NCBI GenBank assembly: GCA_963920665.1
Contig: OY987264.1
Coordinates: forward strand, 34,514,906-34,578,905
Origin: Straminergon stramineum
Taxonomy: Eukaryota > Streptophyta > Bryopsida > Hypnales > Calliergonaceae
DNA: 64,000 nucleotides
Direction: 5' to 3'
Within the stretch, counting starts at the first letter, position 1. Each line of letters opens with the position of its first letter. The notes beneath the pieces are model-generated. The model made no database searches and was not told where the DNA came from. It saw nothing but the letters and a program-made list of their open reading frames with translations. This document shows positions 1 through 64,000 of the stretch, in pieces. The position numbers and the translations under genes were made by a program.

Positions 1-27
1 CGTAGTTTTTTTTTCTCCTCTTCCAAG

Positions 28-237
28 GCTTTGAAGAAGTCCAGGATGAACAAGAAGAAGGTAGTGTCTAGAACTTCTCAGTCTACACCTGGAGAGCTAC
101 GGAAGTCCCTTCGCTTTGATGGTGGAGGAAGTAGTGGAGAGGATGGCCCCGTACCAAAAAATGGTGGTGGAAGTTAGTCCATGTTGGAGGAATCAAGTGT
201 CAATCAAAAGCATGAAGAAGACAACTCTGGGGCCACT
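28..237 (+). pseudogene. Isolated internal exon, basic 'RM..QSTP..LRK' motif
   Basis: An exon-like stretch preceded by a strong polypyrimidine tract and AG acceptor at the window's left edge and followed by a GTGAGT donor at 238. Its frame encodes a basic segment (KSRMNKKK), then QSTPGELRKSLRF and a Gly/Ser-rich acidic tail. One in-frame TAG at 175-177 interrupts it and could be a former CAG. The same arrangement (RSRM, a basic run, QSTP-x2-LRK-x-L-x-F, acidic GSGED) occurs on the minus strand at 53,912-54,226, so this is a repeated coding exon rather than chance. I do not recognise the domain. It may be a 5' exon of a multicopy gene whose other exons lie outside the window. Confidence 0.4.
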
Positions 238-1395
238 GTGAGTATTAATTCCATTTATGCTTTTTTATTCTTCTTGTCCCAAGTGACATACTCCGTTTTT
301 CTCTTGTGCAAAGGAGGTTTATGATTCCAAAAATTAGTGCGTCCAATGTGTTTGTGAAATAGAACAATTAAAAAAAATACGATCTCATAGGATACTTAAT
401 TACCCTTAGATCACAGTTTGGGGGGAACCGTGGATCCCCAAAGAGAAACGACTGATTAGTCTCCGTCACAAGAGGAAGTCTTTTGGGAAGAAAAGTAGGC
501 TCTGACTATATAGAAGTAGCGAGCCATTTTTCCGGTTACGAATCATGCCCCTCGTTTGTGAAATTCGGCATAAGGAAAATTAAAATCCAAGGGCTGTGTA
601 ATTAACGACTTCCAATCGATAGGTAGAATTATTTTGTAGAATTTACGAAGACGGAAAAATCATAGACCTTTGACAAGCATGAGATATGCAGATTAAAAAT
701 GTCGTCCATTCTCTGGTCTAAGCACGGCGAAGCCTAGGTAAAGCCCCGCGAGTCCCTACATAGTTGCAACTACCACATGCATGGCATCAGTTTTGCATGG
801 CCGCATTTCGTCAATCATGTTCTCGGAAAGGTCGACAGTTTGAGAAGTGCATGCACTTTGTAAATTGAATGAGGGGGTTGGTGGAAAGATCAGGAAACCC
901 GAAAATAGAGAGAGCATCACCCAACCCTCCCACATTCCCCACCTTTTGGAGTTTCCTCTCCTCGGGATGAGGCGCGTTGAAGTCGGCCGCGGCCTGGGCC
1001 GCCTGCCTAGTCCTCCTGCTCCGAATTTGGGGGTCCCTGCCCCGTCGGGCTCTTCCCCGATTGATACAATCCATTCCCTTCCAAATCGCCGAGCCCCACG
1101 TCCTAGGCGTGGCCGACCTCCCCTCCGAAAAACCCGATTCTCAAATTTCAAAGACTGTGTGCGTTGTTGCCAAATTCTCACGCGGCGTTCACCATGACAC
1201 CAGCGCAGAGGGAGAAGAGTGCACTTGCGAAGCGAACAACACGAAGCTACGCGAAAGATGACACAAAGGACCTCGAAGGGACACCAACGTTGCAGCCATG
1301 CAAGCTCGGCGGCTACCACAAGGTTCGAACTTCATGCCCATTCCCACAACACAAAATTCACATTGAAGCCTTTACTCTAGAATTCTGAAAATGCA
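238..1395. other. Intergenic, no supported gene
   Basis: Mostly unique-looking sequence. A GC-richer patch at about 955-1,110 gives several overlapping short open frames on both strands, but their translations are Arg/Pro-rich low-complexity and resemble nothing I know. I support no gene here. Confidence 0.5.
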
Positions 1396-1399
1396 TAGG

Positions 1400-2120
1400 A
1401 CCCTGTGGATTCTCAAAAAATTTGGACGCCACGGTGGGCTCACGGTGCGCAGCACAGGGGGCCGTGGCAGAGGTGTTGGCCTCGCAGTCCCCTCACCGGG
1501 CCGTGTCTATATGTCCCAATTACAGTGATATAATGTGGGTCACCTTGCTGCTGTGGGCGAAGTCTAGCCTTCGAGCCGCCAAGGGATCTCCTTGCCTTTG
1601 AATTCTAGTTTCAATTGTCGCCTATGTTGTTTGAGATTCAATGCAAAAAATTATTTGGGGACCCATTTTTTGGGGGTGGAGCAGACACACCCAGAGGATC
1701 AATCAGATCCAACTTGACTTTGGCAGGTGCCAGCTCCACCTCCAAAAAACGAGACCCTATGGATTCTCAAAAAATTTGGACGCCACGGTGGGCTTACGGT
1801 GCGCGGGCATAGGGGCCATGGCAGAGGTGTTGGCCTTGCGGTACCCTCGCCGGGCCGTGTCTATGTGTCCCAATTACAGTGATATAATGTGGGTCACCTT
1901 GCTGCTATGGGCGAGGTCTAGCCTTCGGGCTGCCTAGGGATCTCCTTGCCTTTGAATTCTAGTTTCAACTGTCGCCTATGTTGTTTGAGATTCAATGCAA
2001 AAAATTATTTGGGGACCCATTTTTTGGAGGTGGAGCAGACATGCCTAGAGGATCAGTCGGATCCGACTTGACTCTGGCAAGTGCCAACTCCACCTCCCCA
2101 AAACGGGCCCTTGTGGATTC
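1400..2120 (+). repeat. ~360-bp repeat, two direct copies
   Basis: Two direct copies of a unit of about 360 bp. The phrase GATTCTCAAAAAATTTGG starts near 1,408 and again near 1,771, and the second unit ends at about 2,120. Each unit carries an inverted repeat: a T-run plus GGGGGTGGAGC (1,666-1,682) pairs with GCTCCACC plus an A-run (1,733-1,749) around a ~50-nt loop, and the equivalent arms recur in the second unit. The same dimer occurs at 27,775-28,440. Short open frames cross the unit but are not conserved coding sequence. It could be part of a larger retroelement end; I cannot assign it. Confidence 0.75.
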
Positions 2121-3108
2121 TGTGAGTGTTTTAAACTCCACCCTTTGAGTTAAAACGTGCACACAGGTTCTAATGACTAGTTAAATTAATTTCCTTAGGG
2201 TGTTTTTAATCTAAATTCAATTCGTGCCTTCCAAGCAATGGACACTTTGTTTTTAAATATCCAAATTGAACTTAAATCATTTAAATCCTAATTTTTAAAC
2301 TATGGTTAACTAAATTAAATAACTAATCAAATAACTAATCAAAAAATGAATTCAAACTGAAATCAATCTAACCTAACTTGTAGAATGTAATTTTCCCTTT
2401 CCAGAATGATAAAGCAAGTTAAATTCTGACTTTCCTAATAAAAGAAATGAACGGATGAAATATTGATCCCCAAACTACATCACAACCTTCATCCACGAAT
2501 TAAAATTAGTAAGACTAATTGAAATAAGTCTAAATTTTACGGTTAAGTTTTTAGTTATGTTAATTACCTAGTTCTAAGACTAAACCTAATTTGACCACTA
2601 ATTAAAGAACTTCATTCAAATTAAGATCAAACTTCATCCAACCTTTTCTCACTTAAAATCAAAGTATTTTTTAAATGGAAATAGGTTATGGAATCTTTAA
2701 AAGATTCCCTAATTGATTCCTAATTTAAATGATTCCTTAAAGATTCCTTAGAAATTATTTTTTAATTATCTTCTATTCTAATTTAAATCAAACTTCCTAT
2801 TCTAAAATTATGTTTTTTTAGGGTTTTATGAAAATTCAGAAATTACCTTCCCAACAAGGTAAGACACTAAGAAACTAAATTCTTAAAAAATTATTAATGA
2901 ATGAAATTTGTTTTAAAAGTCTATCGAGTTAAATTTCATTCATTAATTATTTCTTAGTCTAAACAACCAATTGTAATTTTTCATTTTTAAATGTTAATTT
3001 TCTTTTCTAATTTTCCTAAAGTTTCCAATGGTTTATTTTATCAAGTGAAATTTTAATCAAATTGAAATTAAAAAAAATGAAATATAAAGAATTTTAATGT
3101 ACCTTTCC
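2121..3108. other. AT-rich intergenic with an inverted repeat
   Basis: Very AT-rich sequence (TTAATTAAA-type words) similar in texture to 24.2-27.7 kb, which also borders a ~360-bp repeat dimer. It contains a perfect 17-bp inverted repeat, ATTAATGAATGAAATTT at 2,893-2,909 and its complement at 2,931-2,947; imperfect pairing extends a few bases further. No gene seen. Confidence 0.6.
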
Positions 3109-3128
3109 CAGGGTTGTTCTGTCGAACG
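3109..3128 (+). repeat. Candidate left terminus of hAT element 1
   Basis: CAGGGTTGTTCTGTCGAACG lies outside the downstream minisatellite of hAT element 1. A closely matching 20-mer, CAAGGTTGTCATATCGGACG, sits at 57,328-57,347 in the same position relative to hAT element 2. The two differ at 5 of 20 positions. CA(G/A)GG-type ends are usual for plant hAT elements. I found neither the matching right-hand inverted repeat nor an 8-bp target duplication, so this remains a candidate. Confidence 0.4.
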
Positions 3129-3317
3129 TGTTTTGGGGTTTGGGTGTCGAGTTGTTCGTCTGATGTCGCATGTCGTATAAGACGAGTGTTGCATATACGA
3201 GACAAATTTGACGAGCGCGAAATTAGGGTTTAGGGTTTTCGGGCAGGATAGCCAAAATTTTTATCTTACGTGGTGGGTTGTCAACAATGACATGGAAAGC
3301 TTTGACCACGTCACCAT

Positions 3318-3642
3318 AGGCGACTGCGGGTGGGGCGCATGAGGGTAAAATGGGGCGACTGCGGGTACCAGAATGAGGGCGATTGCGGGTCCAAAATCCA
3401 AGGCGACTGCGGGTTCTAAAATGAGGGCGACTTTGGCTCCAACCCAGGGCGACTGCGAGTCCAAAATCCAAGGCGACCGCGGGTCCCAAAATGAGGGCGA
3501 CTGCGGGTACAAAATCCAGGGCGACCGCAGGTCCCAAAATGAGGGCGACTGCGGGTCCAAAATCCAGGGCAACTGCGGGTCCAACTCAGGGCGACTAAAG
3601 GTGTAAAGGCGATCGCGGGTGTAAGGAAAAGGGCGATCTTGG
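3318..3642 (+). repeat. 24-bp minisatellite, 3' side of hAT element 1
   Basis: Tandem array of roughly a dozen 24-bp units of the form GGGCGACTGCGGGT plus a 10-bp A-rich spacer (CCAAAATCCA or CCCAAAATGA). The last units near 3,580-3,640 are degenerate. The G-rich strand is plus, opposite to the coding strand of the adjacent transposase. Open frames across the array exist only because the period is divisible by three. A telomere-like word (TTAGGGTTTAGGG) lies just outside at about 3,223. Confidence 0.9.
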
Positions 3643-4503
3643 CTTTATCCCATACGCAAGGAATTTCTTTTGTTCCATGGATGATAAGAACTTCTAATAT
3701 ACGACATAAATGCAATTGTCCATCTTTGAAAATTGGGTCCCAATTCCCAAAAGAGAGATCTTACTGAGTCCTCATATCGAAAATGAGTATTTTTGTGAGG
3801 GGAAAGGCAAGTACATCACATCACAGAGTTCCACTGGAGATGATTTTCATACTCACTAGTCCATCCATTAAAGGTTAAGAGCAACCTCGTGTGCCGTTGC
3901 AATTGCAAACATGGATATAACAACCATTTCAATCTTGCTCACGATTTAGGATCCTTCAGTTTCCATGTGCCATTGCATTCTTCTAAGCCTTAAATTAAGT
4001 ATTTCACATTCTGTGGTCATTCACTCATTCATAGGAGCCTCCGAGATCTACATGTTTTTATTACATATGGTTGGGAATTTCTAATTCAAATTTTCTACTC
4101 CTATTGAAGTGTAGAAGCCAATATCGCAATTGGATATAATAATTACACCAAAAATAGATACAAAAACAAGAAAAAAGTAAGGATAATTAGTATTATTGTA
4201 TTTATAAGTTGTACACACTAATAGAGTAGTGACCCAATCTTATAAATGAACTTCTACTTCAACTGTACTTCCATGAACTTTGTTAAGATCTCCACGTCTA
4301 TACCTGTAGAAGTCCACACTAAAGACATTGAACAAAACTTTGTAATTCTAACACTATCATGCTTTCATACTAAAGTAGATACTACACAAAACTCATCTAT
4401 AGGCTATTTGCCTATGAACTTAAGCTAGAAAACTTTAACACACCAAAATTATGCAAAAGCATTACATTACCACTTCACTACCTCTAAATCTATATTTATA
4501 AAG
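3643..4503. other. 3' flank of the hAT transposase
   Basis: AT-rich sequence between the left minisatellite and the end of the transposase frame. No second gene and no internal repeats noticed. Confidence 0.5.
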
Positions 4504-4896
4504 TTACGGTGAAAATGTATAATCACTAGGCACCTCATCAGCGTCAGGGTCAGAATCATCATCCGACTCCTCCCCCTTATCATTATCATCACGGTTATCA
4601 TTCTCATCGTCCTCCCTTCGTACTCGTTCATTTTGCACTTCATGTTCTACCTTTGAGTTCACGTTCCGCACTTCAGTATCCACAACGCCATCGCCGCTAG
4701 TTTGCACCAATCGTTTAGTCAACCTCAATGCATCTCTTGTTCCATCAAGGTTGGATGCAGGATGTCGTTCGCCTCTACTAGATTGCCCGATGTTTCGATT
4801 GGAATTGGCTTCACCCATGATGAATCTTTGGACAACATGGTTCTGTCGTTTGGGATTTCTTTGTAACCTCTCCTACGTCTTCCTCAATCGCTTTTT
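4504..4896 (-). pseudogene. C-terminal acidic extension of hAT transposase 1
   Basis: The reading frame of the transposase continues past its first stop (TAG, 4,897-4,899) through a basic segment (KKRLRK, RNPKRQN), a second stop (TAG, 4,873-4,875) and then an acidic D/E-rich tail ending at 4,504. The second hAT copy also has a basic stretch followed by a D/E-rich tail beyond its own nonsense codons, which argues that this segment was once part of the protein. Both stops could derive from CAG. Alternatively the protein now ends at 4,897 and this is untranslated. Confidence 0.55.
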
Positions 4897-7785
4897 CTAT
4901 CCTCTTGTGCCTTCACACACAAGCAAGGATGATTCTCCAGGGCCAGAAATAGAGGAGGGTTGAGTGGGTTGCGGAGCTGAAGCATGGCCTTCATTATCAA
5001 CTGTCCTAAGAGGACTATTATGCAAGGGCGGCCTAGTCGCACGGGTTGGTATAGACCTAGTCGCCCTAGCATTGTTTGTGTTTCCTCCTCCACTTAAGGG
5101 CACCGTACGATTCCAGTTCATAACAGCTTGTAAGGGCAAGTCTGAATCATATTCCACATTTTCTGTTCTTAAGGGGCTCCGTAATGGAGAAAGTGGAACG
5201 CTTGTATGCACAACATCTTCGACGTTTGTTGGCGGTGTTGCCTCCTCTTGCCTTTCATTTACCTCAGCAACTTGAGCGGTACTTCGTAGGTTCATTATCC
5301 TTGTAGAACCCTGATCTACAACATTTGGAGATCTTGCTTCCTGAGCTCTTATGGGCATTGGACTATGTATGCCTTCATTGGGGTTGTCGGGACTACTTGC
5401 CCGAGTTGGTGATGAATTTATTGGAGGAGGTACATTCCTATCCCTAGCAGAGATGTAGGGTTGCGGGGGCCTTCGCGGTGCACGTTGAATCTCCTCCTCC
5501 TCCTCAGAGAAGTACATATTATTCTCAGCTGTAAATGTATTTCCATAGTTGTGTCTCCGTGGAGGACTCTTTTCTCTACAAATCAGTCCTGTCCAAATAT
5601 TTCCACATAGATGCTCTTCTGCCAACCTAATGTTCTCATTAGCTCGAGCCCTTCTGACTGGGTCACCATCCCCTGATGATCCTGTACCTAATGGCTCCTC
5701 ATTCTCTTCCGAGGTATTTCCATCCACAAGGTACTTTTCGTAGAACATTGCAAGATTGCATCCACGTTTCTCACGTTCAAGTTTACTGTTGGTGTAGATA
5801 TACACCAATGCTTTCGCCTTGGATGTAGTTAGGCGATTTCGCACTTTTTTGTGCACAAACGAATACATGCTCCAATTCCTTTCACATGATGATGTTGAGC
5901 ACGTCAAAGATAGAACTCTCATTGCAATTTTTGGGAGAACATTAGCACCCACAAGATTCCACCATTGATGAGGCATTAGTTTACATTGTGTAATATCAGG
6001 AGCCTCTTCTAAGGGGTCAAAAGGACCTATCTTCTCTTCGAACTGCGTGAGCTCCTGCAATGCCTCCATGTATGATAATCCCAATGACTCGCTCATTTTT
6101 CGAAGCACCCGATTTAAGGCTCTTTTGGCCACACCGTCGTTACGAAGGGTTCCTACTTCAATCAAGAAAGGATTTAAGAGTGCCCCTGCATAGTGTAGGT
6201 CTGTGAGCATCAATTTCCAACGAGCCTCGAATTGCGTCTCAAACTTCGTTGCAGTTTCATCATTTAGAAAAAAAGGTTCGTTTCTCAAGCTCCACACGTG
6301 CTCTTGAAGAGTCTTCATAACCAACCAAGCCTTAGGCATTGCCGGGGCTTTCCCATCAAACACTCGGAGAGCAATAATGACGGGCTCCACCATGTGCAAA
6401 AAATTCTCACACTCCACCCAAAAAGATTCCGCATGAATGTCATTCCTCGCTATAGTGGCTCGCGCTCTCAATATATCTCCATTTTGGCGACGTTCCAAAC
6501 TAGCCTCAAATTGCACATATGTCTCATCCATTATCACTCGCATCAATGCTGACTTGCACTCCACCACATGTGATATCATGAGGAAGTTCACTGCAAAGCG
6601 TGTTTTAGAAGGCATTCGCAATGCCTTGTCCGGGGAGTACTTTCGGAAGAGAGCCAATGTGGAATGGTACCTCTTGATGTACTTTACTATTTGCGTACAA
6701 CGTCGTACTATTCTCGTCACCTTGACATCCTTTGCCCAATCTTCCAAAAGCAAGTCCAAACTGTGTGTTGCGCATCCTTGGGTATACATGTGAGGATATT
6801 TCTCTTGTAACGCCTTCAAAGTCCCCGTCATGACGGCGGCATTGTTCGTACATAGTTGGACAATGTTTTTGGGGCCAACCTCTTCTATGTATTGCGCCAT
6901 CATATTGGTTGTGTATGCAATGTCCTTCTTCTCCCCCGTGGTGTCCACCGATCCAAGAAACACATCCCCCACAGGACACACAAGCATTAAATTTAGTAAT
7001 GGACGGCTATTAGTATCAGACCAACCATCCGAACAGATAGTCGCTCCATAAACTTCGATAGAGTGCTTTGTCCGCTCAGTGACCATTTTAGAAACACTTT
7101 CTTTCTTTGGCTCTATCATTCTTGTACGCAAAGCATTGTATGAGGGCGGTTGGTATCGTAGTCTTGATGCCGCTGTCTCTTTCATTGCTTTCACAAAGGC
7201 AGGATGGCGCGCAACATTGAATGCGATGCTAGCCTCATAAAAAAAGGAAGCCCACATGGTATCTAACTTTGCTCTCATGCTACTTTGTAATGCCTCATCC
7301 ATGCTAGTTTGCCTAGAAATGGAAGGGTTATTCCTCCTTCTCAAAATTGTTTGAGGAGTGGAATCTACTGAATCTGTAATAGGGAGCATTGGTTCATTCG
7401 TAGCACTAGGCTCCTCTGACCTCTCCCTATCCCCCTCCAACATAGGCTCAACCACAGTCTCATCTACAACATCAAATTCTGGAACCTCCTCATGCATTTC
7501 TTCAAAGCTCATTTCCTTCGGAACAACCCCACCACAAGTCCTAAACTTTTGCAATACTACCCATGGGATTTTCTTACATCGCTCTGATGCAGTCTTGCCG
7601 CCAAATCCAAAGTGACAAAATGCCCGCTTTCGTACAAATATGGAGGTCCACCCACAGAAAACACATGTTCGTGTGTTTCCCGCAAATTGACGGTCAATGT
7701 CTACAACCAACCAAGGGTCCCACTCCTTCGTGGCTCTCCTTGTATCGTTAATGGTAGTCCTCCTCCCCTCACCCCGACTAGCCAT
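4897..7785 (-). CDS. hAT-family transposase, copy 1 (962 aa)
   Basis: A cut-and-paste DNA transposase of the hAT superfamily. The order is: BED-type zinc finger at residues about 20-75 (C41, C44, H58), an acidic linker, a DUF659/RNase-H-like core at about 215-400, and a hAT C-terminal dimerisation region at about 600-670 (LTCSTSSCERNWS, then a KAKALVYIYTN helix). The first catalytic aspartate is D253 in CSDGWSD and the glutamate is E635 in CERNWS. The second position, usually D in a TDNA motif, is N314 (CTNNAAVM), and hAT copy 2 has the same substitution. GCATHSLDL matches the conserved C..H motif after it. The N-terminal start matches that of copy 2. The frame is open for 962 residues. A GC-rich minisatellite begins about 350 bp upstream, with weaker related words nearer, and another lies downstream. 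Confidence 0.9.
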   Translation of the reverse strand: MASRGEGRRTTINDTRRATKEWDPWLVVDIDRQFAGNTRTCVFCGWTSIFVRKRAFCHFGFGGKTASERCKKIPWVVLQKFRTCGGVVPKEMSFEEMHEEVPEFDVVDETVVEPMLEGDRERSEEPSATNEPMLPITDSVDSTPQTILRRRNNPSISRQTSMDEALQSSMRAKLDTMWASFFYEASIAFNVARHPAFVKAMKETAASRLRYQPPSYNALRTRMIEPKKESVSKMVTERTKHSIEVYGATICSDGWSDTNSRPLLNLMLVCPVGDVFLGSVDTTGEKKDIAYTTNMMAQYIEEVGPKNIVQLCTNNAAVMTGTLKALQEKYPHMYTQGCATHSLDLLLEDWAKDVKVTRIVRRCTQIVKYIKRYHSTLALFRKYSPDKALRMPSKTRFAVNFLMISHVVECKSALMRVIMDETYVQFEASLERRQNGDILRARATIARNDIHAESFWVECENFLHMVEPVIIALRVFDGKAPAMPKAWLVMKTLQEHVWSLRNEPFFLNDETATKFETQFEARWKLMLTDLHYAGALLNPFLIEVGTLRNDGVAKRALNRVLRKMSESLGLSYMEALQELTQFEEKIGPFDPLEEAPDITQCKLMPHQWWNLVGANVLPKIAMRVLSLTCSTSSCERNWSMYSFVHKKVRNRLTTSKAKALVYIYTNSKLEREKRGCNLAMFYEKYLVDGNTSEENEEPLGTGSSGDGDPVRRARANENIRLAEEHLCGNIWTGLICREKSPPRRHNYGNTFTAENNMYFSEEEEEIQRAPRRPPQPYISARDRNVPPPINSSPTRASSPDNPNEGIHSPMPIRAQEARSPNVVDQGSTRIMNLRSTAQVAEVNERQEEATPPTNVEDVVHTSVPLSPLRSPLRTENVEYDSDLPLQAVMNWNRTVPLSGGGNTNNARATRSIPTRATRPPLHNSPLRTVDNEGHASAPQPTQPSSISGPGESSLLVCEGTRG

Positions 7786-8137
7786 ATTGTTCCTCGCCTA
7801 TGAGTTCTTCAAACAATATTATCATATGAATCAAAGCCTTGATTTAGAAAAAAGAATGGCAAAGCCACTTGCTTTGAACGGTCTTTTAAACCACACAAAC
7901 CAAGTCGTTGCCCTCCAAAGACCCAAACATTCGCAAGAAGCCTCTTTCGAAGATTCAAGGCAAGAGTTCATCCCTGAAGCAAGGTGAAAACCATAGTCCG
8001 GGCCTTCAGCTTTATACTGCCGTCCTGCTAGCACCGCAAGTCGCCCCCTGAGAGCCAGAATGGGTGCAAGAAACGGGCGACATTGTAACAGGCGCACTCG
8101 CCCCGTGGGTGACTGGGGGTCGATGGTTTGCACTAGG
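7786..8137. promoter_or_regulatory. Upstream region of hAT transposase 1
   Basis: Presumed promoter and 5' leader of the minus-strand transposase, between its start and the G-rich minisatellite. It contains scattered single copies of the array word (for example near 8,035 and 8,100). I see no clear TATA box. Confidence 0.35.
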
Positions 8138-8378
8138 AGCGCGACTACAGATCAAAGGGCGACTACGGGTCCAAGGGGGGCAACTTCAGGTCGAAAAAGA
8201 GGTGACTGCGGGTCTGGGGGGGCGACTACGGGTCCAGGGGGGGGTGACTGCGGGTCTAGGGGGGGCGACTGCGGGTCTAGGGGGGGCGACTACAGGTCCA
8301 GGGGGTGCGACTACAGGTCTAGGGGAGGCGACCGCGGGTCTCAAGAGGCGACTTCGGGTACTTGAAGGGCGACCGCGC
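8138..8378 (+). repeat. GGCGACTGCGGGTC minisatellite upstream of hAT 1
   Basis: About eleven units of GGGGGCGACTGCGGGTCTAG type, about 20 bp each with variable G-runs. The G-rich strand is plus; read along the transposase's coding strand it is CCCGCAGTCGCC. This array and the one at 3,318-3,642 flank the transposase in direct, not inverted, orientation. A telobox-like TAAACCCTAAACG lies just outside at about 8,477. Confidence 0.9.
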
Positions 8379-9258
8379 TTACACTTTAGGACCCAAGGCC
8401 ATTTTTGTTATCCCGTTAGCGTTCCATCGCTGAGTTTCTAGATGAAAGTCATCCTAGTTTAGATAGAGATTTTATTAAACCCTAAACGCTATCCAAGGGT
8501 TTGACGTGGTATTTATAGATACTTCAAAAAAAGATTTTCGGGAGTATGGTCATAGACTTAAAGAATGCAATTTTTTTTTTAAACAACCACATGAAGGGAA
8601 ACTCATTTCAAATCCATTCCAACAAACTTAATAAAAAATAAATAGAATTAGCTTGTACTCAAATGTGGAAAAAATTAAGAACTTTCTCTTTCAAATTAAA
8701 AAGAAAAATGGGGGACAACATTGGTTGATCAAACCATATACATGGAATCCACAACTCAAAATGTATAACTTCCATTTCTCTATCAATTCCAAAAGTATTC
8801 TTTTGAGTACCTTTTTAGGATGTTTTTTCCCAAATTATAAATCTCAAGAAGAGTCCATACATTCACGAGGTGAAGGGCATGGGAATGTTGTCATTTACAA
8901 TATGTTCAAACCATATGTTAAAATACAGAAAAATGCAACCATATAAACTTATATTGAAACTCTCATGGATGATGCAGCTTAAATTTATTGGGGGTTCTTT
9001 GTGTAGACTCAAAGTTACTAGAATTCTTTTTTTTTTTAAAACACTACACAAATTTAACAAGGAATTAACATTCACATAACTTGAAATCATCAAAATTTGT
9101 CAAAAATTCAAATGTTTGGATCCAAATGCAATCACATTTTCATACACAAAAAATAAAAATAAACATTCTTGTATTTCAACAAAAATAAGGACAAAGCCTT
9201 TTTCTTCATATATCTTGGAAGAAGTACATAGTCATAAAAGAAACAAGAGCCACCTAAT
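8379..9258. other. AT-rich intergenic
   Basis: Between the hAT 1 upstream array and the 3' end of P1. AT-rich, with poly-T and poly-A runs; small open frames in it look random. No gene supported. Confidence 0.5.
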
Positions 9259-10818
9259 TTATACTCCATCCATTTCCCCTTGTTCTTCCCTTTTCTTCTT
9301 TTCCAATTCTATTTGGGCTCTTGCCACTCTCTCTTCCCTCTTCAAAAGAGTCAGGTCATGGTTCCACATCTTATTTTGGATCCACCACTTCTTGAACAAT
9401 GACATGAACCTGATGTGTGCCTTCGGCCACGACATCTTTTCCTCCAACTTTTGTTCCAATCTTTTTACAGAAGCTAACTTCATCTTCAACTTCTCTATTT
9501 CCATAGTGGATGACAAATCTTCAACATCCATAGACAATGAATCCGATTGCAACGACCGGTCAATAGGATCTGCATCCTTCATCTCCTTCAAGCGGTTCAA
9601 TGTCGATCTTGCCTTTTCCACACCTCCTTTTTCAATGGCAAGGTTGTTTTCTTCCATCCTACATTTTCCCATTATTGTTTGAAGTCGTTCATCCATAACA
9701 GGATTGACATTTGAACTAGAACCTCCATCTTCTCCCTTATTGAACTTGAGGTAAAATTGTTCCAGTTGTTCCATTTCTCTTTGTCGGGTTGCCAAACGAG
9801 TTTGTCCAGCTTGAATTAGTTCTTTGAGGGTGCCCACATCTTCAACCTGAATCTCTTGTGCGCTTCGCTTCTCGATGATCTCACACTCCCTTTCTTTTTC
9901 TTCAAGATCCTTTAAAAGCATCTCCAACTCCACTTTATAGGATTCTTTCGTTCGCCGTTTATTGTCTTCTCCAAGTACACCTTGATGTTCTTGTTCCATT
10001 TCACGCAATCCTTCCATGGAAGGCAAATTCATCAAGGTCAAAGGAATCTCTTCTTCGGCTTCACTCTCCCCATCCAACCTATCTTCATTAATTTCTTGCA
10101 AGTGAGCTTGCAGGTAATGGAACACTTCATCATCTTCGGGACAACGGACTCCTATAGGTTCCACAGACATAAAAGGTTCTCCATCCGTTGGTGTGGTCCG
10201 TTGCATGTTGCCTTCTTCGGATACCACCAATGCTAAGTTTTCTTCCATTGATGTATCTTCCATCCTGTCCCTAGGTTCAGGCAATGGCTCTTCATCGTGG
10301 TCCGATTCTCCAATTGACATTGACCAAACATAATCCTCATCTGCCACTCCTTCTATAATGTTCTTTTTGGGCCCTAGCCCATCCCGAGGATTATTTGAAG
10401 GACCCACTCTTGGAATGTCTTTTGTATCTCAAAGCATGACATTCTTGGATGTCTTGAAGGTCATCCAATCTACCGTTTTCTCCAATTGTAACTCTGCATA
10501 TACCATTTGGCATATGCCCATTGAGACTTCGCTCCGTGGAATTTTTTGCTTTCCGTACAATGCTCGGTACACTTCAATACATCTTTGGACAAATGCATCA
10601 TCCTTGCAGTAATGAAGATTTGCTTGGTTTTGCTTCACATGGTGAATGTGTTGATGGTAAGGGAAGAGCTTGTCGATATGGCACCAATCCACAAATAACT
10701 TGCAAGTCATCAAGGTCCAATCGGAATTTACATGACGCCATCCCCGATATGCCTTAGCCGCTGGGTCAAGAAGGGTGCGTCGTTGCTTGCTATGGCGATC
10801 TCCTTTCTTCTTCGTCAT
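9259..10818 (-). pseudogene. P1: member of the WCHI/VDW-motif family
   Basis: A 520-codon frame starting at an ATG (10,816-10,818) with one in-frame stop, TGA at 10,429-10,431, which could be a former CGA. The N-terminal half has the core shared with P2 and P3: a K/R-rich start, KAYRGW, then WCHIDKLFPYHQH, KQNQANLHY, QRCIEVYRALY, and AELQLEKTVDW. The C-terminal half is acidic, then coiled-coil-like (repeated E/K/L stretches from about 9,950 down to 9,260). I do not recognise a known domain. The size, multicopy nature and VDW motif recall plant transposon-derived gag-like proteins, but that is inference. A C-rich (coding-strand) minisatellite lies about 240 bp upstream, as for P2, P3, the kinase-like gene and both hATs. 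Confidence 0.6.
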
Positions 10819-11054
10819 CTTGTCATGTCACTCTAGCGTAAAGAGAACTAGACTTTTGTTGATAATATAACCGAAGAAATGAATTCGTAAACGTGGAAGC
10901 CACAACACGTGTAGATGCCCAAACTTCCAACCTACGAACCGGCAGTCAGACGCTTCAAGGCGAATGAAAGGCGCGGTGCGACGAAGGAAGTGATGACTTG
11001 GGAATCCAATATCCTCTTAAAAACCTGAAGTCGCCTAGGGCATGTGCGGGTCTT

Positions 11055-11395
11055 CGGCGACCGCGGGTCTGGGTCCCACTGTTCAGAAACTGCCATTCAG
11101 GAAAAATTAGAGTTTTTGGAAGGAGACCTCGGGTGCAAGGTGACCGTGGGTATAGGGGGGCGGTTGCATATAGGGCGACCATAGGTCATTTCCTAGGCGA
11201 CCGCGGGTAATGGGGCGACCGCGGGTACAGGGGGCGGCTGCATATAGGGCGACCACAGGTCATTTCTGGGGCGACCGCGGGTAATAGGGCGACCGCGGGT
11301 CTCAGATTCCAAAAGGTCTTCTCCAGTTCATGACGATGGGAGTGGCTGCGTATGGGGCGACCTCGGGTCAGGGGCGTCCGCAAGTCAGGGGCGCC
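11055..11395 (+). repeat. GGGCGACCGCGGGT minisatellite upstream of P1
   Basis: Units of GGGCGACCGCGGGT with variable spacers (TAATGGG, ACAGGGGGCGGCTGCATAT), including a longer repeat in which the spacer block recurs (about 11,150-11,215 and 11,216-11,290). The G-rich strand is plus, so it is C-rich on P1's coding strand. Confidence 0.85.
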
Positions 11396-11566
11396 AAAAA
11401 ACATGAGTTTGAGTTTCCGCCCTAACAAATTGGAAGGAAGGTGTTCAAACTTTTCAAGTACCGCTCCCCCCTTTTCTGAGGATTAACTCCAGAAAATCCT
11501 AAGACAGAGGCATTCAATACTAAGTGATCAAAAGTTAATTAAGTAATAAAGAAAGAGAATTCGTTG

Positions 11567-12295
11567 ACGAAATGGAGATTTGGAAAAGCCCTTCTTCCTA
11601 ACATTTTATTTCTTCTTCATCCATCCATGTGGTCATGTAAAATTCAACGTAACCATTTCCTACTTTAATTTTTGGAGGGAGTACATTAAAAGGAGACCTT
11701 TTCTTGTGGGGGGAAACGATGTACAAATAAAATACTAAAATTGTGGGATGCATGAAGAGAAATCTTTTTATCTACATCAAAAGTGGTTTTAAAAAATGGA
11801 GACTTGGGAAAGCTCTTCTCCTTGACATTTTCTTTTTCCGCATGCTCATGTAAAATTCAACATGACCATTTCCTATTTTAATTTTTAGATGGAGTACATT
11901 TAGAGGAGACCTTCTCTTTAGGGGAAATGAATAAATGATGTACAAAAAAAATACTAACACCGTGAGATGCATGAAGAAAAAATCTTTTGATCTCCATAAG
12001 AAGTGGTTTTTAAAAATGGAGGCTTGGAGAAGCTCTTCTCCTTCACAATTTTTTTTCTTTGTGCTCATGTAAAATTCAACATGACCATTTCCTATTTTAA
12101 TTTTTAGAGGGAGTACATTTGGAGGAGACATTCCCTTTGAGGGGAAATGATGTACAAAGAAAATACTAACACCATGAGATGCATGAAGAAAAAATCTTTT
12201 GATCTACATAGGAAGTGTTTTTTTAAAAATGGAGACTTGGGGAAGCCCTTCTCCTTGTCATTTCATTTTCCATCTTCAAACATAGGAATTTGAAT
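11567..12295 (+). repeat. ~220-bp tandem repeat, three-plus copies
   Basis: Copies begin near 11,567, 11,795, 12,016 and 12,226, each with an AAATGGAGACTTGGGGAAGC-like opening followed by CTTCTCC, a CATGTAAAATTCAAC block and a GATGTACAAA block. Spacing falls from about 228 to 210 bp and the last copy is partial. Open frames across it are by-products of the repetition. No coding function apparent. Confidence 0.85.
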
Positions 12296-12815
12296 AGGGT
12301 CCTCCTCTTGATACATCAAGGGGATTTAAAACACATTTGAAGGGGTGAATGAATATTGAATTTATTGAAGATTAAAAAGTTCGGAAATGACACCTTCAAT
12401 GGTTTATATCTTACAAGTGCAAGGTTTAGGAGTTCAAATTTTTTTATGACATATAATGAAAAGCAAATCACATATGTTTATCATTTTATCCACCCTAAAA
12501 AATAGAAGTACATTACTTTTGGGGTGGCATACATGGAGAAGGTCCATGGTTTTTCTATAAGGTATAGGGTATAGGATTTAGGGTATAGGGTTAGGGTTTG
12601 GGGTTTGGAAAACCCTCTTCAATTTTTCTAATTAGTCTTACTATAATTCTGTATTTATAGACTGATTTTGTAGTATTAACTAGCTACCAATATTGAAGGA
12701 CAGGTCAGTTGTAGTCAATGAAGTACGCAATTAAGTCTGACTTCATTAGTATTGGAGATGGATCACATCTTCTGCTCCAGTGGTTTCTGGATTGGTGTGA
12801 CTTTAAGATAGAGGC
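12296..12815. other. Intergenic with telomere-like patch
   Basis: No gene. At 12,561-12,608 there is a run of TATAGGGTATAGG, TTAGGGTATAGGG and TTAGGGTTTGGGG, that is, degenerate plant telomere-type (TTTAGGG) words. Similar words sit beside the arrays at 3.2 kb and 8.5 kb. Confidence 0.6.
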
Positions 12816-12827
12816 GATTGCTGGTGG

Positions 12828-13605
12828 GGGGCGAGTTCAGGTCTTGGGCGACCGCGGATAGGCGCTTGGTCTTCTGGCTTGCTGTTGTTGAGCCCAATTC
12901 GGTGGAATGGGGCGACTGCGGGTGGGGGTTGGATTTCTGGCTTGTTGTTGTTGAGCCCAATTTGGTGGAATGGGGTGCGATTGTGGGTGGGGGGCAAGTT
13001 CAAGTCTTGGGCGACCGCGGGTGGGGGCGACTTTAGGTCCTGGTGGTTTCGAGGCCAATTTGGTGGATTGGGGGCAACTGCGGGTGGGGGGCGAGTTTAG
13101 GTCTTGGGCGACCGCAGGTGGGGGCGACTTCAAGTCCTGGTAGTTTCGAGGCCAATTTGGTGGATTGGGGGCGACCGCGGGAGGGGGGCGACTTTAGGTC
13201 CTGGTGGTTTCGAGGCCAATTTGGTGGATTGGGGGCAACCGCGGGAGGGGGGCGAGTTCAGGTCTTGGGCGACCGTGGGTGGGGGCAACTTCAGGTCCTG
13301 GTGGTTTCGAGCCCAATTTGGTGAATGGAGGGGCGACTGCGGCTTGGGGGCGACTTCAGGTCTTGGGCGACTGTGGGTGGGGGTGCGGTCTTCTGTTTTG
13401 GTGGTTTCCAGACTTATTTGGTGGTGGGTGGGGGTGCGGTCTTCTGTTTTGGTGGTTTCCAGACTTATTTGGTGGAGGGTGGGGGGCGACCACGGGTAGG
13501 GGGCGACTTGAGGTCCTGGGCGACCGCGGGTGGGGGCGACTTCAGGTCTTGGTGGTTTCGAGCCCAATTTCGTGGATTGGGGGGCGACCGTGGGTGGGGG
13601 CGTGC
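12828..13605 (+). repeat. Long compound GC-rich minisatellite without an obvious gene
   Basis: GGGCGACCGCGGGTGGGGGC-type words alternate with a TTTCGAGGCCAATTTGGTGG block, giving higher-order units of about 64-100 bp. A shorter direct duplication centres on GGTGCGGTCTTCTGTTTTGG (about 13,385 and 13,436). The G-rich strand is plus. By analogy with the other arrays it should lie upstream of a minus-strand gene near 12 kb, but only the ~220-bp repeat is there. Long open frames across it are low-complexity artefacts. Confidence 0.85.
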
Positions 13606-13717
13606 CTTCCAATCCAAAGAAGTTTTAATAAATATAACGAGTTCAACTTTTAACATCCAAAAACAAGTCACTTCATTAGGACCTTGGGGTCTTCAAGGCA
13701 TCTTCAGGTGATGCATG

Positions 13718-13830
13718 GAAGGATTTGGCTTCTTGGAAGTCATTGTTCTTGTGGAGGTCTCGGGTTCGATCCCCAATGAGATCAATTTGGTTTGGTCCTT
13801 GTAGCCAACCGACAAAAAAGAAAAAAAAAG
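13718..13830 (+). mobile_element. tRNA-derived SINE (candidate)
   Basis: An RNA polymerase III B box, GGTTCGATCCC (13,763-13,773), matches the GGTTCGANNCC consensus and sits in a T-arm-like context. A weak A-box candidate, TGGCTTCTTGG (13,726-13,736), lies 27 bp upstream. An A-rich tail (13,814-13,829) follows about 40 bp downstream of the B box. This arrangement is that of a short plant SINE. No target duplication was identified, so the ends are approximate. Confidence 0.6.
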
Positions 13831-13870
13831 ACGTAAAGCTAATTCCTTGTGGTATGTGGGAGGGAAGGTG

Positions 13871-14041
13871 ATTTGATTCTCAAGATCTAGGAGATGGTCC
13901 ATGAGAGTTATAAGAAATCAGTATTGAATTTCGGACGGAAATGTATGTGGTGCAACCTTGCACCTCATACATTTCCGTACGAAATTCAATACTGACCGTC
14001 TCAACCCTCATAGTACATCTCTGAAATCTTGGGAATCAAAT
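13871..14041. repeat. 171-bp palindrome with 29-bp near-perfect core
   Basis: The core arms 13,919-13,947 and 13,966-13,994 are complementary at 28 of 29 positions. The loop itself can pair (GGTGCAA with TTGCACC). Outward the pairing continues imperfectly to ATTTGATTCTCAAGAT (13,871-13,886) and ATCTTGGGAATCAAAT (14,026-14,041). It could be a foldback/MITE-like element or a hairpin RNA source. No target duplication was found and no gene is inside. Confidence 0.85.
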
Positions 14042-15097
14042 GATGTTTCCTGCTCACCTATCGGAGTGACCAAACTTGATGGTTTGTCTCTTTGGAGAGA
14101 GATTATTTTTTGTATACAAAAGTTGAAGTAAACCTTGGATAGCTTTTACAAGAACATATTGAATGTCCTCCATAGAATACTTAGCCAAAGAAATTGTACA
14201 TTGTATAAGGATTTGCATGTGACGGTTCTTCATCTTTAAACGATGGGGTGGCTAATTTTGAGTCCATAAATGATAGAAACTCTCTATATAGGATAGAAGA
14301 GCATCTCATCATCTTGTAAATTTTGTAGTGTAAGAAGGGGTGGTCCTCCTTGGAAAGTTTACTTCCGAAGACCGCATCTATAATTTGTAACTTAATAATT
14401 TACAACGTCTAAGAAGGATGATTTCGAAGGTGTCCCATTTGTCCATTTAGAAATTTCTTGTATTTTGTGGGTGACCAATTTTGAAGGATTGGCATGCAAA
14501 AAAAAGAAATGATAGCATTCAAACACCCTTGATGGTTTGAACAATGTCTTCATCAAGGATAACAATCTTTTGACTTGATGTACATATGCTTCATTTATTG
14601 TTCATTACTTCATTTCAATGTGCTCTGCAACATGTATGTTTTCATTTATGACCTCTTCCACCCCAAAAGGGTTTAGGGTTGTGTAAAAAAGCCAAATTCA
14701 TGTTCACTGTAGAGCAAACTTGAAGAAATTAGAAAATGACTTTGGACACTTCTAAAGTAACCTCTATAATATCATTATGCAAAGGTAGAATGTAAGTATT
14801 TCAAGTTCTCCCTTTTTGTTTCAATAGAAGTCAATCATGTCCCATACTTTTATATTTCTGATTCCCTTTTTCCGTTTTGGCCCATTCCTTTTTTTTCTTT
14901 GTGAACATTGTAGACATATATTTGGAACCATAAAGAAACAAGTCAAAATCTAATTCCACATTCTAGACCATATCATAGTGGTCTTATGATTTTATTTGAA
15001 AGCAAGCGAAATAGAAGTAGGAAGTTGTAATGCCAATGTTTCTACCCCATATGAAGGTTTCTTTTAGCTATTATTTAGGATGGTCCTTCCTTTTTGG
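14042..15097. other. AT-rich intergenic upstream of the kinase-like gene
   Basis: No coding sequence recognised. A GGGTTTAGGGTTG telomere-like word occurs near 14,669. Confidence 0.5.
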
Positions 15098-15345
15098 ACC
15101 CACGGTCGCCCAGGACCAACGGTCGCCCCCACATGAATGGTCGCCTCCATCCCCGAGGACCTCTGGAACCCGCAATCGCCCCCTCCCGCGGTCGCCCCAA
15201 CCCGCAATCGCCCCTCCCGCGGTCGCCTCGATACCCGCGGTCGCCCCATACCCGCGGTCACCCGTTTCGCATGCACCCGACCCGCACGCGCCCCAAGGTG
15301 ACCTCAGGTACTTAAGCGGTTGCCCAAACCCGCAGTCACCATTCT
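15098..15345 (+). repeat. CCCGCGGTCGCC minisatellite upstream of the kinase-like gene
   Basis: About a dozen units of the ACCCGCAATCGCCCC / ACCCGCGGTCGCCCC type. The C-rich strand is plus, the coding strand of the next gene, whose likely ATG is about 140 bp downstream. Confidence 0.85.
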
Positions 15346-15486
15346 TAGTCTTGCACATTGGCTTTCATCCACCTTGAAGTGGCTGAATGCGTGCTTGTGG
15401 GCCAAGGTGATTTCAGAAGGGGAAGTTTTTGCCCATTTTTCTCTCCAAGTTCAAGTCAAGAACGCCTCGTTTTTCAAAAGAGGACC

Positions 15487-17075
15487 ATGTCTACTTCAAA
15501 GGAAGGAAGTAGTACAGGTCGGATATCGGCTTGGGACAAGGACCTTGATAATCCTGCAGCATTTGTTGTAGATATAACTACCAAGGAGGTAATTGGGGGT
15601 GCCGGACCATCCAAGACAAAGAAGTCCAAGACAGCACACAATAAGGACCCTACCTATCCTCCAGCACGATATACGACCTATGCGCATGAGGCTTGTCTCC
15701 AATGGTATGAGGAAAAAAGTGTACAATATTTGGAGAGGAAATACTTGAGAAATAAAGAGGCAGGCATCCAATCCTTGAAGGATGAGTTGGAGGAATTTAT
15801 TACAAGGAAATGCAAGGAATCTTCGGACTATGTAGATGTGGATGAAGTGTATTTCAACCAATGGCAAACGTGGATTGGCAATTGCCTACAAACTGGTATA
15901 TTCAACACCAAGAAGTTGATGCTTGAGTTGCGACCTATAGTGCCTGGATTTGGAGAAACGGATAGGGCCCAGGAGTTCCGTGAGAAGAGGGATTTGTGGC
16001 AAATTGCAGCAAAAAGATTGTCAAGGTTTGAAGCTAGGGGTATGGGGTGGCAGACGGATGCATTGAAGGCTGCATTTACAAGAGATAGTGGTTCATGTAT
16101 CATGTGGGTCTACTCAGAGGCCAAGGTGGTCCCACTTACTGGATTTGACCATCAAGGAGGATATGCAAAGGTGCGCAAGGTACACATTGAAGGGATGTCC
16201 ACGATCCCAACTTATGTACATTATACGGGGAAATTGTCAAAGCAAAGGAACAAACGCGATGCGAGGGTGGAACGGTCAGTGGAGGCTTTGGTATGCCCGT
16301 TGAATCATCCGGCCATTATTAAATTCCTAGCTGTCCATGACCAAACAATGGAAGCATACACTTTGTGGTGGAATGGTGGTAATTTCAAAGAGTTGCTTCA
16401 TTTGAATGAGAAGGTGGTGTCGCATGCGGAATGGCATGAAATCAAGTTGGTCAAGCAACTTACAGGCCAGCAACAAAAAGAAATTAGCCTCTTTCAAAGA
16501 CACAAGGCAAAGTTGGCGTGGGCCCTGGTTTATGTGACAAGTCTCGTGCACAATGCTGGGGTGCTGCACAATGACTTGTCACCTGTGAACATATTGTTGC
16601 ATTATCCCCCCTTCTCGGACGAAGAGATCAACATTGGATTTGTGATTGGGGAATTGCAAGTCGTATTCAAGAAGGAGCTCCCTCGCATTTTGGATATGAA
16701 AAACAGGAAAAACTTGATGCTGAGAGGATGGGCCGTTGGTGGGTAGCTCCAGAGTTGTTCTATTTGTTTGGGCCAGAGGGTTCAGATACGAGTTTAGATG
16801 TGATGAAAGCGACCTACAAATATTCGGTGAAGTCCGACTCTTATTCCATTGGAAAGTTGACCCAACGCATGAACATAGAACACATGGTTGAATACGACAA
16901 GGACTTATTTAGAAATCATGAGTCATCAAGGTACTTTGCCATGAAGTTACGTGAACTAGTTGATGCTGATGTTAACAAAAGACCAACATGTGCGCAAGTG
17001 GTGGACCTCCTCATGGGTAAACCATGGTTCATGAAACCACCCGAATTCGTCTTTCGGGACTCTGTCCTCTCATAG
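15487..17075 (+). pseudogene. Divergent protein-kinase-like gene, frameshifted
   Basis: From the ATG at 15,487 the N-terminal ~200 residues are unrecognised. A kinase-like domain follows: a Gly-containing GGYAKVRKV stretch (about 16,155), a catalytic loop HNDLSPVNILL (about 16,570-16,600) that keeps the D and N of HxDxxxxN, WVAPELF corresponding to the APE motif (16,740-16,760), YSVKSDSYSIG for subdomain IX and NKRPTCAQVV for subdomain XI. Two things are unusual: no recognisable DFG follows the catalytic loop (the aligned segment reads INIGFVIGE), and no clear ATP-binding VAIK lysine is visible. The frame changes near 16,725-16,735; the first frame ends at 16,746 and the rest is read in another frame to a stop at 17,073-17,075. 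It may be a pseudokinase or a captured, decaying kinase. A minisatellite with the usual polarity precedes it. Confidence 0.6.
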
Positions 17076-17142
17076 GATTTGATGTAATAGTTTTCTAGCG
17101 GGAATAGTAACGTTGGCCACCTTATGAGCATCTCATTTTGGA

Positions 17143-17342
17143 NNNNNNNNNNNNNNNNNNNNNNNNNNNNNNNNNNNNNNNNNNNNNNNNNNNNNNNNNN
17201 NNNNNNNNNNNNNNNNNNNNNNNNNNNNNNNNNNNNNNNNNNNNNNNNNNNNNNNNNNNNNNNNNNNNNNNNNNNNNNNNNNNNNNNNNNNNNNNNNNNN
17301 NNNNNNNNNNNNNNNNNNNNNNNNNNNNNNNNNNNNNNNNNN
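17143..17342. other. Assembly gap (200 N)
   Basis: Exactly 200 unknown bases, directly abutting the 88-bp higher-order repeat. The assembly probably broke in this minisatellite, so the true array is likely to be longer and of unknown length. Confidence 0.98.
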
Positions 17343-17755
17343 TGTGGGTTCCCCTCACCCGCGGTCGCCTAGACCTGTTGTCGCCCCACCGTACTCGCAG
17401 TCGCCCCACCGTACCCGCATGCGCCCCTAGTGTGGGTTCCCCTCACCCGCGGTCGCCTAGACCCGTTGTCGCCCCACCGTACTCGCAGTCGCCCCACCGT
17501 ACCCGCATGCGCCCCCAGTGTGGGTTCCCCTCACCCGCGGTCGCCTAGACCCGTTGTCGCCCCACCGTACTCACAGTCGCCCCACCGTACTCGCAGTTGC
17601 CCCAGACCGCAGTCGCCATCACCCGCGGTCACTGGCGGTGGTCCTGGACCCACAGTCGCCTTCCCGACCTACACGCGCCCCCCCCCTTGGACCCGCACGC
17701 ACCCCCATCTAGAGCCGTGCTCGCCCTGAGGCGACTACGGGTACAAAATCAGACC
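17343..17755 (+). repeat. 88-bp higher-order minisatellite upstream of P2
   Basis: Units start at 17,343, 17,431 and 17,519 (period 88 bp), each opening with TGTGGGTTCCCCTCACCCGC and built from several CCCGCGGTCGCC-type words. The array then decays into irregular ACCCGCACGC / CCGCAGTCGCC words to about 17,755. C-rich on plus, the P2 coding strand. The left end is lost in the gap. Confidence 0.9.
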
Positions 17756-18070
17756 CTAAACCTGCAGTCTCCCATCTTTCCCTTTTGCGCCTTGTCTTTT
17801 ATCCACCTGGAAGTGGCGAATTGCAGGCTTGAGAGGGGAGGTGGGTGTTGTGAGGAGGATATTCTATGTCTCCTCATATCACTTTCATCCATTGATTGTA
17901 AATCACACCGAATTGTTTGAAACTTGATAGTGATTGTAAATGTTCATGATGATGTATTTGTAAATGTGAATTACCACGAGGTAATAGATTTAAGTTTGGA
18001 CAACCATCGTTTTAGGCTTGGTATATTTGGCATAGTATCTGAGTAGAATTGATCGTATAGATTGAGCACT

Positions 18071-19534
18071 ATGGAGAATGAGCCCCCACCATTGATGCCT
18101 GCCACAATCAAACGCCTTATACGACAAGAAATGAAGCTTATCTGCGACAAGGGTCGGAAACGGTCCGGTAAAATTCACAAGAAGCGTGTGGCCATTTTGA
18201 TCCATCCAAAGATTAAGGCATTTAAAGGTTGGAGAAATGAACCTGAGCCTTAGAGTTACAAAACCGTTTGCAAATACATGGATTGGTGCCACATCAGCAA
18301 ATTATTTCCCTTGTGTCGGCACAAAGAACATCTGAAGCAAAACAAAGTAAATCTTGCATACTCGAAGGACAAGGGCTTCATACTTAGATGTTGTGAGGTG
18401 TGGAAGCACTTGTATTTGGAGGACTCAACTTACCGAAACGACAATTTCTGTTTCTTTCTTGTGAGAATGGTGTATGCTGAATATGTGTTGAAGAAGGAGG
18501 TGGATTGGTCAACATTGAAGGAGGTCCCTATTGCGATCATTCCAGAGACTGCAAAAATTTTACCACTAGATGAACCTATGGATGTAAAGAAGATGTTATC
18601 CAAGGTGAAGCGTGGGAAATCATTTGTTCGCGATGAAAGCGTGGTTTGGTCAGAGACTTCTAGCTCTGATCTAAAAACCTATGAATGCGATGGACATTCT
18701 TTCCATAGCGATGAGGAGGAGGTTGCCATACAAGAATCTAGGCCGGCTGTGGATGTAGGAGTCGACCAAAGTGGACAATCAGCTCAAGAGCCCATCATAG
18801 TACAAGATATGGATGAAGAAGGCATGGATGATGGGGTGGCTAGGAGAGTGGACCCCGTTTTGCGAGAGGGTGACGGGAGTGGTGGAGGAAGCGATTCAGA
18901 AAATGAAGAGGCAATGTTGCTTGCCAAAATAGAAAGTGCAAAATTAGCATTGTGTGCAAAGAACGAGCAATTGAAAACTTTGAAGGAGCAAGAAATGAAT
19001 CCCACTTTCGTAGAGGTGTTGAAGCAACGGTTGAAGGCCATAACGAACCTCATCGAAGAGAATGACAAGGGCTTCCATTCCTTCAAAAGAAATCGCAATT
19101 TTTATTTGAAGGAAATGAAGAGTGGGAAGGTGCATAAAATGGACCATTATTTGATATGGGAATCAAAACTCAAAACCTTTGTCCGCAAACGTCAGCAGGC
19201 ACAGAATGAAAGGCGAAGCCTAGAACTTCAAATAATGGAGAAGAAGAAAGAATATTACGAGGCCGCTGTCCAGCACGTTCCAAAAGTAGAGCTTTTGGCT
19301 TCTTCCTCAACATATGGTAGTGTTGCTGGAGAAGTAGCATCGCTTGAGAAGTTGGTGAAGTTCCATGAGCAAAGATTACCATTGATGGTATCGGAGTTGA
19401 AAGCTCTGAGGGCAGAAAGTTTTTTTTTTTCGGATTGGTATAAGTGGAATAGAGCTAGCATAGGGAAGTCTAATGCAGAATTACAACAAATGGGTCCGGA
19501 GCCCATTTCGAAGGACTACCTCAACACAAAATAA
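18071..19534 (+). pseudogene. P2: member of the WCHI/VDW-motif family
   Basis: A 487-codon frame from ATG 18,071 to a stop at 19,532-19,534, broken by one in-frame TAG (18,251-18,253). At that position P3 has TGG (the shared motif is EPEPW), so this is a G-to-A change. The core is FKGW, WCHISKLFPLCRH, KQNKVNLAY, LRCCEVWKHLY, YAEYVLKKEVDWSTLKE, closely matching P3 and more loosely P1. The middle is acidic, and from about 18,900 on it is rich in heptad-like E/K/L stretches suggesting coiled coil. No catalytic motif recognised. The upstream minisatellite ends about 315 bp before the start. Confidence 0.6.
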
Positions 19535-20784
19535 AATACCTAGGAATACAATGAGGATAAATACTTTCACCATGATTATTTTGTATTTTGCCTATCCTGG
19601 TGTTATAAAGAAATGCAATGTTTTGAGATAAAACAATGCATATGGTGTCTTGAAGCAATGTGTGTACTAGAATAGTTAAATTGGTGTGGGCACACTAGTG
19701 GTGTGCATGGAAGGGAGAAAATGCCACACCATTTTGGGATCTTACAACTTTTCTATATGGATGAATATGTCTCTCTCATGTTTTGGGAGAAGGTGATGGT
19801 ATGATGAATGGAATGGGATTCTTGCACATAATTACAATCGAATAGGAACATGGGATTGATGGGAAGTTCTTGATTCTTGACTGTAAAAGTTGACATAGTA
19901 TTTTCACTATTTTGTGAGAATGTCGTCATGAAATCTACAATACAACTTGTATTAATGATTTTCATATGAATAGTGGAGAACGAAAAACCAATTATGCCCC
20001 AAATACCATATTAATCAAGGAAATTTATTGAGCTTATTTGTCTCAGGTGATTTGCTGCATTGTTCCTCGTATATAGGATTTTTTAGAATTCTAGCTTTAG
20101 TGTAATTTGAAGAAAATTACAATGGATATTGAGGAATTAGGTAGGTTTTATATGTAAGTTGGCCTACTCATGTTTTTTATGAATCAGAATTTTGACCTCC
20201 AAGGATAGGGTGAACCATTTGAAGGTATGGTAATGTGAAGTCAACAAGTCAACATCCACGAAAAGGGGCATGTTGTATTTGAACCCCTTTTATTCCTTCT
20301 TTGGCCAAGTATCTTGAAAGCTTAGAGGAAAAGCTTCCTATAATTAGAACCTCACGATTTTAAAGAATATGAAAGGAAATATCCAATTGGACAATGATGC
20401 TCCACTCTAGTGAGTAGTGACCTAGTTTTCTTCTCAATGCAAGTGAAATTAATTTGAAAAGTTAAACTTTAAGAGCTTTGTTGATTTGATTCATACAAAC
20501 TATTTTTGGAAGAACTCGAAAAGATCATTCTCAATATGATTTCAGAAATTGGTGCTTTGGTAGAGAGGAAAAAAAGGTAGTATTAAATAAAAATCAATGC
20601 CATATGGAATTGCCGTACATAGGTATGCTAGGAAGTCGTAGAAGTGGAATGAAAGAAGCAAACCCTAAACCACTCCATCGTACTTGCCAAAACAACTAGA
20701 AACATAGTGTAACTAAAACCTAACCCTTACTTGTCATCTATTATGATGGGAGGTAAGGCTAAATTGCATGATTCCTACGAATGT
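19535..20784. other. Intergenic between P2 and P3 3' ends
   Basis: Convergent 3' flanks. AT-rich, with no gene and no strong repeat seen. Confidence 0.5.
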
Positions 20785-23220
20785 CTAGTCAATTACATTT
20801 GGGTTGTTTTGAGAGCCACTTCCTTCACCTTCTTCGTAGGTCGATGCTTCCCCAATCCCTAGCTTTTGCTTTGCACGGGTTCGTGAAGCTGGTCCGTCTA
20901 CCTTCAAAATTGATTGCAACACGTTGGAGTCCTATAGAGCTTGGAGGGTCCTTGTTGTTTGCGGAGAATGTGCTTCCAACAAGTAGTCAAGTGCTTGACT
21001 TTGGTAATATGGTCAGTACGTAGAGTCCAGGTAAGCCATACTAGTCAAGTCTTCTAGGGAGGCACTATCATCTTGATTAGCCACCCTTTCTCCTTCTAAA
21101 TTCCAATGGTGTCGTTGCGGATGAGGACCCCACTTGAAGGTTGAGGAGGTCTTGTCCCAATATCCACCAAGGCATTGGAAGACGAATGCCCTCCTCCCTT
21201 CGTTTTGTGGCCCCTTTCCCATGAGCCTTGGTGCAACTCTGGCAATTTCATCTGGGTCTGTTTCCCAATTCAATTGCGAGCTAGCAGGTCTTTTTTCTTG
21301 ATCATGTTGTCCTTCTCGCCAACTCCAAACCAAATCTCGGCCCCACAAGGTTGTGTCAGCCGTAGTATCACGTGTGTGTTCCCAAGAAGGAGGTATGTAG
21401 GTCGTCAAGTTGAATATGGTATATAGGCGATCATGGAATGGTGCTGAACAAATCACACAACATCGTCTAATCAAGCATTGTGTGATGAGACATTGGGGGT
21501 GGTATACATGTGCACAAGATCCTAGTGCCCAACCCCCTTCGAGGCCAAATTGTTCAAGACATATGGGGCATTTGGTATGGTCCAAAACAAAAGGTGCAAG
21601 CTTGGGCCACAATAGCATTCGTTTCTTCTCTTCTATGTGGCTAGACATTTGGTTTTCGTGGTCCCAACCATTTTTGCTCCAATCTATGACCTCCTTTTTT
21701 GGCAATTCCACCATGCACATGTTATTGGGAAACATGTCCTCCAACAATGCCCATGACATCAGTCCATTCTCACGTTTAGGAGCATTTGCAACAAAGTTTC
21801 TAGAAACTTTCTCTAGCTCCTTCGCAACTTGTTGGGATCTATCCATGGAGAGAATGCAGGCGACCTTCCAATGGTAGTATGTGGTAGTCAACTCAGCCAA
21901 CTTTCTTCGAAGCATCTTATTTTCTTCTTGAAGTCCATGGTCTTTCTCCAATTGAATAATTGATGGAACCACAGGAAACGAAAGAGAGTCTTAGGTCCCA
22001 TTGAGGTCAATTGTGTCATTGGTAATATATCTTGTGACAATAGGAGGAAGTGTATTTGGAATGATGGGGGAGCGTTTAGTGCGCTTGGCAAGAGGAGAAC
22101 GCTGAAGGATATGGTTGGTAAGGTCCCCTACAACCTTGTCCACATTTTGGAGGTTCTACTCAACAAAGGCGTCATCCATATCCGACAAAGTGAAAGTGTT
22201 AGGCTCTTTCTCACAGAGGCGTTGCAGTTCTGTAGTTTGTTGAGAGATGAGTGTACTTTTTTGTTCACACTCACATTGCAATTTCCTCATTTCATTCTGT
22301 AGTGAAGAAATTTCAACATCTTTGGTCTTGAGGAGGTCCAGAGCTTTTGCCAAAGTCATAATGTCATGGCTTGAGCCCATTGTTGATGGAGAAATGGGAA
22401 CATGGTTAGTTTCTTCCATAGCCGTGTCCTCATCGGGCCCAAAGTCGAAGACGTCATTTGTGCGTTGTGTTGGCAGTGATGGGTTAGGAACTATGGTTGG
22501 AATCGATGTGGGTCCCACTCGTGTTGTTGAACGCCATACTCTAGATGGTTGCCTTGGTCGTTGTCCCGTGGATGTCGCAGGTCCTTGTACAACTTCATTT
22601 TGAACCTCATTGGGGCAAACAAATTGCTCCACGATTCATATGACCCTATGGACGCGCGTACCATCAGAGTCATCATCTTCTTCAGACTCCTCAGTGTCAA
22701 CCTCAGTGGCAAGGGTTTGCGTTTTGTATGCACTTCGAATAGGACCGAGTCCCCCCTCAGGAAAAGCTAAAACTCCTTTTGGAATGAAACCATTCTCTGG
22801 ACGAGTGACATACGTACTTCCCTTGATTGTGCTCCAATCAACTTCTTTGTTTAGAGCGACCTTAGCATATGCTCCTCTAGCAAGGAAGAAGGGGACCTCG
22901 TTTCTATCTACAAAGGCGGTTTTGTAGAGGACTTGCCACAATTCAATGCATCTTTGAAGGAATGCTGGATTCTCACAGTACTTCAAGTTGGCCTTATTGG
23001 TGTGCCGATTATAATGATGACGCCATAAAGGAAAGAACTTGCCGATGTGGCACCACTCGATGTAGTCTTCACAGGTTTGTATTATCCAAGGCTCTGGTTC
23101 TTCATTCCAACCCTTAAAAGCAAGGTGGGCTTCACTATTGAGCACGTGCAATCGCTTTCGATGAATAGTGCCTCTACGCTTGCGATGTTTGTCTTTGGCA
23201 GCCTTCCGTAATGCCCCGGC
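20785..23220 (-). pseudogene. P3: WCHI/VDW-motif protein with a C-terminal RING finger
   Basis: A single unshifted frame of about 810 codons, broken by five nonsense codons: TGA 22,636-22,638, TAG 22,156-22,158, TAA 21,991-21,993, TGA 21,013-21,015 and TAG 20,932-20,934. All could be C-to-T changes of CGA, CAG or CAA. The N-terminus is very basic (KDKHRKRR), then comes the family core (FKGW, EPEPW, EWCHIGKFFPLWRH, YAKVALNKEVDWSTIKG), an acidic region, a coiled-coil-like region, and near 21,430-21,580 a RING-type zinc finger: CPIC, 14 residues, CAHVYHPQC, then CCVIC. RING fingers usually mark E3 ubiquitin ligases. P1 and P2 have no visible RING. The start is uncertain: the frame is closed by TAG at 23,221-23,223 and I find no convincing ATG. 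A minisatellite lies about 245 bp upstream. Confidence 0.65.
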
Positions 23221-23467
23221 GGTCTATGCAGCAGCGAAGATAGGCAATGCCCTGGCATTGTTAACTCCAATGGCCATCAATGATTGTCGTGTCGAAGGCT
23301 CAAAAAACTCGTTTGGGAGTTTAGGTGGTCCACAACTAGTAAGGTAAGAAGGGTGGATGAATGTAATAAATAGTAAATAGTCAAGGTTCACGCATGTAGC
23401 CACTAAAGGATACAAGACAAGAAGCCTCAATGAAAGGTGCCCAAAAGGTCTTGGGCAAGTGGATAAA

Positions 23468-23730
23468 TAGGTGAGGCGAGCGCGGGTGAGAGTTGGTCAT
23501 GGGGCACATGCGGGTGGACGACCACTGGTTGAACCCGCGGTCTCTAGGGGGTGCACACGAATCTTGGGGAGCGACTACGGGTCTGATAGGGCGCATTCGG
23601 GTCCGAGGAGGCGACAACGGGTCCAGGAGCGCGTGCGGGTCCTGGGAGGGGCGACCTCGGGTACAAGGGCGCGTACGGGTGCCTTGGGAGGCGACTGCGG
23701 GTCTTTGGGGGCGATCACGGGTAATTGTGG
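23468..23730 (+). repeat. GCGACTGCGGGT minisatellite upstream of P3
   Basis: About ten irregular units such as GGGCGCGTACGGGTGCCTTG and GGAGGCGACTGCGGGTCTTT. G-rich on plus, hence C-rich on P3's coding strand. Confidence 0.85.
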
Positions 23731-23787
23731 GGCGTTACTTCTCTTTGGGTTCTCACTTCGTGTCTTTGCTTCACAACTTGCCACGTA

Positions 23788-23865
23788 CTCAACACCCGCA
23801 GTCGCCCACCAGCCTGAACCCAAAGTCGCCCAAACCCGAGGTCACCCACACCCGCATGCGCCTCT
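23788..23865 (+). repeat. Short inverted-polarity array beside the P3 array
   Basis: Five units of ACCCGCAGTCGCCC type, C-rich on plus, the opposite polarity to the array at 23,468-23,730. The pair is therefore head to head. A rightward 85-codon open frame begins about 100 bp further on, at 23,972. Confidence 0.8.
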
Positions 23866-23971
23866 TTAGGATGCTACGTGGAAGACACGTGTCTGCCACA
23901 TGGCATCCAGGTGGCCTCACGAGCAGGGTGAAATTTTTTTTAAAAGTCAAAGGTAAGTTTGACTCTATTAG

Positions 23972-24229
23972 ATGGACAAGAGGGTCTACTTAACGTGTTG
24001 GACGTTGTATTCGTTGAGTTGTCGAACTGTCCGCCGGAACAACTATGACCTTTCCCATGAAGTGATCGATCATATCATCTTCAAGGATCATGAGATGAAT
24101 GATTTCGTAGTAACCCGTTCCATCCTCCATTTTGCTAATCCATCACGCCACTTGAAATTAATCCTCGTTCAATGTTGTATTTCAATTTCAATTTTTCTTT
24201 TCCTACTAATGGTTATGGGATTTTATTAA
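23972..24229 (+). pseudogene. Short ORF downstream of the inverted array, possible gene remnant
   Basis: An 85-codon frame with ordinary amino-acid composition (DKRVYLTCWTLYSL, then NNYDLSHEVIDHIIFKDHE) that begins with ATG where a gene would be expected if the 23,788-23,865 array marks a rightward promoter. It runs into AT-rich intergenic sequence. I do not recognise it and find no homologue in the window. It may be the 5' stub of a deleted gene or chance. Confidence 0.25.
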
Positions 24230-27200
24230 TTTTGGTTGTATTTAAAACAATTCCTAATTAATTAGAAATTATTTCAATACCTCAAAACCTTTTAAATCTG
24301 TTGAATCAAATCAAATCTAATAAATCCTAATTATTTTGTAATTTCATAATCATCCAAAAGATATTAGTTGACGTTTTGTCTTTATCTATTTGTCTTATTA
24401 AGCCTAATAAAACAAAACCTAACCAAAGCCTAGCCTTCTAATTCCTAAAAGAATCCTAATTAATGACTAACCAATAACTTAATGAATAGTAATTAGAATA
24501 AAATAAGATTCAAAAGATTCTTACCTCATTAATTATCTAGATTCCTTCTCTTCGTCTCTCTCCTACTCCTTACTTCCCTTACTTCTTCTCTTCTCTTGGT
24601 TATGTCAATTCATTGATCTTTGTTTTGCAAGCTTGTTGTGGTTTTGGAAGGGATGGAGATTTAAAGCAAATTCAAGTGGACTTCCAACTTATTTGTAGAA
24701 GTATTAATGACTACTTTAGTTTAAGAACTTGTGAGATTTTTGAAACTTCAATGCACTACAAATTGGAATTTGAACTCTTACCTTTAGTCTTCAACTCCCT
24801 AGCTCAGCTCCCTCATTCAATCCCCTAGCTCAGCTCCTTTGCTCAGTTGCCTGACTGAGCCCCCCCTGTTTCAGTTCCCAGGCTTAGTTGTTGGGAGACT
24901 ACTACATTGCGAGGCGCGGTTGGCCGACAGCCCATCTGGTTCCGTCTAGTTAGTTTCCATCCTGCTTTGGTTCATCTGGTTGGGTCCTCGTCCTGCTTTG
25001 GTTTCGTCCAGTTGGGTCCTCGTCTTGCTCTAGTATTGATCCTTGCTGGTCAGTCCAATTTGTTGGGTTATAATTTAAGTTGAACTGGTTATCCGATTAA
25101 GTTCCTTGGTTCTGGCATTTTATATTGGTTACTGGTTCACAACTCCGCTATGCTAATTTTCACTAATCTAATTAACGGACTTTTGACTAATCTAATTTTC
25201 AAGACTTAATTAATTCTCTAACTAAAACTAATCAATTTGGGGGGTTTGGGGAACTTCTTAAATTCTAAACTAACAATCTAATTTTGGGGGGATTTTTGGG
25301 AAAAAGTTAAAACTAAACAACTAAGTATTCTAAGCTAATTAAAAATCTCTTTCTAGGATAATTTTAATGACTCTAACTAAAGGGAAACTAATCTAAATTT
25401 TGGTTTTCTCTAACTACTACTAAGGATTTTATCAAGAGTTCAAACTAAGAAATTTTGACTACTTTTCTCTAATTTTTCTCACTAAATCAAATGTTCCTAA
25501 TTAGTACACCTGCAAAGTATTTTTCCAAGCATGCAAATAAGGAAATTTTCCCAAGTATCAATTTCAAATCTTTCAAAGTCAAAGCTTTGTTGTGCGGGGG
25601 CAACCCCAAATATACACGGTGTCAATGATCAAATTTTAGTATTTTGAAAGTCAATCTTTAAAGGAGGTACACATGACAGTGTTTAAACTGAACATTAAAG
25701 ATTAATTCTTTTAAAATTTCAAAGTATCCAAGTTTAATCACTAAAGGAGGTACGCATGACAACGTTTAAACCGAACTTTAGCAATTAAAATCCCAATCTT
25801 CGTTATACAACGAATTTTGGGCAGGGGTTGGTTTAATAAACTTTTGGCAAAGTCAAGCTTCATCGCCTTAAGTATATTAATACGAGATTCTGTTGTAATG
25901 AGCACAATTTGTTAGTATTCAAGAAATCTTAAACGAAATTAGAGTTTGGAGGTCTATCCCTTCCAAAACTCTCACAATTCAAAGAAAATGGAAGCTTAGC
26001 CCCGAGAACTTAAAGAAATCAAATAGAAATCACTTTGAAGGGACCCTCTCGTCCTTCAAAGTGTGCAAATCAAGACTTAGAATGAAAATCAGGTCGGATC
26101 TCGACTTGGATCAGTGCTCCGACCACGCCGATAGCACAAAAGCAAAGGTTAGATATAAGAATGAAGGTACCGACAACCTCGAGGGAAGGGCCTTTTATAC
26201 TTGTTCCAAGCGCCTCTCCGGTAAGTTGTTGGTGGAAAAACATTTACTTTTGATCCTGAGATATTTCCTAAACTACCCTATCGTAATTCCAAAATAATCT
26301 TTGTTTAATGGAGGAATTCTCTAGAACCCTCTCCATTTAGCTAATAAATCTTGGCTAAATCAAATCCAAGATCTTTTCCCAAAGATCTTTTGAAAATAAC
26401 CCTAATTAACCTAGATATTTTGCTAATTAACCCAAAGTATTTTTAAATTGTCTTTCTTGAAACAAAAGATGGATTGTTACGTATGAAAAGAGGTCTTACC
26501 CAAATCCAATCTTCAATTTTCCAAAAGATATTTGTGAAATTAACTTTGAATTACCACTAATTACTCTAAAAAAGTCAAATCTACTACTGGACCCTTCCTA
26601 ACTTCTAGGGAACAACTCCAAATTGAAAAACAATTGTGCCATTGTGTTTAGAAGACCCAAATTAGCCTAAGGGACCCCCTACCCCTTTCTTCCCAGCCCT
26701 TCGTAAGTATAAAATCAACTTACGGTAACTCCAAAGAAAGGTGAAAACTCTAACTTTTGGAATTTGTTTCTTTTGAGGAAACTATCTATCTAGGGTTACT
26801 TAGAAGGTTTGTGGGAGTAAGAAAAGACCCCTCATTCACGTCATTTGGACACTTCCATCTCCTAGTACGCCAGTCAATCTGCCGTAAAGTCGTAAATTCT
26901 TCAAAAGTCCAATGTCATTGCCAATTCTGGTACCTAGGAATGTTAGAATGTCTTCAAACTTTGTGGAATGCTTTATTAGCACACAACACACTATCCTAAT
27001 TTTTAGTGGGATTTTACCACAATATGGGTAATTCCTAGGAATTTACGACTATGTTCAAAGGTAGTTGACTTCCCATGGAGTCATTGTAATTGTTTTGGAA
27101 AAATCCGAAACTTTTTGGGTAGCTTCAAAGAAATTCCCAAAACTAAAGTGCAACATTACATTTCACTTTGCACTATTCATAGGGAAGCTAAAATTAGCAA

Positions 27201-27774
27201 TTCCCTTTTAATTTCCGCCCGAAGGGGAAATTATTCTTGTATCGGGGAATCTTGGAACAACCGGCTCCAATGTTGGCTCTTGGCATGCTTTTAGAGTAAA
27301 AGCACCTTTCTTCATACTTCGGTCACTTTCCCATCACTTTATTTGTAGATTGGATAGTTCTTCTATAAGTTACTTGCAAATAAGAATTTACCAATTCAAA
27401 TTCTTTACGAATTGGATGGTGGCCTATACTAGACTCTCTAGACCTAAAATGGACTTAGCCAGCTTGTCACATGCAATTGTAAGACCTAGTTTAACATGGA
27501 CAACTACTAGGACTGACTAACACCCAAATCCTTAATTCTCTCTAAAATACTTCATCGACCTTTCAGACTCTCAACTAGGCATTAGAAGTATGAAATTTGA
27601 GTATTTTATATACTCTACACTTCTAGGATGACCCCTCACTGTATTGGTAGGGACTTCTACCAAATACCACTCAAACACTCTTTTTATGCATTCTTGCATA
27701 TAATTACGCTAAAATACTGACTAAAACGAAAAAAAGAAAACCCTGAGTTCCAAGTGCCAACTTGAGGGCTCATA
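24230..27774. other. AT-rich intergenic, about 3.5 kb
   Basis: No gene seen. AT-rich, with a direct repeat of about 80-bp spacing (TAAAGGAGGTACACATGACA at about 25,659 and TAAAGGAGGTACGCATGACA at about 25,743, each followed by a GTTTAAAC-like block) and a GTTGGGTCCTCGTC-type duplication near 24,980-25,020. In texture it matches 2.1-3.1 kb; both stretches adjoin a ~360-bp repeat dimer, so they may be parts of one old element type. Confidence 0.5.
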
Positions 27775-28440
27775 GATTCTCAAAAAATTTGGACGTCGCA
27801 GTGGGCTCATGGTGCGCGGGCACAGGGGGCTGTGGCAGAGGTGTTGGCCTCGCAGTCCCCTCGCCGGGCTGTGTCTATGTGTCCCAATTACAGTAATATA
27901 ATGCAGGTCACCTTGTCGCTGTGGGTGAGGTCTAGCCTTCGGGCCGCCTAGGGATCTCCTTGCCTTTGAATTCTAGTTTCAACTGTCACCTATATTGTTT
28001 GAGATTCAATGCAAAAAATTATTTGGGGTCCCATTTTTGGGGGGTGGAGCAGCCATATCCAAAGGATTAGTCAGATCCGACTTGATTCTAGCAGGTGCGA
28101 GCTCCACCCCCAAAAAACGGGACCTTGTGGATTCTCAAAAAATTTGGACACCGTCGTGGGCTTACGGTGTGCAGGCATAGGGGCCGTGGCGAAGGTGTTG
28201 GCCTCATGGTACCCTCGCCGGGCCGTGTCTATGTGTCCCCAATTACAATGATATAATGCGGGTCACCTTGCCGCTGTGGGCGAGGTCTAGCCTTCGGGCC
28301 CCCTAGGGATCCCCTTGCCTTTGAATTCTAGTTTCAACTATCGCCCTCATTGTCTGAGATTCAATGAAAATTGTTTGGGGTCCTATTTTTGGAGGGTGGA
28401 GTAGACACACCCAAAGGATGAGTCGGATCCGACCTCTTGG
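27775..28440 (+). repeat. ~360-bp repeat, second dimer
   Basis: The same unit as at 1,400-2,120: GATTCTCAAAAAATTTGG at about 27,776 and 28,131 (period about 355 bp). Its inverted-repeat arms are present (GGGGGGTGGAGC about 28,040; GCTCCACCCCC about 28,100). The second unit ends with GTCGGATCCGAC near 28,423. Confidence 0.75.
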
Positions 28441-28510
28441 TAGTTCAACGCATCTTTCATAATTTTGGTTTTAGGTTCTTGAAGGACCTAGCAGATTACC
28501 GTGAGCCCTA

Positions 28511-31500
28511 TTGCAGTCAATGACGCCTCGCACACAAGAAGACGCTGGAGAGCAATCCGAGCCCAAAACTTCTGCGGATGAAGACATCAATGTATCAAGT
28601 GACTCCGAAGACGAAGGGGGCAAGGAGGAGGACTTGGTAAGGGCTCAAAATATTAGAAATGGTGCTTCTCTTCCACCTAGGGCTTCTCAAGACTCGATGC
28701 TCAGTCGGAATACCAATTGGCCGGGTCACCTGATTGCAGGATACACTCGCAAACGCATGCGGCCGGAGTTTTCCTGTGAGAGTTCTGATACTGAATATAG
28801 CTCAGAGCCACAGACGTCTATGTCCATCGTTAGTCCCTTGTTTGAGGAATGTGATTGTATCGATAGGGTGGGTAGGCATGGAGAGGTCATCATTTTTCTG
28901 AGCTCGAATTCAGATAGTGATGTTGAGATTCTTGAGGGTTGACTGGACTTGATGTCATTTATAGTTTCAAAGTATGGTGTATGCTAGGTGTGACCTTAGA
29001 AGAAACCATATTTTGAACATCTTCAGAAATTTTATTACAAGCGATGTTTCAATTGGTCATACAAGTGATGCGTTGGGTCCATTGCCGTGGAGTTTGTCCT
29101 TGGTATATCTCATGTACATTTATTCCTATCCATGCCTATTTGGTCATCCTCTTTTGTGGTTGCCTTGGCAGATGGATGTCTCGCCTCTGAATGTAACTCA
29201 AGATGATAGAATTGTAGAAACACCAGGGACCAATGACACTACTCAACCGGAAATCGGAGTAGAGGAAGAAGGACATCCAATGGAGGAGAATATGCTAGAC
29301 GAAGAGGAGAAAGACTTGTTGGAGGATGACCTACGGAGGCTGCAAAAAGTAGACTCCGTCTCCACCATCAATGCGTTGAGGATGAAGCCGGAAAACTTGT
29401 TCTGATTTCCGATTCCTCTTTGCTGGCTTGTCTCTATGCCAATGGTGCGGCCGACTCTCTCATGTGACATGCAATTTCTTGAGCAAGAGTTTGCATGTGG
29501 ATACCGTGATGGGGCAACAGTCTTCTACGTTTCCACCACGAATGAGGCGGGCGAGACATCACAGTTCACGATGCAAGAGATGGATGAATGGGACCCTCTC
29601 TGGAAGGAAAAGAATGCTACATTCGAGGAGTAGGTGGACTCATAGCCTGCACTGAAATTCCTCAAGAACTTAAAGTTCTTCGTGTGCGACGGAAACCATC
29701 GATGCTTGGCCTAGATGAATGTCATCTCCAGAATATATTCCACAAATCTTGATTGGCACTTTGCAATGGACAGCATTGTTTTGGACACCAAAGGCAAAAT
29801 TGAGATTGTCATGCAGGTCATGTATGACATCAACAAGTGAAGTCACTATTCCCACTATCATTTCATTCTCAGTTTTATACCTGAATCTCATGTTCCGGTA
29901 AACTTGCAAAATGATGTACTCAAAGCGTGAAGTTCTGACTACTATGCAAATCTACAGAGGACTCCCACATGAAGACGAACTTCGTACATACTCTGTACCG
30001 GGTGCAAAAGTATGGCTTGCTACTGATGGAAAGGTTCAATGACATACTCAGGCCATCGGAGAAGAAAAAATGTGTGGCAATGCCATCGAGGAAGACATGG
30101 TACACCATGCTGGTTGAGGTCTTCACCTCATTCGTCTTCAGGGTGAGATAGACATTCACTATATACGTGAAGTACTCAATTGGAATCTTCTTTGGTGTTC
30201 TTGTGCTTCTTGCCCGTCCAATTTCCTCACAATATTCTCTTGGGACTCTACAGCAAGAGATTGCACAGGCAGCAAATGCGGCGCTTCGAAGATACCACGA
30301 GACAACACCAACTGATGAAAAGAGTGCTGAAGGAGCAGCTCATGCCATGAGGGTAGGGGCCAAGGACAAAAACATGAAGTAGTATGTGAAAATGATCAGG
30401 TTCTTGACAGTGGCCAATCCTGCTCATGGGGCGGGCTTCCTTGAAGGGGTGAGTCCTCATGTTCATGAAATCATGCCAATAAAGTATCTAGGTTCGGATT
30501 TGCCTGTATAAACATGACTCAATTCATTCGTGGTAATGCAGGTGGAGAGGCATTGGAGCTCCAACGAGGTGCCAAAGATGACACTCGAAAAATTGCAAAT
30601 GGTGGCCATGTGCAACACCATGGCAAAGCACAAGGTGAAGTTCTTGCAGTGGTGGAACTCCTCCATCCCATCTCGTGATGCGAGGAAGTTCCCAGCCAGG
30701 TTAGTCTCCGAAACACACCTTGGCCCTTTCTTGAACAAGTGTGTCTGGTTTGCGGAGGTAAGTGCCTCAGCCGACTTCATTTGTTGATTTCCACGGTTTT
30801 GTTATGACAATCGATTATAACATATGTCAATTTGTAATGTCCCTTTATTCTTCATGGTGGACTGAAACTAATTATTGGGATCAATTCGTGCAGCTCGAAG
30901 ATGCTGCAGTTGAGTACTTCAAGGCGGTCGTCAAACAAGACAACATCAAGATCGACATGAAGGTCTCGCTCCAACCGGAAACCTTGCAAGAGTACATCGA
31001 GGGATGGAGGAGGAAGATCTGGGACCAAGGATTCCATCCTTACTTGAAAGGAGGAAATTATTTCAAGAAGGGGGATTCCTTTACAAATTCTGAGGGGTCC
31101 AACTTGGTGGTTAGGAGGGTTCTCTACTGGTATGTTTCTAGACCTATCATATTGGAATCCGTTTGGCAACAACTCATTTCTTCAAATTCTGATGTGTGCA
31201 TGCTAAAACCCTTGAGAACAAACCCTTCTATTACATTGAATGTGATGGAATGTAGATGGTTGTGAAACACAATTGCATGTGTTAAGCTTGTAGACATTGT
31301 TGTAGTCATGTCTCTAATTGCCTAGAATGATTGATTCTTCTTTCCATAGCTATTTCAAGTATGAGCTCGAAGCGAAGGGTGCTATCGAAAGGAAAGACTT
31401 GCCTCCCTTCCTAGTGTCATAGTTGGACCGTAGCTCAGGGGACTGCATGTTCTCAGCAAACCAACTACGCACTTTTACCAGAGCTCACCTCAGTAGAGGA

Positions 31501-33216
31501 GCATGGTACTTGGACTATGCATCGGCATTCACTCATCCGTCCGAGGTGCAACTGCGAGCATCGTTGGATGGCAAAGGGGCCATAGACTTGAATGTGGACG
31601 AGTTTGCAGGAATAATAGACAAGCAAAAGAGGAAGGCCAGTGCGAGGAAGGAAGCCAATGACCGAAAAAAGGAGGCCTGTTTTCAAGTCCTTTTCACCGC
31701 CAAGGAGAAGAAGGAAGCAGAGAGACTTGCCAAGATGGCGAAGAAGGAGAAGGAGAAGGAGATGGAGAAAGAAGAAAAGGCCAAGGCCAAAGGGAAGAAG
31801 AAGGCCTCGAGTGATGGCCAAGTTCCAACATCCTCCACGGTGGATCAAGGCTCCGAGCTACAAGTCGGATCGCAAAGTGGAGTGAAGAGGAAGGCCACCC
31901 TCTCACAACTCAAGGAGGAGGTCATCACTCATGTGACAAAGGCAATCGTTCTCAGTGACGACGAGTTGGACACGTCTAAAAATCTCATTCTGAACATCTC
32001 CATTGACGACCTTGTGGATGACATGGAGTCCAAGACAAAGACATGGTACAAAGAAGTTGTGGACTTCTTAAACAAGGTATGCATGTCTCTTGGGATCTGA
32101 AAATACGGTCCTAAGTTCTCATTCAAATGGTTGTACTTTGAGTTCATTTACCGTCATTATAGGTTGCACTATTCCTTTGCAGGTGTCGGCGGGGAACCCA
32201 TCCATGTTCCATGGTGTCCCTAAAGCTAGGCCAAGGGTGGATGTCATATTCTTTGACTGCCTGGAGAACTTGCCTGTGCCTAGGTTGTCTTCTCTACCTC
32301 ATGAGGTGTCGGATTGGAATGAGGACGTGGGAGATGAAGCTTTGCAGTTAGCGTTCAGCTTTGCTTCCAATCATCTCTAAGACCACAGCTGCATCATAGT
32401 CTTCCATTCGTGGAGTGCCAAAGTAAAGTTGGATATTATAGGGTTGTGTGAAACATATGACATGGTCAAGAAGAAGGAGTGGATGGGGATGAACTGCATG
32501 CACTTGACCTCGGCCATTGACAAAACCAAGATGGTAAACTCCTTTCCATTTCTACAATTCCAAATGGCAATTTCACATGCATTACTTTCATCACATTGCT
32601 CATGATTCTACACCTATTTTGGATGATTGTGCAGACACAGAAATTTAAAATCACCTTGGTGGTGAAGGACTTGGGCACGAAAGGGAAATCCAATTTCTCT
32701 TTGAAGCGCACTACCACAATGGTGAAGGCTCATGTCGACATCGCACGTGATGACATGGTGATGAACTACACCCATCCAGATGACATAACCATGGATGACA
32801 GGAAGCCTTGGTGCGGGGCTCGCGAAAAAGATCCACGGTTCTTTCAAATCCTCCTTGAAGCTACCAGCGTCCTAGGAGATTTGATTCTTGACTGCACCGC
32901 ATCCATAGGTCAATATTCAATTATACTACTCTACCTCCCAATTGTAACCAAAGTACAATTTTAGTCTCTCATAATATATTTTTAAATTTCCATGCCTACA
33001 GGTGCATCCATTGTCGCTTGTCATGGCACGGGCCGCCACATTGTGGCCTTGGAGGAGAACAAGGATATCTTCAAGGCCATCTTCAAACCCATGTGGAAGT
33101 CCACTACGGCCAAGGAAGTGACGCCACAGCCTCCAACATTTGCAATTTCACAGGATCCCGATGCCATGCCCATGGTGCCTCACAAATTCATTCGGAAGGG
33201 AAAATTGAGTAAGTAA
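28511..33216 (+). pseudogene. Copy A: ParB-like / DNA-methyltransferase-like multi-exon gene
   Basis: Reconstructed from homology to copies B and C and from GT-AG sites. Exons are about 28,511-28,940 (link uncertain), 29,172-29,839, 29,957-30,142, 30,253-30,448, 30,541-30,761, 30,894-31,130, 31,349-32,075, 32,182-32,532, 32,635-32,908 and 33,001-33,214. Exon 2 carries MVRPTLSCD and FFVCDGNHR, resembling a ParB/sulfiredoxin-like domain. Exon 7 is K/E-rich and probably coiled coil. Exons 8-10 resemble a permuted amino-methyltransferase: VDVIFFDCLENL in the place of motif IV, then FFQILLEATSVLGDLILDC, TASIG and ACHGTGRHIVALE, like the motif-I strand and loop. In-frame stops include TGA 29,403, TAG 29,712 (Trp in copy C), TAG near 30,380, TAG near 31,421 and TAA 32,378 (Gln in copy B). 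Decayed, and not expressible as one protein. Confidence 0.6.
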
Positions 33217-33924
33217 GTAGGCACTTTTTTAATTCTCTTTGTGCATGATGCCTTCTACCTTTCAAACCTCTAACGTGGTGACATTTTTGTTTGCAGTCAT
33301 TGAAGATTGATGTCACCTGATCCAATGATGAAGAAACAGAGTCTTCTATGTAGTCCGGAGAAGACACATGAGCTTCTAGTCTATGCCAACCAGATGGCAA
33401 CAGCCTTTGTGGATTTTGGTTGCTCCAAACCAAAATGCCGTAAAGACACATACGCTCTAAATGTCTTATAGTTCATAGATGGGTCTACATCTGAGGGTAG
33501 AGAGTCTTCAAATTCGTCCAAGTCTTCCGAATCCGCGACCGACTGCACTACGACTTAGACCCATGAAATTGACATATCTCATGAGTCGTGCTATTGTGTA
33601 TTGTTTTCTATTATGATTGGATTTGTGTGTTTTATGGCTATATCTTGGACATGCGTTCTTCTAATTCTTATTTCCTACTATAAAAATTTCATCTATGTGA
33701 AATACATTTTGTTCTAGAAAACCCTTCAATCAAATAAAGGGGTAAGCGCTTTGAATTTTTCGAAATAAACTCTACATTCTATTCACTTTTTACTTTCTCA
33801 TGTCCATGGTCATAGTTCCTTCAGCCATTTTTTCTCGCAAAAAGATTTCCTACTCACAGGCTCATAGGCTCACATGCTAGCAACCCTGCTTCAACACCAT
33901 TATCCACAAGTATCATTTCCAGCC
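33217..33924. other. 3' flank of copy A
   Basis: A possible last exon of copy A begins near 33,299 after a TTTGCAG acceptor. Otherwise intergenic. Confidence 0.4.
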
Positions 33925-36900
33925 AATGAGGTCTTGTCGCTTCAAAATCCCACTCTATCGAATGATATCATTGCTACTTGTAAGGCCAGTTTTGCAGATT
34001 GATGTTGTTCGCCTCGAATCTGAGTTTGTTCATGGCTATAGAGAGGGTGACCGAATTATGGATGTGTCACTTCACAATGACAAAGGTATGAGCTAGAAGA
34101 TTACAGATGAGATATTGGGTACTTGGGATGCTCATTGGATGGCTGAGAATGAAGCTTTTGAGAAGGAGCTCCAAGGCCATGAGGATCGAGCTACGCTATC
34201 AGGCTTCATGTTTTTTGTGTGGGATGGCAACCACTGAATGATGGCCTGGACAAACTACATCAACAGGATGAGAGTTCACAACTATGATTGGCATTTCTGG
34301 GTGGATTCTATTATGCTAGAGACTAAGGGATCCATAGGAGTATTGATGCATGCAATGAACGACGTCAATAGGTAACTCTTCTTCAACTGCAATGATGCAA
34401 TAGAGAAGGTGTTCCTTTGAGGGGCGTTGCTGTAATTTATATTTTGATTATGAACTTTGCAGGTCCACCAAGAATGCCCATGTGAAGACCAATGTTGTCC
34501 ACCGTCTTCATAGGATCAACACGTACGGGTCTCTCAAGCTTCAAGATTTTAAAGATTTACTATCAGAAGATGAATATAAAGCTTGCGAGACTCAAACCAA
34601 ACCATATCCTTTGCACCCTCTTACTTCAGATATCTTTATACGATTTTTACATCAGGTACGTGTCTTTCAAGTGGTTCCATTTGTTGAAATTGTGAAGTCT
34701 TTGTTTATGTCAAATTCTATATTTTTTTGGAGTGTGTTGTATTCGATGTTTATAGTTTCTTTTTATCTTCTCACTAGCTCCTCAAAATATTTACTTCTAA
34801 TTTGGTCGATTGAAGGCTAAAAATTGATCTATTGCTATAATGGATGTTTGAATGATCTATGTTTTTTGGTGGTTGTAGAGTTCTATGCTATCGTTGCTAA
34901 AATTAGCCAATGTGATTTATCATTCACATGAACTTGACCTTGTTTTTTAATTTATTGTAGCAAGAGGTAGCTATGGCTGCAAAGGAGGCAACTAGACTTT
35001 ATGAAGAACGAACCCTTCCAATAGATAGGACATCAAGGGCCCTACAAGAGGCAATGACGGATGATGCTAATGCCAAGGTGAAATCCCTAAGAACTGAGTT
35101 CAATAAACTTAGCGTGGTTGGCAACCCCAAGCATTGACCTCGTTGGCTTGAAGAGGTTTGTTTTTTGCTACTTTGTTCTTTAACCATTTGAAGTTCTTAT
35201 TACGTTCCTTTTTTGATTGATTTTTGATTTTTTCTTTATTTCTCATCGTCTTCTTTTGTTTTTTCAGATCATGATTCATTGGAGCAAAAATGAAAGGCCA
35301 CATATGACGTTGGATAAGCTACAAGATATAGCTGCAAGCATTATGAAGCCAGTTTATAAGAGCCGATGGTTGACTTGGTGGAACTCAAGTGAAATGAATC
35401 GTGGAGCTCTTCGATTTCCCATTCCAATTGCAACAGAGGATAAACTCAAGTCATGGTTACCGAAGGCCACATTTTGGGCTGAGGTTATTTTTTGACAAAG
35501 TCCATTTAATTCAATGATTTCTATAGTCTTATTTACTCAAATTTAACTTTTAATGTACTATATTCCTTCCTTTCATGTAATGTTCCTTATTTTCTTTTGA
35601 CATTTCAGTAGTTATTGTTAAATTTCTCTAATTTAGTCCTTTACTTTTGACATACAGCTTGAGGAAGCGGTGTCAATATGGGTGAATGCGACTTTAGTGT
35701 TAGAGCGCATAGTTGTTGACTGGAATGCTGATGATTCTATCGACAAAATTGGTGACTATGTGGAACGCTATAGGATTATACTTTGGAATCATGCTTTCTA
35801 CTCTTTCTTTGTGAAGAGTGGAAAGTATTCCCGTCTCATACCATTTCTAGGGCAAGAGGGATGTGAGCAAGCAATGCAGCATTGTGTATATAGGTATTTA
35901 CATTTACTAGTTTGAATAATTTCACATGCAAATCTTGTGTTCAATTGCAAATATAGTGGTGTAAAGTGATTGTAGATATTTCCTTAATTGTTATATGTCA
36001 TTTACTATATTTTGGTGATTTCATTGTGTCTAATCTATTTTTTTGAATTCTGTTGTAGATACTTCTATCGGGAACTTGCTGCTAAGGGAGGAATCCAGAA
36101 ACGAGCAATACCAAAGCTACTTGGAGCTTGGACTGACAAGAACCTACCTTCTTGTTTTTTCACTACAACTCAAATTCATGGTTTTTCTCTTTCAAAGCTT
36201 ATGAATTGCCCATCGTACATTGAGTGTAGAAGGACTTATGCATTGGTGGAGGAGCAACGTACAAAAGACGAAGCTGCAGATTTTAAAGTTGTAGTAGAAG
36301 ATTTGTCTTCCGAAGAGGATGAAGAGGAGGTTGCTCAAGAAACTCCCGATTCTAAGAAGAAGTCAAGGTAGGGTCCAAAGAAGCAACTATCTCAGAAGAA
36401 AGTCCCTGTAAAGGTTACTAGATCTTGTTCAACACGTCAAAGTGCTGGATCTTCTGCTCGATCAGAAGTCCTTGCTTTAGGGTTTGAAGCTCCTCTTGGC
36501 ATTTCTACTGTGGCACCGGAGTACTTTGTTCCTTCTCAGTGGCAAGCAGCTAGCTCCCTTCGTTCTGAAACTATTGTTGGCAATGTAAGCAGATTGATTC
36601 TTCAGTACTCTATCCGAGATGCTATTGAACACATGGTGAAAACCCACATACAATCCCAAGAGCAAGTGAAGATTTTGGACTTTGCTAAGAAGGTACTTCC
36701 CAATTTAGTATTTATGTGTTACTAGTATTTAATCCATGATGTTTCTTTTGGTTTCTAACCTTTTCTATTGATATTGTATAGGCGGGTAGAGGACGTTCTC
36801 ATACCCTTGGAGGTGTGGCCAAGCATGAAGCGTGTCTAGACTTGATAATTGGAGACATGCCTAACGGCTTGCCTGTCCCCAATATTTCTCATCGTCCTCT

Positions 36901-38019
36901 TAGTGTTCCGTATTGGAACACTTATGATGATGAATTTGCAGAGTACATTTTCGAGTTTGCAAGTGGTTCACTTCAGGATGATGGGGCTATGATGTTTTTT
37001 TTGCTGGATAATCCAAAGATTCGGCATATGGTTGATAAGGATGCTAAGTTGCATGGGTTCAAAATGCAAACCGATTGGTGGGGCGTTAATGAGCTACGAA
37101 TGACATCTCACAAAGACATCAATTGCACAGTAATGATATATTTTGAGTTATTGTAAATGCCTTTAAAGTATGTTTGTTTATATTTTCTTTTTGTTAACAC
37201 TTTTTGTGCATGTTCAAACAAAACGCTTTTGGATTGTCTTGTATGTTCGAGTTATATTTAAAGGAACAACAATTCAATCCACTTTTTCTGTGGAGAAAAA
37301 CCAAGAGCTCTCTGAACTGTCTATAGATATATCTAGTAACAATCTGGACGCCTATGCCATTTTTCTTTATAAGCCATTTGTATATTTAAAAACAATTTTG
37401 TTCATTTACGATTGGCATTGGCCATGTGCAATCCAGTTCAAAATTGGCCCTAATTGTCTAATGTATTATTTGAAGTTCATTTAGTACTAGTCATGTAGAG
37501 ACCATTTGTAGATTCTATTTTTTTCCGACAATGGCTAGACATGTTATAAGTTGATATGCCCTCTTCTAGTTCACAATCTATTTCATATATTATATAGTTC
37601 ATGTTATGTAATATAGACTCATTTTTTGTGAAATTGTTTTAGGAGAAGGCTTGTTGTACAATTTCACAACTGCCACCACTCAGTTGATGAAAGACAGATT
37701 TCCATGGGGTGGATCACGTGAGAAAGATCCACTTTTCTTTCAAGTTCTAATCGAGAGTGTCACAACGTGCAATTTTTGATTTTTTTGGTTTACCTAGTCA
37801 AGCTAACCGGAAAATAAAGATATGTATCTGGAATTAGCTAAGGAACCATTTAGATCTGAATATGAAGCGGAAAATGAGATAGTGGAGAGATCTACTCAAT
37901 CCAGTTTCCAGGGAGTGAACGGATAGGAGTGGATGTCTGACCGGACAAGGATGGACCGGATACCTTAGACGAACCGGATCTGGAACGAGTCAGGATGAGG
38001 TGGCAGGGAGTCCAACGGC

Positions 38020-38027
38020 TATAAAAG
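38020..38027 (+). promoter_or_regulatory. TATA box of the 3.4-kb element
   Basis: TATAAAAG, 268 bp upstream of the element's ORF start, in a context (ACGGC before, AGCTAGAG after) that suits a core promoter. No competing TATA box is close by. Confidence 0.55.
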
Positions 38028-38287
38028 AGCTAGAGCTACCTAGATCAAACTCTTTCTCATTTTCGTTTGCCCAGCCCTATCTGTGCTCTACGTTTGCATC
38101 TACACCTGTCGTTTAGTTTCCCGTGACAGTCTTTTGTGCTAGTGTCCGTTGCGAGACTTGTGGTCTTTGAGCGTTCGAGCTTTAATTACTGGTTGAGATC
38201 AGGAAGCGAAAGCGAGAACGAGACGTGCGGCTAGGAGAAACAGTGAGGGAGTATCGAAAAGGGTCCCGAGCACACTCACCCGTGTCC

Positions 38288-39958
38288 ATGCCGCAGCTTA
38301 GGAGGAGTAGAGGCGGACAGGCCAGTATACCACCAGCGGAGGTGAAGCTCCGAAAGGTAGTTCTAGTTGTTCCCTCCACTGAACCAGCCAAATCCCAACT
38401 CATGGAAGATTTAAACTCCATGGGTTGCCTAGGGTTTGTGGAGAAACCCTGGGGCTTTAAAGAAGAGTCCATAGTCAAAGAACTCTTGGGCAAGTTGTCC
38501 AATGAGTTTGACAACACTTTGAGAGCCATTCCACATCTGTGGATGGAAAATGTGTGGAGAGCAGTCTATAGTTTCCGGGTAGGAGGGCTAGGAATGGCAA
38601 GCCGGAAGGATGAGTTCTGTTGCGGAAAGTTCGAGGGAGCGGTCAACCGGAAAGACGAATACGCGGTGGATGACTACATCGATGAGTGGCAGCGCCGGTT
38701 GCTAAAGTTCTTAGTTCCGGTCCTTCATCCGGAAAAACCAACGAGGGTGACTATCTCCCTCGCCAACACTATTTTCGGCACTCTGAGAAGAGACCGGAAA
38801 GTTGACTGGGCTCGGATCATTTCCGAGCTGGTCACCCAACTCGTAGGAAGAGTGGGGAAGAGTAGGGCCACTCCGGTGTGTCCCTATCTCATGCACCTCT
38901 ATCATTCTCACCAACTCCTGAGCGCACTAGAAGAGAAGAGGTGGAAGGCTCAGGAAACTCTCTTTAGATACGGAGAATCGGAAACGGATGAGGAGATGGA
39001 ATCCGGTTCCGATCCCGAGGAGAACAGTGAGTCAAAGGAAGAAGAGGCGCCAATGCTGCTCATCAAACGGCAAAAGACGACCTCTCCCAACAAGCGGGGG
39101 ACGCCGCCCGCTTGCGACACCTCGGCCCCAAAGGAGAAGCCGGAGGTCAAGAAGACGGTGTCAGAAGAATCAGATCCCGAGGATTCGTTCAAAGCGCTTG
39201 TAAAAACCTTATGCGACATACGAATAGATTGGGAGTTGAAGAGGAAGATCTTGGTAGCAATCGGGAGGATGGTGGGAGCAGCACCCGACAGAGAGCTACC
39301 GGAAAAGGTGGCGGGTTGTATCTTTGATCCGGTCGAGGCCCGAAAGCAAGAAGCAGAGATCCGCCGGTTACAAGAAGAGGTGGATCAGATGAAGACAAAG
39401 ATCCTAGTACACAAGGAGAACTTCGCAGCTACCAAGTCTATTGCAAAGGATGCTTGGCAAATGATGGAGCAAGTGAAGGCCACGTTCGGGGAGATCGGAA
39501 CGGCCCTCACCAAAGCAAAGTTGTTTGACAAGCGGGTGCACGAGGAGAAGAAGCTATCCGGTTCCCAGATGGTGAGGATTCTCAACGACTTTGCCAAGCA
39601 AGTAGAAGCGGCAATGAAGGAGGCATGGAAGGCAACAGACCGGATGGAGGAGAGTACCCGGATACTGTCGGGAGCAACTTGCTCTCGCGGTATTCGACTC
39701 TCGGATATCTCTCTCCCGGATTCGTTCCCGGAGGTGATAGCAGGCGAGGGGAAGGATGCGACCCCCAAGTCCAAGAGAACGACCCAGGCCGGCATGCCTA
39801 GAACCGCCATTGACTTGGACTCACCACCCGCGTCCACAGGAGGCAATCCAGTTCCTCGACCTCAAGAAGTAGAGAGGAGTCGGAATCTAAACGATGTTTT
39901 CGAGCAGATGGATCCGGGAGCGGACAGCGCGACCATCAGATCGCGAATAGAGACTTAG
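38288..39958 (+). CDS. Intact 556-aa ORF inside the 3.4-kb element
   Basis: Opens at ATG 38,288 (the frame is open further upstream) and ends TAG 39,956-39,958. It has no internal stops, in contrast to almost everything else in the window. Residues about 90-210 hold a globular part with DDYIDEWQRRLLKFLVPVL and LANTIFGTLRRDRKVDWARI; the latter resembles the VDW motif of P1-P3. An acidic K/E/S-rich segment follows, then a helical, coiled-coil-like region (EIRRLQEEVDQMKTK). There is no zinc knuckle, protease, reverse transcriptase or transposase motif. It may be a gag-like or plant-transposon-type accessory protein; that is inference from position and shape. Intactness suggests the insertion is young compared with the gene it disrupts. 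Confidence 0.7.
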   Translation: MPQLRRSRGGQASIPPAEVKLRKVVLVVPSTEPAKSQLMEDLNSMGCLGFVEKPWGFKEESIVKELLGKLSNEFDNTLRAIPHLWMENVWRAVYSFRVGGLGMASRKDEFCCGKFEGAVNRKDEYAVDDYIDEWQRRLLKFLVPVLHPEKPTRVTISLANTIFGTLRRDRKVDWARIISELVTQLVGRVGKSRATPVCPYLMHLYHSHQLLSALEEKRWKAQETLFRYGESETDEEMESGSDPEENSESKEEEAPMLLIKRQKTTSPNKRGTPPACDTSAPKEKPEVKKTVSEESDPEDSFKALVKTLCDIRIDWELKRKILVAIGRMVGAAPDRELPEKVAGCIFDPVEARKQEAEIRRLQEEVDQMKTKILVHKENFAATKSIAKDAWQMMEQVKATFGEIGTALTKAKLFDKRVHEEKKLSGSQMVRILNDFAKQVEAAMKEAWKATDRMEESTRILSGATCSRGIRLSDISLPDSFPEVIAGEGKDATPKSKRTTQAGMPRTAIDLDSPPASTGGNPVPRPQEVERSRNLNDVFEQMDPGADSATIRSRIET

Positions 39959-41805
39959 GATGTATAGAGTAGGTAGAGTAGGAATGGATATGGAAATTGT
40001 TCCGATCTAGTTGGAAGTAGGTAGGACCGGAAAGTCTGATCGAGATGGCGGCGGAACTTTCGCGGATTTTCCCGTCCATTTGTAACTTTGTGAAGTGTAT
40101 ATAGTCAGCGCCCGCGAGGGACATTGGGAGTCTTCTTTTTGCAATTTCTATTGTACCTTTGTATGTGCTCTGTTGTTATGTGTGTCTCCCAAGCTTGGCA
40201 GGTTTGTATGATGTGGAGTTAGGAAGGCGTAAGGCAGATTTGTGATTAGATTTCTTCCCTTAGTGTGATAGTTTCCGATCCTTAGCGTGTGTGCAGGTTG
40301 TGTAAGTGTGGGGAGTGTATTTCAGTGCCTCAGCAAGATCTAGGGTTTTGAAGTTCCGGGTGAGATAGCTGCTGTTAGGCTAGGCAGATAGGGAGGGTAT
40401 CCTTAGTCGCGCTAAAACTCCTAGACGGGGAGTCCGGTTGAGTGTCCGATCTTCTGAAGAGGTCTCACCACCTTAGTTGGTAAATGGAATGATCCTAGTT
40501 ACTATTGGAACGGACGAGTACACTTGTAACCACCTAGCTTCGCACGGGTAGGAATTGGCATTGAGGTCGTTGTAGTAAGAACGGATCGTACGGGAGATCT
40601 CTATGTGACCTGCATTCCGGATTGATGTCGGGAGTGTTGTGAGGGATCAAACCGGATTCGAGTTAGTTAGGAGAGGAAGGGAGAGAAAGGGAGAGAATAG
40701 TGGATCTTCAACCACTATAATCCGCAAAAAGAGTGGTGGGCCTACCACTTAGAAACCTAAGCGGCGAACCCTCTGATGGTCCAACAGAGGCAAAACTAAA
40801 CCAGAAGAGAGTTGAGAAGGTACAGGAACCAGTTGGAGCAGATTGGTTCAGAGCAGTACTAGGACTAGAATTGTTTAGGTCCTGGAGATTGGGAGAATTG
40901 GATTAACCGGAGGATTAAAGAATCGGATGGGAAGTAATCCGGTCCTAATCCTCTTGGTGGTTGGTTGTTTCCGGTTCTAGATCTAGGACCGGAAAGGAAG
41001 TTTTAGAGGGTGAGAGAGCTTACTCGCCCAAATCAAGTAAATACTTCACAGAATCTTGTAGGTTCGATCTTTAGAGTCACTTCGTTATGCTCTAGAGTGA
41101 CTTTTGTGAGCATAATAGGGAATTTACTTATCCTGTGCTGCGACAGAGAGCTTTTCCAAACCTAATGATGTGGTATTGGATTGCACAGCTTCTATAGGTC
41201 TAAACTTCTCTCCATTGCTAGATGTCTATTTTATACTTGTATAAGATTTATATTTTTATGTATCATTTATGCCTTACAAAGCATTTTGTTTTGCCACAAG
41301 GGCTAGCATCCATGCTTGTCAAAGGAGTGGCCGACACATCAATCATTGTGTTGGAGTCTAATACAGAGATCTTCATGCACATCCTTGCTCCAATGATTGA
41401 CTCACCTGCAAAGGTTGAACTAGTCCAACCAAAGCGGAAACGTCAAGTTTCATCAAGCAAAGAGGATCCTGATAGTCCAGTGAAGAAGGTGGCCCAAAAT
41501 CGCTTGGGTTTGTAAGTCTAACTATATTGCACTCTATCAAGTTTATTACAATTGGTAATCTTCATGTCAACCTTATAATCCTACAAGTTTTAATTCTTTT
41601 TTTAAATTTCACGTTTTGGTGTAGGTTGGTGAAGTACCTTATTAGCCCTCCTAAGTCTTGGTCTTTGCCTTATTATGCTGAGTCATTCGCTACAATGAAT
41701 GTTGAGATGACATCATTTTCCACCTGTGAAGAAACTAGCTCTAGTCATCATGTTCTCCAGTTTTTAGATGTAGAAGCTATGGAGGATAATATGGATAGTG
41801 ACTAG

Positions 41806-42459
41806 AGCCTTAGCTCTATAGGCATGAACTCTTCTGGCTAGGATTCAAATGTTTCATTTCACACTCAATTTTTATTTTCATCTCATCTTATATTTTATTT
41901 TATTTCATGGATTGTGAGCTTCTTTATCAATTTAAAAATATCCATGGTATTCAATTTGTAATGACTAATGACAATTATGAATTGCTTCTTACAAATCCAT
42001 GTTTAATATTCTTCATATAATCATATTCCATCTTGGTTCTTTTATTTCTTTTTTCATTTCAAACCCTCTTCATGTGCTTCTTTGGAACCTCATTGGTAAT
42101 CAAGAGGCTCACTCAACTTATTGGGTTTAGTTGTTGTTTTATTATGAGCCTTCTTAGAAATTGACTTTCAATTCTTTGAAGATGTTGGTTTATTAATGAG
42201 TTTCAGAATATGTACATTTTAGATCCAATGACAAATGAAGGACCATGTTTTGTTCTCTTCTCTTTGAACCTCCCCTATACTAAGCATCGTTTCTATTTTC
42301 TCACTTGTAAAAATCTGTATAGCTCGCTAAATGTCTTCTAGAAATAGAAGAGGCTAATAGGTCCATATGATTTCTATCTTGGTGGTATTGAAGAGGCTCT
42401 TTAGAACTGACAAGGTGTTGTACTGATTTTGTTCTTTCTATGTTTGCTTTTTAATTTAA
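41806..42459. other. Intergenic, 3' of copy B
   Basis: AT-rich, no gene. Confidence 0.5.
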
Positions 42460-43010
42460 TAACCTACAAATAAGAAGATTGAATTCCAAATTGACCCTTG
42501 GGACATATTTATAGGATTTCACAGACATGACCTACATTAATTATGCATGTAAATTGTGGCAAGAGAGCACATTAACAAAATTAATGTATGAATTGAAGAA
42601 GATTGATTCTCAACTAGTCAAATTGGGATCAAATAAAAAAAATGGGAAACAAATTTATTTGCTTATTAATTTAATGATTTATGAATACAAAAATTGGATT
42701 CTACATTGACCCCATATATATTTCCTAGGGTTTGGCCATGACCTACATTATATATGCATATAGAATGTAGCAATAAATCATATCAATATTCAATAAGATT
42801 AATTAATCCATAAAGTGGATTAATTCTTTGGAAAAAAATGGAGAACAATTAAAAAATTGTAAAGCAAATTTGTTTGCTTCATCCTTTTATTACGGACTAG
42901 ATATTCCAAAAAATTGGATTTAGGATTTCACCCCTCTATGTTTACAGGAATTTGCCATAATCTAGATTACTTATGTATACAAAATGCAACAATGTGGATT
43001 ACATCAACAA
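42460..43010 (+). repeat. ~210-bp degenerate tandem repeat, three copies
   Basis: Copies near 42,470, 42,675 and 42,888 share, in order, AAATTGGATT-like, a GACCC block, a CATGACCTACATTA-like block (AATCTAGATTACT in the third) and TATGCATAtaaAATG-like words. Divergence is high, so the repeat is old. Confidence 0.6.
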
Positions 43011-43489
43011 ATAACTTTTTAGAGGTATTATTTTAACACTGTATAAAAACTAAAGATGGACACAATTGCCAACCACAATGATGCATGGTAGTCAATTCAC
43101 GTTTGTCTTTAGCTTGTGTGCCCATCCCACACAAACTACCTTATATTAGTTTATATTAGCAATCCCAATTGTTATGGGATATTACCTTATGTTGGAAACC
43201 TCTCAAGTCATGCGCAATCAGTTATGTAGAATTTACATGTACAAGTTATGAATAGAAGAAAGGGGAAGTTTTGAATTATGTTTTCTACCTCAAAAATGTT
43301 TCTGCAAATTGTAGAACAATCTTATCCTACAATTTCATTTCATAAAAAAAAATCTTGAATAGATTATAATATTAGTATAGAATATATTGGATTAGAAAAT
43401 ATTTATTTAGACCATTTTTTAACTTGTATTGGGTTCTATTTTTAAAATCTAGTCATTTGTTTCTAAATTGTCATGATTTCTATATCTCA

Positions 43490-45375
43490 CTAAGAGCCTC
43501 CTCGGAACCGAGGAGGCCTTTAGACTATACTTGTTCTTCAATATCATCTCCCTATGAGCCTCTTTGGAATCCTTAAGAGGCTCCTTGGAATCCCTTAGAG
43601 CCTCTTTGGAATCCCTAAGAGGCTCCTTGGAATCCCTTAGAGCCTCCTTGGAATCCAAAGAGGCCTTTAGGCCACCTTTGCTCTCTATCATTGTCTCCCT
43701 AGGTCCTAGGAGCCTCTTCGGAACCAAGGAGGCTCTTTGGAACCCCTTGAGATTGTTGTATGTACCCTAATATTTAAACACTCAATCCACCCTAATCATT
43801 ATATTAGAGTATTTATAAGGACTTAACTAATTCCAACAAAATGAATGTAAATTTCGGACTTCACTAATCTAAATCATCCCATTCATGCTTGTAATTGTTG
43901 TTTCCTATGAGTCTCCTCGGAACCGAGGAGGCCTTTAGACTTTGTATGCTTCTCAATATCATCTCCCTATGAGCCTCTTTGGAATCCCTTAGAGCCTCCT
44001 CAAAATCCAAAGAGGCCTTTAGTGTCACAACCCTCATCACAAGGTGTGCCCGTGCCACCTTGGTGAGCAAGGGGGACATTGGGGGTGACTCCCCAAGCCT
44101 TGCAAGAGATGAGGTGAGGGGGACTAGGAGTCCCGAGCGATCAGAGCAATGTACCGCTCTGATCCGGACGAATTTGGGGGCGTGTGATACATGCTTAGAA
44201 AGGTCTTGAGAAGACGCTTCTAGCCGTGCAAAGAACGCGTGATTTGGACTTGCGAGTCAAAAGTTATGGGCGTTCAAAGTTGGGGGTGTCCCGGTCGCGC
44301 CGGGAGTGCCCTGGCCGCGCCGGGAGTGTCCCGAATCTTTGGAGGGCGATATCTTTGCGAGTACTTGTCCGAATGGAGAAAGTGAGTAGTCCATCGGCAT
44401 CTACGCGTCGCGTAGATATCGAAAATGGGGTCGCATGTGCGTTTTGGATCCCGGACCGCCAAGATATGCCGGGTGGAAGTTCGGAAGTCCCAAAGTAGTG
44501 CGAATCGGGAGAAACGGGGTGATCTTCCAAAACCAAAGGGTGTTTGGGAGTCCCTCTTGACATACAAGAGGGGGGGCTACTGAATCCCGCAGAGAGTACT
44601 ATGAGGAGGGGTGGTCTCCCTCCTCACTCCCGGATGGTGCCATGGTGAGCCTAAGTGGCCCCGGGTGGTGAGGTTAGTGTTGGAGCCTCACCACCACTTG
44701 TGTGTTACCATGGAGTGCTTGTGCACTCCTTGATACCGGTTGGGTGGTGTCCCACTTCACACTAGGCTATGGTGTGAGTCCCGTTTGGTGAGTCCCGATT
44801 AGTGAGTCCCGAAATGAGTTGGGTTGGGCCTAGTGGGGAGTTGGGTCCCATTCAAGGGCGGTTAGCACCGGTGGGAGTAGTGCCTCACCGAGTGCTTGGA
44901 CATCAATGGAAGTTCCGCCCCATGTCATGCCCGGTGTCTTGTGGGAGTTAAGTATTGGAAGGAAAGGATTGGGAGTCACGGAGGAATGGGGAACCCCGTG
45001 ACTTGAGTTGGAACCTAACATTGTGGATGCGTGGCATGTGTAGTGTTAGGAAAGCGTGAAACTTAGTGGCACTAAGGTGTTAAGTGTTTGGAAAGTGAGC
45101 TTAAGGTGGTAAGTGTTACTAAGGGGCGCGACATTTAGGCCATCTTTGCTCTCTATCATTGTCTCCCTAGGCTCTTTGGAACTCCTTGAGACTATTGTAT
45201 GTACTCTAATATTTAAATCCTCAAACCTACCTAATTATTATAAAAGAGTATTTATAAAGACTTAGCTAATCCCCAAAAAATGAATGTAAATTTCGGACTT
45301 CACCAATTTAAATCACCCCATTCATGCTTGTAATTGTTGTTTCCTATGAGCCTCCTCAGATCCAAAGAGGCCCAT
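43490..45375. repeat. GAGGCTC/GAGCCTC repeat region, about 400-bp units
   Basis: A core of about six tandem 21-bp units (GAGCCTCTTTGGAATCCCTTA type) at 43,555-43,665 sits in a larger unit of about 370-400 bp. That unit recurs at about 43,740-44,020 and, beyond the inserted element, at 45,134-45,375. The larger unit includes the near-palindrome CCTCCTCGGAACCGAGGAGG (about 43,497 and 43,914) and a CCATTCATGCTTGTAATTGT block. Open frames across the 21-bp array are Leu-Glu-Ser repeats with no coding support. Confidence 0.8.
44023..45133 (+). mobile_element. 1,111-bp solo-LTR-like insertion, TTTAG target duplication
   Basis: Begins TGTCACAACCCTCATC and ends AAGGGGCGCGACA, flanked by TTTAG at 44,018-44,022 and 45,134-45,138. 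A paralogous empty site exists in the window: the repeat at about 43,666-43,690 reads GAGGCCTTTAGGCCACC without interruption. There is no ORF of note inside and no internal terminal repeat, so a solo LTR is the simplest reading. Its ends match those of the 3,388-bp element (TGTCACAAC..GCGACA). Inside are a short CG-rich palindrome CTACGCGTCGCGTAG (about 44,400) and a duplicated CGCGCCGGGAGTG word. Confidence 0.85.
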
Positions 45376-45757
45376 AGGACCCCATAGGAGACTAATATGT
45401 GGACATTACAAAGACAACAATTTACATTTCTTGTATCCAAATCAATTGAATGCACCTTATCTATTTATCAATTAGATGCTTTGTGGTGCCATTGACTTCA
45501 TTTAATCTATAAAATTCAAGGATGGAATTTTTTTTCATCTACTAACTTTCATCTACATTCATTCATCATCATCTTCATCCATCCAAAGATGGATGAAATA
45601 AATGACTTCAATCCATATATTGATTTTTTTTCCAAAACATAATTTCTAAGTGCAAAGTTAATGATAATTACAAAATTCCTAAAACATAATAAATAAAAAG
45701 TTTACTACTCAAATGCCACTATTCATTGCTTAACACTCATTCCTCCTTGCTCATACT
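45376..45757. other. Intergenic between repeat region and copy C
   Basis: AT-rich, no gene. Confidence 0.5.
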
Positions 45758-48700
45758 TTAGCAACCCTGGATGTAGCAATTTGGACCCTCATTGATTTCA
45801 TTGTCAATGATGTCTACAATAGAGACATTGAGCACTAATTCCTCCGATGTCACGTCATCATCATCACCTATGGCAATCACTTGTGTGCCTTGGGTGACCA
45901 TCTCTTCGGTGAACTCCGGCAATACGGCCTTCCTCTTCATCCCACTGTGTGCTTTGGCTTCCATTTGTGAGCCTTGATCTATTGTCGATGATGCAGGAAC
46001 AACACCTTCTCCATCTTCTTTCTTCTTCCCTTTTGTCTTGGCCTTCTCCTCCTTCTCCTTCTCCTTTTCCTTCTCCTTCTCTGCTAACTTGGCCACATGC
46101 TCTGCCTCCTTCTTGTCTTTGTTTTCCAAAGCAACTTGGATCCGAGCTGCTTTCCTCCTGTCATTGGTTTCCTTCCTTGCAATGGCCCTCTCCCTTTGTT
46201 TATTAGTTAACCCTGCGAACTTGTCCACATCCATGTCAATAGTTCCAATTCCCTCCAAAGACTTTCGCAATTCAACCTCTAACGGATGCGTGTACGAGAT
46301 GGGACAATCAATGTACCATCCGCCCCTACTGAAGTGAGCTGTGGTGTATGTTTGGAGTTGATTCGTAGTATACATGCAATCTGCGAAACTACAGTTGAGA
46401 AAATTCGAGAGGAATGGAGGCAAGTCCTTTTTTGCGATTGCCCCTTTTGCCTCAAGCTCATGCTTGAAGTACCTACAAAATAAGAAAGCATGACATCCAT
46501 GATCAATAGCAAAATATCAAGGAAGGCAAGACTACTATTTCAACCTCTAAACTTCATGCAGTACTACACGAGAACATTAATTTTAACTTAACAGAAATTT
46601 AGCTCAAAACATTACATTGAATACTTTAGAGGGAATAAAACTGGAGGGTCCAATAAGTATTTGACAAAACACTGTCGGATCCAACAGTGGTTTGAGAGGT
46701 ACCTCAAGGACCCCCCCTTTCTAGTCCTTCCTTTCATTGTCTATTTTCTAGTTTAAATAATAAGGGTCAATAGAAATCTAGACATTATAGAATTGAAAGT
46801 ATTGAAATATTGTAAATCAAATTATTAGAAAATAATTTGAGCATACCGAAAAAGCACCCTTCGCACTGCCTACTTTGATCCCTCATAAGTCATGAAATTG
46901 TTACTTTTTTTGAAGTAGTTTGTTCCTCTGAGGTGGGCCATGAAGCCTTGATCCCAAATCTTCCTCCTCCAACCTTCTATATATTCAGCCAAGGTCTCAG
47001 GTTGGAGTGGAACATTCATGTTGATGTTGATTTGGTCTTGCCTCACCACGTTCTCAAAGTATTCTCTAGCTGCGTCTTCTATCTGTAAATAACCTAAATC
47101 AATTAACATTCAAAATATACATATTGTTGTATAAAAACTATATAAATATAGAATTTCATTAATTGAAAATTCTGAAGCTCTTAAAATCAAAATTATTACA
47201 AATTAAAATGATTACAAATCAAATACTTACCCCGGCATACCAAACGCATCTGTTTTAGGAAGGGCCCAACAATGTCTCGGATACGGGCCTTGGCGGAAAT
47301 CGTCTAGCATCACGTGAAGGTATCGAGGAGTTCCACCACTTGAGAAACTCGGTCTTGTGAAATGGAGTGGTGTTGCATGTGGCCACCATTTGAAGTTTCT
47401 CAAGAATCATCTCAGGGACCTCATTTGCACTCCAATGTTTCTCAACCTACTCTCAAAAGATATACAATGTCAATTATAATTTGAACTCCATATGAGACTA
47501 TTGTCATATATTCATAATGCATGCAGGAAACTTACTTCTTCCAAAAATTCTGGCTTATGTGCGGGATTAGCCACTGCAACCAACTTCATCATCTTCACAT
47601 TAAGTTTGTCTGTTTTCTCTTTTGCTCCACCTCTCATAGCATGTGCAAGTCCCTCAGGAGTTTTCTCTTGCTCTGGGGTGATCTCATTGTACTTTCGTAG
47701 TGCTGCATCCATTGCTTGAGCTATCTCTTGCTACATACATCCAATAAATTAAAAAGATTCAAATAATTGAGGAAGAGAAAAGCCAAAATAAAATACACCA
47801 AGCACATTCAAATCAATGTCAAAATAGAATAGAATACCTATGTTCAAATAGAAGCCACAAAAAATTAGGGTGATCTTCATCCAAAAAATTCTCACCCGGA
47901 AAAGAAATGTTGTGAAGACCTCTAGTGGCATAGAGTACCAAGTCTTTCTGGTTTTGGGGGCTCTACACCATTTGAGCTCTGATGGCCTCAACATCTCGTT
48001 GAAGCGCTCAATGGGAAGTAGTCCATACTTTTGAACCCGGTATAAAGTATGGACTAGATTGGTCTTCACATGGGACTCTTCGGTAGACCTACAATTTATA
48101 GAGATAATATTGTTTAGGGTTTTGTAAGTCATATGCATCATTTTCACGTGACATTCTAAATTGAATTAAATGCCAAAGTCACAAAGCGTGCATATATTAC
48201 TTACTTATTTATGTCATGCATGACATGCATGACCAACTCTGTCTTCCCCTTCATATCTAAAATAATAGAGTCCACGGCATAGTGCCAATCCCATTCATTC
48301 GAGTGTTTCCTGGTGATATGAGTCATCCACGAAAGGAGCCTATGATTACCATCACAAACGAAGAACTTTAGATTTTTCAAGAACCTCAACTCGGGAATGG
48401 CCTCAAGTTGGGCAATGAAAATGGCATTCCTCTTTCTCCACAATGGATCCCACCCTTCCATCTCCTCCTCCGTGAATTCAGAACTCTCTCCGGCTTCGTT
48501 TGTGGTGGTGACATAAAAAACTGCAGCTCCATCACGGTATCCTTTATTGAACTCTTGCTCAAGCAACTTCAAATCACATGTAAGTGTTGGCCTCACCATA
48601 GGCATAGCCACCATTCGACATAGTGGGATTTGCAATCGAAACATATGGTCAGGCTTCATCCTCAGAGAAGCAATGGTCTTCATGGAATCTACCTTGTGAT

Positions 48701-49488
48701 ATGAGCGCAAGTCGTCCTCATCCAAGTCTTTGTCTTCTTCCTCCAAGACATCTACCACCACATCCTCTTCTATGAACTCCCCTTCATCTTCACCTTCAAT
48801 GTCCGGTTGAGGGGTGTCATTGTTGATTTGAGTCTCCATGATGGTCTCATCTTGTGACAACAATGTGGGAGACACATCCATCTGCTTGTATAACAATAAA
48901 AGATAATCAACATTCACAAACTTAAGAAAAGAAATCCATTTGAAATTGAAAGATGCACATTCCTAATTTCTAACATGTATTCAAGGATTACAAATGCAAT
49001 AACAAAGTACAATTGAACCATTAATAAATTCAAAATAGGTAGAAAAATCATATGAATTAGACATGCAAGGGCATAAATCAATATGTTTACACAATGACTC
49101 CAAGTGAATGGAATCAATCAATGTCTACATCACCCTCCGAGTTGGAACTGAGGTGAATGATGACAACCTCTTGTCTACCTTGAATCGTGCTACGATGACA
49201 TTGACATGTGTCTTCCCACATTGGCCCATCCACAGTAATGGATACTTGACTCTTTGAGCTATACTTTGTCTCAGAACTCTCAAGAGACATTACGGTTGTC
49301 TTGCATCTAGCAAACTCTAGTATTCTAGCAAGATGCTCACGGCATCTATGTGCATCAGGGTCACTCACCCGACTCATACATGAGACCTCGAAAGCATCTG
49401 TAGCACGGTCAGCAGCATCCATGATATCATTGAAACTTACCACATCTTCCCCATCAGCTTCTTCTTTGGAGTCATTGGAGACCTCCAT
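45758..49488 (-). pseudogene. Copy C: ParB-like gene lacking the methyltransferase part
   Basis: Minus-strand paralogue of copy A with the same exon order: first exon 49,488-49,114 (SSxTKYSS, EVVIIHLSSNSEGDVD), ParB-like exon 48,887-48,201 starting MDVSP, then about 48,090-47,890, 47,735-47,535, 47,460-47,240, 47,095-46,865 and 46,470-45,758. The ParB-like exon is uninterrupted here (CDGNHRLLSWMTHI) and is the best copy for domain searches. A stop, TAA 47,255-47,257, occurs in the WWNSS exon where copy A has TTG (Leu). The last exon has the K/E-rich region and ends at 45,758; no methyltransferase-like exons follow to the left, only repeats. It is truncated, or a shorter natural form. Confidence 0.6.
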
Positions 49489-52400
49489 GGCTCTGTTTAC
49501 TGGTGTGAAAGGCTGAGATGGTCCCGCTTCATGAGCAATTGGGAGAGTTTGAGGTTGAAGAGCGGTTGTGGTTGTACTCCCTCTACATCCTCCCTATTTT
49601 TAAATCAACACATTTCACACAAATAATGGGCCAAAACATAAATTAGAAAGTCAATCTCAAATCTACCAAAATGAAACCTCAACATCTTCACACAAGAAAG
49701 TAATGAAATTTTGATTAAAAAATGGCCCCAATTGAGTGCTTGTAGAAGTACTCATTAGAATTTGAAACAGTCATAAACTTCAATATGAACTTTGTGTGAG
49801 GAAATCTTAGAAATAAAAACATCAAACATTCTTATCATTTGAAAGATCTTACAATGTACAATATGCAAAGATGTCAACATACTATAAGATGAAATGACCA
49901 CTCATGTACAGGTTTGAAAGATCTAGCATTCAAAATTTACAAAACAATGCATATGATTCTACTACCATGAAACCTCCTAAAATGTACACTTTAGAAAGAT
50001 CAATACGTTTTCTCATATTGAACAGAAAATCAAGTTCAATAGTAAAATATCTAACGGTCAATATTAAATAACCAAAACAAACGTAAGAGATCTTTGACAT
50101 TCATCATTAAGATCTTGGAAATTGGAGAATTAAAATTTAATTATGAAGAATGGCCAATCCCACATGTTTGGGATCACAGGGTCAAGATTGTATAACAAAG
50201 AAAACAAATCCTAGATCTTGGGGGTCAAGTAGATGCTTGACATTGGACCGTCAAATCCAACACTATAGTGTCAAGCATCTGCTCGATCTCCAACATCCAT
50301 AACATCAATTACACTATGATTTGGGGTTTCTTAGTTAGAAAATTGCTACACTAAATCTTTTTACGTTTTAAAACTGAAGCTAACAAAATATATTTGTTTT
50401 AACTCTTTTGCATTAAAGAAATAAAAAATGTAAATATCTATCATATACAACTAGATTTGGGGGGTCTAGGAAGGGCTCGTGGATACTCTGTCGAATCCGA
50501 CACTAATCTGGTGTATCTTTACTGGACCCCTAGTTCTTCTTCTCGTTTTCCAAAATAATCTCTCTCTCTTAAACCTAAAAATATCTTTCATTACATCTGA
50601 CTAGGACAAGCAAAATGACCAAATTAATTGAGATAAGGAAGTTGTCAAGAATCCTTATTAATTGACGAGGTGAAGTCGGGAACTCATGAAATTAACTCTT
50701 GAAATGTCCAATGAGGAACTTGATTCAAGTCCCTTGATGGGATAAAGTCGAGTATTCAAGTGAAAACAATATTAGTTGGAAGCTAGTTCTAAACATGCTT
50801 TGAAATCACTGAATGCTGCCAAAACTGGGCATTAGCACCAGAGTCAGACTAGTTTGAGGGGGTCCTTCTATCTCTGCCGGTGAAGGCGTCGAATCCGACA
50901 GTGTAGAAAGAACAGGTAGCTCGACCTACGGGATTTGGATCGAGGACTTTCCAAAGGAAAAGATCAACAAGTGGCTACAATCTTGATTCTCAGAAATGGA
51001 CTCAGAGTCAGACATGATGAATGCTCCAAGCCCTCGGTAAATCCTAGCACAATTGGTGCTCAGAATATTGGACACCAAAACATGATTGCTGGTCCGAAGA
51101 GGAGCACAGCCGCACGGGGAGGGGAGCTTTCAAAACATTTCTAGTAAAAGCTTAAACCAACAGTGAGGAGGATTATCATTTTTCTAAAATCAAAATTGGA
51201 CAAGTAACTACTGAGCACAAGCAAAGCAAATTTCAAAAGAAGCAAATGAAGCCGCTAACGATTCCAACCAACTAGGCGACGAACTCCATTCTCACAAACA
51301 ATTCTCCCAAGTTGCACATTCAGCAACAATCAACGAACACCGTAAAATCTAACTACAAAGGAAATGCAAACCTACTGCACAGGAGGAGTTGAAGTTGCTG
51401 TCTCTTGTTGACGAGCCTCCTCCAAGTTTGCATCGTCTCTCACCCGCCGCCTAGTATTCCGTATCATCCTGGCTTCCTGCTCAGCAAGATTTCAATGCAA
51501 TCAAAAGGTGGAGCAACCTCAGATCGATTGAAAGATTATGAAGAATTGACGAGGTAGACTGGACGGTGGAGAGGATAAGCAAAGCTAGAGACTGCAAGAA
51601 TTTAGCAATCTACTCGACCATGCAGGAACCGCCAATTCGATAATCCAGTTGACTATGCAGGGACTGCCACACCACCTGATCTGCCCAAGCAAGAACAGTA
51701 CTTGATCCAGCGATGTTACTAATTTTGACAGGATGTGCTGGCGATTGCCCTTTACCATTGTTACTAATTTCAATTGGATGCATTGTCGATTGCCCTCCAT
51801 TGGTTTTATTGGCCAAGAATTATTTATTCTAAATCATTAAAATTATTGAAATTTTGATGAAGGACCCATTTAGTATGGAAGCTTGCTATACCGACGAAAT
51901 CTAAAGCACTACTATAGCTATGAATGATGACGTAGAAAGTACATTTTTATCAAAAGAAGGTCAAACAGAGTTGTAGACCATTCAATCATTATACACAGGT
52001 GTATTGGAAATTTTACTATTTATTATCTATGTGTTTGGTAAATGCAGGGATTTTATTTCCATTTCTTGTAGCCTTGTAGGGATTGTCTAAGGAGATAATC
52101 AATAATAGGTGAAGGTATTTACATCCTTGGCAATGAATGAAATTCGCAATCTATAGGTGAAGTTTCATTGATTCATATGAATGGAGGATTAATCATCCAA
52201 ATTGATCAAAACCACCCCAAGATTGGTAGCAAATTAGAGATGTCATCCACTTATAAGCAAGAATATTAAGCCAAATATTCCCTTTAAAAAGATTAATCGC
52301 TTATTAGCAAAAACTGTTTGCTAATCAAACCCCAAGGTGAAAGGTAATTCTTAGGGGTGATATTACTCGACATATTGCCGAGACCAAACACATTGGTCAT

Positions 52401-53911
52401 CATGTGCTCTAATCTAAGTTCTAAGACTATTCGAATCCATTAATTACATTCTTCTACAAATTGGTACTATAGAAGAGGTTAGGATAGACCTTGTTCTTTA
52501 ATTGATTTCTACATTTTGATTGAAAGGAAAGATTTTTTATTCCAGAAGACTATAGTGTATCTTTCAAGTTTCAATTAATTAATATTGGGTCCTTCATTGA
52601 TAAATATTTTATTTTATTAACTTTGATACTTATGAGAATTTGATTTGATTATTCCTAAGTCAATTCAAATTGGAGGGTAGAATTATTGAATATGGAAAGG
52701 TAAAGAAAGCTTCTCTAAAAGTATACTAGTAATTAGTTAACAAAATAGAAATTAGAGCAACTTAGTCCTTTTTTTGGAAAAGTCATTGAAAACATACATT
52801 TGATGCTTGGAAGAATTATTTGAAAGAATGATTTCACTTTGAAGTCATTTTTTTTAAATCTACAAGAATTTCATATGTAATATGCTCTGAATTTTTGGCA
52901 TCAATCTTCAAGGGGGTCTTAAATGGTTTAAGAATTGCGTGCATAAGGAGCTATAAAGTAATCCTTCATGAAAGTCAACTATTGAAATTGATTAATGAAC
53001 ACCTATAGGATTTTCAATTCCCTTAAATACTTTTTTTTATTTTCAATTTCTTCTCTACTAGATAGAGAAATTGTCCTTTATTTTATTTTTGGATTCATAA
53101 TATTCTTTATTTTGAGGATTACATTTTCTAATAATGACTTAGAGTTTGTGGTCTTCTGTAACAAATACACCTTCCATTTTCTGGAGGACTTAGGGACAGA
53201 ATATGCCTTTCTCTAAATTTGGCTCATTAGCATACAATGAGCATTTTTTGAATCTAAATAGAAGTATACATAGAGAATGCAATAATTATAAATGAATACA
53301 ACCACAATGAAATTGTGTACTTGCCAAAGAAGGCTCATGTAAGGTGTACTCATATGTTTTTTTTCTCCATAAATCCAATGAAACTGAAGAATAAAACATC
53401 TTTCTTAGTCCATGCCTTTGAAATCCTTATCTTTTCTATTCTTGGATGATTTGATTTGAATCCATTCAAAGTAGAAAACTTCTTTTTTTTATGTTCCTCA
53501 AATACCCAAAACATATACAAAATTGTACATTTGTTGGCTATAGAAACAAAGGCAAGGCTATATTTACGTTGCCATTGTCCAAAAATTTTGTTTCTTTAAA
53601 GACCTACTTCCAACAATGGCATATTCACTACGAAATGATGGCATACATGAAATACGATAAGTACAATAGGAAAAGCTCAATTTTTTTAAAGGTGACTTCT
53701 ACAAATTACTCATGTAAAGATTCTTTAATTAATGCATGCATAAACTACAAGAGGCTACAGTCATTTAAATTTACAGAACAAATTTTACATGAACGATGGA
53801 GTAGAAAATGACATGAAGAGTTGAAGGGTTCTGAAACAAATTTGTTCTTTGCTATCGAATTTTCATCAAATGCAATGATTGTGAAGAAATTAAAGAGGAG
53901 GAATGATTTTG
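49489..53911. other. Intergenic, with possible far-upstream exons of copy C
   Basis: Mostly AT-rich. On the minus strand, an exon-like stretch at about 49,594-49,489 continues copy C's first exon upstream, and one at 51,481-51,371 encodes EARMIRNTRRRVRDD, like the RM-basic motif of the exons at 28-237 and 53,912-54,226. A 45-bp tandem duplication lies at 51,710-51,800. Palindromic GTCGAATCCGAC elements lie near 50,250, 50,490 and 50,890. No other gene supported. Confidence 0.4.
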
Positions 53912-54226
53912 CTAGGTTCTTACAAAAGCAGTGACCTCCTGTGGTCCTTCATTTTGTCCTCCTGTTGTATCCTCCGACATCTCTTGCAAGACCTCCAAGT
54001 CCTTCACTCCAACAGTGTCTTCCCCACTCCCATCTCCGATGGTAAAGTGAAGTGCTTTGCGAAGGTCGCTTGGTGTAGACTGACCTATTTTCAACATGAT
54101 TTTCTTCCTTCGAGTCATTCTAGATCTCCGCAATTCCTTACGAGATGAGAAATACAAAGACCAACGCCTATTTTTCCTCCTCAATAACGTACTAGGAATG
54201 GACGTGTCCAAGTTCTCTACAAACAT
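53912..54226 (-). pseudogene. Isolated exon, RSRM..QSTP..LRK motif (second copy)
   Basis: A 104-codon open stretch with a TTTGTAG acceptor-like sequence at its 5' side (plus-strand about 54,218-54,224). It encodes RRSRMTRRKK, then IGQSTPSDLRKALHF and an acidic GDGSGEDT segment, matching the exon at 28-237. The function is unknown. The adjoining sequence to the left holds no recognisable continuation. Confidence 0.4.
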
Positions 54227-54982
54227 GAAAAAGATGACTACATGGAATCTAACACTCTAAAATCTGGCGAGTGCTCAGAACTGAAAGTATGCAATGGCTC
54301 TACCTTGCAAAAATGGTTTCTATTTGTAAAGTTCGAAGGAATGGTCTAGAAGCATACAATGTCACAATGAAAGTTCAGTGATGATAGAGGCTTGTATTTG
54401 CAATGACAAAGTGTTACATCAAAGCTGGCTTGGTGCACCGTAAACAATCATAGTTCAAGGCCAACAAATCCATATGAAAATCTGACACATTCCATGAACT
54501 CCAATGATGTCCAAGGGGCGGCTACCATGCATTTATGAATCTTTCCCAAAAGGGTGCTCTAAAGGGTGTTAAAGGTGGCTTAGGAAAGGGTTGGCATGGT
54601 CAAAATTTGTAGTAGATGATGGTTAGTGTAAAAAAAGATTAAATGGTTGGAGGGTCAATACTTTTTGAATGCGGATGACGGCTACTGACAATAATTTAGT
54701 ACTTGTCGATTGCACTGCATGTCAGTAGCTATTCAATGTACATGGCGGCACATGATAGTACTATAATAGAAGTGGATGGTGGCGGAGGGCTTGGCAAAAG
54801 TAGATTTGAAAGATTGATGGGTAAGGAGGACATTAAATATGGAGCAGACTACTAGTACTATTTTATAGTTTGATATAATTGACGATGATCAACCCATTGA
54901 GCTCCTTCAAATTCTGCTCTTCCCCATCCAATGCTAAGGATTACGGGTCTCCATTTCATAACTCTATACACGAGTTCTCGAG
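54227..54982. other. Intergenic, upstream of the MULE-like gene
   Basis: No gene seen. Unlike the hAT, P and kinase-like genes there is no GC-rich minisatellite here. Confidence 0.5.
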
Positions 54983-57160
54983 ATGGCTTGCATTCGAGTG
55001 GACGGTCATGAGGTACCTCTTATGTTTCCCATAGAGGATGGAGGACATGCTAGAGTCCTTAGTCACCTTCTCCACATCCGATTTAGATTTGTAGAGTCCT
55101 CCATCTTTGTTGAAGAAGAAAGGATGTTGGAGTCAGGCAAAGTGAAAGAATTTGTCCCTGTTGTCAAATCTGCAAAAGATGAAGGACATTGTTGGTACCT
55201 TTCCCCCGAGAACTACAAGGCATATGGACTTCTTCTTTCCATGTTAGGTTCTTCCACTCAAATGTTGAGTCGGCAATGAGACAATTCAATAGTAAATATG
55301 CCATATATAGGACACGTTGTTTCACCTAGTGGAAGTCCTCAAATTCCTCAGGTTCTTCTGAAGCCTTCATTACTTCATGCTGTAAAGATAGAAAAATTAG
55401 ATCCAATTATAGAACTATCTAGTGAATTGGAAGGAGAGTCTCTTGAATTGACTGTCAAAAATTCAAGATGTTCTATTGGAACTACAATCAGTGGAAGGGC
55501 TCTATTGAACTCTACATTTGAGAGTCCATCAAGTAGTCAATTGCAATCCTCATTGCCTTGTCCTCTATTGCATCCGTATCCAATCCACAGAGTAAGTATA
55601 ATAGATTGTTTGAAGAGACTAGCCAACATGCATCGATCTCAAAACGAATTGTCTATAATGGATTTTAGCGTCATGAAGCACCACCATGTTGCTTTTCTTT
55701 CGGCAGTATTTGATGGAGATATCATTTTTGAAATACCACCATGTCGCTCCACTTCGTCTTCATCATCGGGGCGGAGCTTGGAAGGAATGGACAAGCACTA
55801 TGATGGACACCCGTGGTATAGGCTCATCACCACAAACATCAACAACTTCGACAACCTCAATTTTCGTAAGTCCCACTATGCCGGCCATCTTGCTTGTGTG
55901 AACCCAAACTATGATTATTTGAACAAAACTTCAAAGAGGAATGACATAGAGAGGAGTGGCTTCACATCGATTCCTTTTGTAGTTGGAGATGGACCTCCCA
56001 AAGACAGTACTCTAGTTTGCAAAGTGTGTAGGAAACCACCTTCATGTCTTAGCCCCTGCAATGCTAGGATATACTATGCTTTCAGTGACAACCTAGAAAT
56101 GAGTAGGGTTGCTATTCACTTCGGAGAGCACAACCACTCGGTGGCGAAGGGCATGTACAAAGAATCTACGAAGGAAATTTGTGGACTCATTGAAGAACAG
56201 GTGGCTAGAACACCATCGGCTACAAACTTAGCAATTGCTCTATCCACTAGTAAAGAGTTCTTAACAAACTATCTATTTCACAACGGAGATGGAGAGAAGG
56301 AGTTCCTGAAGGGGGAGGAAATGGAGGAGGTTATGGACCACTTCCATTATCTCAGTAGTTCAAATGTATAAAATGTGATCGCCTCTTTCCACTCAAACAA
56401 TTGAGGGGTATCATTGACAACATTATGACCATGAAGAAGGAGTCGAAATTCGAATTCATACACGATAGCGTCTTCCCTGGCCAAGGGAAGGAGAAGGTTT
56501 ATATCTTCAAAATGCTCACAGAAGGACTTGGAAGTGGAGTGGACCTTGTAAGGCGCATGCAACCCAGAGGTAATCTGCAAAACATGTGGTTGATGTTTGA
56601 CCACGTGAAGCGCATGAAGGAGTGGACCACAATGGCCTGCCACATGTATGATGTTGAGTACAAGAAGGTGATGACTATTATAGTGTGTGATATGCAGTTT
56701 GAAGATACTGAGGTGCAAGTACAATTTTGGAGGAGCTTAAACACTATCATGGCGCAACAGGGAGTGGCAAATCCAAACTTCAAAGGATTTATGGCAGACA
56801 GTGCTATGGCCAATTGGAATGCGGTCCGGATTGTCTATGGTAGCAGATCTACGAATGAGGAAATGGAGAATTGTGAAAGGACCTATTTGCTGCATTGGAG
56901 TAGTTCTCTTCATAAACACTCCCAGAAGTACATCAAGGAAGCGCTTCAACAACAATATATTTCTCTGTATAAGCAATACAAAGATTCAAAGAATATGGAT
57001 CAAGCAGAGACACGTTATCTAGCAATTCGATCATGGTGGCTATCATCCAGAGCTACAAATGAAGAAGCACTTCATCACTTAGACCATTGGCTAGCATTCT
57101 AGCATTTTCGATATCAACAGTGGAGAGGCTTCATGGACATAGTGAGTAAAGTAGTTATTT
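54983..57160 (+). pseudogene. MULE-like transposase with GCM/WRKY-type zinc finger, decayed
   Basis: Three segments. The first two share a frame (54,983-55,279 and 55,298-56,371) and are separated by TGA 55,277-55,279. The third (from about 56,368 to 57,102) is in another frame because of a frameshift near 56,366. After TAG 57,100-57,102 the frame continues HFRYQQWRGFMD; a tryptophan there would read WLAFWHFRYQQW. Features: a zinc-binding segment with CKVCRKPPSC, CNARIYY and a terminal HFGEHNH (GCM/WRKY/FLYWCH type, usual in Mutator-like transposases); then MFDHVKRMKEWTTMACHMYDV, IIVCDMQFED, GFMADSAMANWNAVRI and C-ERTYLLHW, consistent with a DDE core and the C..H motif of MULEs. Assignment rests on motif pattern only. 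At least three lesions, so inactive. Confidence 0.6.
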
Positions 57161-57327
57161 CTATGCATAAGGGGATTTCAATTTTTGATGGTGTCACACC
57201 ATATAATGCAAAGATAAACTTATGTTGCTACATATATTTTATTTTATTTTCCAATGATGTAGAATAAAGAAAGAACTTCATTTTATAATTTGAAATTCTC
57301 TGAGCTATTCTTCATAGGTATCCAGAA

Positions 57328-57347
57328 CAAGGTTGTCATATCGGACG
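57328..57347 (+). repeat. Candidate left terminus of hAT element 2
   Basis: CAAGGTTGTCATATCGGACG, matching the 3,109-3,128 sequence at 15 of 20 positions. It is followed by CGGAC-rich sequence leading into the minisatellite. No right-end partner found. Confidence 0.4.
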
Positions 57348-57484
57348 GGTCAGGGTCACCGGACGTCTCGGACAGACGAGCGAACTGGACCGGACGGCTG
57401 GACGGTCCAGACCGATCGGACGGCTTCAATTTTTCAAAGTTGTGGAATTTTTTTGAATGACACGTCACCTCGGACACCTAGATC

Positions 57485-57610
57485 CAGGGCTCGGACGTCA
57501 TGTGAGGGCGCAGACTTCAGCGTCAACGTCAGGGCGCGGACTCCTTTAGGCAGGGAGTGGACTTCAGCGTCAGCGTCAGGGCGCGGACTCCTTCAGGCAG
57601 GGCGCAGACG
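57485..57610 (+). repeat. GGGCGCGGACTcC minisatellite, 3' side of hAT element 2
   Basis: Units such as AGGGCGCGGACTCCTTCAGG and GGGAGTGGACTTCAGCGTCA, in an alternating higher-order arrangement of about 55 bp. G-rich on plus, the same orientation as the array at 61,815-62,205 on the other side of the transposase. Confidence 0.8.
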
Positions 57611-57643
57611 GGAAATGGTGGATTTTACTTATGTGTTCTCCAA

Positions 57644-57647
<4 letters not shown>

Positions 57648-57694
<47 letters not shown>
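57648..57694 (+). repeat. (TA)n microsatellite
   Basis: About 22 TA dinucleotides with one interruption (TATATGTATATA) near the start. Confidence 0.95.
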
Positions 57695-57698
<4 letters not shown>

Positions 57699-58047
57699 TT
57701 ATTTTTTGAACAAATGGGAGACCCCACTGCATTAAAAAGAACTAGTAACTACAATATATTTTACATGATTGCACTCACCAATGTTTCCAACATGCCCGTC
57801 AAATACAAAAATACAGAAAAGAAATATTAATAGGCTGCAATGTTTGTGATAACCAAAACTGTTTATAAAATTCATGCATTGCAAAGTACAATAACAATAC
57901 AATGAATCTATACTTCCAAAATAAGCTCACTTTCTCATAGGTTATCTAAGACATTCCTTTGGCTTCTCGTCCATCTTTCTTCCAATTGCTACAATTCTCT
58001 TCAACTCTTAAAGACTCGAGATCTACCATCAATGCAACTCAATAACC

Positions 58048-61000
58048 TCAATTATTCAAACGACTCGACCTACGAACTTCTTGGGCACTTGGATCCGCTA
58101 CATTAGCATCTCGAACAACAACATCATCATCCTCTGGTGCCTCATCATTCGCATTTTCGTTGCTGTCATATTCATCTTCTGCTTCACCACTGTCTGTGGT
58201 CCAATGTCCCTCAACTTCCGAGTTTTCATTTCGAAGTTCTATTGTAGTTTGACCTTGACTACGTTTGCGCTTGAACCTCTTATGTCATTGTGCGTTGGGG
58301 TCTTCTGCATCAGAATTTATAGTGGGTCCACCTAGAATTGTTGGAACAACAAATGCCGGGGTTGACCCACTAGGTCCTGGTACTTATGTACTTAGGAACG
58401 GTTCTATCACCCTATTTGGATCTCTTGCCCCAATTCGAAGGAGTAGATGATTAGTACGCCTTGATGATGATGCTTCTCCAATATGTTGACCTTCTCTTCG
58501 TCCATGGCCTCTACTTCCTCCACGGCCTTTCGTTTGTCCACAGCCTTGTTGATATTGACCTAGTTCATGACGAATGGGGGGCCGAGGGGCCATAGGTGGT
58601 CTACCACCAATAGTACCACGTGAAATGCTTTGCAGAGTCAAATCAACATTCCCCAGAGAGCCTAACCCTGTTGGAGAAGGTCTTCGAATGGCATTGGAAT
58701 TTGTTACTAAAGATGGGTCTATGGAATGTGGTGTTTGTATACCTTGATCAGAAATAGTAGGATGGCCCTCAACTGCAGCGGGTACACGGGCAAGGTCTTC
58801 TGGTGGTTCTACAAATGCAAAAACATCATTAGGGTCCACATGCTGTGGATCAAAAGGCCTTCTCACATTACCAGTTGGTTGGTTTCTTGCAATAGGGCGT
58901 GCCACTCTTGCATTTCTAACGTTTCTATCATGATGTCCTTGAATAGCTCTAATGTTTCGAGTTGATGGCCCCACTCCTATAGGCCTTGTATTGCCATCTT
59001 GATTGTGAGAAGATCCTCCATGGTTTGGATTTGCATTCTTCCCCTTGTTTACGTCGCCATCTTCATTTCCACCGCCATTTCCTGGAGGGAGGTTGTCATC
59101 ATCGTCGTTGTTGTTATGGGAAATACCATCATTGACGTTATTGTCATTTGGATTGTTGGTCTCTAAAGAAGACGACAAAGCGGGGACTTCAACGATCCCT
59201 TCATTTTGAGGAAGTGGAGGTGAAGGGTTGCGACGTGGATTGGGTGGAATGGGTGGCCCCCAAGGACCCCAACGACCATCAAGGAGTTCCTCCTCTCCAT
59301 CGTCAGCATCTCCGTAGTAGTTCCTTGCTTCCTCGAGGTGATCAGCTCCTCGCCTCCAAAGATCTGGGTTTGCCGGATACTCTTGAGGTGCTACGTAGGC
59401 TTCTCCATCAACCTCTTCTTCTTCCTCTGCTTGCATTGCGTCGAATTCCCGATTGCGTTCATTCGTTGGGAGCGGACCAAGGGCATCTGGATCGGAATCC
59501 TCCGAGTACATATTTGCATCATACCAACGAACTGGATCGGCTCCTGGTCGTTGTCGAAGTACACGGCTATTGGTATAAATATATACCAATGACTTTGCCT
59601 TTTCGGGGGCTAATCAATTTCAGACCTTATTGTGAACAAAGGAATACATACTCCAATTCCTTTCACAAGAGCTAGTAGAACACGTGAGGGATAAAAGACG
59701 CATAGCAATTTTTGAAAGAGCTCGATCTCCAACCCTGTGCCACCATTGGTGGGGAAGCATTTGTGTCACACGGATGTTGGGTGTCATAGCTGGACTGTAC
59801 GGTCCACTACCCTCCTCAAATTCTATTAATTCCGCCAACACATCATCGAAATTCACACCCACTGAATCTGCCATCTTGCGGATGACTCTATACAATGCAC
59901 GTAGGGCAGTTCCATCCACCGTGAGCGCCACATTATCCAAGAGATATGGATTCAAAAGGGTCGCAGCATAGTGTTTATCTTCAAAAACCATGTTCCATCT
60001 TTCATTGAAAGATGCTTCCAAAATGACTGCTATGTCATCACGTAAGTTGAAAGGTGGTTCTCTTAAAGAATACACGTGCCCTCGCAAATTGTGCATTATG
60101 AGCCACGCCCGACCCATGGCTGGTTTTCGTCCATCAAACACACGCAAAGCCTTCAATACGTCTTCAGTCATGTACACGTAATTCACACATCGTTGCCAGA
60201 AAGCCACATCTTGAATGGTTCTTTTGACATTACGTGAAGCGGTAGCTGCCTGCGGTCCATTTTGTTCGTTCCGTAGGGTATCAAAGTAATTTAGAACACG
60301 CAGGTGGTTATTTAACCGCTCCAAGACTCCTCTGAGTTTCACCAGTCGCTGCAACATGAGAAAATTACAAGCGAAACAGGTTTCGCTAGGCACTACGAGT
60401 TGCAAATTCGGACTCAACTCACGGAAAATCGACATGGTTGCATGATGGTTTCGAATGTATTGGCACAATCTTTTTGCCCTGGCAATTAAATCTGAAAATT
60501 CCTAGATTTTGGCCCAATCTTCCAACATGAGATCCAGTGCATGTGCCATGCAGCCTTGCGCAAAAATGTGCGGATATGTTCGAGTGATGTCTTGCAATGC
60601 CCCAAGCATGTTTGCTGCATTATTTGTGCACACTTGTGTCACATATTTGGGATCCACCTTCTCAATGTACACTTTCATTTGGTCCGCTATATAGTGCATT
60701 GTTTTCTTTTGCGAGGTAGTATCAATTGACCCCAAAAATACATCACCTGCAGGGCATGACATCATCACATTCATGAGGGGCCTCCGATTGACATCATTCC
60801 AACCATCGGTGCATATCGACACCCCATAGTGCTTGATAGCAAATCCAACCTTCTCTTGAATCTGCTTCTCAATTTGCAACCTCCTCGGTTCAATTAAATT
60901 AGTCCTGAACTGATGGTAAGAAGGTGGACTATATTCAAACCTTGCCTGTGAGGTTGCCTTTACAGCCTCAATGAAGGTTGGATGCCTTGCCACATTAAAT

Positions 61001-61536
61001 GGCACATTCGCTTCATAGAAAAAACTTGCCCACTTCTCATCCAACTCCTTCTTCTTTGCAATGTTGAATGCGTCCGCCATGCGCTGCTGACGTAGTGATC
61101 CAGATCTCGTAGAATTCGATCCAGCAAGACTATATGACGTTTGTAGAATATCATTTCCTTCTGAAACGTTTGCCCCTTCTTTCGCTCTCCCACCATTGAT
61201 CCCACCCGTCACCTCATTTTCAGTAGCTTCACTTGAACTTGCACGTGCAGTTGCTCTAGATGGCGCACTTTGAATTGGTTCTCCCTCATACATGTCCTCG
61301 ACATCCATTCGTAGCGGGACAAAACCTGTACAATTGGCAAATCTATGTCGCACATGACGAGGCATACTTCGACAAATTGACCTCTCCGATTTTGAGCCAT
61401 ATCCGAAATGTGCAAAAGCACGCTCACGTTTGTAATTGAAGGTCCCAGCACAGAAAACACAAGTCACCTTAATCCCATTCTCTGTAAAGTTCAGCCAGGG
61501 TTCCCATTCCTTGGTCTGCTTCTTTTGACTTGCCAT
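58048..61536 (-). pseudogene. hAT-family transposase, copy 2, five nonsense codons
   Basis: Start set at ATG 61,534-61,536 by alignment with copy 1 (MAS, then TKEWEPWL). One unshifted frame of about 1,163 codons runs to TGA 58,048-58,050. In-frame stops: TAG 60,502, TGA 59,620, TGA 59,614, TAA 58,384 and TGA 58,285. At 59,620 and 59,614 copy 1 has arginine in the same motif (KVRNRL), fitting CGA to TGA twice within nine bases. Domain order as in copy 1: BED finger (CVFCAGTFNYKRERAFAHFG), DUF659 core with CTDGWND, then CTNNAANM (second catalytic position again N), GCMAHALDL, and the hAT C-terminal motif SCERNWSMYSF. The region beyond 59,614 is long, N/D/G/P-rich and ends in an acidic tail, paralleling copy 1. 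Copies are clearly diverged, not recent duplicates. Confidence 0.85.
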
Positions 61537-61814
61537 TGCGTTCAACCGTTCACAAATAATTTCAAATGTCTTCCTCCTCCTTCGTATTGAAGTTAAAAAG
61601 ATCGTAGATATACCGAACAAAGTATCAGTAACAGCAGTTAGCGCTAATCCACTGCTTGAATTGATTTTGACATCACCTCAGCAGCAAACTAGGGCCATCT
61701 GCCACCCAAGTAGACTCACAAGGAGCTCAAAATGAACTGAAGTCCAAGAGATAGAGGCCAGGTGACAAATGTGGGGAATGCCGGGTCTTCCTTTTCTTTA
61801 TATACTTAGGGAAT
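61537..61814. promoter_or_regulatory. Upstream region of hAT transposase 2
   Basis: Leader and presumed promoter between the transposase start and its minisatellite. A minus-strand TATA-like stretch (TATATAAAGAAAAG on minus) lies at about 61,790-61,804, some 260 bp upstream of the start. Confidence 0.4.
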
Positions 61815-62205
61815 GCAGGGGCGTGGACTTCACCGATGTGCGTGGCAGCAGGGCGCGGACGTCTTCATTCCTAAAGTGTAGGGCAGGGACGCACACTTCA
61901 ATCCCTAGCATCAGGGCGCGAATAGGAAGGTAGGGCGGGGACTTGAAGTTAGGGCGCGGACTCCAGGGCGCAGACTTGAAGTCAGGGCGCGGACTCCAGG
62001 GCGGACAATTCACAGAGGCGGAAGAACTTGAGAGAGCGCAGCTGAATCACAGACTCCATAGTGTGGATTTGAAGTTAGGGCGCGGACTCCAGGGCGCGGA
62101 CTTGAAGTCAGGGCGTGGACTTCAGGGCGCGGACTTGAAGTCAGGGCGCGGACTTCAAGGCGCGGACTTGAAGCCAGGGCACGGACTCCAGGGCGTGGAC
62201 GTGTT
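61815..62205 (+). repeat. GGGCGCGGACTTGAAGTCA minisatellite upstream of hAT 2
   Basis: About 15 units of 14-19 bp, GGGCGCGGACTTGAAGTCA alternating with GGGCGCGGACTCCA. G-rich on plus, C-rich on the transposase's coding strand. The unit differs from that of hAT 1 (GGGCGACTGCGGGTC) but has the same position, polarity and composition. Confidence 0.9.
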
Positions 62206-62419
62206 CATCCAGCACAGGAGGCAGGACTTTGAAATGTGCTTGGGCTTTGACATTCTTCAGTCCCTCCTTTTTTTGGAGCGAGGGAACCATTAATTATAGC
62301 CTCAACAACTTGTTTTGGATTCCGACAAGGCAATGAAAGCAAGATGCCAAATAAAGAGCTCCATTGACTAAGATTTGGAAGAAACTTCATGGAAGAGCAT
62401 GTCCCCTTCATTGTGGTGA

Positions 62420-63480
62420 AAGATGTTAGCAAAGCTCTCCCATCCCAACTCTATGCCATTCATTTGCGTTTGGATCATTCTCTCTCACATATTTTTGGCT
62501 TCATTCTTGAAACTCTCACATTCCAACTTATACTAATTTTTTTCTTTTGGTTGAATCATTCTTTCTTCTATTTTGTTCCTAAAACACTCCCATCCCAACT
62601 CAAAGCCAAATGTTCATTTTTTGTTCCATCATTCCTTTCCCTATTTTTTTGAATCATTCCTAAAACTCTCCCATCCCAATTCATTGTTCTTTTTTTTATT
62701 TGTTGAATCATCTCCTTTTCTATTTTGTTTTGCTTCATTATTTAGCAAGACTCTTTTCTAGTTTTCTTCCAACTCCATGCCGATCTTGATTTGTTGAATC
62801 ATTCCCTTTCCTATTTCATTTTTGCTTATTTCCTAAAGTTCTCCCACCCCAATTCAAAGCCATTAATTTTTTGTTCCACCATTCCCTTTCCTATTTTTTT
62901 TGGCTTTGGATTCCTAAACACTTCCATGCCATTTTCGGGGGGTGGATTAATTCCCTTTCCTATTTTATTTGTTTCATTAGGAAAGTTGTTCCATCCCAAG
63001 TTACACAAAAACTAAATGGCATTATTATTCCCATCCTAGTTTTTTTGGGCTTGATTAGCAAAATTGCTCCATTCCAACCCAAGACCCAACTCCCCCAAGG
63101 CCATTGAAATGATTTAATTTTTGTCTTCCCTAAACCCTTTCTAATTTTTTTTGGTTTCATTTGCAAGATTATTCTATCCCAACTCAATGCCATTTATTTT
63201 TTGGTATATCATTTACTTCCTAATTTTTTGTGGGCTTCATTTGCAACATTATCCCATGCCATCCCAATGCCCTTTATTTTTTGGATATCATTCCCTCCCT
63301 AGTTTTTTTTGGCTTGATTAGCAAAATTGTTCCATCCCACCTCAATGCACTTTATTTTTCGTATATCATTCACTCCCTATTTTTTTTGGCTTGATTAGCA
63401 AAACTCTTACATTCCAACTCAAGGCCATTTAGTTTTGTGGTATCCCAACTCAATGATAAATTATTTTTACGGTATCAAAT
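62420..63480 (+). repeat. ~80-90-bp T-rich tandem repeat, about a dozen copies
   Basis: Each degenerate unit runs: AAACTCTCCCATCCCAACTC, an AAAGCCATTTATTTTTTG-like block, ATCATTCCCTTTCCTATTTT and TTTGGCTTCATTAGCAA-like. The whole stretch is pyrimidine-rich on plus. Open frames in it are F/S/P-rich repeats with no coding signature. Confidence 0.85.
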
Positions 63481-64000
63481 TGAAGTCTTTCCATTCTCTT
63501 TGCATGTCATATACACAAAGTAGGTAAGAAAAAAAATTGAGGATAAAGGCTATCATGTGCATTAGAAAATCAACATTGGCAATCGACACCTTGCATTAAA
63601 TCTTTAGGGTCACTCCATCCCAACTCCATTCCAACTCAATGATAAATTTTATTACAATACATTTCCATTCTCTTCACATGTCATAAAAAAATAGATAATA
63701 AACAAATATGAAGTTAAAGGCCATCACATGCATTAGAAAATCAAGAATGACAATGGATACTTTGCATTAAATCTTGAGTAGAAAAATTTAACCCATTTGT
63801 TTATGGTACATGGGGCAAAAGACTCTTTAATAAAAAGAAAAATAGTTAAAAAAAAATTCCTATCCATTTAGGTCCCAACTTTGTATAAAATAGAATTGTA
63901 GGGCCTTACATCGGATCCTACCCTTGGATTCCTTGCTTGCCTCGAATTCTCTTCCTTGGATTTCTTTCTCCCCGTTTTTCTTTGCTAGAATTATATTTTA
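63481..64000. other. Intergenic with a 170-bp-spaced direct repeat
   Basis: A block starting AAAGGCTATCATGTGCATTA (63,546) recurs diverged at 63,716 (AAAGGCCATCACATGCATTA), each followed by GAAAATCAA and CTTTGCATTAAATCTT-like text. No gene to the window edge. Confidence 0.6.

Follow-up and report, generated by a model that had tools for sequence, protein, structure and literature searches.

Three related genes in the moss Straminergon stramineum, encoding a methyltransferase-like protein, as probable accessory-gene copies from a large family of DNA transposons

Among the described systems closest to the locus reported here, the VANDAL elements of Arabidopsis share with it a gene other than the transposase gene, VANC, and short repeated motifs in the noncoding DNA of the element (PMC5735166, PMC10398659), whereas a methyltransferase-like domain is not mentioned for VANC in the available text of one of these reports (PMC5735166). 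Fungal DNA transposons carrying TET/JBP genes likewise have a gene of DNA-modification type, thought to aid escape from silencing, but that gene belongs to a dioxygenase family, and the transposons occur in fungi and fall into different superfamilies (PMC12730594). DNMT- and Dam-carrying elements are selfish as well, and purifying selection acts on the DNA methyltransferase that they encode (Ka/Ks reportedly < 0.2 for a Klebsormidium retrotransposon methyltransferase), but they are retrotransposons with C5 or Dam-type enzymes, and a ParB-like part is not mentioned in the available part of the report (PMC5890265). The identical predicted domain pair in one protein, again on mobile DNA, is found in ParB-CTPase/N6N4-Mtase fusions, but these belong to phages and prophages, and the ParB assignment of the plant domain is putative (PMC12704722). 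The moss element described here would represent a new pairing for selfish elements with DNA-modification-type proteins, that of a DNA transposon with an apparently methyltransferase-derived protein under strong selection. To our knowledge, the silencing counter-measures of transposons beyond flowering plants have been little studied.

Inside a 21-kb part of the 64,000-nucleotide stretch of DNA that was analysed (the window), three related multi-exon genes were found, A and B on the plus strand and C on the minus strand (Table 1). This agrees with the arrangement in a first-pass annotation of the same DNA, and identities to the protein of an open paralogue range from 27 to 89% (83-89% for C, with an extra piece at 49% that reads through an intron; 44-66% for A; 27-45% for B). 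The exon with a DGNHR-type motif, which that annotation had described as shared, is present in all three copies and contains stops in A and B. All three window copies are damaged. Translation of the modelled frame of accessory gene A gave 7 in-frame stops, copy B is disrupted by stops and a nested insertion, and the accessory gene of copy C, whose element reaches approximately position 57327 and includes a transposase remnant overlooked in the first pass, stops after exon 6, the far end of the element also being missing. Copy A ends at 33888, the 3' terminus of the element. No 5' terminus of copy A was found in the window, where the sole match (3 mismatches) lies inside copy C and is at chance level, and the 3' flank of copy A has no exact upstream copy in the window and one with a mismatch. 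An open relative of the ParB/Srx-like exon of copy B was found at locus L049 (C5:6102490-6103100).

Table 1. Positions of features of copies A, B and C in the window.
Feature	Position	Strand	Remarks
Copy A, small acidic ORF 5' of accessory gene	28520-28939	+	ends VIIFLSSNSDSDVEILEG; similar ORF in copy C and element c5
Copy A, accessory gene exons 1-5	29172-29836, 29950-30142, 30254-30448, 30542-30757, 30894-31129	+	by alignment to copy c5
Copy A, accessory gene exons 6-9	31350-32076, 32183-32533, 32635-32908, 33002-33153	+	by alignment to copy c5; end of last exon (33153) fixed by model, not by a signal
Copy A, motif X/I part of methyltransferase-like domain	32635-33153	+	EKDPRFFQILLEAT..LDCTASIGASIVAC..HIVALEEN; PF01555 E 0.042, joined piece
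Copy A, element 3' terminus	33789-33888	+	..GCTCACATGCTAGCAACCCTG
Copy B, ParB/Srx-like exon with DGNH, stops inside	33902-34372	+	divergent subfamily
Copy B, middle exons and motif IV-like exon (36782-37128, DLIIGDMPNGLPVP)	34449-37128	+	
Copy B, exon preceding nested insertion	37643-37757	+	GGSREKDPLFFQVLIES
Copy B, nested insertion	37758-41150	.	TG..CA ends, GAGAG on both sides
Copy B, motif I exon and next exon	41151-41513	+	VVLDCTASIG; IIVLESNTEIF
Copy C, truncated transposon copy	45766-57327	-	93% identical to element c5
Copy C, ParB/Srx-like exon 1, open	48204-48881	-	
Copy C, exons 2-6 (helical middle, K/E-rich segment), without methyltransferase-like exons	45767-48090	-	
Copy C, small acidic ORF 5' of exon 1	49117-49488	-	ends VVIIHLSSNSEGDVDID
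Copy C, remnant of divergently transcribed transposase gene	54983-57141	+	two frames

The three copies had been read in the first pass as a locally amplified cluster of plant genes, a reading that gives way here to an accessory gene carried genome-wide by a transposon. Using the ParB-like exon of copy C, 805 first-look candidates were obtained across the genome, and all of the best 150, which were scored, matched at E <= 1.3e-84; copies of the accessory gene are spread over eleven large contigs of the 326 Mb genome. For four copies both ends could be located; these measure 17131-19931 bp, and all of them are bounded by exact 10-bp target duplications and contain opposite-strand transposase frames. 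Two divergent genes are present, a transposase-like gene on the minus strand and the accessory gene on the plus strand, and the ends of the element are GAGC-rich, with inward-facing repeats that are mostly, if imperfectly, inverted in sequence (GAGC per 100 bp: 7-8 in the first and 4-5 in the last, compared with 0.21-0.25 per strand inside). A divergent transposase lies no more than 25 kb upstream of 90 of the best 150 ParB-like exons, with other arrangements at 3-4 of the 150, and the random control gave a mean of 0.97 and a largest value of 5 in 300 draws. No listed transposase is in place for 60 of the best 150, and among these 150 one is listed at 8 of the 34 exons closest to P0001, a Ceratodon purpureus protein described below.

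Almost certainly, A, B and C are copies of an accessory gene belonging to a large family of DNA transposons that have two genes or more. A host gene family with local amplification, and possibly of horizontal origin, would account for three copies inside 21 kb, but the 10-bp duplications, the conserved ends, the dispersal over eleven contigs and the transposase linkage make this scarcely credible. The case also calls for caution before such multi-exon genes are annotated as plant genes or as recent horizontal transfers. The open copy, the defined ends and the terminal repeat arrays make the element directly testable.

Assignment of the element to a superfamily is provisional, since no Pfam DDE family fits its transposase. 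Pfam DDE/MULE models gave no match to 33 relatives or to the element ORF, and the nearest Pfam match among the 33 relatives was zf-Tnp_2 in one of them (E 0.76). A SWIM zinc finger was returned at E 0.11 and 0.37, both below the cut-off, with no match in a third copy, and a CxC..CxH pattern is visible. The element is exceptionally long for Mutator-like elements. With that group, for which target duplications of 8-11 bp are described, it shares a duplication size within this range (4/4 copies), a further ORF and perhaps a SWIM-like segment (PMC6446971). Its transposase, unlike theirs, fits no Pfam MULE model, and its ends are short and imperfect.

The accessory gene has at least nine exons on the plus strand. 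In the modelled protein of approximately 1,000 amino acids, a DGNHR domain at the N-terminus is followed by a helical middle, then by a K/E-rich linker and, at the C-terminus, by a permuted amino-methyltransferase-like domain. One copy (c7_17169) is open across nine exons, with GT..AG boundaries in all eight introns. Five pairs of diverged copies gave dN/dS values of 0.09-0.13 (0.05-0.09 for the ParB-like exon and 0.10-0.16 for the methyltransferase exons of the same pairs), two closer pairs gave 0.23 and 0.80, and dS was saturated or not computable in several other pairs. Judged by these ratios, the accessory protein is kept by strong purifying selection. Mutator-like elements commonly capture fragments of host genes (PMC6446971), and a functionless passenger of the Pack-MULE type could have arisen in this way; such a passenger would need a dN/dS of approximately 1 between subfamilies, but the value between diverged copies is approximately 0.1, and diverged subfamilies keep the gene and its arrangement alike, so that we give this origin next to no credence.

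For the C-terminal domain of A and B, the motif order of permuted N6/N4 amino-methyltransferases had been recognised in the first pass, and the profile comparisons agree. A motif IV-like strand precedes the motif I-like LDCTASIG strand, which is followed by VALEE or IVLES (32183-33153 in A; 36734-37128 with 37643-37757 / 41151-41513 in B). The PF01555 model (N6_N4_Mtase) scored 30.4 bits in P0001, above the cut-off of 26.7, and 21.9 bits, under the cut-off, in the open copy c7 by itself, and at E <= 1 it matched 8 of 9 family members (best 9.9e-10). End-to-end alignment with CcrM extended over profile positions 17-230 (E 2.1e-6) with the order IV ... X, I, II, and hhalign to a phage methylase gave 92%. 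Alignment A6 was made without locus L043, in which the motif X exon is incomplete, and alignment A7 without locus L053, which is near L048. On these comparisons the C-terminal domain very likely has a methyltransferase fold.

Motif IV of active N6A/N4C methyltransferases is [DNS]PP[YFW]. This pattern was found in 0 of 17 readings; opposite DPPYNL of CcrM, the element copies read DCQENL, DCLENL, DxP[EDN]GL and similar. As motif IV is altered in all 17, catalysis is doubtful, and the domain is probably catalytically inactive or altered. The accessory protein could instead be an active N6-adenine/N4-cytosine DNA methyltransferase that marks the element ends or host DNA, with timing of transposition or evasion of silencing as examples of its purpose. 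The relationship to CcrM and DpnA extends over the whole domain, motif IV keeps its first Asp in 16/17 readings and its third-position Pro in 8/17, the Ceratodon relative reads DTPF, the protein is under strong constraint, and DIRS and other retrotransposons with DNA methyltransferases are on record (PMC5890265). Against this stand the altered motif IV and a motif I that reads DCTASTG or similar, compared with DPFFGVG in CcrM, and an active enzyme is in our judgement unlikely. Purifying selection on the accessory protein fits an active methylase equally well.

A DGxHR-like motif is a core feature of the ParB/sulfiredoxin group, and DGNH was present in 10 of 10 diverse members of the family (DGNHR in 9). 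The likeness to this group proposed in the first pass is hinted at by the motif and at the level of the fold, but is not supported by Pfam, NCBIfam, PDB sequences or hhalign. PF02195 matched neither of two member sets (n = 5 and n = 10), with no support from other Pfam or NCBIfam models; PDB sequences gave unrelated matches only for the ParB-like domain (best E 0.44), and hhalign to N15 SopB gave 0.5%. A PHROG ParB match was obtained at E 0.069 in one of five members, and tblastn with the ParB-like domain returned nothing from phages and two weak matches from plasmids (best E 0.2). Motif, topology and weak structure matches point toward ParB/Srx, and a ParB/Srx fold is somewhat more likely than not for the N-terminal domain.

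In a set of 5.8 billion proteins, the lone relative among the 7,984 and 7,996 candidates that were scored was the hypothetical Ceratodon purpureus protein M758_1G295400 (P0001), in keeping with the first-pass suggestion that the genes belong to no described family; this search takes lengths of 0.55-1.75 times the query, and single-exon fragments could not appear in it. A two-row alignment used as the query yielded nothing further than P0001. The relative shows 31% identity to the query, of which 92-94% is covered (33% over the full alignment), and has the same domain order, but differs from the element copies in its above-cut-off PF01555 match and its DTPF motif. Folding of P0001 as a single sequence gave an uninformative model (pLDDT 35.5). 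In the accessory protein, DUF1985 was returned at E 0.15 in one of nine members, which is not significant, and no description of this element was found in the literature searched, which consisted mostly of open-access papers.

Fusions of ParB and N6N4 methyltransferase domains in phages (PMC12704722) could suggest that the copies descend from a large DNA virus, or from an invader resembling a phage, and not from a transposon, but the IMG/VR, phage and GTDB searches made gave no relatives. Of 137 IMG/VR and 51 GTDB stretches matched in pattern-based scans, none passed tblastn. These scans and the phage and plasmid searches thus yielded no close relative that would bear on the horizontal origin suggested in the first pass, which may still hold. 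Inspection of the frames of at least 70 amino acids in element c5, part of which were searched, brought no viral hallmark gene to light. With the precise 10-bp duplications also opposed to it, a viral origin is barely tenable. Among the features annotated beside three phage methylases, compared by name alone, none was named ParB, and a fourth such record carries no annotation.

The account that we favour, and consider likely as a whole, is that of a transposon accessory protein serving as a DNA-acting auxiliary. Such a protein would act on DNA on behalf of the element, as an auxiliary transposition factor or an anti-silencing factor. The part played by its methyltransferase-like domain would be chiefly to read or bind DNA or SAM, not to methylate, and the GAGC arrays at the ends of the element would be candidate binding sites. 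By analogy with VANC of the VANDAL elements, a regulatory or anti-silencing role is tentatively suggested, and a role as transposition co-factor is conceivable, if rather doubtful. More specifically, a ParB-type nucleotide-switched DNA clamp joined to a methyltransferase-derived DNA reader might load at the GAGC arrays and spread from there over the element, so that it is protected from silencing or its transposition is organised, which we regard as improbable. A clamp-reader of this kind would be the plant-nucleus counterpart of the phage ParB-methylase fusions. The small acidic ORF of copy A ends in VIIFLSSNSDSDVEILEG, which we take to resemble a SUMO-interaction motif.

The three related gene copies noticed in the first-pass annotation (A, B and C) are real, as all of them align piecewise to the protein of c7_17169 (c7), a further genomic copy, at 83-89% identity for copy C (with one 49% piece that crosses an intron), 44-66% for copy A and 27-45% for copy B. 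Their reading as a local gene cluster was not borne out. A search of the genome containing the window (326 Mb, 59 contigs; window on contig C2, 34514906-34578905) with copy C exon 1 returned 805 first-look candidates, and the best 150, which were scored, all had E <= 1.3e-84 and lay on eleven large contigs, revealing a genome-wide repeat family. Among the scored protein candidates, the sole relative came from a moss, Ceratodon purpureus (M758_1G295400, P0001; E 9.8e-115), which makes a moss the probable source of the window. Copy C ends after exon 6, without methyltransferase-like exons; translation of copy A gave seven stops across its nine exons, and this copy retains the element 3' end at position 33888. 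Copy B is interrupted by stops and a nested insertion, in which self-comparison found no long terminal repeats and a long coding stretch (~38288-39958), read by eye, is presumably gag-like.

Copy comparison gave sharp element ends (5' CAACGACGCTAGCGTGCGAGC; 3' CTCACAGGCTCGCACGCTAGCAACCCTG) that vary slightly from copy to copy. An exact 10-bp duplication flanks all four copies whose two ends were recovered. Element copies were mobile in the past. By alignment without a shuffled control, the ends of three of the four form imperfect inverted repeats once the initial six or seven bases are passed, and the best inverted match in c2_45445 is located further in. The outermost 100 bp contain 7-8 inward-facing GAGC at the 5' end and 4-5 at the 3' end, compared to an internal density of 0.21-0.25 per 100 bp per strand.

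Coordinates and lengths of element copies and window features
Feature	Position	Strand	Length (bp)	Remark
c5_18485			17834	nested insertions counted
c3_41451			19931	nested insertions counted
c9_6840 (c9)			19201	nested insertions counted
c2_45445 (c2)			17131	nested insertions counted
Copy C exon 1 (ParB-like)	48204-48881	-		open frame
Transposase remnant in copy C	54983-57141			two frames
Insertion within copy B	37758-41150			TG..CA ends; GAGAG either side
Small acidic ORFs preceding accessory gene	28520-28939; 49117-49488			similar ORF in element copy c5

The minus strand of the element encodes a transposase-like protein in which DDE-like blocks are accompanied by a region of C2HC/HNHP type and a CxC..CxH (SWIM-like) segment. 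The SWIM match is weak (E 0.11 and 0.37 in two copies, none in a third). Because of these transposase features and the 10-bp duplications, the element is provisionally assigned as Mutator-like in type. At E <= 0.001 the protein set contains 145 transposase relatives, and the 33 scanned matched no Pfam DDE family (nearest zf-Tnp_2, E 0.76, in one relative). Stretches like VIIHLSSDSE / PIIELSSESE, presumably resembling SUMO-interaction motifs, occur in both the small acidic ORF and the transposase.

Comparing the best 150 ParB-like exons with the best 150 transposase matches, which makes the count a lower bound, at least 90 exons had a transposase on the opposite strand no more than 25 kb upstream (median 8.7 kb), with 4 on the same strand upstream, 3 on the opposite strand downstream and 4 on the same strand downstream; upstream-opposite cases averaged 0.97 under random placement and reached at most 5 (300 draws). 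When the best 150 exons were ranked by likeness to P0001, the transposase was in place for 62 (controls 3, 7 and 2) and for only 8 of the first 34. The transposase link is shown for families near A and C and a few others. Of these 150 exons, 66 were followed on their own strand, at a distance of 1-6 kb, by a listed methyltransferase exon (controls 1 and 0), including 24 of the first 27, and therefore the ParB-like and methyltransferase exons remain together across diverged subfamilies. Additional diverged accessory-gene subfamilies (L040-L053) are present in the genome with many exons open; for one such exon, 19 of the best 150 matches, counting the exon's match to itself, reach 77% identity or more across almost its whole length, and the remainder are mostly 38-61% identical.

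All nine modelled exons of c7_17169 are open, with GT..AG at 8/8 introns. Across five diverged pairs (c7/c5, c7/c3_12553, c7/c6, c2/c5 and c2/c6), two of which have dS >2, whole-gene Nei-Gojobori dN/dS was 0.09-0.13; taken by part, it was 0.05-0.09 in the ParB-like exon, 0.04-0.22 in exons 2-5, 0.10-0.15 in exon 6 and 0.10-0.16 in the methyltransferase exons. The whole-gene value was 0.09 for c2 and copy A (c2/winA) and not computable for c7/c2 and c7/winA. Closer pairs gave 0.23 (c9/c5) and 0.80 (c7/c4_238), as expected from post-insertion drift of copies. The accessory gene is under constraint, and the low dN/dS between diverged copies therefore indicates that it works for the element.

The proposed methyltransferase relationship was supported. 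P0001 residues 903-1119 match PF01555 at 30.4 bits (cut-off 26.7; c7, 21.9 bits), and 8 of 9 family members match this model (best E 9.9e-10). The nine-row family profile aligns CcrM end to end (E 2.1e-6) and DpnA partially (E 6.9e-6), hhalign to a Gordonia phage methylase gave 92%, and tblastn of P0001 against phages had a best E of 7e-5 (residues 1035-1122). Motif IV variants include DCQENL, NCQENL, DCLENL, DYPENL, DxP[EDN]GL, DVLDGL and DTPFDS, with [DNS]PP[YFW] in none of 17 readings (nine copies, P0001, copy B and six diverged loci), and motif I is DCTASTG in c7 vs DPFFGVG in CcrM. Both changes count against an active enzyme.

We infer that the accessory protein may be a DNA-acting helper of the element, with the terminal GAGC arrays as candidate binding sites; an anti-silencing role and one as a transposition co-factor are both compatible with the results. 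VANC proteins, whose targets are often arranged as tandem repeats, cause methylation loss over VANDAL elements (PMC5735166), TET/JBP enzymes are carried by fungal DNA transposons (PMC12730594), DNA methyltransferases by retrotransposons (PMC5890265), and ParB is fused to N6N4 methyltransferases in phages (PMC12704722). Each part of the idea has precedent, but our literature search found no description of the combination.

Other repeats are present nearby. Window 18239-24047 (5.8 kb) contains several reading frames and is a further recent repeat, sharing 94.8% identity with joined positions 3156-9078 of c3_12553, which lie upstream of a different element copy on contig C3. A ~355 bp tandem unit occurs at 1398-2121 and 27772-28433, 26 kb apart (85-91% identity), and 21-bp tandem repeats at 43490-44022 are present in duplicate with a spacing of 352-415 bp, next to a 209-bp repeat at 43730 that recurs at 45169. 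Finally, two long frame sets on the minus strand (4900-7797 and 58387-61677) resemble BED/hAT-type transposases.
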